Origin: Alteraurantiacibacter aquimixticola
GTDB lineage: Bacteria; Pseudomonadota; Alphaproteobacteria; Sphingomonadales; Sphingomonadaceae
Assembly (NCBI RefSeq): GCF_004965515.1
Contig: NZ_SSHH01000001.1
Span: forward strand, 1 to 64,000
Reading direction: 5' to 3'
DNA length: 64,000 nucleotides
The position numbers were made by a program, and so were the translations under genes. The notes beneath the pieces were generated by a model. It was not told the origin of the DNA, searched no databases, and worked only from the letters and a program-made list of their open reading frames with translations. Of this stretch, positions 1 to 64,000 are shown one piece after another. The number at the start of each line of letters is the position of its first letter. Position 1 is the first letter of the stretch.

Positions 1-366
1 GCGCATCTGGTGGACAAGGTGACACCGGACATGAAGCTGTTCCGCGACGAAAGCTTCGGCCCCGTCGTGGGCATTGCCCGCGCACGGGATGAGGCGCATG
101 CGATCGAGCTGGCGAACGATACCGAATATGGTCTCTCGTCCGCCGTATTTACCAGGGACACCGCCCGCGGATTGAAGGTGGCTCGCCAGATCCAGGCTGG
201 CATTTGCCACGTAAATGCCTCGACCGTGTCCGACGAGCCGCAGATGCCCTTCGGCGGCATGAAGGCATCGGGCTATGGCCGCTTCGGCGGCAAGGCCGGC
301 ATCGATGCCTTCACCGAACTGCGCTGGATCACCTTCGAAACCGAGCCGCGACACTACCCGATCTGA
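1..366 (+). CDS. Aldehyde dehydrogenase, C-terminal part (truncated by window edge)
   Basis: The frame is open from base 1, so this is the last ~121 residues of a gene that starts outside the window. The segment ESFGPVVGIARARDEAHAIE is the ALDH-superfamily region after the catalytic cysteine, and GGMKASGYGRFGG is the usual C-terminal motif. The ending TEPRHYPI resembles vanillin/benzaldehyde/salicylaldehyde dehydrogenases. The family oxidises an aromatic aldehyde to the acid with NAD(P)+. It converges on the aromatic-catabolism operon at 386-6110, so a role in the same pathway is plausible. The catalytic Cys and Glu are not in view, so the exact substrate class is uncertain. Confidence 0.9.
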   Translation, partial: AHLVDKVTPDMKLFRDESFGPVVGIARARDEAHAIELANDTEYGLSSAVFTRDTARGLKVARQIQAGICHVNASTVSDEPQMPFGGMKASGYGRFGGKAGIDAFTELRWITFETEPRHYPI

Positions 367-385
367 GCGGAAGTCGCTGCACGAT

Positions 386-700
386 TCATTTCAGCTTGTC
401 GAATTCGGCCTGGATTTCGGCAAGCTTCGCATCGGTTAGTACGGCAGCTTCATACTGCTGGACTCCGCGCAGCGTATTGGTGCGCCCCATTGTCTGGAAC
501 AATTCGTTGGCGAACACGGTCGGGATCAGACGCTCGAGAATCGCCGAAGTTTCCGGGTCGTCGAGCAATGTGCCAATAGGCGTGCTATCGACGGAATAGC
601 GCCGCTCCGCCTGCTGCTCGATTTCCTGGGCAATAGCGGGGTAGGCCATGAATGGTGCGGTCAGGCAAGCTGCTGCGATAGCGAGTGCAGTCTTGTTCAT
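386..700 (-). CDS. Small exported protein of unknown function
   Basis: 104 residues. It begins MNKTALAIAAACLTAPFMAY and has an N-terminal Sec signal peptide, probably cut after AIA, followed by a mature domain of about 80 residues that is mostly helical and charged. I chose the start at 700 because its ATG overlaps the TGA of the FAH-family gene (ATGA), with GGAG about eight bases upstream; an ATG two codons earlier is possible. Last gene of the coupled operon. The pattern IGTLLDDPETSAILER recalls a short domain often found attached to secreted sphingomonad hydrolases, but I cannot name a function. Confidence 0.75.
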   Translation of the reverse strand: MNKTALAIAAACLTAPFMAYPAIAQEIEQQAERRYSVDSTPIGTLLDDPETSAILERLIPTVFANELFQTMGRTNTLRGVQQYEAAVLTDAKLAEIQAEFDKLK

Positions 701-1671
701 GAACATTCTCCTCTCGTGATTTGTTGATCGATAGCCCCGAAGGGATGCCGGTCGTGGATATCGACGGCGTCCATCTGCACGCGGTCACCAAAGCGCATGA
801 AACCGGTAGTGGGCTTGCCCTCGGCAATGATCTCAATGGCGCGGCGCTCGGAAATGCAGCTGGAGCCCACCTCGGCATAGGCTTCGTTAGCCACGGTGCC
901 CGAGCCGATGATGGTGCCCGCGACAAGGTCGCGCGAAGTGGCCGCATGGGCGACGAGCTCATGGAAGCCGACGTCCATTTCGCGGCCACTAGCGCTGCCG
1001 AAGCGCTCACCATTCCAGTCGATCAGCAGGTCGAGGCAGACGCGCCCGTCCTGCCAGTTCTCGCCCAGCTCGTCCGGCGTGACGGCGAAGGGCGCCATCG
1101 AACAGGCGGGCTTGGCGAGGATGAAGCCGAAGCCGGTCTTCATTTCGGGCACCGCATAAGCGCGCAGCGACCAGTCATTGATCTGCACGATCAGCTTGAT
1201 ATGCGCCATCGCCTCCTCGGCGCTGGTGCCCATCGGCACATGGTCCACGATCACGCCGAACTCGCCTTCGAAATCGATCCCGTCCTCTTCGCGCAGGAAA
1301 GGCACATCCTCGCATGGGCCGAGGAAGCGGTCGGACATGCCCTGGTACATTAGCGGGCGCGCGTTCTCGATCGGCTCGGTACCGAAAGCGACCTGCATCA
1401 GCTTCGCATGGGTATCGAAGACCGAGCCATCCAGCCATTGCCAGCTGCGCGGCAGGGGCGCGCGCAAGCTGGCGGGAGCGAGCGGTTCTCCCTCGCCTGC
1501 GGCCAGCCTTACAGAGAGATCCTGTAGCGCTGGTGCCGCTTCGCCCCAGCGCTCGATGGCGCCGAGCAGGTTCGGCCATTGCGCACCCGCAGGCAGGCAG
1601 CTTGATCCATCGCCAGAGACAAGGACCAGTTCGCCATCGGGCATGCCGTTGTCGCGGGTCGCCAGCCTCAT
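697..1671 (-). CDS. Fumarylacetoacetate hydrolase (FAH) family protein
   Basis: 324 residues. The N-terminal part is a FAH_N-like region. The C-terminal FAH catalytic domain shows the metal-binding EGEFGVIVDHVP stretch (E-x-E type) and an INDWSLRAY segment typical of fumarylacetoacetase-like hydrolases. The family cleaves C-C bonds of acylpyruvates or hydrates/decarboxylates ring-fission products using Mg2+. The start overlaps the stop of the upstream cupin gene by 4 nt, and its own stop overlaps the following small gene, so the operon is translationally coupled. It probably acts after ring cleavage. Exact substrate unknown. Confidence 0.88.
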   Translation of the reverse strand: MRLATRDNGMPDGELVLVSGDGSSCLPAGAQWPNLLGAIERWGEAAPALQDLSVRLAAGEGEPLAPASLRAPLPRSWQWLDGSVFDTHAKLMQVAFGTEPIENARPLMYQGMSDRFLGPCEDVPFLREEDGIDFEGEFGVIVDHVPMGTSAEEAMAHIKLIVQINDWSLRAYAVPEMKTGFGFILAKPACSMAPFAVTPDELGENWQDGRVCLDLLIDWNGERFGSASGREMDVGFHELVAHAATSRDLVAGTIIGSGTVANEAYAEVGSSCISERRAIEIIAEGKPTTGFMRFGDRVQMDAVDIHDRHPFGAIDQQITRGECS

Positions 1672-2237
1672 AGTTCCAGCCCGTCCACATAGGCGCCGTC
1701 GATCAGGATGAAGGCGATGCGGCAGTTCCGGTCACTGCGGTTGGCCCAGCCGTGATTGGTGCCGCGCTGCACGATGATGTCGCCCGCGCGGCAGAGGGTT
1801 TCGCCCTCGTCGAGGATCAGCGTGAGCTCGCCTTCGAGGACGATGCCGTAATCGACCGTTTCGGTGCGGTGCATATGCGCATGGCGGCTGCCTTCCGTGC
1901 TGTGGGACGAGGCATCGCCCGCGCCTACTTCGGCAAAATGCGCGCGCGCTTCCTCGGCCGTCACATTGTCCAGCCGGTCGCCATCGGGTGGGATGTCGAG
2001 CACGCGGATGCGGGTGCCGTTTCTGGGCGGGGCGAGCTGGATGCCCTCTTCTGGCGGTTCACCACCGGCCCGGTCGATCCGTGCCGGTGACTCACGCGTG
2101 TTCCAGACTTCGTAGAAGAGCGGGCCGTAATCACCGCCGATGCGCTGCACTCGGGGGACGGGGCCATCCTCCTGGAAGATAGCCTTGCCCTGATCGTCAT
2201 GCCCGGTGACGATCCGCCTGACCGGCCGCTCGCTCAT
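1668..2237 (-). CDS. Cupin-domain protein
   Basis: 189 residues. A single C-terminal cupin barrel carries a histidine-rich first motif (HSTEGSRHAHMHRTETVDYG, about residues 112-131) and a second motif around RAGDIIVQRGTNHGWANRSD. The histidines could bind a metal. Such cupins in aromatic operons include small dioxygenases and isomerases, but also sensors with no enzymatic role. ATGA overlaps with the genes on both sides place it firmly in the operon. Function within the pathway is not determinable from the sequence. Confidence 0.85.
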   Translation of the reverse strand: MSERPVRRIVTGHDDQGKAIFQEDGPVPRVQRIGGDYGPLFYEVWNTRESPARIDRAGGEPPEEGIQLAPPRNGTRIRVLDIPPDGDRLDNVTAEEARAHFAEVGAGDASSHSTEGSRHAHMHRTETVDYGIVLEGELTLILDEGETLCRAGDIIVQRGTNHGWANRSDRNCRIAFILIDGAYVDGLEL

Positions 2238-2923
2238 TTCCCTGCCCCCTTGTCGAATGGCGGGCGAAACAGCAATCCGCGCCCATCGAGATCCTTTTCC
2301 GCCTCGGCTTCACGCGCCAGAGCCGCCTTGGCGCTGGGCCGTTCCGTCGCGCGTTGGTGATGGCCGCGCAGCGCCGGAAAGGCGTCCCCGTCGAAACCGG
2401 ACCCGGTAATGCGGAACCAGATCCACGCGAGATAGGCATCGAGGATCGACCAGCTCCCGCCCAACAAAAATTCGTCTTGGGCCAGGCGAGTTTCGAGAGG
2501 TGCGAGCTGGAAGCGCAGCAGTTCCTCGGCCTTGGCGCGAATGCGCGGCGCGTCCTCCATCTCGGTAGAGATCATCTGCGGCATGACAAAACGCGTGACG
2601 AGGGGGTGCAGGTCACTCGAACAGCGGAAAATCTCGGCGCGCTGCTGCGCCTTTTCGAAGGGATTGTCGGTTGGCGGGAGCAAGCCCGCGTCCGGATAGG
2701 CCTCTGCCAGCCAGCTCAGGATCGCACCGTTCTGCACCAGCACGCCCTGCGGCGTTTCCAGCGCGGGCACCTTGCCCGAGGGATTGACGGCGAGGAATTC
2801 CGGCTTGCGGTGTTCGCCGGCCATGAAAGCGATCAGGCCGGTCCCGTAAGGCTGGCCGATCTCCTCCAGCGCGGTCATGCTCACCCGCGCGCAGGTATTG
2901 GGTGCGAACCACAGTTTCAGCAT
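2234..2923 (-). CDS. Glutathione S-transferase family protein
   Basis: 229 residues. The N-terminal thioredoxin-like domain starts MLKLWFAPNTCARVSMTALE, with Cys/Ser candidates near residues 11-15 for thiol activation, and has the cis-proline region NPSGKVPAL and a QNGAILSWLAE glutathione-contact segment. An all-helical C-terminal domain follows. A strong GGGAGGG ribosome-binding site precedes the ATG. In aromatic operons such proteins often act as glutathione-dependent isomerases (maleylpyruvate-type) or ether-cleaving enzymes, which would suit a step next to the FAH hydrolase. That role is inference. Confidence 0.88.
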   Translation of the reverse strand: MLKLWFAPNTCARVSMTALEEIGQPYGTGLIAFMAGEHRKPEFLAVNPSGKVPALETPQGVLVQNGAILSWLAEAYPDAGLLPPTDNPFEKAQQRAEIFRCSSDLHPLVTRFVMPQMISTEMEDAPRIRAKAEELLRFQLAPLETRLAQDEFLLGGSWSILDAYLAWIWFRITGSGFDGDAFPALRGHHQRATERPSAKAALAREAEAEKDLDGRGLLFRPPFDKGAGK

Positions 2924-4074
2924 TGGGTGCGCCCTCCCAAGGTCTCCGCAAACCAGTCCGCGATATAGTCGCGCGCATAGGACATGTTGTCCGCGCCCAC
3001 ATGCTCCACGCCGCCTTCGCGCGGGGTGAAGATCTTGAGTTCGCGGCGCGGGGAAGTGACCAGCTGGTCATAGGCCTGGTGCGCGTAATCGACGCTGATC
3101 TGACGGTCCGCCGCGCCATGGGTGACGAGGAAGGGGACCTTGATCCGGTCCATATGGCCGTTGAGGTTCATGCCTTCGGACTTGGCGAGGAAGTCCTCCA
3201 TGTCGCTGGCGCCAAAGGCCCAGAAGACATGCGCCCAGTAATGCGGCACGGGGTTCTCGCCCTCGCGGCGGATGCGGGCATCCTGCACCTCGCGCCAATT
3301 GTGGTTGGCGCCCCATACCGCACCGCTGGCGAAGCGCGGTTCATAGGCAACCGCGCGCGGGGCGAAATGGCCGCCGAGCGAGATGCCGGTCATGCCGATG
3401 CGCGCCGGATCGACATCGTAGCGCGACTCCAGCCAGTCTACCGCCTTGCTGGCCCAGCTCTCCGAATGCGGATCGACCGGCAGGCCTTGCAGGCGGATCG
3501 CCTCTCCGGTGCCTGGCTGGTCGACGCATAGAGTGGAGATGCCGCGCCGCGCCAGCGCCTCTGGCAGGCGCGACCAGTAGAGCAGCTCCTTGCAGCTATC
3601 GAGGCCGTTGCAATAGACCACCACGGGGCGCGGCCCTTCGCCTTCGCCTTGCGTGAACAGCGCCGGCATGGTGCCCTTCGCCAGCGGCACTTCCACGCGT
3701 TCCCGGTTGATCGCGCCAAGCCGTGTCGAGCGATCGAAGGCCTCGCGCGCCTTGCGATAGGTTTCCTCGCGCCCGGCGGAACCCTGCTGCTGCATGCGTT
3801 CGGCCACCAGCAGGTAGAGCGAGGCGCGCTCCAGCTTGTCCGAAACCGAGAAGCCGCGTCCGTGCTCCTCATCCTCCGCCGCCAGTTCCAGCAATTGGTC
3901 CGCCTTGGCGACCCATTGGCGCATGAAATCGGGCGTGCCCGCATCGCCGCTTTCCGCCGCCTCGCGGATCGGCGCGCACATATCGACGATTTCGCCGATC
4001 TTGCCGCCGCTCTCCAGCGCCATGGCGACGGAGAGGTTCCAGATATAGTTCGGGAAATATTCGAACAGAGCCAT
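2917..4074 (-). CDS. Alpha/beta hydrolase, dihydropseudooxynicotine-hydrolase/FrsA-like
   Basis: 385 residues. A helical N-terminal region of about 130 residues precedes the alpha/beta-hydrolase fold. The oxyanion region reads PVVVYCNGLDSCKE and the nucleophile elbow is GMTGISLGGHFAPR (G-x-S-x-G). A late histidine lies in GGVEHVG. This architecture matches the family that includes 2,6-dihydropseudooxynicotine hydrolase, which breaks C-C bonds in ketone side chains. It sits between the extradiol dioxygenase and the GST with only 6 nt to the upstream stop, so it is a good candidate for hydrolysing the ring-fission product. Confidence 0.87.
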   Translation of the reverse strand: MALFEYFPNYIWNLSVAMALESGGKIGEIVDMCAPIREAAESGDAGTPDFMRQWVAKADQLLELAAEDEEHGRGFSVSDKLERASLYLLVAERMQQQGSAGREETYRKAREAFDRSTRLGAINRERVEVPLAKGTMPALFTQGEGEGPRPVVVYCNGLDSCKELLYWSRLPEALARRGISTLCVDQPGTGEAIRLQGLPVDPHSESWASKAVDWLESRYDVDPARIGMTGISLGGHFAPRAVAYEPRFASGAVWGANHNWREVQDARIRREGENPVPHYWAHVFWAFGASDMEDFLAKSEGMNLNGHMDRIKVPFLVTHGAADRQISVDYAHQAYDQLVTSPRRELKIFTPREGGVEHVGADNMSYARDYIADWFAETLGGRTQC

Positions 4075-4080
4075 CGCGGG

Positions 4081-4983
4081 TCAGGCCTCCGCCGGCTGGA
4101 ACAGCTTGGGGTCGGGGGCGGCATGCGGCATGGTCTGCGGACCGCCTATGCCGATCCCCCACTGGTCCATGATGCGCGGCCCCGGCTCGTGCACCTTGGC
4201 CTGATGCGTGTCGAAATCGACCTCTTCCAGTTCGGCCGTATATTCGACCGCGAAGCCTGCAGGCGTGACGAAATAGCTGAAAGTATTGTCGCCCGCCGAG
4301 TGCCGTCCCGGTCCCCAGCGAATGTCGATATCGCGCTGCTTCAGGCGGGATACGCCGCGCAGCATGCCGTCCGCATTGGTCATGTCGTAAGCGACATGGT
4401 TGAGGCACGGCGGCCCCGGCAGGATAGCGAGCCGGTGATGGGCGGAATTGCAGCGCAGGAAGCACATGAAATCGCCCAGCCAGTCGCTGACCTTGAAGCC
4501 CAGCACGTCGCAGAAGAATGTCACTGCCGCCTGGTGGTCCGGCGAATGCAGCACGATGTGGCTGATGCGCAAAGGAATGCCTTCCCACCGATCCACCTCG
4601 CGCGCTTCGCCCTTCGCCACATTGCTGGAAATCTCGAACGGAAGGCCGTCGGGGCTGAAGAAGCGGAAACCGTATCCGCCGCCGGGCGAGGCAAGGTCGC
4701 GCGGCGAATGGATCAGTTTGCACCCGGCCTCCGCAACCTTTACGTGAAGCGCATCGACATCGGCGCGACTGTCCGCCGCCAGCGCGATCACATCGACATG
4801 GTTTGCATCGGAGGGGCGCAGGCGGACGACGTGATGCTCGGGCGATCCCACGGCCCGGAACCACGCCATGCCGTCATCGGACGGGACCGCTTCCAGTCCC
4901 CAGTGATCGGCATAGAAGGCGCGTTCAGCTTCGAAGTCCTCCACCCCGTAGCCGACATAGCGTATTTCGGTCACACGGCTCAT
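4081..4983 (-). CDS. Type I extradiol ring-cleavage dioxygenase (VOC family)
   Basis: 300 residues in two VOC modules, the arrangement of two-domain type I extradiol dioxygenases such as 2,3-dihydroxybiphenyl dioxygenase. In the C-terminal module the expected iron ligands are visible: His in RISHIVLHSPDH, His in CLNHVAYDM, and Glu in GFAVEYTAEL. The family opens catechols next to the two hydroxyls with O2. GAGGAG seven bases before the ATG supports the start. It follows the flavin monooxygenase gene and probably cleaves the diol made by it. Confidence 0.9.
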   Translation of the reverse strand: MSRVTEIRYVGYGVEDFEAERAFYADHWGLEAVPSDDGMAWFRAVGSPEHHVVRLRPSDANHVDVIALAADSRADVDALHVKVAEAGCKLIHSPRDLASPGGGYGFRFFSPDGLPFEISSNVAKGEAREVDRWEGIPLRISHIVLHSPDHQAAVTFFCDVLGFKVSDWLGDFMCFLRCNSAHHRLAILPGPPCLNHVAYDMTNADGMLRGVSRLKQRDIDIRWGPGRHSAGDNTFSYFVTPAGFAVEYTAELEEVDFDTHQAKVHEPGPRIMDQWGIGIGGPQTMPHAAPDPKLFQPAEA

Positions 4984-4994
4984 GCTTGTGCTCC

Positions 4995-6110
4995 TCAGAT
5001 CGGTTGGGAGACCACGCTGAACATCTCCGCGGTGGCCTTGGCATTGTCGACGGGCGGCCCCTTGCCGAGCTGGCCCATGCAGATTTCGAGCGAGCGGTCG
5101 ACGATATAGGCGCAGCGTTCGAAGCGGCGTTCGCGGAAGGCGGTGAAGGCCTGTTCCGGCGTGGCAGCGCGGGCGATCTCTTCGGCGAGCACGATCGAAT
5201 CCTCGATCGCCATGCCCGCACCCTGTCCCAGATGCGGCGTGGTCGCGTGGACCGCATCGCCCAGCAGGACCACGCGGCCCTTGTGCCAGTCGCCGCGCAG
5301 CATCATGCCTTCCAGCGGGCGATAGACCACGCCTTCATCCTCGGTGATATGCTCGGCCAGGGCGCTGATATCGGGCGGCAATTGCCCCATCTTGCCGCGC
5401 ATCGTTTCGGCCAGCCCCGCCACCGGATAGCGCGGGTTTCCGGGCTCCGGCGTGGTCAGGTAGATATACATCAGCGCATCGCTGATCGGGACGAGGCCGG
5501 CGCCGGTCGACCCGTTATAGACATGGAGCGAGTCCAGCTCCGCCGGTCGCGGTAAATTGTAGCGCCACACCGCCTGCCCGGTGAATTGCGGCCCCTCTTC
5601 CTCAGGAAAGAGCATGCCCCGCGTCTGCGAGTATACGCCGTCCGCGCCGATCACCAGGTCGAAGCGCTTGGTGCTGCCATCGGAGAAGGTGACGCGGACC
5701 GCTTCGCCATCATCCTCCAGCGTCTCCACAGTCAGGCCCAACCTGATCTCGGCGCCCGCCGCCTTCGCCCGGTCGGCCAGTACCTTCTGCAAGGCGGGAC
5801 GCCCGATCCCGACATTGGCGGGGCAGCCTTCCACCAGCCGTGGCGACGGCACCTTGGCCACCAGCGTGCCGTCGGGCGCATGGACCGCAACCGCATCGAA
5901 GCCGACCGAGGCGGAGAGGTAATCGTCGAGCAGGTCCAGCTGCTTCATCGCCCGCAGCACATTGCCCTGCTGGATGATGCCGACGCCATATACGGTCCAT
6001 TCCGGATCGCGCTCGATCACCGTCACCGCATGGCCATCGCGCCGCAGGGCGATTGCCGAGGTGAGCCCGCCAATGCCCCCGCCGATTATGAGTATGTCCT
6101 GACAATCCAT
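4995..6110 (-). CDS. FAD-dependent aromatic monooxygenase (salicylate-hydroxylase-like)
   Basis: 371 residues from the ATG at 6110. An upstream ATG exists at 6170, but the extension has no domain content and would run through the promoter. Motifs of class A flavoprotein hydroxylases are clear: Rossmann IIGGGIGGLTSAIALRRDG at the N-terminus, the DG motif GADGVYSQTR, and the GD motif LLGDAVHATTPHLGQGAGMA. These enzymes use NAD(P)H and O2 to hydroxylate phenolic rings. First gene of the minus-strand operon and divergent from the LysR gene, so likely its main control point. Confidence 0.92.
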   Translation of the reverse strand: MDCQDILIIGGGIGGLTSAIALRRDGHAVTVIERDPEWTVYGVGIIQQGNVLRAMKQLDLLDDYLSASVGFDAVAVHAPDGTLVAKVPSPRLVEGCPANVGIGRPALQKVLADRAKAAGAEIRLGLTVETLEDDGEAVRVTFSDGSTKRFDLVIGADGVYSQTRGMLFPEEEGPQFTGQAVWRYNLPRPAELDSLHVYNGSTGAGLVPISDALMYIYLTTPEPGNPRYPVAGLAETMRGKMGQLPPDISALAEHITEDEGVVYRPLEGMMLRGDWHKGRVVLLGDAVHATTPHLGQGAGMAIEDSIVLAEEIARAATPEQAFTAFRERRFERCAYIVDRSLEICMGQLGKGPPVDNAKATAEMFSVVSQPI

Positions 6111-6189
6111 GCGGCGATAATGGTTTGCTACATTTGATAAACAAAATCGATTGTTATAATAACATCCCATAAATTAAATGGATGGAAGA
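6111..6189. promoter_or_regulatory. Divergent promoter/operator between monooxygenase operon and LysR gene
   Basis: This AT-rich stretch, in contrast to the surroundings, separates the two divergent genes. It contains an inverted repeat AACAAAATCGATTGTT at 6140-6155, with an ATCGAT core, followed by a TTATAATAACA tract. LysR-type regulators normally bind such interrupted dyads in divergent promoters. That this dyad is the binding site is inference. Confidence 0.5.
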
Positions 6190-7083
6190 ATGCGCTTCAA
6201 GGGCCTCGACCTCAACCTGTTGGTGGCGCTCAACATGCTGGTCGAGGTGCGCAGCGTGTCGCGCGCGGCTGAGCGGCTGAACTTGTCCCAACCGGCCATG
6301 AGCGCGGCGCTCGCCAGGCTACGGGAGTATTTCAAAGAGCCGCTGCTGGTACCGCAAGGCCGCCGCATGATCCCCACTGCCGCGGCCTTGTCGCTCCAGC
6401 AGGAGCTGCAACCCATCCTCGCCGATCTCGACGCGCTGATCACCCAATCCACCGCCTTCGATCCGGCGACGTCACGGCGCTGCTTCCGCATCTGCGCCTC
6501 GGACTATCTTGTGGCCGTGCTTTTCCCGCAGGTGATTCCCGCCATCCAGGCGGCGGCGCCGGGCATATCGCTCGATATCGTCCCGCCTTCGGAGCAGGCG
6601 CAGATCGATCTCGAAAGGGGTGAGCTGGATATTCTCCTGACACCCGAAGAGCATTGTGTAGCGGGCCATCCCACAAACCTGCTTTTCGAGGAGCAGCATG
6701 TCATTGTCGGCTGGTCGGGAAATCCCCTGCTGCAGGCCCCGCTTTCCGAAGAGGCCTTCCGCGATGCCGGCCACGTGGCCGTACGTATCGGCCTGACCAA
6801 CCGTGCATCCTTTGCGGAAACGCAGCTGGACCAACTGGGGCAACGGCGCCGAATAGAGATATCCGCTGCATCCTTCACCAGCGTCCCGGACTTGCTGGTA
6901 GGGACCGACCGCTTGGCAGTGATGCACAAGCGGCTGGCGGTAATGATGGCAGGGCGGATGGCGATCGCCTGGCAGAACATGCCATTCGCATTCCCGATTA
7001 TGCGGCAGATGATCCAGTTCAACCGCGCCCGTGCCGACGATGCTGGTTTGATTTGGCTGATCAGGCAGCTGCACTACGACTAA
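6190..7083 (+). CDS. LysR-type transcriptional regulator (NodD-like)
   Basis: 297 residues. The N-terminus MRFKGLDLNLLVALNMLVEV is the usual beginning of NodD-like LysR proteins, which is why I prefer the ATG at 6190 over 6178. The helix-turn-helix covers SVSRAAERLNLSQPAMSAAL. A periplasmic-binding-protein-like effector domain follows to the end. Divergent from the aromatic operon, so the likely role is activation of it in response to the substrate or an intermediate. Effector unknown. Confidence 0.93.
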   Translation: MRFKGLDLNLLVALNMLVEVRSVSRAAERLNLSQPAMSAALARLREYFKEPLLVPQGRRMIPTAAALSLQQELQPILADLDALITQSTAFDPATSRRCFRICASDYLVAVLFPQVIPAIQAAAPGISLDIVPPSEQAQIDLERGELDILLTPEEHCVAGHPTNLLFEEQHVIVGWSGNPLLQAPLSEEAFRDAGHVAVRIGLTNRASFAETQLDQLGQRRRIEISAASFTSVPDLLVGTDRLAVMHKRLAVMMAGRMAIAWQNMPFAFPIMRQMIQFNRARADDAGLIWLIRQLHYD

Positions 7084-7237
7084 CTGAACGTATCGGGTGC
7101 CGAAGCGGATACCGCCGCAGCCAGGTTGATCGAAGCTTCAGGCAGCACGCCAAAATGCACCGTAATGACCACATAGGCCCACTCGCCTTCATAAAGACAG
7201 CTTTCACGGAGTGCGAGTGGATAGCCGACTGCCCGCG

Positions 7238-7348
7238 ACCGGCCCATAAGCCGCCATTCTCCTGGCCCTAATGAAGGGATCAGGGCCTCGGTAGAAAAAT
7301 TTCCCAATGACTTGAGTGCCCATCTTTGTCGTCTATGGGGCACCATTT
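7238..7348 (-). repeat. Left copy of 111-bp direct repeat
   Basis: It matches 15230-15340 over 111 bp in the same orientation with 5 mismatches that I count. On the minus strand both copies encode a peptide starting MVPHRRQRWALKSLGNFSTE, with four amino-acid differences after that. Because the reading frame is kept, the repeat is probably a fragment of a coding or mobile sequence rather than random duplication. The two copies bracket the 7.9-kb block of SDR and regulator genes. Confidence 0.85.
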
Positions 7349-7417
7349 TTCATGAATGGCGGAAAACTGCCATTTCTTGCCAGCCCCATTTGAGACAGCT
7401 GAGAACTCTCGATTGAG

Positions 7418-7448
7418 TAGGGCGCAACAATGTCGGTTTTGCGCCCTA
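7418..7448. terminator. Hairpin between convergent genes
   Basis: TAGGGCGCAA (7418-7427) pairs perfectly with TTGCGCCCTA (7439-7448) across an 11-nt loop. It lies between the plus-strand LysR gene and the minus-strand DUF1097 gene, where a bidirectional terminator would be expected. No clear T-tract follows on either strand, so it could also be an end of a mobile element. Confidence 0.35.
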
Positions 7449-7697
7449 ATTCCGGACCTCCGCACTTGATTGATTTGTAACCGAAACCGGACATTGCACT
7501 CGGAGCAACGTCCGCATCTCCAATAACCGGCTATCCAGACCGCCGAAGAGGTAACCGACCCAACAAGTTGCCGTTCGTTGCACCATCATCGAATAACGGC
7601 CGACGGAGCAAGGCCGAGGTCCTGACCAAGGGAGGCTCCCCCAAAGCGGTCGCCGACGCTCAACCCCGTGTTGGTAACGTTGTAATCAGAGGCTTCC

Positions 7698-8204
7698 TCA
7701 CTCGGCCCAGCGCCTGTTGAGCGCCTGGCAAGTATAGCCGGCCAATCCGCCGATGGCTGTCGCTCCGGCCAGGTTAAGGAGAGACGCGCCCACAATATCC
7801 AGACTGGCAGCAAACCAGGTCACCATGCCAAGGAACCAGGCGAGCATGTTTCCGGCAATATGGTGATTACGCAGGCCGACGATCACCAGCGCCACTGCAA
7901 ATACCACGACGGGCAGCGCAAACTGTCCCAGCACGGGTATGAGCGCCCCGGTGAGAGCGCCAGATCCCGCGCCAATGGCAACGCCCAGCCACAGGCACAA
8001 CATGGCCGAGAGGCTGTTGCCAAATGAGGTTGGCCGGGTGAACCATGCAATAAATCCGGCAAACATGATCCAGACTTCCAGCGCTAGCGCCTCGCTGAGC
8101 CAGGCGGCCAAGGCCGCTACTGCCGAAGCAATCACGGTCCAGAGAATGAACTTCTGACGCGGATGGTTCGGCTGTCCGGCCGTCTGATTGTCAGCATCGG
8201 GCAT
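7698..8204 (-). CDS. DUF1097-like membrane protein
   Basis: 168 residues with about five hydrophobic segments (for example FILWTVIASAVAALAAWL and VWIMFAGFIAWF), glycine-rich, the pattern of the small DUF1097 integral membrane family (YcdZ type). Transport function is only presumed in the family. I chose the ATG at 8204 because AAGGA lies about eight bases upstream; the longer frame to 8375 adds an arginine-rich stretch with no hydrophobicity. First gene-sized feature right of the left repeat; downstream of, and same strand as, the SDR/NmrA pair. Confidence 0.75.
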   Translation of the reverse strand: MPDADNQTAGQPNHPRQKFILWTVIASAVAALAAWLSEALALEVWIMFAGFIAWFTRPTSFGNSLSAMLCLWLGVAIGAGSGALTGALIPVLGQFALPVVVFAVALVIVGLRNHHIAGNMLAWFLGMVTWFAASLDIVGASLLNLAGATAIGGLAGYTCQALNRRWAE

Positions 8205-8331
8205 TGTGTCGGTCCTTCTTTTTCGTCCGGTGAGTGGGGGGAGACCCAGTCGTGCGGCACTGCGCAGCCCGGTCGCGGGACGCGGCATACAAGCTCTTGC
8301 GGTGAGTGCGGCGCGGGCGACGCGCCGGTGT

Positions 8332-9087
8332 TTACTCCGGATTGAAGATCGCGAATTGGCGGGCGTATTCGCCATCGCGTTCGGCCCAACGTGCGGCTTT
8401 GACGCGTTCGACCAGAATCTCGCCGTCAGGCAGGTCTCCTTCGGTGAGAAGCTGCATTACCTCGGCAATGTATTCACCGAGGGGCATCGCATGCGGGTCG
8501 GTCAGCTGCTGCTCACCGGCCAGTTCGGTCTGCACATAGGGCGGAGCCAGTTCGAGTACTTCCACAGGCGAGCCGCGAAGCTGGACCCTCAGCGATTGCA
8601 CCCAGGAATGCAGAAAGGCCTTGGTGGCGCAGTAAGTGGGGAAGTTGCCACGGGGCACGAAAGCCAGCCCGGAGGTCGTCGTGATGATCGTCGCTTTGGG
8701 CCTTGCCATCAGCATGGGCAGCAACGCCGCGGTCATATGCATCGTGCTGAGGATATTGGTCTCGATCATGTCCCGCGAGACCGCCAGATCGACCGGCTCC
8801 TCAGCCAGGCTTTCCGTCCTTGATATACCGGCGTTGTTTATGAGCACGTTCAGGGCAGGAAACTCCTGCCGCACACGCACAGCGAGTGCCTCGATCGCGG
8901 CGTGATCCTGCACGTCGATTTGAATGCCGGTCATTCCCGGATTTGCTGCCGTGATCTTATCGAGACGGGCCTGGCGACGGCCGACAACGATGACCTGGTT
9001 GCCAAGAGCATGAAAGGCTTCGGCAAGCCCGCGGCCAATGCCGCTAGTGCCACCAGTGATGAGGATAGTGTTACCGGTCATTTCCAT
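8332..9087 (-). CDS. Short-chain dehydrogenase/reductase (DltE-like)
   Basis: 251 residues. The classical SDR motifs are intact: cofactor loop TGGTSGIGRG near residue 11, NNAG at about 86, Ser in TTTSGLAF and the YCATK catalytic tyrosine-lysine pair. The overall sequence resembles DltE/YdfG-type oxidoreductases that use NAD(P)H on small carbonyls. AGGAAA precedes the ATG. It follows the NmrA-like gene by 38 bp on the same strand, suggesting a shared transcript controlled by the divergent AraC gene. Confidence 0.9.
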   Translation of the reverse strand: MEMTGNTILITGGTSGIGRGLAEAFHALGNQVIVVGRRQARLDKITAANPGMTGIQIDVQDHAAIEALAVRVRQEFPALNVLINNAGISRTESLAEEPVDLAVSRDMIETNILSTMHMTAALLPMLMARPKATIITTTSGLAFVPRGNFPTYCATKAFLHSWVQSLRVQLRGSPVEVLELAPPYVQTELAGEQQLTDPHAMPLGEYIAEVMQLLTEGDLPDGEILVERVKAARWAERDGEYARQFAIFNPE

Positions 9088-9125
9088 CGCACTGTTTCCT
9101 TGAGTTATCGAGGGCCTGTGGGCAC

Positions 9126-10010
9126 TCAGGCCGAGAGGGCGGGCTTCAGCTCTTCCTCACACCACTGGCGGAATGTCGTCGGCGTGGTGTTCTCAGGAGT
9201 TCTTTCCACGCCGAGATCCAGGCCATGGTCCTTGGCATCGGCCATATCGGTCATCCCCTGTGCCATCGCATCGGAGAAGCCGAATTTCAGGAAATTGGCC
9301 TTGTAGGCATCGAGCGGAATCTGCTGGTATTCGACGGGCCTGCCGAGAACCTCCGACATGATCTGCGCCATGTCGTTGAAGGAGATATTCTCGGGCCCAA
9401 GCACTGCGACTTCTTCCTGACCGGTCCAACTGTCATCCAGCAGCCAGCGGGTTGCGGCGGCGGCGATATCGCGGGTCGCTACACTCGGCAGCTTCAGGTC
9501 GCCCGAGATGGGCAGGAAGAACTTGCCTTGCTCCTTGAGCGCATTCGCTTGCATGAGGACATTGTCCATGAATGACGGCATGGTCAGCGCGCGGAAATGC
9601 ACTCCCGTGCTGGCGATCAGATCGTCCATGGCGAGCGACGCGGTGACATAGCCTGCCTCACCCGCAAGTGGCGTGGTGCGCCCGAGCCCGGTAATGCCGA
9701 CTATACGCTTGACGCCATGAGCCTTGAGGGCTGCGGCTGCAGGCCGGGTAAAGTCCACATAGGCAGCCGTAGCACTCTCAGCCTTCGGATCGGGCGGTGC
9801 CAGCCAGAAGACGGCATCGGCGCCCTCGAAGGCCCGGTCCACGACATCGGCATTGGCATGCGACCCCTCGACAATTTCCACGCGTTCTCGCACCGCTTCC
9901 GGAATGGTGGATGGATCACGCACGATAAGGCGCAGTTCGGCACCTTGATCGAGCAAGTTCTCGACAACACGATGACCGATATTGCCGGCCGGCGCGGTGA
10001 CTACAATCAT
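9126..10010 (-). CDS. NmrA-like NAD(P)-binding protein
   Basis: 294 residues. The N-terminal Rossmann motif is MIVVTAPAGNIGHRVVENLL, followed by the atypical-SDR pattern AVFWLAPPDP and VKRIVGITGLG seen in NmrA/HSCARG and quinone-reductase-like (QorB) proteins. There is no YxxxK pair in the usual place, consistent with the atypical family. Members are redox sensors or NAD(P)H:quinone reductases. AGGAG six bases before the ATG supports the start. Divergent from the AraC-type regulator at 10172, its probable regulator. Confidence 0.85.
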   Translation of the reverse strand: MIVVTAPAGNIGHRVVENLLDQGAELRLIVRDPSTIPEAVRERVEIVEGSHANADVVDRAFEGADAVFWLAPPDPKAESATAAYVDFTRPAAAALKAHGVKRIVGITGLGRTTPLAGEAGYVTASLAMDDLIASTGVHFRALTMPSFMDNVLMQANALKEQGKFFLPISGDLKLPSVATRDIAAAATRWLLDDSWTGQEEVAVLGPENISFNDMAQIMSEVLGRPVEYQQIPLDAYKANFLKFGFSDAMAQGMTDMADAKDHGLDLGVERTPENTTPTTFRQWCEEELKPALSA

Positions 10011-10082
10011 GGAGTGCTCCTGATGGTTACGAGAAGACCAACTATTGGCAGCAAATTCACTATTTGCCCCTTGGGATCGATC

Positions 10083-10113
10083 TGCATTGCGTCACGACAA
10101 CTAGTGCATTGCG
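10083..10113. promoter_or_regulatory. Tandem direct repeats, probable AraC-type operator
   Basis: The 9-mer TGCATTGCG occurs at 10083-10091 and again at 10105-10113, a start-to-start distance of 22 bp, or about two helical turns on one face of DNA. AraC-family regulators typically bind such tandem sites. The pair lies in the 161-bp divergent region between the NmrA-like gene and the AraC-type gene, upstream of both. Confidence 0.5.
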
Positions 10114-10171
10114 AGGCGGACGGTCCATGACATATAGTCTGTAATATCTTTGCAATCGTCCGGATCATCCG

Positions 10172-11119
10172 ATGGACCCACTTTCCGACCTGCTTTCGCT
10201 GCTGGGGCCGCGCAGCACGATTTCCTCAGGATTTGATGCTGGCGGGGACTGGTCGATCCATTTTGGCGATCAGCAGAAACAGATCAAATGCTATGTCATC
10301 CTCTCAGGCGGGTGCTGGCTTGCGGTGGATGGCATCGACGATCCTGTGCGGCTTGAGGAGGGCGATTGTTTCGTCCTGCCGAGCGGTCGGCCATTTCGCC
10401 TCGCCAGCGACCTGTCCCTGTCGTCGCTTGCCGCTGCCACGATCTTTCCGCCTGCCCGCCAAGGCGGAGTTGTGACGTTCAATGGAGGCGGTGCTTTCTC
10501 ACTGGCGGGCAGCCGCTTTGCCGTCAGCGGCAATCATGCGGACATGTTGTTGGGGATGCTGCCACCCATCGTGCACCTCCGCTCGGATTCCGATCAGACA
10601 GCGCTGCGGTGGGCGATTGACCGGATGATGGAGGAGATGCGCAATCCGCAACCGGGAGGTCAGCTCCTCACCGAGCATCTTGCTCATATGATGCTGGTGC
10701 TAACGCTTCGCGTTCATCTTTCGAGCGGTCATCGTCAGGGGACGGGATGGTTCCGCGCCCTGGCGGACAATCAATTGGGACAAGCCATTGCTGCCATGCA
10801 TGCCGATCCGGCGCGGCGCTGGTCATTACAGGAGCTTGGGCAAATTGCAGGAATGTCCCGCTCGACCTTCGCGCTGCGATTCAAGGAAGCCCTTGGCGAA
10901 ACGCCGATGGACTATCTCTCCCGCTGGCGCATGCTGTTGGCCTGCGACCGGCTGGAGAATGCGCGCGATCCCGTCTCGGTCATCGCTCCGGAGCTTGGCT
11001 ATCAATCCGAAAGCGCGTTCAGCACTGCATTCAAGAGAGTGATGGGCTGTTCGCCGCGCCAATATTGCAGGCGGTCCGCAGCAGGTACTCCTGGCAGTCC
11101 GGAAATGGCCCCGTACTGA
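10172..11119 (+). CDS. AraC-family transcriptional regulator with cupin-type sensor
   Basis: 315 residues. The N-terminal ~190 residues match the cupin-like AraC_binding/cupin_6 sensor (GGCWLAVDGIDDPVRLEEGD). The C-terminal part contains two helix-turn-helix motifs: WSLQELGQIAGMSRSTFALRF and the later VSVIAPELGYQSESAFSTAF, then the family ending FKRVMGCSPRQYCRRS. Divergent from the NmrA-like/SDR genes. Homologous regulators often control adjacent oxidoreductases in response to electrophiles. That specific role is inference. Confidence 0.93.
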   Translation: MDPLSDLLSLLGPRSTISSGFDAGGDWSIHFGDQQKQIKCYVILSGGCWLAVDGIDDPVRLEEGDCFVLPSGRPFRLASDLSLSSLAAATIFPPARQGGVVTFNGGGAFSLAGSRFAVSGNHADMLLGMLPPIVHLRSDSDQTALRWAIDRMMEEMRNPQPGGQLLTEHLAHMMLVLTLRVHLSSGHRQGTGWFRALADNQLGQAIAAMHADPARRWSLQELGQIAGMSRSTFALRFKEALGETPMDYLSRWRMLLACDRLENARDPVSVIAPELGYQSESAFSTAFKRVMGCSPRQYCRRSAAGTPGSPEMAPY

Positions 11120-11158
11120 CAATAGCTGCCTGTTTGCTGGCAGGGCAATGTGTCGATG

Positions 11159-11605
11159 TCAGTCCCGAAGATCCTGAAATTCCGCCAGCACGTCCATTGC
11201 TTCCGCGATCTTGAGCATGTCTTCCTCCTCAAGTCTGCGCTTGGGGCCCCGCATGACCATGCCCCAATGGACGCCTTGATCTCGGGTCAGGTTGAGATCG
11301 CCGAGAAGCGGTCTGATCGGAGCAGGCTGCGCGTCCTTCAGATAATTCACATCGACGCGATAGGGATTGAAGTTCATCGCCTGCTCCACGCGATATGGCG
11401 CATCCGATGTCACCCAACCGATCGTCGTGAAGGCTTGCACCGTCTCACCTTCCCCCATGCCCTCGCGCGCGGAATAGTAAACGATCCAGTCGCCCTTCTT
11501 GAGAGATTTGACGGCAATGTGCTTGCCGTGTCCAAGCTGGGCAAAACCGCCGTCGCGACCACCGCGCGCATGCTGCGCCGAGGCGATCCCCATCCAGAAT
11601 GTCAC
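11159..11605 (-). CDS. EVE-domain protein
   Basis: 148 residues, GTG start at 11605, supported by an AGGAGG ribosome-binding site eight bases upstream. The sequence reads FWMGIASAQHARGG near the start, then KKGDWIVYYSAREGMGEGE and an FTTIGWVTSDAPY stretch, which fits the PUA-like EVE fold that binds modified bases. The gene lies 3 bp beyond the stop of the MarR gene and is probably co-transcribed and autoregulated with it. Role in this organism unknown. Confidence 0.82.
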   Translation of the reverse strand: MTFWMGIASAQHARGGRDGGFAQLGHGKHIAVKSLKKGDWIVYYSAREGMGEGETVQAFTTIGWVTSDAPYRVEQAMNFNPYRVDVNYLKDAQPAPIRPLLGDLNLTRDQGVHWGMVMRGPKRRLEEEDMLKIAEAMDVLAEFQDLRD

Positions 11606-11608
11606 AGT

Positions 11609-12058
11609 TCATTCCTCCTGGAGCGCATGTGCACAGCGTTGCAGCAGGGTTCTGAGCAAATTGACCTCATCGCCTGTCAGGTCTTCGAGCATCTGGCGCT
11701 CGGCAGCTTCCGCCGCGATTGCGCCGGCCTGTGCCGCTGCACTGCCTTTTTCGGTCAGTTCGGTCATGATGATGCGGCCGTGCTCGGGATGCGGCGTACG
11801 GACGATAAAACCGTCCCGCTCTAGTGTAACAAGCATGCCCTGCATCGATTGGGGCGTCACGAATGCGGCACGTGCCAGCGAGGCATTCGAAATGCGCGGA
11901 TTGTCGCCAATCGCGAGCAGTACTGCGTTCTGCGAGGCGGACACTCCGGTCCCGGCCAGTTCGGCCTCCAGCCGTTGTCGCAGACGATGTTGGACGACCT
12001 TCAAGCAGTAGCCGATCCACGCCTCGTCACTCGCAGTATCCATTTTGCGCATTGACAT
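11609..12058 (-). CDS. MarR-family transcriptional regulator
   Basis: 149 residues. The winged helix is visible: ASLARAAFVTPQSMQGMLVT (recognition helix) followed by the wing region FIVRTPHPEHGRIIMTELTE. The long C-terminal helix provides dimerisation. The ATG at 12058 overlaps a palindromic operator, and AGGA inside that operator sits seven bases upstream as ribosome-binding site, so repressor binding would occlude both transcription and start region. Divergent from a VOC-family gene; a substrate-responsive repressor of it and of itself is likely. Confidence 0.92.
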   Translation of the reverse strand: MSMRKMDTASDEAWIGYCLKVVQHRLRQRLEAELAGTGVSASQNAVLLAIGDNPRISNASLARAAFVTPQSMQGMLVTLERDGFIVRTPHPEHGRIIMTELTEKGSAAAQAGAIAAEAAERQMLEDLTGDEVNLLRTLLQRCAHALQEE

Positions 12059-12093
12059 ATCAGGGTCCTGATATAAATATAAGGAACCTGATA
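12058..12093. promoter_or_regulatory. Two MarR-type palindromic operators
   Basis: TATCAGGGTCCTGATA at 12058-12073 is a perfect palindrome around a GT centre. TATAAGGAACCTGATA at 12078-12093 is the same site with one arm mismatch. The centres are 20 bp apart. Both lie between the divergent MarR and VOC genes in an otherwise AT-rich stretch, as expected for MarR autoregulatory operators. Confidence 0.75.
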
Positions 12094-12112
12094 ATATGCC
12101 GGAGCATCCAGA

Positions 12113-12481
12113 ATGACAATGCCGTTCGGACCATCATTTATCGCCCTTCAGGTTCGCGACCTCGCCACGTCGGCACAGTACTACAAGGATGTATTTGGCT
12201 TCACCGCCGAAGACCGCAATCCGCCTGGCGCAGTGGTCTTTGCGACCAGACCGATCGCCCTGGCACTTCGCGAACCATTGCGGCCGTTGCCTGAAAGCGG
12301 CCCCTTGGGAACCGGCATGGTCTTGTGGGTGGCCTGTGACGATGCGGACGCGTTCCACGATCTGATCGTTGAACGCGGTGGAAAGGTGCTGAGTCCATTG
12401 AACGATGGGCCGTTCGGTCGGTTCTTTGTGGCCAGTGATCCTGATGGCTACGCACTCACTTTCCATACCGCGCAGAGTTAA
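12113..12481 (+). CDS. VOC-family (glyoxalase/bleomycin-resistance-like) protein
   Basis: 122 residues, one VOC domain with paired beta-alpha-beta-beta-beta units: PSFIALQVRDLATSAQYYKD at the start and GRFFVASDPDGYALTFH at the end. GGAG eight bases upstream supports the ATG. Single-domain members bind or detoxify small electrophiles or antibiotics. Divergent from a MarR gene with shared operators, so it is probably the regulated target. Substrate unknown. Confidence 0.9.
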   Translation: MTMPFGPSFIALQVRDLATSAQYYKDVFGFTAEDRNPPGAVVFATRPIALALREPLRPLPESGPLGTGMVLWVACDDADAFHDLIVERGGKVLSPLNDGPFGRFFVASDPDGYALTFHTAQS

Positions 12482-12615
12482 TAAGGCGCGGGCCATTCCC
12501 TGGGCATTCGCTCCTTTCAGGCCCGCGGTGCGTTTGGTCTGACAGAGGACGGTCCATTCACGGCCAAGCGCGGTTATACCGCCATGTCACTGGATCCGCT
12601 GCGGACAACCTTGCG

Positions 12616-12630
12616 TTGACTGACTGAACA
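12616..12630 (+). promoter_or_regulatory. TetR gene promoter with putative operator copy 1
   Basis: TTGACT at 12616-12621 may be a -35 element, with TATATG at 12637-12642 as a weakly spaced -10. The stretch TGACTGACTGAACA at 12617-12630 reappears with one change (TGACTGACTGGACA) at 13254-13267, just before the SDR gene downstream of tetR. Confidence 0.5.
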
Positions 12631-12670
12631 CTCTCCTATATGTGGCGTTGCCGGATCGAAGGAGTTTTGT

Positions 12671-13237
12671 GTGGCCCGACCCAGAAGTGATGAGAAGCGA
12701 AGTGCCATCCTGTCGGCAGCAACTTGTGTGATTGCCGCTCAGGGCCTGGGGGCGGCTACGGCAGCGATTGCCAAGGAGGCCGGGGTCTCCAACGGCTCGC
12801 TGTTCACCTATTTCGAAACGAAGGCGGATCTGCTGAACCAGCTCTATGTCGAGCTGAAGAGCGAGATGAGCTCTGCCGCTCTGGACCAGCTTCCGGCCGA
12901 GGGAGATGTTCGCGCACAGGCATTCAAAGTGTGGCAACAATGGATCCGCTGGGGCGCGACCTTCCCGCAGAAACGCCGGGCGCTTGCCCATCTAAACGTG
13001 TCGGGTGAGATCACCGAAGAGAGCCGGCAGGTCGGCCATCAGGTCATGCTCGGCTTTGCCGAGATTCTGGAACGAAGCCGCAAGACCGGCCCACTAAGCG
13101 AAGCGCCGCTGGAATTCGTCATGCTGCTCGTAAACGCTCTCGCAGACACGACGATGGATTTTATGACTAGCCATCCGACGCAAGCGGACGAGCATAGCAA
13201 GACTGCGTTCGAAGGCGTCTGGCGCATGCTCGCCTAG
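12671..13237 (+). CDS. TetR-family transcriptional regulator
   Basis: 188 residues from a GTG at 12671, with GAAGGAG upstream. The N-terminal HTH covers AAIAKEAGVSNGSLFTYFET, the canonical TetR recognition segment ending in F-x-Y-F. The C-terminal ligand domain is all helical. It precedes an SDR gene by 38 bp, and the same 14-bp motif occurs before both genes, so it likely represses itself and the SDR/epimerase pair. Confidence 0.93.
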   Translation: MARPRSDEKRSAILSAATCVIAAQGLGAATAAIAKEAGVSNGSLFTYFETKADLLNQLYVELKSEMSSAALDQLPAEGDVRAQAFKVWQQWIRWGATFPQKRRALAHLNVSGEITEESRQVGHQVMLGFAEILERSRKTGPLSEAPLEFVMLLVNALADTTMDFMTSHPTQADEHSKTAFEGVWRMLA

Positions 13238-13253
13238 AGTTTTGATCAATTCA

Positions 13254-13267
13254 TGACTGACTGGACA
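13254..13267 (+). promoter_or_regulatory. Putative TetR operator copy 2
   Basis: TGACTGACTGGACA ends 8 bp before the ATG of the SDR gene. It matches the copy in front of tetR at 13 of 14 positions. The shared motif suggests that the TetR protein controls the SDR gene as well as itself. Confidence 0.45.
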
Positions 13268-13275
13268 GACAATTT

Positions 13276-14085
13276 ATGAGCTCGATTATCCAAGACACCG
13301 CCGCCCCGCTTGCTCTCATCACCGGGGCTTCCTCCGGCATCGGTCAGGCCTTCGCCCGCCGCCTGGGTGCCGAGGGGTACAACCTTATCGCAATTGGCCG
13401 AAGGCGCGAAAGGCTGGACGCACTCGTTACCGAACTTGCCAATGTCGAGGTTCGGCCGATCGTGGCGGATCTCGGTATCGATGCCGGTGTGGAGGTGGTT
13501 GCGGATCTGTGCGCAGCCGAGAGCCTGACCATGCTCGTCAACAATGCCGGGGTGGCGCATTACATGCCATTCACCGAGCTACCGGCGCAGAAAGCAGCCG
13601 AACTGCTGCAGGTCAAAACCGTCGCTCCCACGATGCTGTCCCGCGCAGCTGTTCCGGGCATGGTCGCAAGGCAAAGCGGCGCGATCATCAATGTATCGGG
13701 CATGCTTGCCTATGGCGCGTCGGCACCGCTTGGGCCAGCGCCCGGGCGGGCGACCTATGTTGCGACGCTGGCCCATCTCGTCGCACTAAGTCAGGCGCTG
13801 CACGAGGAGCTGAAGGGGCACGGAGTGCGAGTGCAGGCTCTATGCCCAGGCATTGTCGCAACGGAGTTCCACGAGAGGCAGGGAATGGATCTCAGCGCGC
13901 TTCCCCGCATGTCGCCCGAAGACGTGGTGACTGCCAGCCTGCGCGGCCTCGAACTTGGCGAAGTGGTTTGCGCGCCCGGTGTTGAGCGGGTGGAGCTGCT
14001 CGATGCGGCGCAGCAGGCCAACCTGGCAGCCTTCGCAGGACAGTCACCGCAATTGGCGCAGCGTTATCGCGACGCGAAGCCCTGA
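13276..14085 (+). CDS. SDR-family protein lacking the catalytic lysine
   Basis: 269 residues. Cofactor motif TGASSGIG at 16-23, NNAG at 89-92, Ser141 in INVSGMLAYG, Tyr161 in ATYVATLAHL. The position that should be lysine (Y-x-x-x-K) is Leu165, so the usual catalytic tetrad is incomplete. The fold is otherwise intact, including LCPGIVATEFHE. It may therefore be a binding or regulatory protein, or use a different mechanism. Likely co-regulated with the upstream TetR gene and the downstream epimerase-type reductase (23 bp gap). Confidence 0.87.
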   Translation: MSSIIQDTAAPLALITGASSGIGQAFARRLGAEGYNLIAIGRRRERLDALVTELANVEVRPIVADLGIDAGVEVVADLCAAESLTMLVNNAGVAHYMPFTELPAQKAAELLQVKTVAPTMLSRAAVPGMVARQSGAIINVSGMLAYGASAPLGPAPGRATYVATLAHLVALSQALHEELKGHGVRVQALCPGIVATEFHERQGMDLSALPRMSPEDVVTASLRGLELGEVVCAPGVERVELLDAAQQANLAAFAGQSPQLAQRYRDAKP

Positions 14086-14117
14086 AACGCCTCCGACCTC
14101 CTGAAAGGATGATGGAC

Positions 14118-15140
14118 ATGAATACGCAATCGGTGCTGGTCACCGGTGGAACCGGCTTTATCGGCGGCTGGGCCATCGTCGCGCTTTTGAGCCGGGGCTA
14201 TCACGTACGCACCACCATTCGCAGCGCGGACAAGGAAGCGTGGCTTCGCGCGCAGATTGCCACGCAGATTGATGCCGACGACCGCTTGTCCTTCGCGCTC
14301 GCGGATCTCACTGACGATACCGGATGGGACTCGGCAGTCGCTGGATGCGACTATGTCCTTCACGTTGCAGCGCCAGTCGGCGTCAAGGGCGCGCGCGATC
14401 CGGACGATTTGATAATTCCGACCCGTGATGGCGCACTCCGCGTCCTGCGGGCATCCTGCCGGGCCGGTGTAAAACGCATTGTCCTGACCTCGGCAGTCGA
14501 GGCGTGCAGGCCGCCCATGAGCAGTCCGGACAGCGTTGGTGATGAGACCCGGTGGACTGACCCGAAGGACAAGAGGCTCGGCCCATATCGCCTGGCCAAA
14601 ACGTTAGCTGAGCGCGCCGCCTGGGATTTCATGCGCAATCAGGCGGGGGCGACAACTCTCACCACGATCCTGCCAGCGGCCGTGCTCGGGCCAGTGTTCA
14701 GCGCTGACTACGCCCATGCGCTGAGATTGATACAAGGCATGTTGACGGGCCAAATGCCAGGAATCCCCCGCGCGGGCTTCTGCGCCGTGGATGTTCGCGA
14801 CGTGGTCGACCTGCACATCCTGGCCATGATCGCACCTGAGGCGGCAGGAGAGCGCTTTATCGCCGCCAGCGATTGGGTGTGGATGTCCGACATGGCCGAG
14901 ATTTTGCGTTGGACGCTGGGTGATGACGCGCAAAAAGTACCGAAGCGGAAACTCCCGAACTTTCTGGTTCGCCTTGCTGCGCTGCGCGATCCTTCGGCAC
15001 GGTTTCTGGTTCCACTCCTTGGCCGAAAGCACGAATTCACTTCCGCCAAGGCACAGGAGTACCTTGGTTGGAAGCCGCGCTCGGCGAAGACCACGATCAT
15101 CGATACAGCACGAAGCGCCATCGCGGTTGGAACTGCTTAG
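14118..15140 (+). CDS. NAD-dependent epimerase/dehydratase (dihydroflavonol-reductase-like)
   Basis: 340 residues from the ATG at 14118, which AAAGGA precedes by eight bases; ATGs at 14109 and 14112 are alternatives. Extended SDR of the dihydroflavonol-4-reductase/cinnamoyl-CoA-reductase type: VTGGTGFIGGWAIVALL, then VKRIVLTSAVEA and the YRLAKTLAE active-site pair (Tyr-x-x-x-Lys). The family reduces aldehydes or ketones with NAD(P)H. Last gene of the tetR cluster. It ends 90 bp before the right repeat copy. Confidence 0.9.
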   Translation: MNTQSVLVTGGTGFIGGWAIVALLSRGYHVRTTIRSADKEAWLRAQIATQIDADDRLSFALADLTDDTGWDSAVAGCDYVLHVAAPVGVKGARDPDDLIIPTRDGALRVLRASCRAGVKRIVLTSAVEACRPPMSSPDSVGDETRWTDPKDKRLGPYRLAKTLAERAAWDFMRNQAGATTLTTILPAAVLGPVFSADYAHALRLIQGMLTGQMPGIPRAGFCAVDVRDVVDLHILAMIAPEAAGERFIAASDWVWMSDMAEILRWTLGDDAQKVPKRKLPNFLVRLAALRDPSARFLVPLLGRKHEFTSAKAQEYLGWKPRSAKTTIIDTARSAIAVGTA

Positions 15141-16050
15141 GCCAGACCGTGCCCCAACCTGATGAGGCCGCGAAGGTCAATGGCTACGGCAGCTTACGCA
15201 TGTTCACAGCCCAAACTGAGCATTCCGCTACCGGCCCATAAGCTGCCATTCTCCTTGCCCTAATGTAGGGATCAGGGTCTCGGTAGAAAAATTTCCCAAT
15301 GATTTGAGTGCCCATCTTTGTCGTCTATGGGGCACCATTTACCTGTTTCTCAACATCCCCCGATATCTCGACAAACCCGCAGAAGACGGGAACTACGCGC
15401 CGAAGCGCCGGCGCAGTTCCGCGGTTGACATACGGGAGGCAGGTGCCGGTTCAGCACAACCCGTAGCCACCAGCTCCAGACCCTGGCCTCCGGGCCGCCT
15501 TCTGAGCAATTCGACCAGCCTGACATTGGTGAGAGTCGAGCCTGGCAGGGTGGACCGAGATGATCGGGCAGCTCGCCGATCTGCCGGATATCGACCCGCT
15601 GCCGAACTTCGAAGCGCTCCTGTCCATCTCGAGCAGGTTGTCACTCCATTCAGCTGCTATGCTTGCCATTCACCGGCTTCCGCTTGCCTGGATTGTTCTG
15701 CACCTGTCTGGTTCCCGGCCAAATAACTAGAGCGCTGAGCTCCGGATATTCGTGGATCGCAAGAGCATTGAGAAGACGAGGTGAATGAAGGGGATGCGAG
15801 CGCTGGCGATATCGGAGCCTGCGGGCTCTACCGATGGCCGGCGGAGGAGCTTTAGCCATCATCCGGTTCCGGGACGGTGTCGCGGTTCCATCGCATGGGG
15901 ATACACGCCGTGGCAGGGAATGTCGGGAGGCGGCGGCTTCGGACTGCCCGAGCACACATGGCCTCATCAAATCTGATTCAATTGTTCGCAGATTGGCAAG
16001 ACACCCATTCCTAGGGTCTGGCCAGCTTGTTCTTTGGGGGGAACATCCAA
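15141..16050. other. 910-bp gene-poor stretch including right repeat copy
   Basis: It contains the right copy of the 111-bp repeat (15230-15340). Beyond it, short open frames occur on both strands (15304-15726 plus; 15393-15644 and 15451-15669 minus), but none has a recognisable domain or a good ribosome-binding site, so this may be degraded coding sequence. From about 15740 to the tpsB start I see only the putative upstream region of tpsB. Confidence 0.55.
15230..15340 (-). repeat. Right copy of 111-bp direct repeat
   Basis: Counterpart of 7238-7348, same orientation. The minus-strand frame starting MVPHRRQRWALKSLGNFSTE is kept, continuing TLIPTLGQGEWQLMGR here versus ALIPSLGPGEWRLMGR in the left copy. 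Sequence on either side of the two copies differs. Confidence 0.85.
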
Positions 16051-17766
16051 ATGAAATTTGCCAGCTACGGCGCTCGAAGCGAGCTGCTGTATCGGTCCTG
16101 TCTGATAATGGCCGGTCTCGCATGCCTGCATGCAAACGCGGCATACGGCCAGGCGACGAGCCGCGTAACGCCTGAGACCGCCGCGCCGGTGGAGCGCTTG
16201 CCCGATGGCGAGCTTGCCTTGCCCGAGACCCGTGTGACCGCGGCGCCCGAAGGGGCCGAAGAGCTGTTCGTGGAGGTCGGCATGATCGAAGTGGTCGATG
16301 CCGATCCAGCCTTCGCGGCAGAGATCGAACGGATCGTCGCGCCCTATGCCGGCCGGACCGTCGCGGTTTCCGAGCTCTATGGCGTCGCCGCGCAGATCGA
16401 GGCGCTCTATGCCCGCTCCGGCCAGATCCTGACGCGTGCTACCGTTCCGCCGCAGCAGCTGACCGATGGCTCGACCTTCCGCATCCGCATCGTCGAAGGC
16501 TTCATTGAAGCGGTCGATGCCAGCGCGCTGCCGGCCAGGGTGCGCTCTGCGGTCGAGGCGCGCGCCGCACGGCTGGTGGGCCGCCGGCGCCTGACCATGC
16601 GGGATATCGAGCGGCACCTGCTGCTCGCCGCGCGCGTTCCGGGCGTGGCGCTGACCAGCGCGCTGGCGCCGGGCGAGCAAGTGGGCGGCGCGCGGCTGAT
16701 CCTCAATGCGGACTATCGCCCTGTTTCCGGCCGCATCGGCGTCGAGAACCGGCTGAGCGATGCCTATGACAATTGGAGCGTGGACGCACAGATCGTCCTC
16801 AATTCCATGCTGGGTGCGGGCGAGCAGATCTATGCGGTCGGCTCCACCGCAACGGATTTCGCGATTTTCGAGAATGCGCCCATGCGCCGGATCGCCGGTG
16901 CAGGTGTGATCGTTCCGATCGGCACGGACGGGCTGACGCTGAATGCGGAATATCTCCACGCCGATACCAACCCGAACATGCCGCAGGGCGCCGCGCCGAT
17001 TGCGGGCAAGCTCGACCGTGTGGCGCTGCGCCTGCGCTATCCGCTGGTGCTGACCCGGCAGGAAAGCCTGAACCTGTCGGCATCCTTCGACCTTCTGGAG
17101 GAAAGCCAGCGCGTGCGCGGCTTCAGCCCGGCGCTCAGCCGTGACAAGCTGCGCTTCGTCCAGCTGGGCATGGACTGGAGCAAGGCGCTTGGTGGAGGCA
17201 CCGTGGTCAGCGCCGACCTTGCCGCAACGCAGGGCCTCGCGATCTTCGATGCGCGCGATGAGGCCGATGCACTGGCGAGCGGCGTATTGCTGTCCCGCCA
17301 AGGAAGCGAGCCCGACTTCACCAAGATCGAGGGTTCGGCAAGTCTCGCCCTGCCCATTGGCGGCGGTTTCCTGCTGACGGGTATTGCGCGCGGCCAGGCC
17401 AGCCTGTCGGGCGCCTTGCCGAGCTCGGCGCAATTCTCTCTCGATGCGGCAGACGCGCTGTCGGGGTTCGAGCTGGGATCGATCAATGTCGATAGCGGAG
17501 CGACCGGGCGTATCGAGCTGGCATTTGCCGGCTATCCGCAGGTCCCGTTCGTATCGCCCTATCTCTTCGCTGCCGGAGGGCTTGGCCGCGTGTCGCAGCC
17601 GACCGTGCTCGAGCGGCGCGACGTCGATGGCTGGTCGCTGGGCGGCGGGCTTCGCTTCGAACTGGAGCACGGCCTGTCCGCCCATGGCGAACTGGCGCGC
17701 AGCCACAGCAACATATTCAACGATGACGATACCCGCATGACCGCCGGTATCGCGTTCCGTTTCTGA
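16051..17766 (+). CDS. Two-partner secretion outer-membrane transporter (TpsB/ShlB/FhaC family)
   Basis: 571 residues from the ATG at 16051, preceded by a GGGGGG purine tract; a TTG eight codons upstream is less likely. An N-terminal signal peptide ends near NAAYGQA. Then come POTRA domains (EVVDADPAFAAEIERIVAPY and LPARVRSAVEARAARLVGRR regions), followed by a 16-strand-type barrel with alternating aromatic/polar segments that ends in phenylalanine (TAGIAFRF), as required for BAM insertion. The family exports a TpsA partner across the outer membrane. The partner gene starts 23 bp downstream. Confidence 0.93.
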   Translation: MKFASYGARSELLYRSCLIMAGLACLHANAAYGQATSRVTPETAAPVERLPDGELALPETRVTAAPEGAEELFVEVGMIEVVDADPAFAAEIERIVAPYAGRTVAVSELYGVAAQIEALYARSGQILTRATVPPQQLTDGSTFRIRIVEGFIEAVDASALPARVRSAVEARAARLVGRRRLTMRDIERHLLLAARVPGVALTSALAPGEQVGGARLILNADYRPVSGRIGVENRLSDAYDNWSVDAQIVLNSMLGAGEQIYAVGSTATDFAIFENAPMRRIAGAGVIVPIGTDGLTLNAEYLHADTNPNMPQGAAPIAGKLDRVALRLRYPLVLTRQESLNLSASFDLLEESQRVRGFSPALSRDKLRFVQLGMDWSKALGGGTVVSADLAATQGLAIFDARDEADALASGVLLSRQGSEPDFTKIEGSASLALPIGGGFLLTGIARGQASLSGALPSSAQFSLDAADALSGFELGSINVDSGATGRIELAFAGYPQVPFVSPYLFAAGGLGRVSQPTVLERRDVDGWSLGGGLRFELEHGLSAHGELARSHSNIFNDDDTRMTAGIAFRF

Positions 17767-17789
17767 CAGCTCGGGGGGAGCCCAGAACC

Positions 17790-20700
17790 ATGACAAACCG
17801 CACCAAGATCGTCCTTTCCGCATCCACCATCCTGTCCTCGATGGCGCTTGCCGCCACGGCGCAGGCGCAGGCCGTGCCCAGCGGCGGCAGTGTTGAAGCT
17901 GGATCGGCAACCATCTCCACAACGGGCAACCTACAGACGATCACCCAGACTTCTGAGCGCGCGGTGATCAACTGGACAGACTTCAGCATCGCCAGCGGGA
18001 GCACTGTCGTCTTCACCCAGCCAGCCGGCAATTCGGCCACGCTCAACCGCGTGACCGGCACGGCGCAAAGTACCATTGCCGGAAATCTGATCAGCAATGG
18101 CGCGGTCTATATCGTCAACCCCAACGGCATCCAGATAACCTCTTCGGGCCTCGTCAGCACCTCGAGCGGCTTCGTCGCCTCCACGCTCGATATCACCGAT
18201 GACGATTTCATGGCCGGGGCTGGCACCTTCGGTGGCGATGGCACGGGCACGGTCAGCAACCGCGGGACAATCGTCGTCGGAACAAATGGCTATGTCGGTT
18301 TGCTCGGCGGCCAGGTCGATGCGGGCGGAACCATCGCAGCGGGCACCATCGTGATCGGCGCGGTCGAGGCAGCGACGCTCGATCTGAATGGCGGCGGCTT
18401 CCTCCAGCTGGTGATGCCGGGCATAACGCCGGGCAGCACCCATATTACGCTGGGCGCAGGTAGTGCACGCGCGGCGGTGCGCGGTGCAGTGAACCTGCCG
18501 GGTAGTGTCGAGGCTACCTATGTCACCGGCACCAATGGCAATGTCACCCTGTCGAGCGTCGTGACAGGAGCCAAGGTACTTGTCGCCGGGACCGGCGACG
18601 TGACGGTGAGCGGCACCACCATTTTGGCTGGAAGCGGCCCGATGGTGATCGGCGCGCGGGGCGGCATTTCGGTCAACGCCGCCTTATCTAGCGGCGCCGA
18701 CAAGGTGATCCTGCGCGCCGATGCAGCAGGCACGGGTACCGGCACGGTCGATTTCGGCACGGGCGGCTCACTGTCCTTCGCCGGAACCGGGCAGGCGGTA
18801 GACATTTTCTACAATCCCGCCAGCTATGCCGCGCCGACGAATTTCAGCGCCAACCTCGTCGGCGCCGGTGCCGCCACCGCTACCCTGAACGCCTATATGC
18901 TGGTGAACGATGTGAACCAGCTGCAGGCGATGGACACCAATCTCGCCGGTATCTACGCGCTGGGCCGCGATATCGATGCCTCGGCCACCGCTGGTTGGAA
19001 TGGTGGTGCGGGCTTCGATCCGATCGGCTCCTCTTCCAACCATTTCACCGGTACACTCAATGGTCAGGGCCATGTGATTTCAGGTCTGACCATTGACCGG
19101 GAATATTTCAATGACATTGGCCTGTTCGCCTCTCTCGAATCGGGCAGCCTGATCCACGATCTCAGCCTCGATGGCGGCAGCGTAACCGGGTTCTACTACA
19201 CAGGCGCACTAGCAGCCAGAAGCACAGGCGGAACGATAAGGAACGTTTCTTCAAGCATGGCAGTGACGGGGGACTACGACATTGGCGGGTTAGTGGGGGT
19301 AGCCGATGGTACCACCATCGCCAATGCGTTTGTCAGCGGGGCAGTCTCTGGCATTTCCAATATTGGCGGACTGGTCGGGGAGACCAACGACGTCAGTATC
19401 AACAACGCATTCGTTTCTGGCGCAGTCTCCGGCGGCTCGGATGTTGGCGGAGTGATTGGCTTTGATATCCTCGAAAGTGTAGTCAGCAATGTCCATGTCT
19501 CCGGCAGCATCACGGGAAGCTCCTTCGTTGGCGGGGTGATCGGCACTGGAGTCTTAACAAATGTCTCCAATGCCTATTGGGACACATACTCAACGGGCCG
19601 AGGCACCGCGATCGGGGACAATCTCTCAGCCACCGTGAACGCAACGGCCGTCACCAGCGATCCGGCGCAATCGGCTGCGGCAAATTACGCCTTCACCGTA
19701 GGTACTTACAGCAGCCTCGATCTCACCAACACATGGTTCCAGGCAGAGGGCATGCGCCCGATCCTGCGCAGCCTGGCCAACCCGGCCGTGGGCGGGGTGA
19801 TCGACATCACCAATGTCTACCAGCTGCAGCTGATGGGCGCGAACCTTGGTGCCAGCTATCGCCTTGCCAACGATATCGACGCCAGTCTTGCCGATGGCAG
19901 CGACATCTCCGGCATATGGGACAGCCGCGGCTTCGCGCCGGTTGGCGATGGCTCCACGGCATTCACCGGTGCGTTCAATGGTCAGGGCCATGTCATTTCG
20001 GGCCTGACGATCAATCGTCCGGACAAGGATTATATCGGTCTCTTCGGCTATAGCAGTGGCTCGATCCGTGATGTCGGCCTGCTAGATGTGGACCTGGAAG
20101 GATATGAGGCCGTCGGGGGGATTGCTGGCGTCCTCCTTGGCTCGATCGACAATGCCTATGTTACAGGATCAATAACAGGGTATGCCGCATCGGGCGGTCT
20201 GGCCGGATATGGGGGTGGGGTTATCCAGAACTCCTATACGGCGGTTAGTCTATCCGGATATTCCAGGACGGGCGGGCTGGTTGGTAACTCTTACCAGCTG
20301 GCCATAAGCAATTCCTATTCTTCAGGCGCTGTAGCAGGATATCAGTTGGTTGGTGGCCTGATTGGCGTTAGCGAAGGAAACACCGTCATCAGCAAAAGCT
20401 ATGCGGCGGGTGCAGTCTCAGGGACCAGCGATGTCGGAGGCCTTCTCGGTTTTAACCCGGACAGCACCACCACGACCACGGATAGCTACTGGAATATGGA
20501 AACCACCGGGCGGACTGGGAGCCTCGGACGAGGCACTGCCATAGGCGGCACCGGCCTCACCACCGAGCAGATGCAGCAGGCGGCCAGCTTCACCAATTGG
20601 GACATCAGCGGCACTGGCGGCGAGGACACGATCTGGCGCATCTACGAAGGCAGCACCGCTCCGCTGCTGCGCAGCTTCCTGACCCCGCTGACGGTATCGC

Positions 20701-22433
20701 TGGCAGACGCCACGGTCACCTATGACGGGACGATGCAATCGCTCGACTCCGGCAGCTATACGCTCGGTAGCGGCGGCAATCCGGCACTCGTCTTCGGCAC
20801 ACTGACGGGCGGCGTTTCGGGCACCGATGCGGGCGCCTACCACTTCACCGATCCCGTGGGTCTCTATTCGAACCAGCAAGGCTATGACCTGATGGTCGGC
20901 ACCGGCACGCTCACCATCGATCCGCGCGCCATCACCGTGACGGCGGATGCGCAAAGCCGCATCTATGGCGATGCCAACCCGGCGCTGACCTACACGGTGG
21001 GCGGGCAAGGCCTGGTGGGTGGCGACACACTGAGCGGCGCGCTGGCTACTGCAGCTACCGTGACCTCCAATGTCGGCACCTATGGCATCACGCAGGGCAC
21101 GCTCGCCGCTTCGTCCAACTACACGTTGACCTATGTGGGTGCGGACCTGACGGTCACGCCGCGTGCCTTGAGCGTGGTTTACACCGCCGATGCGGCGAAC
21201 CGCATTTACGGCGATGCCAACCCGGCACTGACCGGCAGCTTTTCGGCCACCGGCCTCGTCAATGGCAATACGCTGTCCGGCACGGCGATCTGGACGACCT
21301 TGGCGGACCTGACCTCCGATGTTGGCAGCTATGGCGTGACCGGCTCCGGCCTCAGCGCCAGCAGCAACTACACGCTCAATGCCAGCCAGGCGCCGGGCAA
21401 TGCCAGTGCTTTGATCGTCACCCCGCGTGCGTTGGACGTTGTCTACACCGCCGATGCGCTGAGCCGGATCTATGGCGATGCGAACCCGGTGCTGACCGGC
21501 AGCGTTGCGGCCACCGGCCTCGTCAATGGCGATACGCTTTCGGGCACGGTGAGCTGGGCGAGTGTGGCAGGGGTAACCTCCGATATCGGCAGTTATGCCG
21601 TCACCGGCTCGGGCCTCAGCGCCGGCAGCAACTACACGCTCAATGCCAGCCAGGCGGCGGGCAATGCCAGTGCACTGACCGTCACGCCGCGTGCCGTCAC
21701 GGTGCTGGCCGATGCGGCAAGCCGAATCTACGGCGATGCCAACCCGGCGCTGACCTACACGGTGGGCGGAATGGGCCTGGCGAATGGCGACACGCTGGGC
21801 GGCGCGCTGGCCACCAGTGCGACCGCAGCCTCCGATGTAGGCACTTACGGCATCACGCATGGTACGCTCGCAGCCTCGCCCAACTATACGCTTGCCTATG
21901 AGGGTGCGGAGCTGACGATCACGCCGCGCATGCTGGCCATCATCGCCGATGCGCAATCGCGCCTGTTCGGCTTTGCCAATCCGCAGCTGACCTATGGCGT
22001 CAGCGGTCTCGTCAATGGTGACAGCCTGACGGGCGCACTGGCGACTGCCGCCAATGTGGCTTCCTTGCCCGGGACCTATTCCATCGACCTGGGCACGCTG
22101 GCCGCCTCGGCAAACTATGTGATCGACTATACTCCGGCAGAGCTGACGGTAATGCCGGTCGAGACGGAATCGGTGTCCAATGTGATCGGCGGCGGCTTCG
22201 GTCAGGCGCCGGGCATCGGCGCGGGCGTCAGCGGAAATGGTGCCGGTGCTGGCGAGGCCGGAGGGGCTCCGACGCTCAACCCGGTTGCGCTCAGCGTGGA
22301 CTTCGGCGGAACTGGCGGAGGATCCTCCAACGGTGCGGAAAGTAACGGCGGAGAGGGCGGCGAGGCCCCGCTGCCAATCTGTCCTGAGGGAGGCGATCCC
22401 GCCAGCGGCAGCTGCCAGCCTTCTCCAGGCTAA
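17790..22433 (+). CDS. TpsA exoprotein: TPS domain, GLUG repeats, MBG repeats
   Basis: 1547 residues. Signal peptide 1-27 (AATAQAQA), then the haemagglutinin-activity/TPS domain to about 140, with SATLNRVTG and the classical NPNGIQITSSG motif that guides secretion through TpsB. Around 370-930 lie two GLUG-type blocks (NGQGHVISGLTI occurs twice; repeated IGGLVG strands). About 980-1460 is a run of MBG-like domains with RIYGDANPALT repeated. The only two cysteines, Cys1531 and Cys1542, are near the C-terminus. A large secreted or surface-tethered adhesin is the likely role. Several minus-strand frames inside are shadows. Confidence 0.93.
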   Translation: MTNRTKIVLSASTILSSMALAATAQAQAVPSGGSVEAGSATISTTGNLQTITQTSERAVINWTDFSIASGSTVVFTQPAGNSATLNRVTGTAQSTIAGNLISNGAVYIVNPNGIQITSSGLVSTSSGFVASTLDITDDDFMAGAGTFGGDGTGTVSNRGTIVVGTNGYVGLLGGQVDAGGTIAAGTIVIGAVEAATLDLNGGGFLQLVMPGITPGSTHITLGAGSARAAVRGAVNLPGSVEATYVTGTNGNVTLSSVVTGAKVLVAGTGDVTVSGTTILAGSGPMVIGARGGISVNAALSSGADKVILRADAAGTGTGTVDFGTGGSLSFAGTGQAVDIFYNPASYAAPTNFSANLVGAGAATATLNAYMLVNDVNQLQAMDTNLAGIYALGRDIDASATAGWNGGAGFDPIGSSSNHFTGTLNGQGHVISGLTIDREYFNDIGLFASLESGSLIHDLSLDGGSVTGFYYTGALAARSTGGTIRNVSSSMAVTGDYDIGGLVGVADGTTIANAFVSGAVSGISNIGGLVGETNDVSINNAFVSGAVSGGSDVGGVIGFDILESVVSNVHVSGSITGSSFVGGVIGTGVLTNVSNAYWDTYSTGRGTAIGDNLSATVNATAVTSDPAQSAAANYAFTVGTYSSLDLTNTWFQAEGMRPILRSLANPAVGGVIDITNVYQLQLMGANLGASYRLANDIDASLADGSDISGIWDSRGFAPVGDGSTAFTGAFNGQGHVISGLTINRPDKDYIGLFGYSSGSIRDVGLLDVDLEGYEAVGGIAGVLLGSIDNAYVTGSITGYAASGGLAGYGGGVIQNSYTAVSLSGYSRTGGLVGNSYQLAISNSYSSGAVAGYQLVGGLIGVSEGNTVISKSYAAGAVSGTSDVGGLLGFNPDSTTTTTDSYWNMETTGRTGSLGRGTAIGGTGLTTEQMQQAASFTNWDISGTGGEDTIWRIYEGSTAPLLRSFLTPLTVSLADATVTYDGTMQSLDSGSYTLGSGGNPALVFGTLTGGVSGTDAGAYHFTDPVGLYSNQQGYDLMVGTGTLTIDPRAITVTADAQSRIYGDANPALTYTVGGQGLVGGDTLSGALATAATVTSNVGTYGITQGTLAASSNYTLTYVGADLTVTPRALSVVYTADAANRIYGDANPALTGSFSATGLVNGNTLSGTAIWTTLADLTSDVGSYGVTGSGLSASSNYTLNASQAPGNASALIVTPRALDVVYTADALSRIYGDANPVLTGSVAATGLVNGDTLSGTVSWASVAGVTSDIGSYAVTGSGLSAGSNYTLNASQAAGNASALTVTPRAVTVLADAASRIYGDANPALTYTVGGMGLANGDTLGGALATSATAASDVGTYGITHGTLAASPNYTLAYEGAELTITPRMLAIIADAQSRLFGFANPQLTYGVSGLVNGDSLTGALATAANVASLPGTYSIDLGTLAASANYVIDYTPAELTVMPVETESVSNVIGGGFGQAPGIGAGVSGNGAGAGEAGGAPTLNPVALSVDFGGTGGGSSNGAESNGGEGGEAPLPICPEGGDPASGSCQPSPG
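20930..22165 (+). repeat. Tandem MBG-domain coding repeats
   Basis: Five consecutive units of roughly 80 codons each begin near RIYGDANPALT or a variant; the last is RLFGFANPQLT. Units 1 and 4 share TYTVGG and are most alike, and units 2 and 3 share LTGS and an inserted NASQA segment, which suggests duplication of a two-unit block. A more divergent related unit (about 20690-20930) precedes them. Such repeats extend the adhesin stalk and can change number by recombination. Confidence 0.75.
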
Positions 22434-22448
22434 GGCGCCGACGCCCGG

Positions 22449-24557
22449 CTACTCCATCACATTCGCTTCGGGCGGCGTCAGCTCGATGTGGATGCCGTCT
22501 ACCTCCGGCCCGTTGGGGGGCATCTGGTAGCCATGGGCGATCAGGCGCGATTCCGGCAGGTCGAGCGCGGGCACGCTGTCGGGCCAGTAGTTCTCCGGGA
22601 CGCGCCCTGAGACAGGGTTCTTGTAGTGGAACCACATCGGCAGGATGTCTGGCCAGGCATAGGTCACGCCCGTCCCTCCGCGGAAATGCTCCGCGCGGCG
22701 GCCAAGCTCGGTCATCAATATGTCGGGCGGCAGCCGTTCGACCAGCGGGCTCTGCCCGGCGGCCTGGCCGGGCGGGCTGACCGGCACACCGGCCCAGCCG
22801 TCCTTCCAGTTCTGGCTGGTCATGTAATGCTCGTCGATCGTCAGGCTCCATAGCCGCCAGATGCCGTCCTCCAGCACTGCCTGGTCGTTGGGATACATGC
22901 CCGAATTGAAGCCGGGTGAGTAAAGGGAGTTCCCTTCCTCTCCCGCCTCGCGCCGCAGGCCGGTTCGCGGCTGCCACAGGCGGGTGCGCAGATTGGCCGA
23001 TCGCCCGTCATGCGAGACGTGGATGACCGGCTGGAAGCGCCAGTGATAGGAGATGCCGTCACGCAGTTCGGGCGGCTCTCCCCACATGGTCGTGGCGGCG
23101 GCCTTGATCCGTTCGCGGCCGAGATAGAAGCCGGCAAAGGGCGAATGCTTGTTGCCGTCCTCGGCGAAGATCGATGACAGCTCCACCCAGAAGAAATCGT
23201 CGAGGTAATAGCCATAGGCGGAGGAGACGTTGACAACGCCGTCATAGGCGAGCGAGCGTTGCAGGCGGCGTCGTGCATCGAGAAAGCGCTCGGCATCGCT
23301 GCGCGCAGGGCTGGCCGATTGCGCTGGCTCCAGCGCGGGGGTGAGCGGGGCGGACCCGGCAAGCTCGAAGCCCGTGATGGTGACGTCCATTCCGGTCACC
23401 GGATGCGGCTCGGTAAAGGCCGGGAGCACACCATGGCGCAGATGCGCGGTGCCGCCATGCGCCCAGCCGGAAGCATAGTCGGCCTCCAGCAGCGGATAGA
23501 TGCGCATCTCGCGGATCTTCCATAGCCCCTCATCAAGCACGAAGCGGTTGCGGAACACGGCGAAGCTCCAACCTGCTTCCCCACCATCGCTCATCATGCC
23601 GAGGGCAATGCCGCGGGCATAGGCCTCACGCCGGTTATCGGCGACGGTGACGATGGTGTCGAAGCTGGGATGCTCGTTGAACTGGCCCTGTTCGAGGCCC
23701 TGCGGCCCCATGCGCTCCATCGCCTGCCGGATGGCGTCGGGTCCCGCAAAGGTGCCGACCCCGGCAATCTCCACCACCCCATCGGTCGCAAAGAGATCGA
23801 CCACATCGTCCCACATCTTGCGGTCGACATAATAGCCATAGGCGTTCTGCAGGTTGCGGACGACATCCTCCGCATTCATCGCGGCGATGCGGTCTTCCAG
23901 GCTGTCGAGCGTGGCATTGCTCTGCGGGGCCGCGCCCTCGGCGGGCGGGACGGGAATGCCGGTTTCGTCCACCGTGAAGTGGAACGGCACCTGCGGCAAT
24001 TGGGCGTTGCCGATATTCGCCCAGCCATTGGCGTAGTCGCCCTCGAACTGCGGGAAATAATGCAGCCGGGACAGTTTCCATGTGCCGCCTTCGAGCACAT
24101 ATTCGTTCTCGTATACGCCGCCTTCGATCGAGCTGCCGCCCTCGCCATCGCCGGACATGGTCATGCCCATCCAGCGCGATTTCGCGCTCCCGCCATCGGC
24201 CGAGAGATTGACCAGCGGGTCCTCTATGAACTCGGCGTGCAAGGCGCCCGGCGCCAGCCCGCGCGGGCCGATGCGGGCGCGCAGCCAGTTCTCGATCGCT
24301 GGCCTGCCGCGCAAGCTTTCCTCTCCCCAGACCAGTTCGGCATCATCCGCGAACAGGGCTGCCATTTCAGCGGCGAGGCCGAATTGTGCATATTGGGCGT
24401 AGAAGCGCTGGAGGTCCTTCACCTCGCGGATCGCCTCGACCCGCGAGACGTCGCGGGCCAGCTCGTCGATCTGCACGCGCGAGACGTCCTGCGCTGCAGG
24501 AGCGCCGGGCAAGGCGGCAACAAGCAAGGCTGCGATCAGCGATAGGGAACGCCGCAT
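22449..24557 (-). CDS. Exported protein with three SnoaL-like (NTF2-fold) domains
   Basis: 702 residues from the ATG at 24557, with GGGAGGA upstream; an ATG five codons earlier lacks a ribosome-binding site. Signal peptide MRRSLSLIAALLVAALPG ending near APAAQ. Three NTF2-like domains at roughly 26-200, 215-380 and 425-600; the core pattern YAQYAQFGLAAEMAALFADD recurs as YGYYVDRKMWDDVVDLFATD and YGYYLDDFFWVELSSIFAED. The family covers small ligand-binding pockets and isomerases. A triple fusion with a signal peptide is unusual. It converges on tpsA and diverges from a TonB-dependent receptor gene, so it is likely part of the catabolic cluster rather than of the TPS pair. Confidence 0.88.
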   Translation of the reverse strand: MRRSLSLIAALLVAALPGAPAAQDVSRVQIDELARDVSRVEAIREVKDLQRFYAQYAQFGLAAEMAALFADDAELVWGEESLRGRPAIENWLRARIGPRGLAPGALHAEFIEDPLVNLSADGGSAKSRWMGMTMSGDGEGGSSIEGGVYENEYVLEGGTWKLSRLHYFPQFEGDYANGWANIGNAQLPQVPFHFTVDETGIPVPPAEGAAPQSNATLDSLEDRIAAMNAEDVVRNLQNAYGYYVDRKMWDDVVDLFATDGVVEIAGVGTFAGPDAIRQAMERMGPQGLEQGQFNEHPSFDTIVTVADNRREAYARGIALGMMSDGGEAGWSFAVFRNRFVLDEGLWKIREMRIYPLLEADYASGWAHGGTAHLRHGVLPAFTEPHPVTGMDVTITGFELAGSAPLTPALEPAQSASPARSDAERFLDARRRLQRSLAYDGVVNVSSAYGYYLDDFFWVELSSIFAEDGNKHSPFAGFYLGRERIKAAATTMWGEPPELRDGISYHWRFQPVIHVSHDGRSANLRTRLWQPRTGLRREAGEEGNSLYSPGFNSGMYPNDQAVLEDGIWRLWSLTIDEHYMTSQNWKDGWAGVPVSPPGQAAGQSPLVERLPPDILMTELGRRAEHFRGGTGVTYAWPDILPMWFHYKNPVSGRVPENYWPDSVPALDLPESRLIAHGYQMPPNGPEVDGIHIELTPPEANVME

Positions 24558-24860
24558 GAAATCCTCCCACACGTCAGTATTCTTATAGTCTGGGCACGCA
24601 GGATGTTGGGCGGGACGCGAACATTCAAGCGCGCTGTGCCCGCACGTCCTGCTTGCGCGGATTCAATGCCCTTTGGGTCAAACTCTGGCCCGATCCGGGG
24701 CGTGGCGCCGCCGATTTGACCGGCGCGGCGGCCATTGTTGCACATCGGCGACCGGAGGCGGTTCGGGCTCAGTCCAGTCAATTTCCCCCTCCTGCGCAGG
24801 CAAGTGCCCAACCGGCCAAGCCCATTATCTGCCCGGCATAAAATAAACGGGAGGTTTGGG
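24558..24860. promoter_or_regulatory. 303-bp divergent intergenic region
   Basis: This lies between the triple-SnoaL gene and the TonB-dependent receptor gene and must hold both promoters. A TATAAG (minus strand, 24582-24587) is a candidate -10 for the minus gene, with no good -35. GC-rich imperfect dyads (for example around 24701-24735) are present. I could not pick out a convincing regulator site. Confidence 0.4.
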
Positions 24861-27443
24861 ATGAAACTGAAGGTTACTCTTTGTGCTGCTTCGCTGCTGG
24901 CGCTCGCCGCCTCGCAAACGGCCATGGCGCAGGACGCGGCGAACGAACCGCGCGAGGAGAATTCGCGCGACGACAACGTCATCTTCGTTACCGGCACGAA
25001 AATTGCCACCGATGTGCAGGACGTGCCGATCGCGATTACCGCGATCACCTCGGAAACGCTGGAATCGCGGGCGCTGACCAATACGTCGGAGCTCGGCGCG
25101 ATCGTGCCGAACGCGACCTTTCGCAAGTCGCAGGGCGTCTTCGGTCCCGCAGTCTCGGTCTATTTGCGCGGCATCGGCCAGACCGACCCGCAATTCAACG
25201 GCGAGCCCTCGGTCGCTTACTATATCGACGACGTCTATTATCCGTTCCTCTTCGGCTCCCAGTTCGACCTTCTCGACCTGGAGCGCGTGGAGGTCCTGCG
25301 CGGACCGCAAGGTACGCTCTTCGGCCGCAACTCGATTGCCGGCGCGATGAACCTGGTCTCGCGCCAGCCGAGCCTGACGGAGGCCACGGGTTTCGTCGAC
25401 GTTACCGTTGGCGCCTATAACCGCAGGGACCTGCGCGCGGGTTTCACCGTGCCGCTGACCGACACACTGGCCATCGGGGCATCCTTCATTTCGAAGAAGC
25501 GCGACGGCTATCAGGAGATGCTGGATTTCTCCTGCCAGATGCACCTCAACGGTACGCCGGAACTGGCGGGGACCTTCCCCTTCCAGTCGCCCGAAACCAG
25601 CTTTGGCGGCACGCGTGAGCCTACCAGCTGCGTTATCGATCACCTGGGCGGCGAGGATACGCGCGCCGTGCGCGGTTCGCTGTACTGGGCGCCGACGCCG
25701 GATGTCGAGGTGTCGATTTCGGCCGACTATACGGACCAGAACGACGAAATTCCCGCCGAGTACATTTTCGATACCGATTATGCGCAGACCACCACACGCG
25801 CAAACTTCGTGACGGCGGCGGACCAGTTCTCGATCCCCGGCACGCCGTTCCGCTGGGACGAAAGGTTCGAGACGGGCGATCCGTACCAGACTTTCGACAA
25901 TTACTGCGATCCCTTCCCGGCGGGCACGCTGATCCCGGGCAACAGCTATTACAACGGTTCGATCTTCAAGGGCGGCAATTGCCACGGCAACACCGTTCCG
26001 CTGACCAGCCAGGGCGTGCAGGGCAAGATCGTGGTGGCGCTCAACGGGAATCTCGATGTGACCGCCATTGCCGGATATCGCGAACTGGATCTCAGCTTCG
26101 GTGCGGCATCGGACGGGACGGTGCTCAACGATTCGGTGATCTATCACGAATTCCACGAGAGCCATCTCACCGGCGAATTGCGGCTGACAGGCCAGTACGA
26201 CTTCTTCGATTTCGTCACCGGCGTATTCTATTATGACGGCGAGGCCGATCACTTCGGCAATCCGCAGGGCGTGCGTGCAGGCACGCAGCGTTTCCAGAAC
26301 GATGTCTACGAGCCTTCGGCGCTGGCCGGATATCTCAACGTCAATGTGCGGCCGACAGACCGCCTCTCACTGGTCGGCGGCCTGCGCTATTCGAAGGATG
26401 AAAAGGGCGTCTATTTCGAAAGCCTGACGGACAATACGCCGCCGGGCGAGACGACCTTCGTTCCCTCCGGAGCCAGCACCGTTTTCGATATCGATATCGA
26501 GAGCAAGCGGTGGGACTGGAAGGCCGGTGTCGACTTCGAGGTCAATGACAACCTGCTGCTCTATGCTTCCGCCGGATCGGGCTATCGCCTGCCGGGCTTC
26601 AATGTCCGTCCCTCGCAGGCCGGGCAGGAAGGCCAGACGCCGGGCGAGGCGCTGATCAGCTACGAAATCGGCGCCAAGGCCGAATTCTGGGATCGCCGTA
26701 TCAGGCTGAACGTGTCAGCATTCCAGATGGACTTCACCGAACGTCCGGCGGGCTTCTCCGGCCAGGAAGGCCAGTGGAACGATGACCTCACCGGGCTGGT
26801 GGCGGGCGGTTCGACCGTCGTCTCTGCCGGACCGGAGGGCTCGGACTTCGCCAATGCCTTTACCACCTGCCGTCCCTATGACGCGGCAACCGACGGCCCG
26901 CCGGTGCTCAACACCACGCCCGACCAGGGTGTTGGCGTCGCCTGTGTCGCGCGCAGCTTCAGCTATGCAGTGGCAGAGGGCAGGATCCGTGGTTTCGAGG
27001 GCGAACTGGAAGCAGAACCGATCGACGATCTGCGGATCAACGGATCGGTGGGCTTCAACTCCTACAAGTCCGAGGACGAAGCTCAGCGCACGGCCGTGCC
27101 TGACTGGAATGCCAGCGCCGGTATCCAGTACGAGGTGCAGACGCCGATGCTCGACGGCTCGATCACGCCGCGCCTCGACTGGTTCTATTCCGGCACGATC
27201 TATTACAGCACCTTGCCCGAATATCAGGACAGCACGCGGCAGGACGCCTTCTCGACCTTCAACGGCCGCATCACCTACAGGAACGAACCGCTCGACTTCG
27301 AAGTCGCAGTCGGCGCGACGAACCTGTTCAACAAGTTCTACTACCGTCAGAAAGTCATCTTCCGGGGTTTCGGACTGCCGACCAATCTCGGCCAGCCTGC
27401 CGCGCCGCGGGAATGGTATCTCAGCGTCAAGAAGCGTTTCTGA
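24861..27443 (+). CDS. TonB-dependent outer-membrane receptor
   Basis: 860 residues from the ATG at 24861, which is preceded by GGGAGG. Signal peptide ends at TAMA-Q. A TonB-box-like DDNVIFVTGTK follows, then the plug domain with SVYLRGIGQTDP, SVAYYIDDVYY and LERVEVLRGPQGTLFGRNS, and a long beta-barrel ending in EWYLSVKKRF with terminal Phe. The LFGRNSIAGAMNLVSRQP pattern is typical of sphingomonad receptors for aromatic or glycosidic substrates. It heads the plus-strand cluster and probably imports its substrate. An in-frame extension to 24735 was rejected as it precedes the ribosome-binding site. Confidence 0.95.
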   Translation: MKLKVTLCAASLLALAASQTAMAQDAANEPREENSRDDNVIFVTGTKIATDVQDVPIAITAITSETLESRALTNTSELGAIVPNATFRKSQGVFGPAVSVYLRGIGQTDPQFNGEPSVAYYIDDVYYPFLFGSQFDLLDLERVEVLRGPQGTLFGRNSIAGAMNLVSRQPSLTEATGFVDVTVGAYNRRDLRAGFTVPLTDTLAIGASFISKKRDGYQEMLDFSCQMHLNGTPELAGTFPFQSPETSFGGTREPTSCVIDHLGGEDTRAVRGSLYWAPTPDVEVSISADYTDQNDEIPAEYIFDTDYAQTTTRANFVTAADQFSIPGTPFRWDERFETGDPYQTFDNYCDPFPAGTLIPGNSYYNGSIFKGGNCHGNTVPLTSQGVQGKIVVALNGNLDVTAIAGYRELDLSFGAASDGTVLNDSVIYHEFHESHLTGELRLTGQYDFFDFVTGVFYYDGEADHFGNPQGVRAGTQRFQNDVYEPSALAGYLNVNVRPTDRLSLVGGLRYSKDEKGVYFESLTDNTPPGETTFVPSGASTVFDIDIESKRWDWKAGVDFEVNDNLLLYASAGSGYRLPGFNVRPSQAGQEGQTPGEALISYEIGAKAEFWDRRIRLNVSAFQMDFTERPAGFSGQEGQWNDDLTGLVAGGSTVVSAGPEGSDFANAFTTCRPYDAATDGPPVLNTTPDQGVGVACVARSFSYAVAEGRIRGFEGELEAEPIDDLRINGSVGFNSYKSEDEAQRTAVPDWNASAGIQYEVQTPMLDGSITPRLDWFYSGTIYYSTLPEYQDSTRQDAFSTFNGRITYRNEPLDFEVAVGATNLFNKFYYRQKVIFRGFGLPTNLGQPAAPREWYLSVKKRF

Positions 27444-27453
27444 TCGCTTTATT

Positions 27454-27484
27454 GCCGGACCGGGCAAGACCTGCCCAGTCCGGC
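27454..27484 (+). terminator. Strong hairpin after the receptor gene
   Basis: GCCGGAC-C-GGGCA pairs with TGCCC-A-GTCCGGC across a 5-nt loop, ten bases after the receptor stop. There is no T-tract, so it may work as an mRNA-stabilising structure or partial attenuator that lowers expression of the downstream enzymes relative to the receptor. Confidence 0.4.
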
Positions 27485-27527
27485 GTCGCCATGACGGGGT
27501 TGTTGAAGCGGGAAAGGTCCGGGCGGC

Positions 27528-28490
27528 ATGACAGCCAGACTGGTCGATACACATGCACATTTGATCGCGGACGACTGGACCACCTATCCGGCGCGCCCGT
27601 TCACGCCGGACCTGCCGGTTCCGGACCGTCCATCCTTCACCATGACGGCCGAGCAATTGCTCGCCGAAATGGACCGGCACGGCGTGACGAGCGCCTGCCT
27701 GGTCCAGCGCGGCCATATCTATGGCTATGACAACAGCTATATCCTCGATTCCGCCGCGCGTTATCCGGATCGTTTCCGGCCCGTCGTCATCCTCGATACG
27801 CAGGACCCGGAAACGGCGGACCACTACCGCGACCTTGTGCGCAACAGGGGCGTGGCGGGCTTTCGCATGGCCAATAGCAGGCCGTGGATCCTCGATACCG
27901 CCTGGCTCAGTTCGCCCAGTGCGATGGAGGTGTGGAAGGCCTGCGCGGAGCTGGGCACGCCGATGACCGTCATCGTCTTCGACAACCAGCTTTCCTATGT
28001 CCTGCCGCTGATCAAGCTGATCGCCCTTATGTATCCCGACCTGCCGGTCATCCTCGACCATGGGGCCATGCCCTACGGGATTTCGCAATATGAAGTGGCG
28101 CTGCGCGAGGAGGCGGGCGAAACGGTGACCATGCCGCCGCCGCCCGATTACGGGATAGATGCGACGATTGCGATCTTCGAGGATGTTCCGAACGTCTATT
28201 TCAAGATCACCGAAATCAACATGGAGCGGCTGGTGAAGGCGGAGGTCGAAGCGGCCGCGCTCGTCCGCCACATGGTCGATCGTTTCGGCCCCGGCAGGCT
28301 CGTCTGGGGCTCCGATGTCGGCCAGAGCATGCTGTGGAATTATGCCGAGAAGGTCGAAATGGCGCGGGGCGCCTGCGCCTTGCTGTCGGAAGCGGAAGCA
28401 ACGGCCTTCCTGCATGACAATGGAGCCAGGCTCTACGGGCTGGCGATGGGTGCCGGGGACGAATCCGTCCGGCGGGGAGAAGCGAGATGA
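27528..28490 (+). CDS. Amidohydrolase-family protein (cytoplasmic copy)
   Basis: 320 residues with the TIM-barrel amidohydrolase_2 fold. The metal ligands are visible: HxH in LVDTHAHL near residue 8, His in VILDHGAMPYG, and the late Asp in LVWGSDVGQSM. There is no signal peptide. The subfamily includes decarboxylases and hydrolases of aromatic ring-derived acids (LigW/ACMSD-like), as well as lactonases. It is followed, with an ATGA overlap, by a Tat-exported Asp-box protein, and a paralogous pair occurs at 31993-34162 with the opposite localisation signals. Substrate unknown. Confidence 0.87.
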   Translation: MTARLVDTHAHLIADDWTTYPARPFTPDLPVPDRPSFTMTAEQLLAEMDRHGVTSACLVQRGHIYGYDNSYILDSAARYPDRFRPVVILDTQDPETADHYRDLVRNRGVAGFRMANSRPWILDTAWLSSPSAMEVWKACAELGTPMTVIVFDNQLSYVLPLIKLIALMYPDLPVILDHGAMPYGISQYEVALREEAGETVTMPPPPDYGIDATIAIFEDVPNVYFKITEINMERLVKAEVEAAALVRHMVDRFGPGRLVWGSDVGQSMLWNYAEKVEMARGACALLSEAEATAFLHDNGARLYGLAMGAGDESVRRGEAR

Positions 28491-29752
28491 CGAGAAGCCC
28501 GGATGCCTTGCAGTTCAGAATGTCGCGCCGCGCGGCGCTGGTGGGCGGCACCGCGGCGGGCGGGACGATATTCTCCTCGCTCGCGCGCGCCGGCACGGCT
28601 GAGGATGCCGGTGCATGGGCGCCGCCGCGCAAGCTGGCCGATGTCGAGCATGACGTGGTCTACCGCCGGGATGACGAGATGGTCGGATGGCCGCATGTCA
28701 TGGGCTACTGGAATTTCGGCGATGGCGAGATCCTGCAGCAGGTCCGCTCCACGACCACGCGATACGGCAATGCCGACGATATCAGCCATGACAATATCGG
28801 CCGCGAAGGGCTGGGCACCCGCACCATCGGCCTGCGCAGCACGGATTACGGGCAGACGTGGCAGGAGCCCACGATCGACATCATGGACAATGCCGATCCT
28901 ACGCAGGCTGGCGTGCGCTCCATGGACGATTTGCAGCCGATCGACTTCCTCAATCCCGACATCATCATCGCCAACTCCTCTCCCGGCTTCGGCACGCCGG
29001 AAGGGCGGACCTTGCTGCGTGTGTCCAAGGATCGCGGGCATAGCTGGGGGCCGGCGATAGATGTGCCGCTCGATGCGCTGCATTCGCTGTCGGGCATGAA
29101 TTCCTCGCTGATCCGTCCGGACGGGACCGCACTGATCTGGCTGATGGAAGTGGATGACAGCGGCTGGAACCGCCACCCTTGCGTCTATGCCCTGCCGCCG
29201 GGCGGTGCCGACTTCCATTTCCTGACCTTCATCACGCCGAAGCGCGACCCGAAAGGGGCTGCGAGCGGCGTCTATGACACCACCTATCGCTTTGGCGGCC
29301 ACCGCTGGTTCTACCCGCGCGGCTATTTGCTGCCGAGAGGCCGGATGCTGTGCGTATTGCGGTCGCAGCGCGATCCGCGTGGGATCATGTGGACGGAGAT
29401 CTTCTCCAGCGACGATGCCGGACGGACCTGGCAGTTCCTCAGCCGCGCCAACGATTTCGGCGCGCCCGGCAGCCTGGTGCAGATGCAAGATGGCCGGCTG
29501 GTGCTGGTCTATGGCTACCGGCTGGCGCCGCAAGGCATCCGCGCGCGTGTGAGCGAGGACGAGGGAAAGAGCTGGGGCCGCGAACTGATCATCCGTGACG
29601 ATGGCGGCAGCTGGGACCTCGGCTATCCCAATGCCTGGGCCATGCCCGATGGCCGGGTCGGGGTGATCTACTACTTCAACGGCAAGGACGATCCCGTCCA
29701 GGTCAATGGCGGCGTGCGCCATATCCAGCGCTCGATCTTCTCGATCGACTGA
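28487..29752 (+). CDS. Tat-exported sialidase-fold (Asp-box) protein 1
   Basis: 421 residues. The twin-arginine signal is MSRRAALVGGTAAGGTIFSS, a short way into the chain. Asp-boxes of the type S-x-D-x-G-x-T/S-W occur at STDYGQTWQ, SKDRGHSWG, SSDDAGRTWQ and SEDEGKSWG, the mark of a six-bladed beta-propeller. The family includes exo-sialidases, but the arginine triad cannot be judged by eye and the setting is catabolic, so sialidase activity is not assumed. The start overlaps the stop of the amidohydrolase gene (ATGA), with GGGGAGAAG upstream. Two paralogues follow. Confidence 0.87.
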   Translation: MTRSPDALQFRMSRRAALVGGTAAGGTIFSSLARAGTAEDAGAWAPPRKLADVEHDVVYRRDDEMVGWPHVMGYWNFGDGEILQQVRSTTTRYGNADDISHDNIGREGLGTRTIGLRSTDYGQTWQEPTIDIMDNADPTQAGVRSMDDLQPIDFLNPDIIIANSSPGFGTPEGRTLLRVSKDRGHSWGPAIDVPLDALHSLSGMNSSLIRPDGTALIWLMEVDDSGWNRHPCVYALPPGGADFHFLTFITPKRDPKGAASGVYDTTYRFGGHRWFYPRGYLLPRGRMLCVLRSQRDPRGIMWTEIFSSDDAGRTWQFLSRANDFGAPGSLVQMQDGRLVLVYGYRLAPQGIRARVSEDEGKSWGRELIIRDDGGSWDLGYPNAWAMPDGRVGVIYYFNGKDDPVQVNGGVRHIQRSIFSID

Positions 29753-29759
29753 TGAGGCG

Positions 29760-31019
29760 ATGAGCGGTCGTGCCCCCAAACTGTCCCGGCGCGGCGCCCT
29801 TGCGGCGGGGTCGGGAGCGTTGCTGGCCCTGGCGAGCAGCGCGGCGCGCGGGCAATCGAGCTCTGTGCTTGTGCGGACCGACTGGAAGCCGGCACGCGAC
29901 CCCAGCGCGCGGCATTCCATCGTCTATCGCAATGATCGCGAATTCGCCGCCTGGCCCTTCTATTGCGGCCTGTGGCAAGTGGGTGACGGATCGATCGTCG
30001 CGGGCTTCAAGCGCGTCCCCTCCGATTACGGACAGCCGGACGCGGTCGATCACACCAATCTGACGCGCAATATGGGCGAGATCGTCGTCATCCGCTCGCG
30101 CGATGGCGGGGAAAGCTGGGACCGGGACTCGATCGTCCCCGTCTTCGACATGCTGATCAATAAGGAGAGCGACTTTCCTGCCGGGGCGGCGGACGACTGG
30201 CCCTCCTTCCCGCCGCTCGACTTTGCCAATCGCGACACGCTGCTGATGGGTGGCGGGATACCGGCGCTCTTCGCCAATCCTGCCCAGGGCTGGATGCGGG
30301 CCTCGACCGATGGCGGCCGGACGTGGAGGCCGCATCGCTTGCTCGAGATGGACGATTTCCCTTCCGTCTCGCTACCCGGCAGTTCGATCTATTCACTGCG
30401 AGCCGACGGCACCATGCTGTTCGGGGTGCACACCAATGCGCCGGGGGCGCAGGGGCCGCGGCCGGTTATCTATGCATGCGCCAATGGCCGCGACTTCCAC
30501 TATCTCGGATCGATCATCGGTTACGAGCCGAAGGATCCCTATTATCCGGGCGGCTCCCCCTTTGCCGCCGCGCCGCATTTCTATCCGCGTCCCGTGGTGC
30601 TCAAGGATGGGCGCGTGATCGCCTCGCTGCGATACCAGCGCGATGCGCGCTACAATATCTGGACCGAAGTGCATGAGAGCCTCGATGGCGGGCGGACCTG
30701 GCGCTGGCTCAGCCGGGTCAATGACTGGGGCGCGCCGGGCGATTTGGTGCCGATGGCGGATGGGCGCGTCGTCTGCGTCTACGGTTTCCGCAATGCCCCG
30801 CAGGGCATCCGCTATCGCGTGAGCGAGGATGGCGGGCTGACATGGGGCCGCGAGATGATCCTGCGCGACGATGGCGGCAGCTGGGACGTGGGCTATCCGC
30901 GCGTCATCGAAGTGGCGCCGGGCCGCTTGCTGGCAACCTACTACATCAACCTGAAGAACGACCCGATCCAGATGAATGGGGGCGTCAGGCATATCGCCTG
31001 CACCGTCTTCGAGCCGTGA
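29760..31019 (+). CDS. Tat-exported sialidase-fold (Asp-box) protein 2
   Basis: 419 residues. It begins with a short Tat signal, LSRRGALAAGSGALLALASS, and cleaves near ARGQ. Asp-boxes: SRDGGESWD, STDGGRTWR, SLDGGRTWR, SEDGGLTWG. C-terminal segments GREMILRDDGGSWDVGYP and NGGVRHIACTVFEP are shared with proteins 1 and 3, so the three form a paralogous set. This copy is the most divergent and has no amidohydrolase partner directly beside it. Eight bases separate it from gene 1. Confidence 0.85.
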   Translation: MSGRAPKLSRRGALAAGSGALLALASSAARGQSSSVLVRTDWKPARDPSARHSIVYRNDREFAAWPFYCGLWQVGDGSIVAGFKRVPSDYGQPDAVDHTNLTRNMGEIVVIRSRDGGESWDRDSIVPVFDMLINKESDFPAGAADDWPSFPPLDFANRDTLLMGGGIPALFANPAQGWMRASTDGGRTWRPHRLLEMDDFPSVSLPGSSIYSLRADGTMLFGVHTNAPGAQGPRPVIYACANGRDFHYLGSIIGYEPKDPYYPGGSPFAAAPHFYPRPVVLKDGRVIASLRYQRDARYNIWTEVHESLDGGRTWRWLSRVNDWGAPGDLVPMADGRVVCVYGFRNAPQGIRYRVSEDGGLTWGREMILRDDGGSWDVGYPRVIEVAPGRLLATYYINLKNDPIQMNGGVRHIACTVFEP

Positions 31020-31038
31020 CATATCGAGGGGACTGCCT

Positions 31039-31878
31039 GTGCCGATAATGCATCTCGCCCGCCGGGCCTTGGCCGCGATCTGCGCCCTGTGTCTTGCTGC
31101 CTGCACCACCCTGGCCGTTGGCTCGGCAGAACCCGCCGTGCGGAGCGTCCGCATCGCAACGGCAGGCGGAATGGCGGATGCGATCCTTGCCGTACCGGAG
31201 GGGCCGGGCAGCCATCCCGCCGTCATTCTCTGGCCCGATCTTTCGGGGCTGAGACCAAGCTATCGCGAGCTGGCGGGCAAGCTGGCCGGGGAAGGCTTTG
31301 TCGTCCTCGTCCCCAACAGCTTCCACCGCAGCATTGCGCTGGATGGTAGTGCGGCAACCGCGCAACCCGTCCTTCCTTTCGGAGAGGTCATGCGGCGCGG
31401 CGCGCCATGGCGGGAGGCGGCGGATGACGCAGCGATCATGGCGGATGCGCAGGCCTATGCGCGCTATCTCGATACGCTGCCGCAAGTGGATGGCGATGCG
31501 GGTCTCGGCACTTTAGGGGTCGATATCGGCGGGGCGCATGCCTTCCTCGCAGCGCGCGCCCTGCCGGAGCGGGTCAGGGCGGTCGCGGCGATCCATCCGC
31601 TGGCCATCGCCACGTCGCGCGAGAACAGCCCGCACCTCTTCGTCGCACAGAGCAGGGCGCAATATTTGATCGAGATCGCCCGGCCCGACGACGAGCGGGA
31701 GCCGGGCGACAAGGACGATCTGAGAACCGCCTTCGCCGATGCCGGCCTCGCGAGCCGGATCGACATCGTGGATGCCGGCCACGGCTATTTCATGCCGGAC
31801 GATCCGGCTTTCGACAGCGACTTGGCGGAAGCCGGTTTCGGCAAGATCGTCGCCCTGTTCGAAGAGGCACTTGAGTGA
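31039..31878 (+). CDS. DLH-fold lipoprotein with Asp at the nucleophile position
   Basis: 279 residues from the GTG at 31039 (GAGGGG about 7 bases upstream; an ATG at 31048 is an alternative). The lipobox L-A-A-C with Cys22 (AICALCLAACTTL) predicts a lipoprotein. The fold resembles dienelactone hydrolase: ILAVPEGPGSHPAVILWPD at the start and His248 in DAGHGYFMPDD at the end. The nucleophile elbow, normally G-x-C-x-G-G, reads GVDIGG with Asp162. It may be inactive or use an Asp nucleophile as haloalkane dehalogenases do. It lies between sialidase-fold gene 2 and the second amidohydrolase. Confidence 0.8.
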   Translation: MPIMHLARRALAAICALCLAACTTLAVGSAEPAVRSVRIATAGGMADAILAVPEGPGSHPAVILWPDLSGLRPSYRELAGKLAGEGFVVLVPNSFHRSIALDGSAATAQPVLPFGEVMRRGAPWREAADDAAIMADAQAYARYLDTLPQVDGDAGLGTLGVDIGGAHAFLAARALPERVRAVAAIHPLAIATSRENSPHLFVAQSRAQYLIEIARPDDEREPGDKDDLRTAFADAGLASRIDIVDAGHGYFMPDDPAFDSDLAEAGFGKIVALFEEALE

Positions 31879-31992
31879 GGCTTGGGTCCGTGTCGGGGCG
31901 TTCTCGGGCCGGATCGAGTGCCGTTGCGATCAAGCTGCGGGGCCATGCGGCGCTAGATTGAAGTCAAGAATGACACCGGGGAGAGGATAGCA

Positions 31993-32967
31993 ATGATCAA
32001 TCGTCGTACATTCATCGGGTCGAGCGTCGCGGCGGCAGGCCTCGCCGCCTTGCCGGGATCGGCCTTCGCCCATGTGATCAAGCCGTCCTACAGCTTGTGG
32101 GATGCGCATGGGCATTTCTACACCAACGATGTCGACCGCTACCCGTTCAATTCGCAAACCGCGCGCTACGGCCCGGAAATCATGGTCGCCAAGGCCATGC
32201 GCTTTCCCCAGACACCCAGGGAAGTGTTCGAATTCTGGGACGAAAGCGGCATCGCGAAAGGGGCCGGCGTCCAGTATTCCAGCACCTATCGCTTCGACAA
32301 TTCCTATCTGCTGGACATTTCCGCGGACCATCCCGACCGCATTGTCCCGGTGGTCATCCTCGATCCGCATGCCGCCGATACGCCGGACAAGCTGGCGACG
32401 ATGGCGCGCGACAACAAGATTGCGGGCGTGCGCTTCACCGGCACGGACCGCGAAGGCTTCTTCCCGTTCCTGACCGACGCTGCGGCTGGCACGTGGGAGG
32501 CGGCCAATGACCTTGGCCTCGTCGTGGTGCTGATGCCGATCGGCGGGGATACGCCGGGGGCGATGGCAGCGGTGGCCGAACATGCCGTGCGCTATCCCAA
32601 TGCCAATATCCTGCTCGACCATATCGGCTTCCCGCGCCCGGCCGACTTGCCGGAGACATGGGGGCTCACACCGCAGCACTTCGCGCTCGCGGACATTCCG
32701 AACGTCTACTACAAATACACCACCCTGCTGATCGAGCAGCTGCACGCGCAGAACATCGACGAAAAGCCGTTCCTCGAGGCGATGGTGCAGGCCTTCGGCG
32801 CGGATAAATTGTGCTGGGGCAGCGATGTCGGCAATACGCCGGGCAGCATGTTCGGCTGGGTGCAATATGCGCTCGCTTCCGCGCAGGGGCTCAGCGCGCA
32901 GCAGCAGGAAGACCTGTTCTGGAACACGGCCGAGCGCATCCACGTGCCGGGCGGCAGGGGCTCCTGA
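31993..32967 (+). CDS. Tat-exported amidohydrolase-family protein
   Basis: 324 residues. The twin-arginine signal MINRRTFIGSSVAAAGLAAL cleaves near AFA-H. The TIM-barrel ligands are conserved: HxH in WDAHGHFY, His in NILLDHIGFP, and Asp in LCWGSDVGNTP. It is a paralogue of the cytoplasmic protein at 27528-28490, and this exported copy precedes a sialidase-fold gene without a signal. Candidate activity is hydrolysis or decarboxylation of a ring-derived intermediate in the periplasm. Confidence 0.87.
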   Translation: MINRRTFIGSSVAAAGLAALPGSAFAHVIKPSYSLWDAHGHFYTNDVDRYPFNSQTARYGPEIMVAKAMRFPQTPREVFEFWDESGIAKGAGVQYSSTYRFDNSYLLDISADHPDRIVPVVILDPHAADTPDKLATMARDNKIAGVRFTGTDREGFFPFLTDAAAGTWEAANDLGLVVVLMPIGGDTPGAMAAVAEHAVRYPNANILLDHIGFPRPADLPETWGLTPQHFALADIPNVYYKYTTLLIEQLHAQNIDEKPFLEAMVQAFGADKLCWGSDVGNTPGSMFGWVQYALASAQGLSAQQQEDLFWNTAERIHVPGGRGS

Positions 32968-32989
32968 GGCACCGGGAGAGGCTGATCGC

Positions 32990-34162
32990 ATGGCAACGGA
33001 TATGAGACCGCCGATCGTGCCTGCCGGGCTGGACCATGACGTGGTCTATCGCCGGGAGGACGAGTTCTGCTCCTGGCCCTTCACCAGCGGCTTCTGGGAA
33101 AATGGCGACGGGACGCTAATCGCCAATTTCATGACCCGCAATGTCAGCTATGACAGCGGTGATGCGATCCGGCACGACGTGCTGGGGCAGAACAGTTCCA
33201 ACCCGCGCACCGTCACCGTCAGGTCGCATGATCGCGGCCTCACATGGGATGGCGAGGACCCGCAGTATAACATGATGGCTGGCCCGGGCGGGGGTGGCGA
33301 GACGCTCGATCCCGCGCAGATGGCGACGTCCTTCGATGGGCCGGTCGACTACCGCGACCCCAATGTCCTCCTCTCCAGCGGAAGCATGGGCGGCTTTGCG
33401 ACCGCGAGCACAAGGGCGACGGCCAAGCTGTCGCGCGACGGCGGGAGGAGCTGGGGCGAGACGATCCTTGTCCCGCTCGAGAACCTGCCCTCGCTCACCG
33501 GCATACAATCGACCCTGGTCCGTCCGGACGGGCGGATGCTCATGTTCCTGTTCTCGGTCGAACCAGACAATACGCGCCGCCGCCCGCTGGTCTATGGCAG
33601 CGCGAACGGGGGCCGCGAATTCCATTTCATGAACTACATCGTCCCCGAGGAAGATCCCTGGGGGAATGCCGATGGCGATTACGACGATCCCAGCGTGGCC
33701 TTTGTCGGCCATCGCTGGTTCTATCCGCGCGGCTACATGCTCCCGGACGGACGGATCATCTGCGTGATCCGCTGCCAGCGCGACCCGACCGGCGTGATGT
33801 GGAGCGAGCTTTACAGCAGCGACGATGGCGGGCGGACATGGGGCTTCCTCTCGCGCATCAACGATTTCGGCGCGCCGGCCAGCCTTGTCGTCATGCCCGA
33901 CGGGCGCGTGGTCGCGATCTATGGCTATCGCCTCAAGCCCTCGGGCATTCGCGCAAGGGTGAGCGAGGATGGCGGCCGCACATGGGGCCGCGAGCTGATC
34001 GTGCGCGACGACGGAGGCAGCTGGGATCTTGGTTATCCCAATGTCTGGCATGTCGAAGGCAGCACGGTCGGCGCGCTCTATTACTTCAACAGCAAACACG
34101 ATCCGGTCCAGGCCAATGGCGGCGTGCGGCACGTGGCGCGCAGCATCTTTTCGATCGATTGA
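32990..34162 (+). CDS. Sialidase-fold (Asp-box) protein 3, no export signal
   Basis: 390 residues from the ATG at 32990, with GGGAGAG upstream. The N-terminus MATDMRPPIVPAGLDHDVVY has no Tat or Sec signal, and longer in-frame extensions only run antiparallel in frame to the preceding gene. Asp-boxes SHDRGLTWD, SRDGGRSWG, SSDDGGRTWG and SEDGGRTWG. It is very close to protein 1 in the second half: WFYPRGYMLPDGR and GRELIVRDDGGSWDLGYPN. Predicted cytoplasmic. Follows the exported amidohydrolase with a 22-bp gap. Confidence 0.85.
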   Translation: MATDMRPPIVPAGLDHDVVYRREDEFCSWPFTSGFWENGDGTLIANFMTRNVSYDSGDAIRHDVLGQNSSNPRTVTVRSHDRGLTWDGEDPQYNMMAGPGGGGETLDPAQMATSFDGPVDYRDPNVLLSSGSMGGFATASTRATAKLSRDGGRSWGETILVPLENLPSLTGIQSTLVRPDGRMLMFLFSVEPDNTRRRPLVYGSANGGREFHFMNYIVPEEDPWGNADGDYDDPSVAFVGHRWFYPRGYMLPDGRIICVIRCQRDPTGVMWSELYSSDDGGRTWGFLSRINDFGAPASLVVMPDGRVVAIYGYRLKPSGIRARVSEDGGRTWGRELIVRDDGGSWDLGYPNVWHVEGSTVGALYYFNSKHDPVQANGGVRHVARSIFSID

Positions 34163-34352
34163 CGGGCTTCCTCCCTGGGTTCGGGATCGCGTCCTTTACG
34201 CTGCGGGCAGCGATCCCGAACCGCTTTTTGAGGAGGGGATGAAACCAGAGGGAAGGCAGGCACGAAAGATGTCCAACGCGGCTGCAGGCTTGATCAATAG
34301 CCTCCCTGACAGCATGAGCATCCGATGTTCTTCACACCCACTCACGCGTCCG

Positions 34353-35141
34353 ATGGCTGACCCGCAAGCGGACAAGGCAGCTACTACTGCCGATGAGACG
34401 GTCAAGGCGGCACGCGTGACCGTGCGCATTCTCGAGCAGCTTGCCACGCATGACGAAATGGGCGTGACCGAGCTTGCGCGCGAGACAGGCATGAACAAGG
34501 CACGCGCCTTTCGCTACCTGCGCACGCTGGTGGCGCTGGGCTATGCCATCCAGTTCGAGGGCAGCGAGCGCTATGCGCGCGGCCCCAAGATGCAGGCGCT
34601 GGCCCGCGTCATCGGCCAGTCTGCGGAGGAAGGCGTGGTCGATCTCGCCCGCCCGGTGCTGCAGCGGCTGCACGAGACTTTCGATCACACTTTCAACCTG
34701 TCGCTGGTCTATGGCGATTCCGTCACCATCGTGGAGACACTGCCCGGAAGGGGGCTGGTGGGGATCGTCGTGCAGGTGAACCAGCAATTGCCGCTCCATT
34801 CCACCGCGGCCGGAAAATTGCTGCTGGCCGACCGGCTGGAACGCAGCGGAGACCTACCTTGCGGGGAGCTGGAACGCTTCACCCCGCACACCATCCTCGA
34901 CCGCGAAGCGCTGCGCCGGGATATCGAGGACGTCGTCCGCAAGGGCTGGGCGGATGCGCCCGAGGAGGTCGTGCTGGGCATCAACGCTGTAAGCGTTCCG
35001 ATCCATGATCACAGGGGCGAACTGGTGGCCATGCTGACAGCGATGGATTCGATCCAGTTCATCACCCGCGAGCCTTCACAAACCCTGGTCGAGACCTTGC
35101 GCGATGCCGCGGCCGAGGTCAGCGCGGCTCTTACAGTCTAG
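34353..35141 (+). CDS. IclR-family transcriptional regulator
   Basis: 262 residues from the ATG at 34353, the start that gives the usual family length. Frames open further back (34239 has GAGGAGGGG directly before it; 34269 is also possible), but those codons look unlike coding sequence. HTH: MGVTELARETGMNKARAFRY. Effector domain LPLHSTAAGKLLLADRL and GINAVSVPIHDHRGELVAML is typical of IclR. Same strand as the catabolic genes before it and the aldolase after it (12 bp), so it likely controls the cluster from the TonB receptor onward. Effector unknown. Confidence 0.92.
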   Translation: MADPQADKAATTADETVKAARVTVRILEQLATHDEMGVTELARETGMNKARAFRYLRTLVALGYAIQFEGSERYARGPKMQALARVIGQSAEEGVVDLARPVLQRLHETFDHTFNLSLVYGDSVTIVETLPGRGLVGIVVQVNQQLPLHSTAAGKLLLADRLERSGDLPCGELERFTPHTILDREALRRDIEDVVRKGWADAPEEVVLGINAVSVPIHDHRGELVAMLTAMDSIQFITREPSQTLVETLRDAAAEVSAALTV

Positions 35142-35153
35142 GGAGAGAGGCGG

Positions 35154-35909
35154 ATGCAGAACCTTGTCGAACGGGTGCAGGCGGAAGGGCGCGGGCTGCT
35201 GGGCACATGGGTCAAGATCCCGTCCTTCGAGACTGTCCAGCTGATCGGCCATGCCGGCTTCGACTTCGTCGTCATCGACATGGAACACGCGCCGCACTCG
35301 CTGGACCGCGCCAATGAGCTGGTCTTCTGTGCGCAGGCGATGGGCATGGCCGCTTTGGTGCGCATGCCGGACCAGCTCGGATCGACCATCCAGCCACTGC
35401 TCGATGGCGGGGCGGACGGGCTGCTGGTGCCGCGCGTTACCAGTACCAATGTCGCCGATGCCATCAGCCGTCGCATGGTCTTCGCCCCCAAGGGAGAGCG
35501 CGGCCTTGGTACCACCTCGCGTGCCGGGCGCTGGGGGCTCGCGCCGATGGAAGACTATTTGAAGCGCGGCGACGAGCAAGTGCTGCGCATGATCCAGCTG
35601 GAGGATTGGGCATCGGTCGAGCGGGCGGCGGAATTTGCCGCCCTCCCGCATGTGAACGGCCTCTTCATCGGCCATGGCGACCTTTTCCTGTCCAGCGGCA
35701 AGCCCGCCAGCGACCCGGCAGTGCGCGAACTGACCGCGGCCATGCTGGCTGCAACCAAGGAAGCGGGCATCGCCTCGGGCGTCGCAGTTGGATCGCCCGA
35801 GGAAGCGCGCAGCCATCTCGAGCAAGGCTTCTCGCTGGTCATGCTGAGCAACGACACGACCCTGTTCGGCCAGGCCGTGGCCGAAGCCGCTGCGGCAGCG
35901 CGGGCCTAA
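35154..35909 (+). CDS. HpcH/HpaI-family aldolase
   Basis: 251 residues. Divalent-metal class II pyruvate aldolase fold: VVIDMEHAPHSLD near the N-terminus, MAALVRMPD (arginine of the active site), GADGLLVPRVTS, and the Glu/Asp metal ligands in MIQLEDWASVE and LFIGHGDLFLS. The family splits 4-hydroxy-2-oxo acids into pyruvate and an aldehyde, the last step of many meta-cleavage pathways. GGGAGAG ribosome-binding site. Its stop overlaps the convergent SDR gene by 4 nt. Confidence 0.92.
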   Translation: MQNLVERVQAEGRGLLGTWVKIPSFETVQLIGHAGFDFVVIDMEHAPHSLDRANELVFCAQAMGMAALVRMPDQLGSTIQPLLDGGADGLLVPRVTSTNVADAISRRMVFAPKGERGLGTTSRAGRWGLAPMEDYLKRGDEQVLRMIQLEDWASVERAAEFAALPHVNGLFIGHGDLFLSSGKPASDPAVRELTAAMLAATKEAGIASGVAVGSPEEARSHLEQGFSLVMLSNDTTLFGQAVAEAAAAARA

Positions 35910-36691
35910 AGCGCGCCGATATAGCCGCCGTCGAGCGGCAGGACATGCGCATTGACATAGGCGCCCGCGCGCGAGGCGAGGAAGATCACCGCGCCCTGCG
36001 CATCCTCGGCAGCCCCCGCCCGCCCGGCAGGGATATAGGCGGCGATGCTCTTCTGCGTCGCTTCGCTTTCGGTGTCGTGCATTTGCGAAGGGAATGGACC
36101 CGGCGCGATCGCGTTGACGGTGATGTTGTCCGACGCGAAGGACTTGGCGAGCGAACGCGTGACCTGGTGGATCGCGGCTTTCGACGCGCCATAGGGATGC
36201 GCCTCCCAACCCGGCACGTGCAAGCCCCCGATGGAGCCGATATTGATGATCCTTGCCGGGTCCCCGGGCCGCGCAGCCATGCGCAATTGCGGCAGCAGGG
36301 CTTTGACCAGGAATACCGGCGCGCGCAGGTTCACGGCCATCAGCGCGTCCCAGTCTTCTTCGGAGAGGCTTGCAAGCTCGCCGCCGCAATTGGTCCCGGC
36401 ATTGTTCACCAGCAAGTGCAGCCGGTCTTCGCGCTCGGCGAAGGCGCGCGCGAGCGCCGCAGGCGCATCGGGGTCGGCAAAATCCGCCTCCAGCCCGACC
36501 ACCTCTCCGCCGCTTTCCTCTGCCAGCCGCGCTGCTGCATCCTGCGCGCGGGAAAGCTCGCGCCCGGTCACATAGGTGCGCACGCCGCGCCCAGCGAGGC
36601 CCGAGGCGATCATGGCCCCGATGCCGCTGGTCCCACCCGTCACAAGGGCGGTTTTTCCGCGCAGCGAGAATAGCGGATCGGTTTCTTCCAT
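35906..36691 (-). CDS. Short-chain dehydrogenase/reductase
   Basis: 261 residues from the ATG at 36691 (GGGAG about eight bases upstream); the frame extends to 36748 without support. Motifs: TGGTSGIGAM, NNAGTNCGG, Ser in NIGSIGG and YGASKAAIHQ with the intact Tyr-Lys pair. C-terminal LPLDGGYIGAL. Similar to gluconate 5-dehydrogenase/3-oxoacyl reductase type SDRs. Transcribed towards the aldolase gene and divergent from the AraC-type gene at 37045. Confidence 0.9.
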   Translation of the reverse strand: MEETDPLFSLRGKTALVTGGTSGIGAMIASGLAGRGVRTYVTGRELSRAQDAAARLAEESGGEVVGLEADFADPDAPAALARAFAEREDRLHLLVNNAGTNCGGELASLSEEDWDALMAVNLRAPVFLVKALLPQLRMAARPGDPARIINIGSIGGLHVPGWEAHPYGASKAAIHQVTRSLAKSFASDNITVNAIAPGPFPSQMHDTESEATQKSIAAYIPAGRAGAAEDAQGAVIFLASRAGAYVNAHVLPLDGGYIGAL

Positions 36692-37044
36692 GGTGGTCTC
36701 CCGGGTCTTGCGGGCACCAGCATAAGAGGCGGATTTCCGCCGCTTCAAGCGCCAATCGCCAGATGCGAAAATATACTTGCCGCGGCAAATTCACGCGCCG
36801 CGATGGTCAAGCGGGCAGGCCTGTTGCCCCTAGGATGGAACCATGCGCCAGGTGCTTGGGCGCAGCTCCCCAAGGGCGGGGTCGTGTTCAGCGCGGCTCC
36901 GCCCTTTTGGCGTCCGGCCTTACGTTGCGCTGCAATAAATGAAACAGTGTTTCAAAAACTTGACTTAAGGTCGGTTTTCCGGATAGACCTGCGCAAAATA
37001 AAGGCGACCGGAAAAACTGGCGCCAACAGGCGGAGAGGGTCTGG
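36692..37044. other. 353-bp divergent region between SDR and AraC-type gene
   Basis: No gene. It contains the palindrome TGAAACAGTGTTTCA at 36940-36954, abutting TTGACT (36960-36965) with ATAGAC 17 bases later (36983-36988), a plausible promoter for the AraC-type gene. The minus-strand promoter of the SDR gene is not obvious. Confidence 0.5.
36940..36988 (+). promoter_or_regulatory. Palindromic operator plus sigma70-like promoter
   Basis: TGAAACAGTGTTTCA (36940-36954) is a perfect 7-1-7 palindrome of the size TetR-type or similar dimers bind. TTGACT and ATAGAC at 17-bp spacing follow at once. A protein bound to the palindrome would touch the -35 box. Confidence 0.5.
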
Positions 37045-38010
37045 ATGGAACTTCTGAGCACGAAGGGCCTGCCGGTAAACGGCAGGGCCGCAGCTTGGGC
37101 GGAGCTTTATGCGACGCGGATGAGCGCTTGCGAGTTCACGCCGCAGGATGGCGGTGAATTCGCCGCCGAATTGAGGATTGGCAGCCTTGGTCCGGTCAAG
37201 CTCGCCCGCTTGCAGCTCGACCGCTGCAGCGTGGAGCGGCGGGCCAGCCACATCACCCAGAATTCGCAGCGTTTGTACAACTTCCTGCTGCAGGCCGAAG
37301 GATCGAGCATCTTTTATCATTGCGGCCGGGAAGCCGAACTTGTCGCAGGCGACTTCGTCCTCTGCGATACCGGCCTGCCGCATTTCTTCCGCACGGAGGA
37401 TCACTCGACCACGGTGATGGTGCGCGTGCCGGGCGAGACGCTGCGTTCCTACCTGCCGACGCCGGAGCAATTTTGCGGCCAGCTGCTGGGCAGGGCGAGC
37501 GGGCTGACCGGGACGATCGCGGCCATGGTGCGCGAATTGAGCAGCGGCGAAGCGGGGATCGATGCGAATTGCGAAGACCGCGTCGCGCGCTACCTGCTGG
37601 AGATGATCTCCATGGCCTATACAGCCGGGATAAGCCCAAGCGAGGATGCCGAGGCCACGGCGATCGCGTGGCAGCGGCACAAGACCGTGCTCTGCTATAT
37701 CGAGGATAATCTGCGCGATCCCGAGCTGTCGCCGGCGACGATCTCCGAACGGCTGAAAGTGTCGCCGCGCTACCTGCGCGCGGTGTTCTCGCCCGGCGGC
37801 GAGAAGATGGGCGCATACATCCTGCGCCGCCGGCTGGAGGAATGCGCGCGCCAGATGGCCAACCCCGCGTGGAAAGCGCATACGCTGACCGAGATCGCCT
37901 TTTCATGGGGCTTTAACAGCGCGGCGCATTTCACCCGCACCTTCCACGAGAAATACGGAATGGCCCCGCGCGAATATCGCCGGGTCATGCTGATGAAGGA
38001 CTGCGCCTGA
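37045..38010 (+). CDS. AraC-family transcriptional regulator (FeaR-like)
   Basis: 321 residues, with GGAGAGGG before the ATG. The N-terminal AraC-binding-like sensor resembles that of FeaR-type activators (LYNFLLQAEGSSIFYHCGRE, HFFRTEDHSTTVMVRVPG). C-terminal double HTH: SPATISERLKVSPRYLRAVF and LTEIAFSWGFNSAAHFTRTF, then HEKYGMAPREYRRVM. It lies beside the flavoprotein/cytochrome operon, converging on it with a 2-bp gap, and upstream of no other gene on its strand. Likely a local regulator of SDR or flavoprotein genes. Confidence 0.92.
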   Translation: MELLSTKGLPVNGRAAAWAELYATRMSACEFTPQDGGEFAAELRIGSLGPVKLARLQLDRCSVERRASHITQNSQRLYNFLLQAEGSSIFYHCGREAELVAGDFVLCDTGLPHFFRTEDHSTTVMVRVPGETLRSYLPTPEQFCGQLLGRASGLTGTIAAMVRELSSGEAGIDANCEDRVARYLLEMISMAYTAGISPSEDAEATAIAWQRHKTVLCYIEDNLRDPELSPATISERLKVSPRYLRAVFSPGGEKMGAYILRRRLEECARQMANPAWKAHTLTEIAFSWGFNSAAHFTRTFHEKYGMAPREYRRVMLMKDCA

Positions 38011-38012
38011 CG

Positions 38013-38411
38013 TTAGTCCGTTGCGGGCGTGTTCAGGGCTGCCGTGGCCGCGAGATAGGCGGCGAGCTCCTCGATCTGCGCATCGGTCAGCTCGGCCTTG
38101 CGGAACATCGGCATGGCTCCGCTGCCGCGCCGCACGAATAGCGTGAGCACCGGTGCGGAGAGGTCGCTGCGCAGTTCAAGCGCGGCAGGAAGCGCGCCCT
38201 CATATTTCGCGGCGAGCGCGGCGGTGCCCGGCAGCATCGGAGAGCCGTCATCGCCGGGCCCGGTGCCGTGGCAGGGGGCGCATTGCCGGGCGAAGACTTG
38301 CTGTCCGGGCAGGTCCGCCCGCTCGATATCGCGCACCGGCTCTCGCGCGGCGGCGACGCCGAGGAGGAGGGTGGAGGCGGCCAGTGTGCCGAGGGTCAGC
38401 CTTATGCTCAT
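38013..38411 (-). CDS. Exported monohaem c-type cytochrome (module A)
   Basis: 132 residues. Signal peptide (LGTLAASTLLLGVAAA), haem motif CAPCH in ARQCAPCHGTG, and a distal Met in GAMPMFRKAEL. Ends with the usual helix (IEELAAYLAA). ATGA overlap with the stop of the upstream flavoprotein gene. The pair resembles the flavocytochrome p-cresol methylhydroxylase / eugenol hydroxylase, in which this subunit takes electrons from the covalent FAD. Last gene of the operon. Confidence 0.9.
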   Translation of the reverse strand: MSIRLTLGTLAASTLLLGVAAAREPVRDIERADLPGQQVFARQCAPCHGTGPGDDGSPMLPGTAALAAKYEGALPAALELRSDLSAPVLTLFVRRGSGAMPMFRKAELTDAQIEELAAYLAATAALNTPATD

Positions 38412-40021
38412 GCTCGGAACCTCCGCGGCCAGATCCCGCCGCGGCCCGGAGCGATGATGCCATCGGGGTCAATCGCATCCTTCAGCTGCTCGTGGAAGCG
38501 GCGCAATATGTGGTTGTTGAAGCTGTAGGTGCCCGCCACGTCATCCTGATAGATCGGTGCGGCGCGATAGTCGCCCCAGCCATGTTCGGCAGCAACCGCG
38601 ACGCATTTCTTCATCGCCGCATGGGTGATCGCATTATGCGCGGGATCGTCATGCTTGATGCTGGGCGCGAAGACCATCTGGAAGGTATGCGTGTGCCAGA
38701 ATAGCGGAGTGGTCAGCGCGTTGAAGAAGGGCGGCAGCGTCGGGAATTCCTTCATCGCATCGCCCAGCACGCGCTGCACCTCGAACACCGCCTCACCCGT
38801 ACGCGGGAGGACGGGGAAGAAGCCGACATGGCCGTCGTCACGCACGATCTTCCACGCGCCGAGGCTGGGCACGCCCAAGGATCGGCGGCGCTTGATGCTG
38901 GTCTGCCAGGGCTGGGTGGTGTTGTTCAGCTGCTCTTCGGTGGCAGGCATCGGGAAGTGGTCGCCTTCGAAGCTCGCCGCGCCGGGAATGTCCGAAAGGA
39001 TGCGATCCTTGGCATAGTGCCAGTTTTCGAGCGTCGCCTTTTCAGGGCCGAAGAATTGCAGTTCCACCTGCCAGTTATGCAGGCCCGCATCGCTCGCCGC
39101 CGCATCCATTTCCGCATCGGAGGGGCCGCCGGTCCTGGTTGCCAGCGCCATGAAATCCGCATTGCCCATCAGCGCGGAGAGGGGCGAGCCATATTCGACC
39201 TCCCCAATCAGCCCGCTGTCGGACAGGTAGTTCACATGGTTCACCAGCTTCACGAAGTCGCGCCGGCGCGGCACGGTGATAAGGGCGCTGCGGTAATATT
39301 CGGGCAGCGGCAGCAGGCGGAAACCCATCTTGGTCACCACGCCGAAATTGCCTTGCGCGAACAGGCCCGCCGGGTCCGGTCCGAAGCCGTAAGGGTATTC
39401 CTGCCAGGTGTCGGAGCCGGGCAGCGCACCCATGCCGGTGCGCATCACCTCGCCATCGGGCAGCACCACTTCCATCCCGCAATGCGCGCCGAAATGGTCG
39501 CGGAAATGCGGCATGGTGTAGCCGACACCGCGTTCCAGCGAGTTGCCGACCGGCGAGCCCCAACCGGGATCGGGGCAATCGAGCATCAGCTTGAGGCCGC
39601 GCTCCTGGATTTCGCGATAGAGGTCGAAATAGGAGACGCCTGGTTCCACCAGGCAATAGGCGCGCTCCTCATTTACCTCGATCACGCGGTTCATGCGCTT
39701 GAGATCGAGCACGACCGAGCCGTTCACATTCGGCGAAGGGCCGCCATAGCCAAAGTTCTTGCCGGTCGAGATCGGGAAGAGCGGCACGCGGTGGCGGCGG
39801 GCGATTCGCACCACTTCGCTGACCTGCTCCACGTTCTCCGGCGCGACGGCGGCGCTGGCATGGCGTTCCTCGCCCGTGTTCCAGACGGGGCTGAAGCTGT
39901 CGCGATAGGGGAACATGTCCGCCTCTCCCGACCACACCCAGTCCGCACCGACCGTGCCGCGCAATTCTTCGAGGAAGGCGGCAAAGCCCGCCTCGTCCAT
40001 ATCCGGCGGCAATAGGCTCAT
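38408..40021 (-). CDS. VAO/p-cresol-methylhydroxylase-type FAD oxidoreductase A
   Basis: 537 residues from the ATG at 40021, which overlaps the stop of the Tat-protein gene (ATGA). FAD-binding PCMH-type domain: VPLFPISTGKNFGYGGPSPN with the pyrophosphate-binding GYGG, LDLKRMNRVIEVNEERAYCLV and VEPGVSYFDLYRE. C-terminal cap domain HTFQMVFAPS. The family oxidises para-alkyl or hydroxymethyl phenols via a quinone methide. No signal peptide, as in flavoprotein subunits exported or assembled with their cytochrome. A paralogue (B) lies at 40841-42430. Substrate unknown. Confidence 0.92.
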   Translation of the reverse strand: MSLLPPDMDEAGFAAFLEELRGTVGADWVWSGEADMFPYRDSFSPVWNTGEERHASAAVAPENVEQVSEVVRIARRHRVPLFPISTGKNFGYGGPSPNVNGSVVLDLKRMNRVIEVNEERAYCLVEPGVSYFDLYREIQERGLKLMLDCPDPGWGSPVGNSLERGVGYTMPHFRDHFGAHCGMEVVLPDGEVMRTGMGALPGSDTWQEYPYGFGPDPAGLFAQGNFGVVTKMGFRLLPLPEYYRSALITVPRRRDFVKLVNHVNYLSDSGLIGEVEYGSPLSALMGNADFMALATRTGGPSDAEMDAAASDAGLHNWQVELQFFGPEKATLENWHYAKDRILSDIPGAASFEGDHFPMPATEEQLNNTTQPWQTSIKRRRSLGVPSLGAWKIVRDDGHVGFFPVLPRTGEAVFEVQRVLGDAMKEFPTLPPFFNALTTPLFWHTHTFQMVFAPSIKHDDPAHNAITHAAMKKCVAVAAEHGWGDYRAAPIYQDDVAGTYSFNNHILRRFHEQLKDAIDPDGIIAPGRGGIWPRRFRA

Positions 40022-40419
40022 GCGGCAACGCTCGGATGATGCGGAGCGATGACCCAGCTGACCGGCGCGACACCGCGCGCATCGGGCTCTGCCAACGGCG
40101 TACGGGTGACCACGCGGCGGCCCTGGTGGGTAGCAAGTGTTTCCAGCACGAACAGCGCATCCGACCCGGTGATCCCGCCCAGCACGAAGCCACGCTCGCG
40201 CCAGCGCGCATCGAGCACTTCGTACCACACGCGCGTGACATCGCCCGCAAAGCGCATCACCGGAACCCCGGCATGGAGCGGCGCGTCATCGAACGGGAAG
40301 CGCTCATCCACCAGCAGCGCGTCGAGGCCCTGCGGTGCGGCGGCAAAGGCGGCCTGCGATCCGGCGGCAAGCGCGGGGGCGACCATGCCCCATTTGATCA
40401 GGTCGCGGCGGGTAATCAT
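40018..40419 (-). CDS. Tat-exported small protein of unknown function
   Basis: 133 residues. It starts MITRRDLIKWGMVAPALAAG, a clear twin-arginine signal with cleavage near AFAA. The mature ~105 residues form no domain I recognise, though WYEVLDARWRERGFVLGGIT suggests a compact mixed fold. It is coupled by ATGA overlaps to the cytochrome upstream and to flavoprotein A downstream, so it is probably a dedicated partner, maturation factor or chaperone for the flavocytochromes. Confidence 0.8.
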   Translation of the reverse strand: MITRRDLIKWGMVAPALAAGSQAAFAAAPQGLDALLVDERFPFDDAPLHAGVPVMRFAGDVTRVWYEVLDARWRERGFVLGGITGSDALFVLETLATHQGRRVVTRTPLAEPDARGVAPVSWVIAPHHPSVAA

Positions 40420-40844
40420 TCGCTACTTCCCCCATGAAGTTGCACCATCTCGTCCGCCAGCAAGGGCGTGTGCGCGCCGCGATCTTCCAGTGGGGCGGTG
40501 AGATAGGCTGAGAGCTGCGCCAGCTCGGCATCGGAAATCTCGGTCGGGCGGAAAGGCGGCATCCAGGCGACGCCATTGCGCACGAACACGCCGATCACCG
40601 GCGCGGAAAGATCCGTGCGGTCCTCCAGCGCGGCGGGAATGTCCGAGCCGTCATACTTGGCGGCAAGCGACATGGTGCCCGGCAGGCTCGGCTCGGCCGC
40701 ATGGCAGGGTGCGCACCAATGGGCGTAGACGGCCTTGCCCTCCGCCAGCTCGGGCGCGGCGGGACCCGTGCGCACCGCATCCTGCGCGGCGACCGCGCCG
40801 ACACCGGCGGCAAGCAAGGCGGCACTCGCCAGCAGCAGCCTCAT
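40416..40844 (-). CDS. Exported monohaem c-type cytochrome (module B)
   Basis: 142 residues. Signal peptide MRLLLASAALLAAGVGAVAA, haem motif CAPCH in AHWCAPCHAAE, likely Met ligand in VAWMPPFRP. ATGA overlaps connect it to flavoprotein B upstream and to the Tat protein downstream. It is similar in pattern to the module A cytochrome (AAKYDGSDIPAALEDRTDLS versus AAKYEGALPAALELRSDLS). Electron acceptor of flavoprotein B, by analogy to PCMH. Confidence 0.9.
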   Translation of the reverse strand: MRLLLASAALLAAGVGAVAAQDAVRTGPAAPELAEGKAVYAHWCAPCHAAEPSLPGTMSLAAKYDGSDIPAALEDRTDLSAPVIGVFVRNGVAWMPPFRPTEISDAELAQLSAYLTAPLEDRGAHTPLLADEMVQLHGGSSE

Positions 40845-42430
40845 GCTCCCCTCCCTTCGCGCAGATGCTTCGGCCAGACACCATAGCGGCCGGCGGACAG
40901 GATGCCATTGGGATCGAGCGCGTCCTTGATCGCCTCGTTCACGCGGCGCAGCTTGTGGTCGCCGAAGCTGTAGGCGCCCATCACATCGTCCATGAAGGCG
41001 GGCGGGCAGCGATATTCGCCCCAGCCATGCTCGGCGCAAATGTCGATGATCTCGCGCACGGCCTCGCGCAAATGCTGGTTGCGGGCGGGGTCCTTGTAGA
41101 CCGGCACGGCGGCGAAGAGGACGAAGCTGCGCGTCCAGCAGGTGACGGCGGGGGCGAACATGAACAGGTCCAGCCCCAGCCGCTCGCATTCGCGGCGCAT
41201 CACGCGGTTGGCATCGATAATGCCCTTGCCCGATCGCGGTATCACGGCGGAGAACCAGATATGCCCGTCGCTGGGATTGAAATCGCCATAGCCGCGCGAT
41301 CCGACATTGAAGATTTCGAGCGAGGGAATGCCGAAGCGCGGCTTGTGGATGCGCTCCATATCCTCGGCACTGATCGGCAGGTCGACGAAGCTCTGTTCGG
41401 CAAAGCGCACGCCGGGGATATGGGCAAAGCGCGACTGCACATATTCCCACTGCGCCCGGATGACTTTCTCTGGGCCATAGAAATTGGGCGAGAAGCTCCA
41501 GGCGGGAATGCCGCTTTCTTCCACCATGCGGTTCATTTCCGCAGCATCGGGCACCATGGCCATGACGATCGGATTGCCTTGCGTCAGCACGGGTGAGCTG
41601 AAGCCCGGCATGCCGTTGAAGATATTGCCATATTCCAGTTCATTGGCGATGCGGACCAGCTCTTCGAGATCCTCGTATCGCATCACGCTGACGCTGGCGG
41701 AAAGCCATGCCTCGGGCCGCGGGAACATCCAGAAGCCCATCTTGGTGACGACGCCCAGCGTGCTCTGGCGGAACAGCCCGTCCATGCAGGGGCCGATCCC
41801 CATGCGATATTGCTGCCAGGTCTCGCTGCCGGGCAGTGCGCCCATACCGGTGCGGAAAAGCTCGCCATCGGCCATCACCGCCTCGATCCCGCAGACCGCC
41901 TCGAAATGCCCGCGATAGCCCTGCACGGTATAGCCGCCGCCTGAATCGAGCGCATTGCCGACCAGTGAGCCCCAGCCCGGATCGGGCACCGACATCATCA
42001 GCTTGGAGCCGCTTTCCTGCAAATGGCGGTACATGTCGAAGAAGGAGACGCCCGGTTCGACGAGGCAGGAGCAATTGTCCTCATTCACCTCGATCACGCG
42101 GTTCATGCGCTTGAGGTCCAGAACCACGCTGCCCGACAGCACCGGGGCCGAACCGCCATAGCCGAGATTGCGCCCGGTGGAGATCGGATAGATCGGGATG
42201 CGCCGTTCATTGGCGATGCGGACGACCTGCTGTACCTCCTCCACATTGGCGGGGGCCACAGCGGCGCTGGCGACCTTTTCCTCAGGCTCGCCCCACAGGA
42301 CCGAGTAAAAGTCGCGATAGGTGTTGAGATCGGCCGGCTGGTCGAACACCCAGTCCGCGCCGACGGCGGAGCGCATGGCGGAAAGCCCGTCGGCGAAATC
42401 CGCAGCGCTCATATTGGGCGGTGTGGCCAT
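40841..42430 (-). CDS. VAO/p-cresol-methylhydroxylase-type FAD oxidoreductase B
   Basis: 529 residues from the ATG at 42430, with GGGAGAG seven bases upstream; the frame reaches 42448. PCMH-type FAD domain: IPIYPISTGRNLGYGGSAPV, LDLKRMNRVIEVNEDNC, VEPGVSFFDMY, DPGWGSLVGNALDSGGGYT. Paralogue of protein A. First gene of the five-gene operon (B, cytochrome, Tat protein, A, cytochrome), with its promoter at 42464-42492. Confidence 0.92.
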   Translation of the reverse strand: MATPPNMSAADFADGLSAMRSAVGADWVFDQPADLNTYRDFYSVLWGEPEEKVASAAVAPANVEEVQQVVRIANERRIPIYPISTGRNLGYGGSAPVLSGSVVLDLKRMNRVIEVNEDNCSCLVEPGVSFFDMYRHLQESGSKLMMSVPDPGWGSLVGNALDSGGGYTVQGYRGHFEAVCGIEAVMADGELFRTGMGALPGSETWQQYRMGIGPCMDGLFRQSTLGVVTKMGFWMFPRPEAWLSASVSVMRYEDLEELVRIANELEYGNIFNGMPGFSSPVLTQGNPIVMAMVPDAAEMNRMVEESGIPAWSFSPNFYGPEKVIRAQWEYVQSRFAHIPGVRFAEQSFVDLPISAEDMERIHKPRFGIPSLEIFNVGSRGYGDFNPSDGHIWFSAVIPRSGKGIIDANRVMRRECERLGLDLFMFAPAVTCWTRSFVLFAAVPVYKDPARNQHLREAVREIIDICAEHGWGEYRCPPAFMDDVMGAYSFGDHKLRRVNEAIKDALDPNGILSAGRYGVWPKHLREGRGA

Positions 42431-42463
42431 GAATTGTCTCTCCCTCATCGCAATTCATACGGG

Positions 42464-42492
42464 TGTATAAGTGGCGTCCAGCGGTGGGGCAA
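42464..42492 (-). promoter_or_regulatory. Sigma70-like promoter of the flavocytochrome operon
   Basis: On the minus strand TTGCCC (42492-42487) and TATACA (42469-42464) are 17 bp apart, 34 bp before the ATG at 42430. A partial dyad ATACGGGTGTAT overlaps the -10 box. Good spacing, one imperfect -35. Confidence 0.55.
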
Positions 42493-42516
42493 TGCGCCCG
42501 ATTGTCTCGTCGCGGG

Positions 42517-44523
42517 CTACTCGAGTTCGAGGATCACCATATCGGCGGCGAGGCTGTCGCCTACCGAAAAGGCGATGCGCGCGATCGTGCCCGATTTCCC
42601 GGCGCGCAGGATGTTCTCCATCTTCATCGCTTCGACCGTGGCGAGCGGCTGGCCGGGGTGGACGGCATCACCCTCCGCCACATGCAGCGCGACCAGCAGG
42701 CCGGGCATGGGGCAGATGAGCATCTTGGAGGTGTCCGGCGGCACCTTTTCGATCATGTGCTGCGTGTAGTCGGCAAGCCTTGCGGGCAGCACGCGGACCT
42801 CGTGGCGGCGGCCATGCGTGGCGATGGTCCAGCGATTGCGGCGGCGTGCGACCTGCAGACCCATGGTCAGGCCGTTTCCGGTTGCGGTGGCCTGCCGCAT
42901 GCCCGGCTGCCAGTCGCAAGTGCCTTCAATGCGCTGCTGGTCCACCAGCGCATGGCCTTCGCCCAGGCTTACGCGGTATTGCTGGCCGTCATTCCACACC
43001 ACCCAGTCGCTGGTGAGCGGGGCCGGGCCGTCGATCTTGCCGCTGGTCTTGTTGGCGCGTGCCTGCCTTGTGAACTCCATGCCCGCGGCGATGGCGGCAA
43101 TGGCGCGCAGCTGGTCTTCGCTGGCGGGAGCGCCGGTGAAGCCCTCAGGATATTCCTCGGCGATGAAGCCGGTGGTGAGATCGCCCGAACGGAAGCGGGG
43201 ATGCTGCATCAGGGCGGAGAGGAAATCGACATTGTGCCCCGGTCCTTCGATCCCGAAGCTGTCGAGCGCCTCGACCTGCAGGGCGGCGGCTTCGTCGCGC
43301 GTCGGGGCCCAGGTGACGAGCTTGGCGATCATCGGGTCGTAGAACATCGACACCTCGCCGCCTTCGGCCACGCCATCGTCCACGCGCACGCCATCCGTGC
43401 CGCGCAGGTCGCCGCTCCAAGGCTGGACGGGCGGCGCATAGCGCACCAGCCGCCCGATGCTGGGCAGGAAGCCGCGATAGGGGTCCTCGGCATAGACGCG
43501 GGTTTCGATCGCCCAGCCATCGATGCCGATATCCTCCTGCGTCAGGGCCAGCTTCTCGCCCGCCGCGACGCGGATCATCTGTTCGACGAGGTCGATCCCG
43601 GTGATCGCCTCGGTCACCGGATGCTCCACCTGCAGGCGGGTGTTCATTTCGAGGAAGTAGAAGCTCTCGCCTGTCGGATCGGCCCCGCTGACGATCAGCT
43701 CCACCGTGCCTGCGGAGTGATATCCGACAGCCTTGGCCAGCGCGACCGCCTGTTCGCCCATGGCCTTGCGCATTTGCGGCGTGACGAAGGGGCTGGGGGC
43801 TTCCTCCACCACCTTCTGGTGGCGGCGCTGGATCGAACATTCGCGCTCGTTGAGATAGAGCGTGGTGCCGTGCTTGTCGCCCAGCACTTGGATCTCGATA
43901 TGGCGCGGGTCCTCGATGAATTTCTCGATGAAGACACGGTCGTCGCCGAAGGAGTTGAGCCCCTCGCGCTGCACGCTTTCGAAGCCTTCGCGTACGTCCT
44001 GCTCCGACCAAGCGAGGCGCATGCCCTTGCCGCCGCCACCCGCGCTGGCCTTCATCATCACCGGGTAGCCGATCTGGTTCGAAATCTCGACAGCATGTTC
44101 CGTATCGGCGATTTCACCGACGAAGCCGGGGACTATATTCACACCCGCTTCCTGGGCGATCTTCTTGCTCTCGATCTTGTCGCCCATCGCCGCGATGGCC
44201 TTGGCGGGCGGCCCGATGAAGGCGATCCCCGCCGCCTCCAGCGCTTCGACAAAGCTGGCGCGTTCGGAGAGGAAGCCATAGCCCGGATGCACGGCTTCGG
44301 CCCCGGTCTCCTTGCAGGCGGCGATGATTGTCTCGGCGAGGAGATAGCTTTCGGCGGCAGGCGAGGGCCCGATATGCACCGCCTCATCCGCCATCGCCAC
44401 ATGCGGGCTGAGCGCATCGGCATCCGAATAGACCGCGACGGTGGCGATGCCCATGCGGCGCGCCGTGGTGATCACGCGGCAGGCGATTTCCCCGCGATTG
44501 GCGATGAGGATTTTGGAGAACAA
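42517..44523 (-). CDS. pccA: Propionyl-CoA carboxylase alpha subunit (biotin carboxylase + BCCP)
   Basis: 668 residues from a TTG at 44523. That start follows the TAG of the preceding small gene by 2 nt, and GAAGAGAG is upstream; the protein then begins FSKILIANRGEIACRVITTA, as this family does. Biotin carboxylase domain with ATP-grasp loop KASAGGGGKGMRLAW and EMNTRLQVEHPVTE. The C-terminal biotinyl motif EAMKMEN near residue 635 holds the biotin lysine. With PccB it makes D-methylmalonyl-CoA from propionyl-CoA. Confidence 0.93.
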   Translation of the reverse strand: MFSKILIANRGEIACRVITTARRMGIATVAVYSDADALSPHVAMADEAVHIGPSPAAESYLLAETIIAACKETGAEAVHPGYGFLSERASFVEALEAAGIAFIGPPAKAIAAMGDKIESKKIAQEAGVNIVPGFVGEIADTEHAVEISNQIGYPVMMKASAGGGGKGMRLAWSEQDVREGFESVQREGLNSFGDDRVFIEKFIEDPRHIEIQVLGDKHGTTLYLNERECSIQRRHQKVVEEAPSPFVTPQMRKAMGEQAVALAKAVGYHSAGTVELIVSGADPTGESFYFLEMNTRLQVEHPVTEAITGIDLVEQMIRVAAGEKLALTQEDIGIDGWAIETRVYAEDPYRGFLPSIGRLVRYAPPVQPWSGDLRGTDGVRVDDGVAEGGEVSMFYDPMIAKLVTWAPTRDEAAALQVEALDSFGIEGPGHNVDFLSALMQHPRFRSGDLTTGFIAEEYPEGFTGAPASEDQLRAIAAIAAGMEFTRQARANKTSGKIDGPAPLTSDWVVWNDGQQYRVSLGEGHALVDQQRIEGTCDWQPGMRQATATGNGLTMGLQVARRRNRWTIATHGRRHEVRVLPARLADYTQHMIEKVPPDTSKMLICPMPGLLVALHVAEGDAVHPGQPLATVEAMKMENILRAGKSGTIARIAFSVGDSLAADMVILELE

Positions 44524-44525
44524 AG

Positions 44526-44735
44526 CTAGTCTCTCTTCCAGCGACGAATTGCGACTATGCCGGAGCACCAAGTCACGACGGCTAGAGCAACGATTACGAT
44601 GTCGATCCATGCTGAACGCTGGCAGTCAAACCCGCGCTGGCAGTCGCCCATATTGCTGAACGCCCATAGTGCTCCAAAGATCACGGTAACAGCGAAGGTG
44701 AACCAGCTTGCTGCAATTAGTTTGCCGCCGTTCAT
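44526..44735 (-). CDS. Small two-helix membrane protein in the pcc operon
   Basis: 69 residues with two hydrophobic segments ([21 protein letters not shown] and [20 protein letters not shown]) separated by a loop with two cysteines (DCQRGFDC). Its ATG overlaps the stop of the mutase gene (ATGA), and its stop lies 2 nt before the pccA start. Not recognised. Coupling suggests it is really translated. The C-x-x-x-x-x-C loop faces one compartment. Confidence 0.75.
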
Positions 44736-46960
44736 TCCGTCACCTCGCCATCTCCCACCGGCGGCATATTGTGCCCCAATAGCCGCAACATATCCGCTGC
44801 CGCCTCCACCACATTGGTGCCCGGGCCGTAGATCCCCTGCACACCCGCGTCGCGCAGGAAGTCGTGGTCCCGCGGCGGGATCACGCCGCCGGCGACGACC
44901 TTGACATCGGCGCGACCGGCATCGCGTAGCAGGCCGATCAGTTCGGGGATCAGCGTCTTGTGTCCGGCGGCGAGGGTGGAGACGCCCACCGCATCGACGC
45001 CTTCAGTCAGTGCGAGGTCGCGTGTTTCCTCGGGCGTCTGGAAAAGAGGGCCGGGCACCACGTCGAAGCCCATTCCGGCGAAGGCCCCGGCGATCACATT
45101 GGCGCCGCGATCGTGGCCGTCCTGTCCCATCTTGGCGACCAGCAGCTTGGGCTTGCGGCCCAGCCTTGCGGCCACCGCCTCCACGCCCGCGACAACCTGC
45201 GCGTAGCGCGCATCGCCTGCATAGGCCTGTTTGTAGACGCCGGTGACCGGCTTGGGCACGGTGTCGTAGCGGCCGAACACCTCCTCCATCGCGGCGGAGA
45301 TTTCGCCCAAAGTCGCGTCGGCGCGCGCGGCCTCCACCGCGAGGGCGAGGAGATTGGTTTCGAGCGTGGGGGCGTGGCCTTCGACAGGCTCAGGCTGAGC
45401 GGGTGTTGCAGGGGTGCTATCGCCAAGGTCCGTTCGTGCTGAGCCTGTCGAAGCACGCGCGCCATTGGTGAGCGCCGCCAGCGCCGCCCGCACTGCCGCC
45501 TCGTCCCGCGCAGCACGCACGCGCCCGATCCGTTCGACCTGCCCTTGCCGCACAGCGTGGTTATCGACATCGAGCGTGTCGATCTCGGCCTCTTCGGACA
45601 GGCGATACTTGTTCACGCCGACGATCACCGCCTCGCCCCGGTCGACCTTCGCCTGCCGCGCTGCCGCGGCTTCCTCGATCGCCGCCTTGGGCTTGCCGCT
45701 GGCGACATAGGCGGTCATCCCGCCCGCTTCCTCGACTTCGGCGAGCAGCTTTTCGGCCTCCTCCACCAACGCAGCGGTGAGGCTTTCGACATAGTAGCTG
45801 CCGCCGAGCGGATCGGCGACATGGGTGATGCCGCTTTCCTCCTGCAGGATCAGCTGCGTGTTGCGCGCGATGCGGGCCGAGAAGTCGGTGGGTAGCGCCA
45901 GCGCCTCGTCGAAGGAATTGGTGTGCAGGCTCTGGGTGCCGCCCAGCACGGCGGCCATCGCTTCCACCGTGGTGCGGATGATATTGTTGTAGGGGTCCTG
46001 CTCCTGCAGCGAGACGCCGGACGTCTGGCAATGGGTGCGCAGCATCTTGGACTTGTCGGACTTGGCGCCCAGCCCCGCCATCACATCGTGCCACAGCTTG
46101 CGGCCCGCGCGCATCTTGGCGACTTCCATGAAGACATTCATCCCGATGCCCCAGAAGAAGGACAGGCGCGGCGCGAAGGCATCGATATCGAGGCCCGCAG
46201 CCATGGCGCGGCGCGCATATTCCTTGCCGTCGGCAATGGTGAAGGCGAGCTCCTGCACCGCCGTCGCACCCGCCTCATGCATGTGATAGCCGCTGATCGA
46301 GATCGAGTTGAAACGCGGCATATGCGCGGAGGTATAGGCGATGATATCGCTGACGATCCGCATGCTGGGTTCAGGTGGGTAGATATAGGTGTTGCGGACC
46401 ATGAACTCCTTCAGGATGTCGTTCTGGATGGTCCCCGAAAGCTGCTCCTGGCTGACCCCCTGCCGCTCCGCCGCGACGATGTAGAAGGCCATCACCGGGA
46501 TCACCGCGCCGTTCATGGTCATGGAGACGGACATCTCGTCCAGCGGGATGCCGTCGAACAATATCTCCATGTCGCGCACCGTATCGATAGCGACGCCCGC
46601 TTTGCCGACATCGCCCAGTACGCGCGGATGGTCGCTGTCATATCCGCGATGGGTGGCGAGGTCGAAAGCGACCGACAGGCCCTTCTGCCCGGCGGCGAGG
46701 TTGCGGCGATAGAAGGCGTTCGATTCCTCGGCGGTGGAGAAGCCCGCATATTGCCGGATCGTCCACGGGCGGCCCGCATACATGCTGGCATAGGGGCCGC
46801 GCGTGAAGGGGGCGACACCGGGCAGGCCGGGATCAAGCTCTTCCGCATCCTCCGCCGTGTAGAGCGGCTGCACCGCAATCCCCTCCGGCGTATGCCAGGT
46901 GAGGTCGCGGCCCTTCACTTCCTTGTCGGCCTTCGCCTGCCACTCTGCCTTGTCGGCCAT
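44732..46960 (-). CDS. scpA: Methylmalonyl-CoA mutase (single-chain, B12-dependent)
   Basis: 742 residues. The TIM-barrel substrate domain starts [20 protein letters not shown] and continues [18 protein letters not shown]. The C-terminal cobalamin domain has DGHDRG in [15 protein letters not shown] in [10 protein letters not shown] and GG in VVAGGVIPP. It isomerises (R)-methylmalonyl-CoA to succinyl-CoA. An extra segment of about 25 residues (roughly 503-528, ASTGSAR...PEPVEGH) in the linker is encoded by a palindromic element. The start lies 1 nt past the enoyl-CoA hydratase stop. The accessory GTPase MeaB is not in view. Confidence 0.95.
45380..45452. repeat. In-frame palindromic element inside the mutase gene
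   Basis: TTCGACAGGCTCAG (45380-45393) and CTGAGCCTGTCGAA (45439-45452) are perfect 14-bp inverted arms separated by 45 bp. This 73-bp element is of the kind dispersed between genes in many sphingomonads. Here it is in frame, lying between the barrel and the B12 domain, and the mutase frame stays open through it. Confidence 0.85.
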
Positions 46961-46961
46961 A

Positions 46962-47741
46962 TCAGCGGCCCTTGAAGTCCGGCTTGCGCTTGGCGGCGAA
47001 GGCCACCACTGCCTCGCGGAAATCCTCGCTGCGGCCGGCCTTGGTCTGGTTGGCGCGTTCGACGTCGAGCATGTCGGAAAAGCCGGTGTCGAGCGCGGCG
47101 GCCATCTGCTTGCGGATCAGGCCCAGTGCCAGCGTGGGCCCTGCGGCAAGGCGCGCGGCGAGCGCTTGTGCTTCGGCCAGCACAGCCTCGTCATCCACCA
47201 CGCGGGTGACGAGGCCCATGGCCAGCGCATCCTCTGCGGAGAGTTGCTCGCCCAGCAGCGCCAGCTCCATCGCCCGCGCGCGGCCGACCGATCGGGCGAC
47301 CACCCAGCTCGCCCCCGCATCGGGCACCAGCCCGATATTGGCGAATGCGAGCATGAAATAGGCCGAGCGCGCCGCCACAACGATATCGCCGGAAAGCGCA
47401 AAGCCCATCCCCGCGCCCACCGCCGGGCCGTTGACCGCGCTGACAAGCGGCACGGGCAGCTCCGCCATGGCGCGGGCGAGCGGGTTGTAATGCGCATCGA
47501 GCAGCGCGCCGAGATCGTCGGGAAAGGCCGTGCCGTCCCCCTGCAAATCCGCGCCGGAGGAAAAGGCGCGCCCCTCCCCAGTCAGCACCAGCGCCCGCGC
47601 GCCATTGGCGACGGCCTCCGCCATCCCTTCGCGCAAGGCATCGAGCATGGCGGGCGAGAGGGCGTTCAGCCGGTCGGGGTTCGACAGGGTGAGGGTGGTG
47701 ACGGGACCGTCACTAGCGATCTGGACAAGGGGGTCAGGCAT
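46962..47741 (-). CDS. Enoyl-CoA hydratase/isomerase (PaaG-like)
   Basis: 259 residues from the ATG at 47741 (TGATG overlap with the epimerase stop). The crotonase fold shows [20 protein letters not shown], oxyanion-hole segment [17 protein letters not shown] and the [10 protein letters not shown] stretch whose Asp matches PaaG-like isomerases more than hydratases with two Glu. Within the operon it may hydrate or isomerise an acyl-CoA feeding into propionyl-CoA. The longer frame to 48095 overlaps the epimerase gene and was rejected. Confidence 0.9.
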
Positions 47742-48160
47742 CAGGGGTGTTCCTTCGGCGTTTCCATGATTTCGGTGAGGACACCCCCCATGTCCTTCGG
47801 GTGGAGGAAGAAGACCGGCGTGCCATGCGCACCGATGCGCGTGGGGCCGAGTATGCGCTTGCCCTGCGCCTCGAACTCCGTGCGCGCGGTCTCGATATCG
47901 GGCACTTCGAAGCACAAATGATGCTGCCCGCCGAGCGGGTTCTTCTCGAGGAACTTCGCGATGGGAGAATTCTCCCCCAGCGGCTCGAGCAATTCGATCT
48001 GCGAATTGGGCGTATCGACGAAGCACACGCGCACGCCCTGTTCGGGCAGGTCGAAGGGTTCGTGGATTGTGGTCGCGCCCATCACGTCGCGCCAAAAGGC
48101 GATGCTGGCGGGAATGGAGGGCGTGGCGACGCCGACGTGGTTGAGGGGGCCGAGTTTCAT
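47741..48160 (-). CDS. mce: Methylmalonyl-CoA epimerase (VOC family)
   Basis: 139 residues from the ATG at 48160. Single VOC-type protein with metal ligands His in PLNHVGVATPS, His in GQHHLCFEVPD and Glu in VLTEIME near the end. It interconverts (S)- and (R)-methylmalonyl-CoA. The 5' 54 bp have a near-copy at 48626-48679, on the far side of a GIY-YIG gene and two palindromic repeats; the site seems to have been remodelled by an insertion or recombination. Confidence 0.92.
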   Translation of the reverse strand: MKLGPLNHVGVATPSIPASIAFWRDVMGATTIHEPFDLPEQGVRVCFVDTPNSQIELLEPLGENSPIAKFLEKNPLGGQHHLCFEVPDIETARTEFEAQGKRILGPTRIGAHGTPVFFLHPKDMGGVLTEIMETPKEHP

Positions 48161-48171
48161 TTGCCTCTTCC

Positions 48172-48219
48172 CGTCATTGCGAGGACCCCGGACTTGTTCC
48201 GGGGGACGCGGCAATCCAG
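48172..48219. repeat. Sphingomonad-type intergenic palindrome, copy 1
   Basis: CGTCATTGCGAG ... GCGGCAATCCAG with an inner perfect hairpin CCCCGGA-CTTG-TTCCGGGG. The outer words reappear in copy 2 at 48538-48620. It directly follows the epimerase start. Confidence 0.8.
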
Positions 48220-48226
48220 TCCAGTC

Positions 48227-48520
48227 CTATCCATGTGCGATATCCTCGAACAAATCGCGCCACTGAGAGTTCATTGCCTCTATCAACGCCAGTTTCCTCT
48301 TCCGCGACCCTGCCTTGACCTGCTTCTCGCGCAGGATGGCCGCTTCCATTGTTTCGTGCCGCTCATACCAGACCAGCAGCTTGCAGTTGTATCGCTTCGT
48401 GAACCCGTCGGCCGCGCCTTCCCGATGCTGCCACACGCGCTGCGGAAGATTCGAAGTGACGCCGGTGTAGATCGCGCCATTGCGCTTGTTTGCCATGATG
48501 TAGACCGCTGGCCGTCTCAT
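48227..48520 (-). CDS. GIY-YIG nuclease-domain protein
   Basis: 97 residues. The single GIY-YIG catalytic domain is clear: AVYIMANKRNGAIYTGVTSN, Arg in LPQRVWQHREGA, Lys in KRYNCKLLVWYE and Glu in REKQVKAGSRKRKLALIEAM. This is the short UPF0213/YhbQ-like form. The gene is enclosed by palindromic repeats and separates a truncated epimerase copy from the real one, so it looks like a mobile cassette. It is on the same strand as the pcc operon. Confidence 0.88.
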   Translation of the reverse strand: MRRPAVYIMANKRNGAIYTGVTSNLPQRVWQHREGAADGFTKRYNCKLLVWYERHETMEAAILREKQVKAGSRKRKLALIEAMNSQWRDLFEDIAHG

Positions 48521-48537
48521 GCGCCCTGTCCACTACG

Positions 48538-48620
48538 CGTCATTGCGAGCGGCGAAGCCGCGCGGCAATCCAGAGTGGTGCAGAGCCGCCCTGGATTGCT
48601 TCGCTTCGCTCGCAATGACG
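48538..48620. repeat. Sphingomonad-type intergenic palindrome, copy 2
   Basis: 83 bp, perfectly symmetric at the ends: CGTCATTGCGAGCG (48538-48551) pairs with CGCTCGCAATGACG (48607-48620), and inside it GCAATCCAG pairs with CTGGATTGC. It is located between the GIY-YIG gene and the truncated epimerase copy. Confidence 0.85.
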
Positions 48621-48625
48621 AGTTC

Positions 48626-48679
48626 GGCGGGGATGGAGGGCGTGGCGACGCCGACATGGTTGAGGGGGCCGAGGTTCAT
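48626..48679 (-). pseudogene. Truncated duplicate of the epimerase gene start
   Basis: 54 bp matching 48107-48160 (start of the epimerase) at 51 of 54 positions. It encodes MNLGPLNHVGVATPSIPA, with Lys2 replaced by Asn, then runs into the palindrome. It starts 4 bp after the stop of the small membrane gene, where the epimerase would be expected in the operon. It is thus probably the remaining stump of the original start. Confidence 0.8.
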
Positions 48680-48682
48680 ATC

Positions 48683-48988
48683 TTAACTCGCAAAGAGGGT
48701 TCGCAGTCCCAAAGTCGTAATCAGGAATCCCACTCCAAGAAAGATCGCCAAGCAGAACCAGAACTGGGCAGCACTCTCTTGGCGGGAACTCCGCGAGAGT
48801 TCGGGGAAGTACCCCTTCCTCCAACCACGCACTCCGTACCAGAATAACATCGGTCCAAGCACCAGACCGGCGAGGGTGCGTCTCGATGGCGACGTGATCC
48901 CAAATGGGTCAAAAATCGCTAGAAGCGCGACGGCAAATGTTAGCGACAAGAACACAACGTAGCGAAAGTCGGATCGGCGCTTGTCCAT
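48683..48988 (-). CDS. Small membrane protein in the pcc operon
   Basis: 101 residues from the ATG at 48988, which shares a base with the pccB stop (TGATG). Three hydrophobic segments: YVVFLSLTFAVALLAIF, TLAGLVLGPMLFWYGV and FWFCLAIFLGVGFLITTLGL. Not recognised. Translational coupling to pccB suggests a real gene, perhaps a DUF of the sphingomonads. Confidence 0.7.
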   Translation of the reverse strand: MDKRRSDFRYVVFLSLTFAVALLAIFDPFGITSPSRRTLAGLVLGPMLFWYGVRGWRKGYFPELSRSSRQESAAQFWFCLAIFLGVGFLITTLGLRTLFAS

Positions 48989-50520
48989 CACAACGGCAAA
49001 TTATCATGCTTCTTCCACGGGTTCGCCAGCTGCTTGTTCCTGAGCTTCCTCAGGCCCAGCGCGATGCGGCGGCGGGTGGAGTGGGGGTAGATAACGTCGT
49101 CGATATAGCCTTGCGCGGCGGCGACGAAGGGGTTGGCGAAGCGGTCTTCATATTCCTTGGTCTTGGCGGCGATCTTGCCCGGGTCGTCGCGGTCCTTGCG
49201 GAAGATGATCTCCACCGCGCCTTTTGCGCCCATCACGGCGATTTCGGCGGTGGGCCAAGCGTAGTTCAAATCTCCGCGCAAATGCTTTGAGGCCATCACG
49301 TCGTACGCCCCGCCATAGGCCTTGCGGGTGATCACCGTGATCTTGGGCACGGTCGCCTCGCCATAGGCGAAGAGCAGCTTGGCGCCGTGCTTGATGATGC
49401 CGTCATGCTCCTGCGCGGTGCCGGGCAGGAAGCCGGGCACGTCCACGAAAGTGACGATGGGGATGGAGAAGGCATCGCAGAAGCGCACGAAGCGCGCGGC
49501 CTTGCGGCTGGCATTGATGTCGAGCACGCCCGCCTGCACCATGGGCTGGTTCGCCACCACACCCACCGTGCGCCCCTCCACCCGGCCGAAACCGGTGAGG
49601 ATATTGCCCGCATGGGCGGGCTGGACCTCGAAGAACTCGCCGTCGTCGAGGACCTTCTGCACCAGCTCCTGCATGTCATAGGGTTGGTTGGCATTGGCGG
49701 GGACCAGCGTGTCGAGGCTGTCCTCCTGCCGGTCCCACGGATCATCGCAGGGCAATTCGGGAACGCCCGAGCGGTTGTCGCTGGGCAAATAGGCAACGAA
49801 TTCGCGCGTGGCGGTGAGCGCTTCGAGGTCGTTCTCGAAAGCGATATCGGCAACGCCGGTCTTGGTGGTGTGGGTGATGGCGCCGCCCAGCTCCTCCTGC
49901 GTCACCACCTCGTTGGTGACGGTCTTCACCACTTCGGGGCCGGTGACGAACATGTAGGAGCTGTCCTTCACCATGAAGATGAAGTCGGTCATGGCGGGCG
50001 AGTAGACCGCGCCGCCCGCGCAGGGGCCCATGATGAGGCTGATCTGCGGGATGACTCCGCTCGCGAGGACGTTCTGCTGGAACACCTCGGCATAGCCGCC
50101 AAGGCTGGCCACGCCTTCCTGGATGCGCGCGCCGCCGCTGTCATTGAGGCCGATGATCGGCGCGCCGACCTTCATCGCCATGTCCATCACCTTGAGGATC
50201 TTCTGCGCATGGCGGCGGGAAAGCGATCCGCCGAAGACGGTGAAGTCCTGCGAAAAGACATAGACCAGCCGCCCATGGATCGTGCCGGAGCCGGTCACCA
50301 CGCCATCGCCGGGAACCTTCTGCTCCTGCATGCCGAAATCCACGCAGTCATGCTCGACATACATGTCGAGCTCCTCGAAACTGCCTTCGTCGAGCAGCAC
50401 GTCCAGCCGCTCGCGCGCGGTCAGCTTGCCCTTGGCGTGCTGCGCGGCAATGCGCTTCTCGCCGCCGCCCAGCTTGGCCGCCGCGCGGCGTCTTTCGAGT
50501 TCAGGTATGTTGGCGGACAT
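48988..50520 (-). CDS. pccB: Propionyl-CoA carboxylase beta subunit (carboxyltransferase)
   Basis: 510 residues from the ATG at 50520 with GGGAGAG about six bases upstream. Carboxyltransferase signatures: [40 protein letters not shown] (oxyanion), [20 protein letters not shown] and [16 protein letters not shown]. It transfers carboxyl from biotin to propionyl-CoA. First gene of the minus-strand operon, about 80 bp from the convergent-free cysQ stop region. Accepting other short acyl-CoAs is possible. Confidence 0.95.
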
Positions 50521-50599
50521 GCACTCTCCCTGCATTGCGATGCCAAGGGGTAGAACGCATGCGGCCCAGCGGCAAGCGGGGCCTGTTGGAGGGGGCGCG

Positions 50600-51349
50600 T
50601 CAGGCGGGGAGCTTGGCCACTTCCGCCAGCACCCGCTCTGCCCATTCGGGGCGGCAGATCAGGAGGTCGGGCAGCCAGGTGTCCTGCTGGTTGTAGACCA
50701 TCGGCGAACCGTCGATGCGCGAGACATGCAGGCCATGCGCCAGCGCCACCGCGGCAGGGGCGCAGCTGTCCCATTCATATTGCCCGCCCGAATGAAGGTA
50801 TATCTCCGCCTCGCCACGCACGACCGCCATGGCCTTGGCCCCGGCGCTGCCCATGCCGACGAGCTCACCGCCGATCTTTTCGGCCACGGCCACCGCTTCG
50901 GGAGCGGGCCGGGTGCGGCTGACCACGAGGCGCGGCTTGTCGGCTGCGGGAGGGAGGAGCTGCGGCTGGTCGGTACGCAGGACGAGGTCGAGGCCGGGCA
51001 GGGCGACCGCGCCGATCTCCGGCTTGCCGCCAATGGCGAGCGCGACATGCACCGCCCAGTCGGTCCGCTCCTCGCCATATTCGCGCGTGCCGTCTACGGG
51101 ATCGATGATCCACACGCGCTCTTTCGAGAGGCGCTCAGCGGTGTCCTTGCTCTCCTCCGACAGCAGCCCGTCATCGGGGCGTTGCTGCTTGAGAGCATGG
51201 ACGAGGAACTGGTTAGCCGTCTCGTCCCCCGCCTTGCCCAAAGCCTTGCCGGTGATCAGGCCGGAGGCGCGGACGTCGCACAGGATCTTGCCTGCAGCCT
51301 CCGCCAGCGCCGCAGCAAGCTCGGCATCGGTCATCGTCTCACCCGCCAT
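50600..51349 (-). CDS. cysQ: 3'(2'),5'-bisphosphate nucleotidase (CysQ)
   Basis: 249 residues. The ATG at 51349 overlaps the TGA of cysNC (TGATG); a second Met 5 codons later is possible. Inositol-monophosphatase fold with metal motifs [16 protein letters not shown] (D-P-x-D-G-T) and the C-terminal [14 protein letters not shown]. It hydrolyses PAP or PAPS to AMP/APS, recycling the by-product of PAPS reduction. Last gene of the cysDNCQ operon. Confidence 0.94.
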
Positions 51350-53271
51350 CAGATCAGCGAGATGATCTTGCGGATGATGTGATCGGCCGCCTCGGATGGG
51401 CTCATCTCCACCGTGTTGACGGTGATGTCCGGGTTCTCCGGCGCTTCGTAGGGGCTGTCGATCCCGGTGAAGTTCTTCAGCTGCCCTTCGCGCGCCTTCT
51501 TGTAGAGGCCCTTCACGTCGCGCGCTTCGGCCACTTCCAGCGGAGTATCCACGAAGACCTCGATGAACTCGCCATCGGGCAGCATGTCGCGCACCATCTG
51601 CCGCTCCGCACGGAAGGGGCTGATGAAGGCGGTCAGCACGATCAGGCCGGCATCCGCCATCAGCTTCGCCACCTCGCCGATGCGGCGGATATTCTCGATC
51701 CGGTCCGCTTCGGTAAAGCCCAAATCCTTGTTGAGGCCGTGACGGACGTTGTCGCCATCGAGCAGGAAGGTGTGGCGGTTCATCCGCGCCAGCCCCTGCT
51801 CCACTTCGTTGGCGATGGTCGACTTGCCCGATCCGGAAAGGCCCGTGAACCAAAGCACCAGCGGCTTCTGGTTCTTCAGGTTCGCATGATCCTCGCGGCT
51901 GACGGTGGTCGGCTGCCAATGCACGTTCTGTGCGCGGCGCAGGCTGAAATGCAGCATTCCCGCGCCGACCGTGTGATTGGTGATCTTGTCGACCAGGATG
52001 AAGCCGCCCAGCGCGCGGTTTTCGGCATAGGGTTCGAACACCAGCGGCTTGTCGGTGGTGACTTCGGCCACGCCGATGGAATTCAGCTCCAGCGTCTTGG
52101 CCGCGAGATGGTCCATCGTGTTGACGTTGATCTCGTATTTCGGCTCGGCCACGGTGGCGGAGACCATCTGGCTGGCCAGCTTCAGCCAGTAGCCGCGGCC
52201 CGGCACCAGCGCATCGTCATCCATCCACACCACGGTCGCTTCGAACTGGTCGGAGACCTGCGGCGGCGCATCGGCGGCGGCGAGGACATTGCCGCGCGAA
52301 CAGTCGATCTCGTCGGCAAGGGTGATGGTGACGGACTGGCCGGCCTGCGCCTCTTCCTGCTCGCCATCGAAGGTGACGATCGACTTCACCGTGCTGGTGC
52401 GGCCCGAAGGCAGCACGCGCACCGCGTCGCCCGGCTTGATCGAGCCGGTGGAGACGAGGCCGGAAAAGCCGCGGAAGTCGAGATTGGGGCGGTTCACCCA
52501 TTGCACCGGCATGCGGAAGGGCTGCTCCAGCGCGCGTGTCGCATTGATCTCGACCGTTTCGAGATGCTCGACCAGTGGCGGGCCGTCATACCACGGCGTG
52601 TTGGCGGACTTGCCGGTGATATTGTCGCCCTTGATGCCGGAGATCGGCATGGCGACGAAGTTCTCGATCCCGATTTCCTGGGCAAAGGCGCTGTATTCGG
52701 CGACGATCGCATCGAACCTGGCCTGGTCGTAATCGATCAGGTCCATCTTGTTCACCGCCAGCACGATGTTGCGGATGCCCAGCTGGTGGCAGAGGAAGCT
52801 GTGGCGGCGCGTCTGCACCAGCACGCCCTTGCGCGCATCGATCAGGATCACGGCGAGGTCGGCGGTCGAGGCACCGGTGACCATGTTGCGGGTATACTGC
52901 TCATGCCCCGGACAATCGGCGACGATGAACTTGCGCTTCTCGGTCGCGAAAAAGCGATAGGCGACATCGATGGTGATGCCCTGTTCGCGCTCCGCTGCGA
53001 GGCCGTCCACCAGCAGGGCGAAGTCGATCTCCTGCCCCTGCGTGCCCACGCGCTTGCTGTCATTTTCGAGGGCGGCCAGCTGGTCCTCGAAGATCATCTT
53101 GGAATCGTAGAGCAGCCGCCCGATAAGCGTGCTCTTGCCGTCATCCACGCTGCCGCAGGTGATGAAGCGCAGCATGGTCTTGTTCTGGTGCGTATCGAGA
53201 TAGGCCTCGATATCCTCGGCGATGAGGGCGTCGGTCTGGTAGACCGGATCGGCGGTCGGAGCGTCGGCCAT
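51349..53271 (-). CDS. cysNC: Bifunctional sulfate adenylyltransferase subunit 1 / APS kinase
   Basis: 640 residues. N-terminal CysN GTPase (1-~440) with P-loop [20 protein letters not shown], switch DCPGHEQY and NKMDL. C-terminal APS kinase (~455-640) with P-loop [13 protein letters not shown] and [20 protein letters not shown]. The fusion makes PAPS in one chain: ATP sulfurylase activity with CysD, then phosphorylation of APS. ATG overlaps the cysD stop by one base. No sign of degeneration. Confidence 0.96.
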
Positions 53272-54185
53272 CAGAAATAGCCCTCCTGCTTCTTCTTCTC
53301 CATCGAGGCGTCACCGCCATCCTTGTCGATCACGCGGCCCTGCCGCTCACTGGTGGTGGTGAGCAGCATTTCCTGCACCACTTCCGACAGCGTCGCCGCC
53401 TCGCTCTCCACCGCGCCAGTCAGCGGGAAGCACCCAAGCGTGCGGAAACGAACCTTGCGCATGGTGATCTCGGGCTTCCTGCCCATGACCTTTTCCAGCC
53501 GCTCGATATCGTCGGCCATGAACAGGCCGCCTTCGTGCTCGAAAGTGGGCCGTTCATCGGCGAAATAGAGTGGCACGATCTCGATATTCTCGGCCATGAT
53601 GTATTGCCAGATGTCGAGCTCGGTCCAGTTGGAGAGCGGGAAGACGCGGATGCTCTCGCCCTTCTTCTTGCGCGCGTTGTAGAGGTTCCACAGTTCGGGC
53701 CGCTGGTTCTTCGGGTCCCAGCCATGGGTGGCGGTGCGGAAGGAGAAGATGCGCTCCTTCGCGCGGCTCTTCTCCTCGTCGCGGCGCGCGCCGCCGAAAG
53801 CGGCATCGAAACCGTATTTGTCGAGTGCCTGCTTCAGCCCCTCGGTCTTCCACATATCGGTATGCAGCGGGCCGTGCTCGAAGGGATTGATCCCGCGCTC
53901 CTTCGCCTCCGGGTTCTGGTAGACGAGCAGGTCCATCCCGGCGTCGCGCGCGCTCTTTTCGCGCAGGGCATACATGTCCTGAAACTTCCAGGTGGTGTCC
54001 ACATGCAGCAGCGGGAAGGGCGGCGGCGAAGGATAAAAGGCCTTCTTGGCGAGGTGCAGCATTACCGCGCTGTCCTTGCCGATCGAATAGAGCATCACTG
54101 GGTTCTCGGCCTCGGCCACCACTTCGCGCATGATGTGGATGCTCTCGGCCTCAAGCCGTTCGAGATGCGTGAGGGTCTTGGTCAT
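53271..54185 (-). CDS. cysD: Sulfate adenylyltransferase subunit 2
   Basis: 304 residues. PP-loop pyrophosphatase motif [19 protein letters not shown] (S-x-G-K-D-S), [15 protein letters not shown], the [20 protein letters not shown] stretch and [15 protein letters not shown], all typical of CysD. It adenylates sulfate together with CysN. First gene of the operon, with a 14-bp palindrome 44 bp upstream. Confidence 0.96.
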
Positions 54186-54228
54186 AAGAGAATTGCTGTG
54201 GTGACTTCCATCGACTTACGGCTGCAAA

Positions 54229-54242
54229 GGCGCAATTGCGCC
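54229..54242. promoter_or_regulatory. Perfect palindrome upstream of cysD
   Basis: GGCGCAATTGCGCC, a 14-bp perfect palindrome centred about 50 bp before the cysD ATG. A possible operator for a sulfur regulator or a terminator-free dyad. No known box could be matched. Confidence 0.4.
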
Positions 54243-54356
54243 CGTCGCCACGCGCATTGGCAGATGGCGGGACAGGATGGAAGCAATCCTATCTATGGCC
54301 GGGGCCATTGCAACTTTCATCGCGGGACATTGCCCGGCGAAAGCATGGAGCTGCCA

Positions 54357-54752
54357 TTATTCGAATTCCACAAAGCCGTCATTGTAGGGAACCGGCTCGA
54401 TCTCGGCCGGGGGAGATGGCGGGTCGATCTCTCCTGCGGGGCCGGGTGCGGCGTCTCCCTCCAGCACATCGGGGTCGGTCGACAAGGTAGGCTCGCCGAT
54501 CAGGTCGGGCTCGACCCAGTCGGTGACGATTTCCTCGTCATCGGGGAAGTCCTGCCCGCCGTCTTCTTCCGCCTCGCTTTCGGTGGCAGGCGCGTCGCCG
54601 TCGCTCTCTTCGGCAGGCTCGTCCGCGGAAGCCGCTTCGCGCTCGAAGCCGTCGGTGAGAATCTCCGTCACCCTTTCGCTGCCGAACAGCAGGCCCAGGA
54701 TCAGAATGCCGCCGGCAAAGAGCAGCGTGTGCGAGCGCTTGGCAAAAATCAT
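54357..54752 (-). CDS. Membrane-anchored acidic protein of unknown function
   Basis: 131 residues. It starts with one membrane segment (HTLLFAGGILILGLLFG) followed by a strongly acidic, proline-rich, low-complexity tail (DEPAEESDGDAPATESEAEE ... PPSPPAEIEP). No enzyme motif. Its ATG is at 54752 and its upstream region is shared with the MFS gene. Start and reading frame have good coding feel, but the function is unknown. Confidence 0.6.
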   Translation of the reverse strand: MIFAKRSHTLLFAGGILILGLLFGSERVTEILTDGFEREAASADEPAEESDGDAPATESEAEEDGGQDFPDDEEIVTDWVEPDLIGEPTLSTDPDVLEGDAAPGPAGEIDPPSPPAEIEPVPYNDGFVEFE

Positions 54753-54918
54753 GGCGGCTGATTCGGTCCGTTCACGTGTTGCGATTCGAAGACTTTACCA
54801 TATCGTCCGCGTGGAAAAGGCATTTCTAACAGGGCCATGGGGGTGCTTCCCGTACAAATCGGGCGCAGGCTGCAATGGCGTTGCAAAGCCGCTTGCACAT
54901 GCTGGAGAATCGGTTCAA

Positions 54919-54930
54919 GGTAGCGCTACC
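54919..54930. promoter_or_regulatory. LacI-type operator before the sugar porter gene
   Basis: GGTAGCGCTACC is a perfect palindrome with the central CG typical of LacI/GalR operators, 47 bp before the ATG of the MFS gene. TTGCAC at 54893-54898 is a candidate -35 box. A near-identical site, TGGTAGCGCTAACA, occurs before the receptor gene at 63741-63754. Confidence 0.65.
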
Positions 54931-54977
54931 ATAAAAGGGTCGCCGGTCGCCTGAGAACCGGATGGGAGAGGGGAACA

Positions 54978-56378
54978 ATGGAAAGCAGTGCGAAGAGCGT
55001 CAATATGGCGCTGATCTCCGCGATCGTGGCTGTGGCCACCATCGGCGGGCTTCTGTTCGGATACGATAGCGGTGCCGTCAATGGCACGCAGGGCGGCTTG
55101 ACCGAGGAATTCGGCCTCAGCGAAGCGGCGCTGGGCTTTACCGTCGGCTCGCTGCTGATCGGCTGCGCGGTCGGCGCTTTCTTCGCCGGAAGGCTGGCCG
55201 ATGCTGTCGGGCGGCGCACGGTGATGATCATCGCCGCGATGCTGTTCGTGGTTGGCGCGCTGGTGCAGGGCTGGACGGAGAGTCACACGCTGTTCGTGAT
55301 CGCCCGCTTTGCTGGCGGCATGGCGGTGGGCGCGGCATCGGTGCTCTCCCCGCTCTATATTTCCGAAGTCGCCCCGGCGAATATTCGCGGGCGCCTGACC
55401 ACGGTGCAGCAGGTGATGATCATCACCGGCCTCACCGCCGCTTTCGTGGTGAACTATTTCCTCGCGCAATCGGCAGGCAATTCGCTGGGCGAGATCGGCG
55501 GCACGCAGGCGTGGCGCTGGATGTACCTGGCGCAGGCGGTTCCTGCGGTGATCTTCCTGGTCGCGTTGTTCTTCATCCCTGAAAGCCCGCGCTACCTCGT
55601 CAGCCGTGGGCGCGAGGCGGAGGCCAAGATCGTGCTCACTCGCCTGTTCGGGGAGGAAGAAGCGATCCGCAAGATCGGCGAGATCCGCGCGAGCTTCTCC
55701 AAGGATCACCGTCCGCGCCTGTCCGACGTGACTGCGCCGGGCACCGGTTTCCGCCCGATCGTGTGGGCGGGCATCATGCTGGCGACCTTCCAGCAATTCG
55801 TCGGCATCAACATCATCTTCTATTATGGCGAGACCTTGTGGCGCCTCGCCGGCGTGTCGGAGGAAGTGGCGCTGGAGCGCAACATCATTTCCGGCGTCGT
55901 ATCCATCGCTGCCGTGCTGGCCGCGCTGGTCCTAATCGACCGTATCGGCCGCAAGCCGCTGCTGCTGATCGGATCGGTCGGCATGGCGGTGACCTTGGGC
56001 GCGATGACATGGGCCTTTTCCGGCGCGGCGACCGATGCCTCGGGCAACCTTGCCTTGGGCGAGACAGCAGGCTGGACCGCGCTGGTTGCGGCCAATCTCT
56101 ATGTCATCTTCTTCAACTTCAGCTGGGGTCCGGTGATGTGGGTGATGCTGGGCGAGATGTTCCCCAACCAGATGCGCGGATCGGCACTCGCCGTGGCGGG
56201 CCTGGCGCAATGGGGTGCGAACTACCTCGTCGTACAGAGCTTCCCCTCCATGGCGAGCGGGCTTGGTCTGGCCCCCGTCTATGCAATGTACACTGCTGCG
56301 GCAGTCATCAGCATCTTCCTCGTCAAGACTCTCATCAAGGAGACGAAGGGCAAGGAACTGGAGGAGATGGAAGGCTGA
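54978..56378 (+). CDS. MFS sugar porter (sugar:H+ symporter)
   Basis: 466 residues with twelve hydrophobic segments and the sugar-porter signatures: ATIGGLLFGYDSGAVNG in helix 1, GRLADAVGRRTVM between 2 and 3, PESPRYLVSRGR after helix 6, QQFVGINIIFYYG in helix 7, DRIGRKPLL after helix 8, and the C-terminal KGKELEEMEG. It takes up a monosaccharide or small oligosaccharide across the inner membrane. Preceded by a LacI-type operator, and linked in location to a TonB receptor with the same operator. Confidence 0.93.
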   Translation: MESSAKSVNMALISAIVAVATIGGLLFGYDSGAVNGTQGGLTEEFGLSEAALGFTVGSLLIGCAVGAFFAGRLADAVGRRTVMIIAAMLFVVGALVQGWTESHTLFVIARFAGGMAVGAASVLSPLYISEVAPANIRGRLTTVQQVMIITGLTAAFVVNYFLAQSAGNSLGEIGGTQAWRWMYLAQAVPAVIFLVALFFIPESPRYLVSRGREAEAKIVLTRLFGEEEAIRKIGEIRASFSKDHRPRLSDVTAPGTGFRPIVWAGIMLATFQQFVGINIIFYYGETLWRLAGVSEEVALERNIISGVVSIAAVLAALVLIDRIGRKPLLLIGSVGMAVTLGAMTWAFSGAATDASGNLALGETAGWTALVAANLYVIFFNFSWGPVMWVMLGEMFPNQMRGSALAVAGLAQWGANYLVVQSFPSMASGLGLAPVYAMYTAAAVISIFLVKTLIKETKGKELEEMEG

Positions 56379-56472
56379 TCCTCTTCCCGCGTACCGGTAA
56401 CTCCGCGGGGAGATGCATGGGGGTCGGGACGGTCTTGGCCGTTTCCGGCCCCTTGCTGTTAGGATGCAAGCA

Positions 56473-57996
56473 ATGACGGGAGAGACTCAGCCGAAATTGC
56501 GCGTGGTCGTGCTGGGCGGCGGCACTGCCGGCTGGATGACTGCGGCGGGGCTCGTCCGGATGCTCCCCGGCCTGTGCACGGTCGCGCTGATCGAGAGCCA
56601 GGACATCGGCATCGTCGGCGTAGGCGAGGCCACCTTGCCGCATATTCGCGGCTTCGTGGAGCGGCTGGGGATCGACGAGGCGGCTTTCATGAAGGCCACG
56701 CATGCGACCTACAAGCTGGGCATCGATTTCCGTGACTTCGGCCGCGTGGGCGAAAGCTACATCCACCCCTTCGGCACATTTGGCGAGGATGTGGGCGGCA
56801 TCGGCTTCCATCACTACTGGCTCGAATTGCAGCGCCAGGGCCTCGCCGCCGAGCTTGGGACCTATTCGCTGGCTGTCGCCGCCTGCCGCGCCAACCGCTT
56901 CGCGCCCCCGTCAGAGGATAGCAGCCTCGGCTCCACCTATGGCTATGCCTACCAGTTCGATGCGACGCTGTTCGGCCCCTTCATGCGCGAATTCGGCACC
57001 GCCAATGGTGTGACGCGGCATGAAGGGCTGGTAACCGAAGTCGAGCGCGATCCGGAAAGCGGCGATGTCACCGCGCTCATTCTCAAGGACGGGCGGCGGA
57101 TCGAGGGCGAGCTGTTCGTCGATTGCTCGGGCTTCCGCTCGCTGCTGCTGGGGCAGGAACTGGAGGAGGCGTGGGACGACTGGACGCATTGGCTGCCCTG
57201 CGACCGTGCGGCGGCCATGCCCTGCACCCACCGGACCAGCGACATCCGCCCCTATACCATCGCCACCGCCATGCCGGCGGGCTGGCGCTGGCAGATCCCG
57301 CTGCAGCACCGCATGGGCAATGGTTATGTCTTTTCCAGCGCGCATATCGGCGAGGACGAGGCCTGCGAGGCGATCCGCAATTCGGCCGAGGGTGACCCGC
57401 TGGCCGATCCCCGCATCCTCAAATTCCGCCCCGGCCGCCGCACCAAATCGTGGAGCCACAACGTCATCGGCGTGGGGCTGGCGAGCGGCTTCCTGGAGCC
57501 GCTCGAATCCACCTCGATCTATCTCGCGCAGATGGCGATCACTTACCTGATCGAGCTGTTCCCCACCGATGGCCGGATCGACCCGCGCGACCGCGACGAA
57601 TTCAACCGGCTGGTGGACATGGAATATGACCGCGTCCGCGACTTCCTGATCCTGCACTACAACGCCACCACGCGCGATGATTCCGACTTCTGGAACCATG
57701 TCCGCACCATGCAGGTGCCCGATACGCTGGCGGACAAGCTGGAGCTGTGGAAGCGTACAGGCCGGATCGAGAAATATTCAGAAGGCCTGTTTTACGATGT
57801 CAGCTGGATGGCGGTCTATCTCGGCCAGGGGCTCTTGCCCGAAGCGCATGACAGCCGCGTCTCGCTGCCCGATCCGCAGCGCGTGGCGGGCGCGATGGAG
57901 CGGCTGCAGCGGGAGATCGACGCGCATGTCGCCGCCATGCCCGGCCATGTCGATTACCTGACGCGCGAAGCCGCGCGATTGGCGCAAGCGGCATGA
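56473..57996 (+). CDS. Tryptophan-halogenase-family flavoprotein 1
   Basis: 507 residues from the ATG at 56473 (AGGA eight bases upstream; an ATG at 56464 is possible). FAD motif VVVLGGGTAGWMTAAGLVRM, catalytic lysine context HATYKLGIDFRDF, the halogenase WxWxIP as GWRWQIPLQHRMGNG, and the glutamate region FLEPLESTSIYLAQ. Intact by these marks. In the uptake loci of Caulobacter, sphingomonads and xanthomonads such proteins are standard but their reaction is not settled. Follows the MFS gene by 94 bp. Confidence 0.93.
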   Translation: MTGETQPKLRVVVLGGGTAGWMTAAGLVRMLPGLCTVALIESQDIGIVGVGEATLPHIRGFVERLGIDEAAFMKATHATYKLGIDFRDFGRVGESYIHPFGTFGEDVGGIGFHHYWLELQRQGLAAELGTYSLAVAACRANRFAPPSEDSSLGSTYGYAYQFDATLFGPFMREFGTANGVTRHEGLVTEVERDPESGDVTALILKDGRRIEGELFVDCSGFRSLLLGQELEEAWDDWTHWLPCDRAAAMPCTHRTSDIRPYTIATAMPAGWRWQIPLQHRMGNGYVFSSAHIGEDEACEAIRNSAEGDPLADPRILKFRPGRRTKSWSHNVIGVGLASGFLEPLESTSIYLAQMAITYLIELFPTDGRIDPRDRDEFNRLVDMEYDRVRDFLILHYNATTRDDSDFWNHVRTMQVPDTLADKLELWKRTGRIEKYSEGLFYDVSWMAVYLGQGLLPEAHDSRVSLPDPQRVAGAMERLQREIDAHVAAMPGHVDYLTREAARLAQAA

Positions 57997-59480
57997 GCGA
58001 AGCACGCCAGCGCTTGCGCCGGATCTGCATCGCCGGTGCAGGGCAGGTCGGCGTCATCGCCGCGCTGGCGCTGCGCCGCGCCCTGCCCGATTGCGAGGTG
58101 GTCGTGCTCGGCCTGCCGGGCGATCCCGCCGCCTTTGCCGACCGTGCCGCCACCGCGCTCCCAACAAGCAACCGGCTGCATGACCGGCTGGGCGTGGACG
58201 AGGGGCTGATCGTGCAGAAGGCGGCGGGCAGCCACCGCCTGGTGTCTCGCTATTTCGGCTGGGGTGAGGAGGGGCGGAGCGGCGCCATGCCGCATGGCGC
58301 GCAGGTCGATCCGAAGCTGCGCACGCGCTTTGCCAGCGAATGGGGTGGCGGTGAGCGCGATGGCGGGAAGGCCGCGCCCGGATCGCTTGCTGAAGTGCTC
58401 GCCAATGCGGGGCGCTTCGCCGTGCCGCCGGGCGACCGGGCGACGCCGCTCGACGATATCGACTATGCACTGCGCTGGAACATGCAGGCTTATCGCGACC
58501 TGCTGGTCGGCATGGCGCAGCAGGCGGGCATTAGCTACGCGCAGGGTCAGATTGCCGGGCTTGAGACCGATGGTGCGGGTGGCCTCGCAGCCATCGCGGT
58601 GGAGGGACAGGGACGGATCGAGGCGGAGTTGTTCCTCGATTGCTCCGGGCCTGCTGCGCGGCTGCTCTCCGCCCTGCCCGGTGCGCGGCGCGCGGATTGG
58701 GGCGCGTACCTGCCCGTGCGCCGCGTGCTCTACGGCAAGCCGGGACAGGGGATGCTGGCGCTGGAGGACCGCTTCTCATTGCTGCCCGAAGGCTGGCTGC
58801 TCGAATTCGCGGGCGTCGACGGGTTGCAGGGCTCCATGGGCCTGGGGGAAGGCGTGGCCGAGGATGCGGCCCTGCGTGCGTTGCAGGCCGAACCGGCGGA
58901 GATGGTTGCTGTGCGGCCCGGCGCGGCGGCGCAAGCCTGGGTCGGCAATGTGGTGGCTTTGGGCGATGCGGCGGCGACATTCGAGCCGCTCGGCCACCTC
59001 AATCTCGACCTTGCCCATCGGCAACTAATGCTCTTGCTCGAAATGCTACCGGGCGCGCAGATCGAACCGCTCGAACGCGCCGAATTCAACCGCCGTGCCG
59101 CGCTGATGGCCGCGAATGTGCGCGACGTGCTGGCGATGCATTATGCCGCGCCACGCGCGCGGGCGGTGTTCGGCGAGCAGCCCTTGCCGGAGACGCTGGC
59201 GCATTTGCTCGACCAGTTCACCCGCCGTGGCCGCCTGCCCTTCCGTGAGGAGGGCGGGCTGCTCAACCAGGAATACACCGCGCTGCTGTCGGCGCTCGGT
59301 TTTGCGTCCGGCACCACGCCGCAATCGCTGGCGCAGGACCCGCGAGAGGCCGATGCGGCGCGCGCGGCTTTCGAGGCGCAGGCGCAGGCCGCGCTGCAAT
59401 TCGCGCCGCCCTATCAGCAATTCATGGCGCAGATGCTGAACCCGCAGCCGCAAGGCATGGCAGGCGACTTGCAGTACTGA
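57993..59480 (+). CDS. Degenerate tryptophan-halogenase-family protein
   Basis: 495 residues, ATGA overlap with the preceding halogenase gene. It keeps the flavoprotein start (ICIAGAGQVGVIAALALRRA) and late region NVVALGDAAATFEPLGHLNL, which align to the family, but the diagnostic residues are missing: the YKLGI lysine context is replaced by GSHRLVSRYFG, WxWxIP is LLEFAGVDG, and the PLEST glutamate is PLGHL. It is thus probably not a halogenase; it may bind flavin or substrate, or be an accessory partner of protein 1. Confidence 0.8.
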   Translation: MSEARQRLRRICIAGAGQVGVIAALALRRALPDCEVVVLGLPGDPAAFADRAATALPTSNRLHDRLGVDEGLIVQKAAGSHRLVSRYFGWGEEGRSGAMPHGAQVDPKLRTRFASEWGGGERDGGKAAPGSLAEVLANAGRFAVPPGDRATPLDDIDYALRWNMQAYRDLLVGMAQQAGISYAQGQIAGLETDGAGGLAAIAVEGQGRIEAELFLDCSGPAARLLSALPGARRADWGAYLPVRRVLYGKPGQGMLALEDRFSLLPEGWLLEFAGVDGLQGSMGLGEGVAEDAALRALQAEPAEMVAVRPGAAAQAWVGNVVALGDAAATFEPLGHLNLDLAHRQLMLLLEMLPGAQIEPLERAEFNRRAALMAANVRDVLAMHYAAPRARAVFGEQPLPETLAHLLDQFTRRGRLPFREEGGLLNQEYTALLSALGFASGTTPQSLAQDPREADAARAAFEAQAQAALQFAPPYQQFMAQMLNPQPQGMAGDLQY

Positions 59481-59490
59481 CCGGCGGGGC

Positions 59491-60507
59491 TCAGCCGAGC
59501 ACCTGCCGCAACATCTGGCGCATCTGGGCAAAGCGCTGCGGATCGGGCGGGCCGATCACGCCCTTGGCCTGCGGCGGCAGGTGGGCGGAGGGGTCTCCGC
59601 TCGTCTCGAACACGTAATAATCGAACCAGTCGCGCCAGACCTTGCGCTGGTCTTCGGGCAGCGGGCGGATCGCCATCAACGCATGGAGCAGCGCGTCATA
59701 GGGCCCGCCCGCCCCGGCAGGTGCGCCCTCGGTCCACCAGTAATTGACGAGCACGCTGACGGGATCGAGCGATTCCACCCCGTGCCACCAGCAATAGGGG
59801 ATGTAGATCGCGTCGCCCGGCTCCAGCGTGGCCTCGCGCGCATGCTCCATCGCCTCGGCAAAGCGCGGGAAGCGCGCCGTGTCGGGGGCGGCCATGTCCA
59901 CCATGCTGACCGGCGTTCCGGCAGGCGTGCTCTCGAACGGGCCGGGATAGAGATTGGCGATCTGTTCGGGCGGAAACAGCGTGAAGCGCCGCCGCCCGGC
60001 AATGCAGACCGCGATATTCTCCTTCACGTCGTAATGCGGCGCGACGCGGATCGCATTGCCGATCCAGATGCGCGGCTGCACTTGCGGCAGGATATCCATG
60101 CCGTTGGCGGTCGTGAAGCCGGGCATGATTTCCGGGATGACTTCGGATTGCACCGCCAGCGCCGGGGGATCGCCCATCTCGGCCGCGCGCAGCAAGTCGT
60201 CGAGGAAGAGGTCGAGCCGTCCCTGCCCGCGCACGAAGTTCATGCCGCTCATATCTTCATTGTAGAAGAAGCGCCCGCCTTCCTCTGGCCCTGCGGCAAT
60301 GGCGGAGACGGGGCGCGCGCTGCCCATGGATTTGAGATAGGCGACTACTGCTGCGCCGCCCTTGCGCCCGGCTTGGACCACCGGCCATTCGGCCTTAGCG
60401 CCGCGAATGACCATGGGTTCACCTGCCGCGCGGATTTCCGCCAGCCGCGCGGCATCAAGCGCGCTTGAGGTTTCCGTGATCGGCATCGGGCGGGCGAGAT
60501 CGCTCAT
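59491..60507 (-). CDS. Cupin-like (JmjC/cupin_8) protein
   Basis: 338 residues. HxD iron motif in RVAPHYDVKENIAVCI (His-Tyr-Asp), distal His in YIPYCWWHGVESL, and Arg/Lys context in AGRRRFTLFPPEQI, the arrangement of 2-oxoglutarate-dependent hydroxylases such as FIH-like proteins. It overlaps the stop of halogenase 2 (ATGA), so the two are co-translated. Such cupin-8 genes accompany halogenase genes in TonB-receptor uptake loci; a protein-modifying role is possible but unproven. Confidence 0.9.
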   Translation of the reverse strand: MSDLARPMPITETSSALDAARLAEIRAAGEPMVIRGAKAEWPVVQAGRKGGAAVVAYLKSMGSARPVSAIAAGPEEGGRFFYNEDMSGMNFVRGQGRLDLFLDDLLRAAEMGDPPALAVQSEVIPEIMPGFTTANGMDILPQVQPRIWIGNAIRVAPHYDVKENIAVCIAGRRRFTLFPPEQIANLYPGPFESTPAGTPVSMVDMAAPDTARFPRFAEAMEHAREATLEPGDAIYIPYCWWHGVESLDPVSVLVNYWWTEGAPAGAGGPYDALLHALMAIRPLPEDQRKVWRDWFDYYVFETSGDPSAHLPPQAKGVIGPPDPQRFAQMRQMLRQVLG

Positions 60508-62039
60508 GCAGTGATGCGCTGGCCGGGATCGATCGCGCTGCCATTGCTGGCGAGGAATTCCTCCTGCGTCGGCATCTGGCTCACCGCTTGGCTAATCACC
60601 TGCCGCACATGGCCAAGCCGCTGCAGCAGTTCGGCATCGGGCAGTAGCCCCGCTGCCGGGTGATAGCCGCCGGCTTGCACACCCTGGCAAGCCATGACCG
60701 AGAGCCAGCTCGTCTCGGTAAACAGCTCGTTATGCTCGCGGATTACCCTTCCGGAGGAGCGGAACATCTCCAGCTTGTCCTTGAGACCATCGGGCGGTTC
60801 GAGATTGCGGCAATAGTTCCAGAATTCGGAATCGTCGCGCTCGGTCGCCTTGTAGTGGAGGACGAGGAAGTCGCGGATATCGACATAGTCGCGCTCGGTT
60901 TCCGCATTGAAACGCGCGATTTCTGTTGGGGTGAAATCCGTGGTCGGCCAATAGGCCATCAGCCGCGCGATACCCGCCTGCACCAGGTGGATCGCGGTAG
61001 ATTCGAGCGGTTCGAGGAAGCCGCCCGCCAGCCCCAGAGCGACGACGTTCTTCTCCCAGTTCTTCGCCCGGTGCCCGCCGGTGAAACGCAACCGGTTGGG
61101 CTCTGCCAGAGGCTCGCCGTCGAGATTGGCGAGCAGCAGTTCGATCGCCGCGTCATCTTCCATAAAGGCGCTGGAATAGACATGGCCGTTGCCGATCCGG
61201 TGTTGCAGCGGGATGCGCCATTGCCAGCCGGCGGGCCGCGCGGTGGAGCGGGTCAGCGGCTCGCGATCGCCCGCGCTGGTGCAGGGAATGGCGACGGCGC
61301 GATCACAGGGCAGCCACTTGCTCCAGTCGTTGAAGGGAACCTCCAATGTCTGGCCCAAAAGCAGCGAGCGGAAGCCCGAACAATCGATGAAAAGCTCGCC
61401 CGCAATGCTCTCGTCATTCTCGAGCGTTACAGAGGTCACGTGTCCGCTCTCAGGGTCCTGCTCGACCCCGTTTATGCGGCCCTCGACCCTGGTTACACCC
61501 TGCTTCTCCGCCAGCTTGCGGAGGTAGCCAGCATAGCGGCTGGCATCGAACTGGAAGGCATAGCCGAGGCGGGCGAGCGGCGAATTGGGCTGATCCGGTT
61601 GGGGCCAGAACATCTTGTTCGCCTTGCCCGCCATCGCGCCGATCGAATAATCGTCCAGCCTGCTGGTATCGCCCAGTTCCCGCCCCTTCAGCCAGAAGTG
61701 GTGGAACTCGATCCCCAGCATGTCGATGCCGTAAAAACCGAAGGGGTGGACATAGCGGTCGCCCAGCCGCGTCCAGTCGACGAATTCGATGCCCAGCTTG
61801 TAGGTCGCATGCGTCTCGCGCACGAATTCGCGTTCGTCCACGCCCAGCAGCTTGTTGAACTGGTTGATCTGCGGGATCGTCGCCTCACCCACGCCGACCG
61901 TGCCGATCGCCTCGCTTTCGATCAGGCGGATCGAGAGGCCGGGAAAGGCCCCCATGATCTTCGAAATGGCGGCGGCCGCCATCCACCCCGCGGTGCCGCC
62001 GCCGACGATCACGACCTGGGTTATCGGCTGTCCGCTCAT
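60504..62039 (-). CDS. Tryptophan-halogenase-family flavoprotein 2
   Basis: 511 residues from the ATG at 62039, overlapping the stop of protein 3 (ATGA). Flavin motif VVIVGGGTAGWMAAAAIS, HATYKLGIEFVDW lysine, GWQWRIPLQHRIGNG and FLEPLESTAIHLVQ. Intact by these marks. The longer frame to 62321 runs inside protein 3 and was rejected. Confidence 0.93.
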   Translation of the reverse strand: MSGQPITQVVIVGGGTAGWMAAAAISKIMGAFPGLSIRLIESEAIGTVGVGEATIPQINQFNKLLGVDEREFVRETHATYKLGIEFVDWTRLGDRYVHPFGFYGIDMLGIEFHHFWLKGRELGDTSRLDDYSIGAMAGKANKMFWPQPDQPNSPLARLGYAFQFDASRYAGYLRKLAEKQGVTRVEGRINGVEQDPESGHVTSVTLENDESIAGELFIDCSGFRSLLLGQTLEVPFNDWSKWLPCDRAVAIPCTSAGDREPLTRSTARPAGWQWRIPLQHRIGNGHVYSSAFMEDDAAIELLLANLDGEPLAEPNRLRFTGGHRAKNWEKNVVALGLAGGFLEPLESTAIHLVQAGIARLMAYWPTTDFTPTEIARFNAETERDYVDIRDFLVLHYKATERDDSEFWNYCRNLEPPDGLKDKLEMFRSSGRVIREHNELFTETSWLSVMACQGVQAGGYHPAAGLLPDAELLQRLGHVRQVISQAVSQMPTQEEFLASNGSAIDPGQRITA

Positions 62040-63592
62040 GAGGGCGCCATCACGGATGCGGCCATGCCGGAGGCAGTCTCGTCGCCCACCCACGCGCCCG
62101 CTTGGCGCAGGAACTGCTCCTGCGTCGGCAGCGCCTCGGCCGTGCGGCGATAGTCCGCGCGCATCTGCGCCATGGCGCCCGCGACCTTGTCGGGGTCGAG
62201 CGTGTCGGCCATCGGATCGTGTCGCTGGGGCCAGATATTCTGTCCTAGCATCACCGCTATCCAGCTGGGCATGGCGAAAAGCTCCGCATTCTCGCGGAAG
62301 ACGCGGCCATGCAGGCGCCACAGCTCCATCTTGCGCGTCAGGCTTTCGGGCGCGTCCATGTCGCGGACATAGCGCCAGAATGCCGTGTCGTCGCGCTGAG
62401 TGGCCTTGTAGTGGAGGATGATGAAGTCGCGCACATCCTCGTAAAGCTCGCGCATGCCGCGATTATATTCGTCGCGCTCCGCCGGGCTGATCGCCTTGTC
62501 GGGGAACAGGGCGAACAGGCGCTGGATGCCGTTCTGGATCAGGTGGATGCTGGTCGATTCCAGCGGCTCGATAAAGCCGGAGGACAGGCCGAGCGAGACC
62601 ACATTGTGGTTCCACGCCTTGCTGCGCATGCCGGTGACGAAGCGCAATTCGCGCGGCTCCGCTTGCGGTTCGCCCTCGACATTGTCGAGCAGGATGCGCG
62701 TCGCTTCCTCGCTGTCCATATACTGGCTGGAGAAGACATGGCCGTTGCCCATGCGGTGCTGCAGCGGGATGCGCCATTGCCAGCCCGCCCCATGCGCGGT
62801 TGCGCGGGTAAAAGGCGGGGGCGATGCGGGAAGCGAGGTTGGCAGCGCGATGGCGCGGTCCATCGGCAGCCAGTGGCTCCAGTCCTCGTATCCGGTTTCC
62901 AGCGCCTGCTCGATCAGCAGGCCGCGGAAGCCGGAGCAATCGATGAAGAGGTCGCCCGCGATCCGTTCGCCGCCTTCCAGCTCGATCGCGGTGACATCGC
63001 CGCTTTCGCTGTCGCGATGGACATGCGCGACCTTGCCTTCGCGGCGCACGGTGCCCTGCCCCTCGGCCACACCGCGCAGGAAACGGGCATAGAGTCCTGC
63101 GTCGAAATGAAAGGCGTAGAAGATCTGTGAGACCAGCGATTGCGCGCCGGGGGCCGGGCGGCCGAAACGCCCCATCATCGCCGCCATCGAGCTCATCGAA
63201 TATTCGTGGATGCCGCCCGCCTGCCCGCCGAGCGCCACTTCGCGCAACCATAGCTGGTGGAAACTGATGCCGTGCAAATCCTGCCCGTACTCGCCGAAAG
63301 GATGGAAGTAACGGTCACCCTGCTTCCCCCAATTCACGAATTCGATGCCGAGCTTGAAGGTGCCCTTGGTCTCCCGCAGGAACTTGTTTTCGTCGAGGCC
63401 GAGCATCTGGTTGAAGCTGCGGATCGGCGGGATCGTCGCCTCGCCCACGCCGACCGTGCCGATGGCATCGGATTCGACCAGCGTGAAGCGGCGCCGGCCA
63501 TCGGCCAGATATTTCGAGAGCGCGGCCGCGGCCATCCAGCCGGCAGTGCCGCCGCCAACGATGACCACATTCGTGATATCGTTACCATTCAT
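62036..63592 (-). CDS. Tryptophan-halogenase-family flavoprotein 3
   Basis: 518 residues from the ATG at 63592 (AAGGG about 9 bases upstream). Flavin motif VVIVGGGTAGWMAAAALS, lysine in TKGTFKLGIEFVNW, GWQWRIPLQHRMGNG and FIEPLESTSIHLIQ. First gene of the minus-strand halogenase operon, divergent from the TonB-dependent receptor. It differs from proteins 1 and 2 mainly in the substrate region (GGIHEYSMSSMAAMMGRFGR). Confidence 0.93.
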   Translation of the reverse strand: MNGNDITNVVIVGGGTAGWMAAAALSKYLADGRRRFTLVESDAIGTVGVGEATIPPIRSFNQMLGLDENKFLRETKGTFKLGIEFVNWGKQGDRYFHPFGEYGQDLHGISFHQLWLREVALGGQAGGIHEYSMSSMAAMMGRFGRPAPGAQSLVSQIFYAFHFDAGLYARFLRGVAEGQGTVRREGKVAHVHRDSESGDVTAIELEGGERIAGDLFIDCSGFRGLLIEQALETGYEDWSHWLPMDRAIALPTSLPASPPPFTRATAHGAGWQWRIPLQHRMGNGHVFSSQYMDSEEATRILLDNVEGEPQAEPRELRFVTGMRSKAWNHNVVSLGLSSGFIEPLESTSIHLIQNGIQRLFALFPDKAISPAERDEYNRGMRELYEDVRDFIILHYKATQRDDTAFWRYVRDMDAPESLTRKMELWRLHGRVFRENAELFAMPSWIAVMLGQNIWPQRHDPMADTLDPDKVAGAMAQMRADYRRTAEALPTQEQFLRQAGAWVGDETASGMAASVMAPS

Positions 63593-63616
63593 AACAGAAG
63601 CCCTTATCCCCACCCC

Positions 63617-63629
63617 TATACAGCGTATA
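63617..63629. promoter_or_regulatory. Palindrome upstream of the halogenase operon
   Basis: TATACAGCGTATA, a 5-3-5 inverted repeat 25 bp before the ATG of halogenase gene 3. It may overlap its -10 box. Confidence 0.35.
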
Positions 63630-63730
63630 AATCCGCCTTTTATTGCCTTTTCTTCCTAGTCTTGCCCGCACCCCCTTGCCAAGGCCGGATTGGCTGGATA
63701 TGAAAAGTGTCAATCAAAAGAAAAGCGCCA

Positions 63731-63754
63731 TACCATTAATTGGTAGCGCTAACA
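63731..63754. promoter_or_regulatory. Operator region of the TonB-dependent receptor gene
   Basis: TACCATTAATTGGTA (63731-63745) is an inverted repeat that runs into TGGTAGCGCTAACA (63741-63754), nearly the GGTAGCGCTACC palindrome found before the sugar porter. Both lie just before the ribosome-binding site of the receptor. A LacI-type regulator probably controls both genes. Confidence 0.65.
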
Positions 63755-63771
63755 TGGGGAGGGGACGTCGG

Positions 63772-64000
63772 GTGACGAAAGCCAATGTGCTTCGTGGCGA
63801 CAATGGAATCGCCAGTTTTCGAATGATTCGCGGTGCATTGCGCACCAGTGCCTCGATGATGGCGCTGGGCGGAATGCTCATGTCGGGCGCTGCCATGGCG
63901 CAGGAAAGCGATGAGGCTGTCGACGAGGATACGATCCTCGTTACCGGCATCCGCCAGTCGCTGGCATCGGCGCAGAACATCAAACGCGATTCGGATACGG
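63772..64000 (+). CDS. TonB-dependent receptor, N-terminal part (cut by window edge)
   Basis: 76 residues visible. GTG start at 63772, with GGGGAGGGG seven to nine bases upstream. A longer N-terminal extension precedes the signal peptide (MMALGGMLMSGAAMA-Q). A TonB-box-like ILVTGIRQSLASAQNIKRDS follows, the typical start of the large sphingomonad/Caulobacter receptors for oligosaccharides. Continues outside the window. Confidence 0.88.
   Translation, partial: MTKANVLRGDNGIASFRMIRGALRTSASMMALGGMLMSGAAMAQESDEAVDEDTILVTGIRQSLASAQNIKRDSDT

Follow-up and report, generated by a model that had tools for sequence, protein, structure and literature searches.

The closest described systems are the TonB-receptor-linked catabolic loci of sphingomonads, which combine an outer-membrane receptor with periplasmic hydrolases, AraC and IclR regulators and an aldolase, as does the gene cluster analysed here. 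Unlike those loci, this cluster is predicted to have its two enzyme families each represented in both compartments, and it includes a triple SnoaL protein. The TctABC-HpcH-BKACE carboxylate operons of alphaproteobacteria likewise contain relatives of its propellers, an HpcH aldolase and an IclR regulator, but in most of them neither a TonB-dependent receptor (TBDR) nor matches to its two amidohydrolases (AH1 and AH2) were found, and their propellers are mostly unsignalled. Among individual proteins, the COG3618 lactonases (LigI 2-pyrone-4,6-dicarboxylate lactonase; L-fucono-1,5-lactonase; 4dlf) are the best match for the AH1 model and the AH2 profile, while the Asp-box propeller fold is shared with GH33 sialidases and with the structure 5hx0. 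No description of such a cluster was found in the literature searched.

The window, i.e., the whole stretch of 64,000 nucleotides of Alteraurantiacibacter aquimixticola that was analysed, contains six head-to-tail genes between 27528 and 34162, all on the forward strand. The first encodes AH1, a COG3618-type amidohydrolase without a signal (27528–28490; PF04909, 1.8e-29), and its stop codon overlaps the start of P1 as ATGA. P1 is a predicted sialidase-fold Asp-box propeller with a Tat signal (28487–29752; BNR_2, 2.3e-15), and is followed by a third propeller, P2, also with a Tat signal (LSRRGALAAGSGALLALASSAARG; 29760–31019; BNR_2, 2.1e-14; 42% identical to P1). A dienelactone-hydrolase-family (DLH) protein with a lipoprotein-type signal (LAAC; 31048–31878; PF01738, 7.8e-19) precedes AH2, a COG3618-type amidohydrolase with a Tat signal (31993–32967; PF04909, 1.5e-26), and the last gene encodes P3, a sialidase-fold propeller without a signal (32990–34162; 53% identical to P1). 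The original prediction described the region as two amidohydrolase/propeller pairs, AH1 with P1 and AH2 with P3; its coordinates and family assignments were confirmed, although it omitted P2 and the DLH lipoprotein, which sit between the pairs.

Upstream, a TBDR (an outer-membrane importer; 24861–27443, forward strand; start MKLKVTLCAASLLALAASQTAMAQ) was assigned to its family from its sequence and from the receptor in one related locus (L006), without a Pfam scan of this protein; most of the Gram-negative relatives have an orthologue (40–85%) with the same genes next to it. A triple SnoaL_4 protein with a Sec-type signal (MRRSLSLIAALLVAALPGAPAAQ) is encoded at 22449–24557 on the reverse strand (PF13577 in three stretches, 1.2e-68), and is kept in relatives, where the copies of three loci (L012-L014) lack the signal. 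Downstream are an IclR-family regulator (PcaR/PobR-like, start uncertain; 34239–35141, forward; PF01614, 4.3e-30; TIGR02431 under its cut-off), an HpcH/HpaI aldolase family protein (35154–35909, forward; PF03328, 8.8e-22), an SDR oxidoreductase (35906–36748, reverse; PF13561, 1.8e-48; orthologues 58–73%) and an AraC-family regulator (FeaR-like; 37045–38010, forward). The TonB receptor, triple SnoaL, SDR and AraC genes recur in related clusters, with IclR and HpcH present in some genomes; HpcH also adjoins distant propellers. The triple SnoaL protein, predicted to be exported, and the TonB receptor belong to the set. Elsewhere in the window, two FAD_binding_4 proteins on the reverse strand lie near the cluster (38408–42448) and are unmatched in the neighbourhoods of related clusters; at 16027–22433 an exoprotein of 1547 aa, with a TPS domain and five MBG_2 repeats, forms a two-partner secretion pair with a ShlB/FhaC-type transporter; and three tryptophan-halogenase-family proteins are encoded at 54978–63613, of which two directly follow an MFS gene of the sugar-transporter family.

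Tat-like N-termini were called, after start choice, by one simple rule of this analysis (not SignalP). The first in-frame start of AH1 gives MTARLVDTHAHL, with none upstream, and no signal was present; P3, whose start at 32990 stands behind GGGAGAGG, also had none. P1 begins with a Tat signal (MSRRAALVGGTAAGG..ARA), as does AH2 (MINRRTFIGSSVAAAGLAALPGSAFA / NRRTFIGSSVAAAGLAALPGSAFA). A longer P3 start (32825) was rejected, being an extension of 55 residues inside AH2 with no hydrophobic stretch. The four signal states given originally were correct, and none of the longer in-frame starts of P3, which run into AH2, supplies a hydrophobic stretch. A twin arginine with a hydrophobic stretch after it, both kept in orthologues, was found in P1, P2 and AH2, and these are predicted Tat substrates.

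Signal states were compared across 62 related loci, with further orthologues taken from whole genomes. Where the N-terminus was readable, AH1 orthologues were unsignalled in 16/16 cases, while a Tat signal was present in 15/15 distinct AH2 genes (16 rows, two of which, L008 and L019, overlap). In the propeller tree (86 rows), Tat signals were present throughout the P1 clade (13/13) and absent from its sister, the P3 clade (11/11); signal state changed at least seven times across the tree as a whole. Since only 16/140 other genes of these loci had Tat-like N-termini, the pattern in AH2 and in the P1 clade is not due to chance. DLH orthologues also have N-termini that look exported. What stays constant, as far as signals predict it, is the compartment of each gene and not the pair.

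The cluster is rare: a propeller match at 1e-20 was found in 4/301 genomes of the family and 5/401 of the order, three of the five being weak and partial. It occurs in two forms. In Nonomuraea, two Pseudonocardia and Sphingomonas canadensis, AH1 is accompanied by unsignalled propellers only, and a whole-genome search of these four found no true AH2, the best match to the AH2 profile falling on AH1 itself. The SnoaL protein, where it was read next to these genes (L012-L014), is likewise unsignalled. By comparison, all 12 of the relatives with a true AH2 and enough sequence had at least one Tat-signalled and at least one unsignalled propeller (Aurantiacibacter, an Altererythrobacter MAG, Erythrobacter Ww135, S. 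nicotianae, Altericroceibacterium, A. segetis, the SCN18 MAG, gammaproteobacterial bin 15, Sphingobium 66-54, Marinicaulis, Parvularcula and G138; JR-MC was left out as too fragmentary); these counts are raw with respect to relatedness and come from few genomes, some of them drafts, and actinobacteria make up three of the four one-compartment cases. The Parvularculaceae have a P2 copy, rather than P3, as their unsignalled propeller, and therefore the pair of internal and exported propellers appears to have arisen more than once. The importers also vary, with a TBDR recurring in Gram-negative clusters and oligopeptide-type ABC importers in actinobacterial ones.

The AF2 model of AH1 (pLDDT 84) was nearest to 4i6k, 4dlf, 2ffi and LigI; Foldseek ranks 1–8 were all of the COG3618/LigI type, and the model was about 18–20% identical to the COG3618 lactonase structures. 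AH2 matched 2ffi and LigI (4d8l) by profile. Residues H9/H11, H178 and D263 of AH1 are invariant and correspond to H39/H41, H210 and D278 of AH2; R113/R147 and K226/K241 (AH1/AH2) are also invariant in both, while H296 is invariant in AH1 only and H229 in AH2 only. Like the COG3618 lactonases, both proteins keep H-x-H, one further histidine and a late aspartate, which we take to be the LigI pattern; LigI is reportedly metal-independent. The claim that both amidohydrolases keep their metal ligands held for these residues, but a full metal site is unsupported because no further histidine is common to the two. Unlike COG3618 lactonases, both fell far short of the NCBIfam equivalog cut-offs (AH1 26.7 of 500 bits, AH2 40.5 of 400), the fuconolactonase-like matches of both being far below cut-off, and AH2 has its Tat signal. 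On sequence profile and, for AH1, predicted fold, AH1 and AH2 are LigI/fuconolactonase-like amidohydrolases and putative lactonases. The same genome encodes four more PF04909 proteins within 34 kb of a different contig (C4, 11653–45343).

Pfam matches and residue conservation bore out the prediction that the propellers keep their Asp-boxes, and P1, P2 and P3 all have the features of an Asp-box propeller of the sialidase fold. They share with 5hx0 a C-terminal motif, G-Y-R..P.G-I-R-A-R ... R.D-G-G..D-L-G-Y-P. One draft genome (L007, L011 and L021) encodes six propellers, three of them Tat-signalled and in tandem before AH2; another draft (G580:C29:10817-11965, L119) has a propeller frame with one in-frame TAG.

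Pointers to the substrate were also sought. Plasmid-borne close relatives were rejected as a pointer, giving only matches of <60% identity. An aromatic route, for which there were a pobA gene adjoining one locus (L005) and a PcaR-like IclR regulator, was set aside, as pobA was identified beside that locus only; the gene in question (L005:15481-16647) matched 4-hydroxybenzoate 3-monooxygenase above cut-off, two genes past P3. The fuconolactonase-like, SDR and HpcH matches may point to a sugar-acid route.

The reading preferred here, to which a probability of roughly 0.6 is attached, is that this is an accessory catabolic locus with its enzymes divided between periplasm and cytoplasm, acting on some carboxylate or lactone. 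It is the best reading because signal state is fixed per clade and because predicted exported and unsignalled propellers occurred together in 12/12 relatives with a true AH2 and enough sequence. The localisation, substrate class, reaction types and order of steps would then be as follows. Through the TonB-dependent receptor a natural product, probably carboxylated or of lactone type, would enter the periplasm, where the triple SnoaL protein (via Sec), P1 and P2 (via Tat), the lactonase-like AH2 (via Tat) and the DLH lipoprotein would act. A product, or part of the substrate, would pass the inner membrane, and a cytoplasmic set of the lactonase-like AH1 and the propeller P3 would repeat related chemistry, before the SDR and the HpcH/HpaI aldolase feed central metabolism. 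A two-compartment pathway had been proposed originally, and this part of the proposal stands; its further assertion, that each enzyme type works once inside and once outside, was too neat, given that two of the window's three propellers are predicted to be exported and only one to stay inside. Nor are the exported and internal sets full copies, since the cluster encodes no cytoplasmic version of SnoaL or DLH.

The two sets might instead be different steps of one linear pathway, their diverged paralogues sharing no reaction. At only 32% identity, AH1 and AH2 may differ in substrate, each has an invariant histidine of its own, and the missing internal SnoaL and DLH would fit such a division. However, the invariant residues shared between AH1 and AH2, and among the propellers, suggest the same type of reaction, and one set is enough in actinobacteria; the odds are well against a linear pathway. 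Far less probable is the arrangement proposed originally, in which a single amidohydrolase/propeller pair underwent duplication and its copies swapped export signals, leaving two functional pairs, each spanning the membrane. The window and two related loci (L004 and L005) do share the order AH1 (in)–P1 (out) ... AH2 (out)–P3 (in). Yet P1 and P3 are sister clades (support 98/90), while a far longer branch, with one state change on it, separates AH1 from AH2, and the two were not recovered as sisters once other family members were added, a single clade not being rejected (p-AU 0.27). The amidohydrolases are thus probably old, separate clades and P1/P3 a later propeller duplication; P2, a member of a separate deep propeller clade, is unaccounted for by a swapped pair. 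The pairing was not conserved either. In a count of neighbouring amidohydrolase and propeller genes (same strand, no more than 300 bases apart) across the window and its relatives, 11 adjacencies were of the same state, 10 of opposite state and 2 had one state unreadable. AH1 adjoined an unsignalled propeller in 7 cases (L012-L015, L019, L021 and L036) and a Tat propeller in 5, and AH2 a Tat propeller in 4 (L006, L011, L027 and L076) and an unsignalled one in 5. The mirror arrangement is a matter of local gene order, and two same-compartment sets (AH2, P1, P2, SnoaL and DLH outside; AH1 and P3 inside) fit the predicted states better than swapped pairs.

It is hardly more credible that the locus serves glycan or glycoside utilisation, with propellers that are genuine glycosidases. 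The AF2 model of P3 (pLDDT 92.9) did find sialidases, next after its top structural match 5hx0 (Dfer_1899, function unknown), and the BNR_2 matches, the Asp-boxes and the weak fuconolactonase-like amidohydrolase matches are in keeping with a glycosidase. Unlike GH33, though, the family lacks the first catalytic arginine (x-R-I-P motif) of sialidases, this position being G, S or A in 83/83 rows with a residue there, in a register taken through the 5hx0 alignment; with no sialic acid context either, use of sialic acid was rejected. The cluster showed no other glycan enzyme, and distant members of the family adjoin tricarboxylate transporters and BKACE: at twelve distant propeller loci, the 82 neighbour proteins included TctA (8), TctC (8), HpcH (7), BKACE (6) and HTH_IclR (6), a context that points to carboxylic acids over glycans.

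Under the two-compartment reading, the minimal form would be AH1 and a propeller (with SnoaL where seen), all unsignalled, as in the actinobacteria and Sphingomonas canadensis. Copies of SnoaL and of the propellers would then have gained signals, and a second, old amidohydrolase clade would have been added, to give the exported set. A more ambitious account, offered tentatively and rather doubtful as a whole, is that a cytoplasmic pathway of AH1, propeller and SnoaL went largely periplasmic in bacteria with TonB receptors, with an internal set of amidohydrolase and propeller retained, that the pair of internal and exported propellers arose independently in sphingomonads and Parvularculaceae, and that the propellers are carboxylate enzymes and not glycosidases. 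The locus draws attention to enzyme groups without an assigned reaction, namely a family of sialidase-fold propellers that occurs alongside carboxylate transporters and aldolases, and two clades of LigI-like amidohydrolases. Related enzymes that are all inside in some genomes and split in others would also offer a natural comparison, with which to test why bacteria shift catabolic steps to the periplasm.
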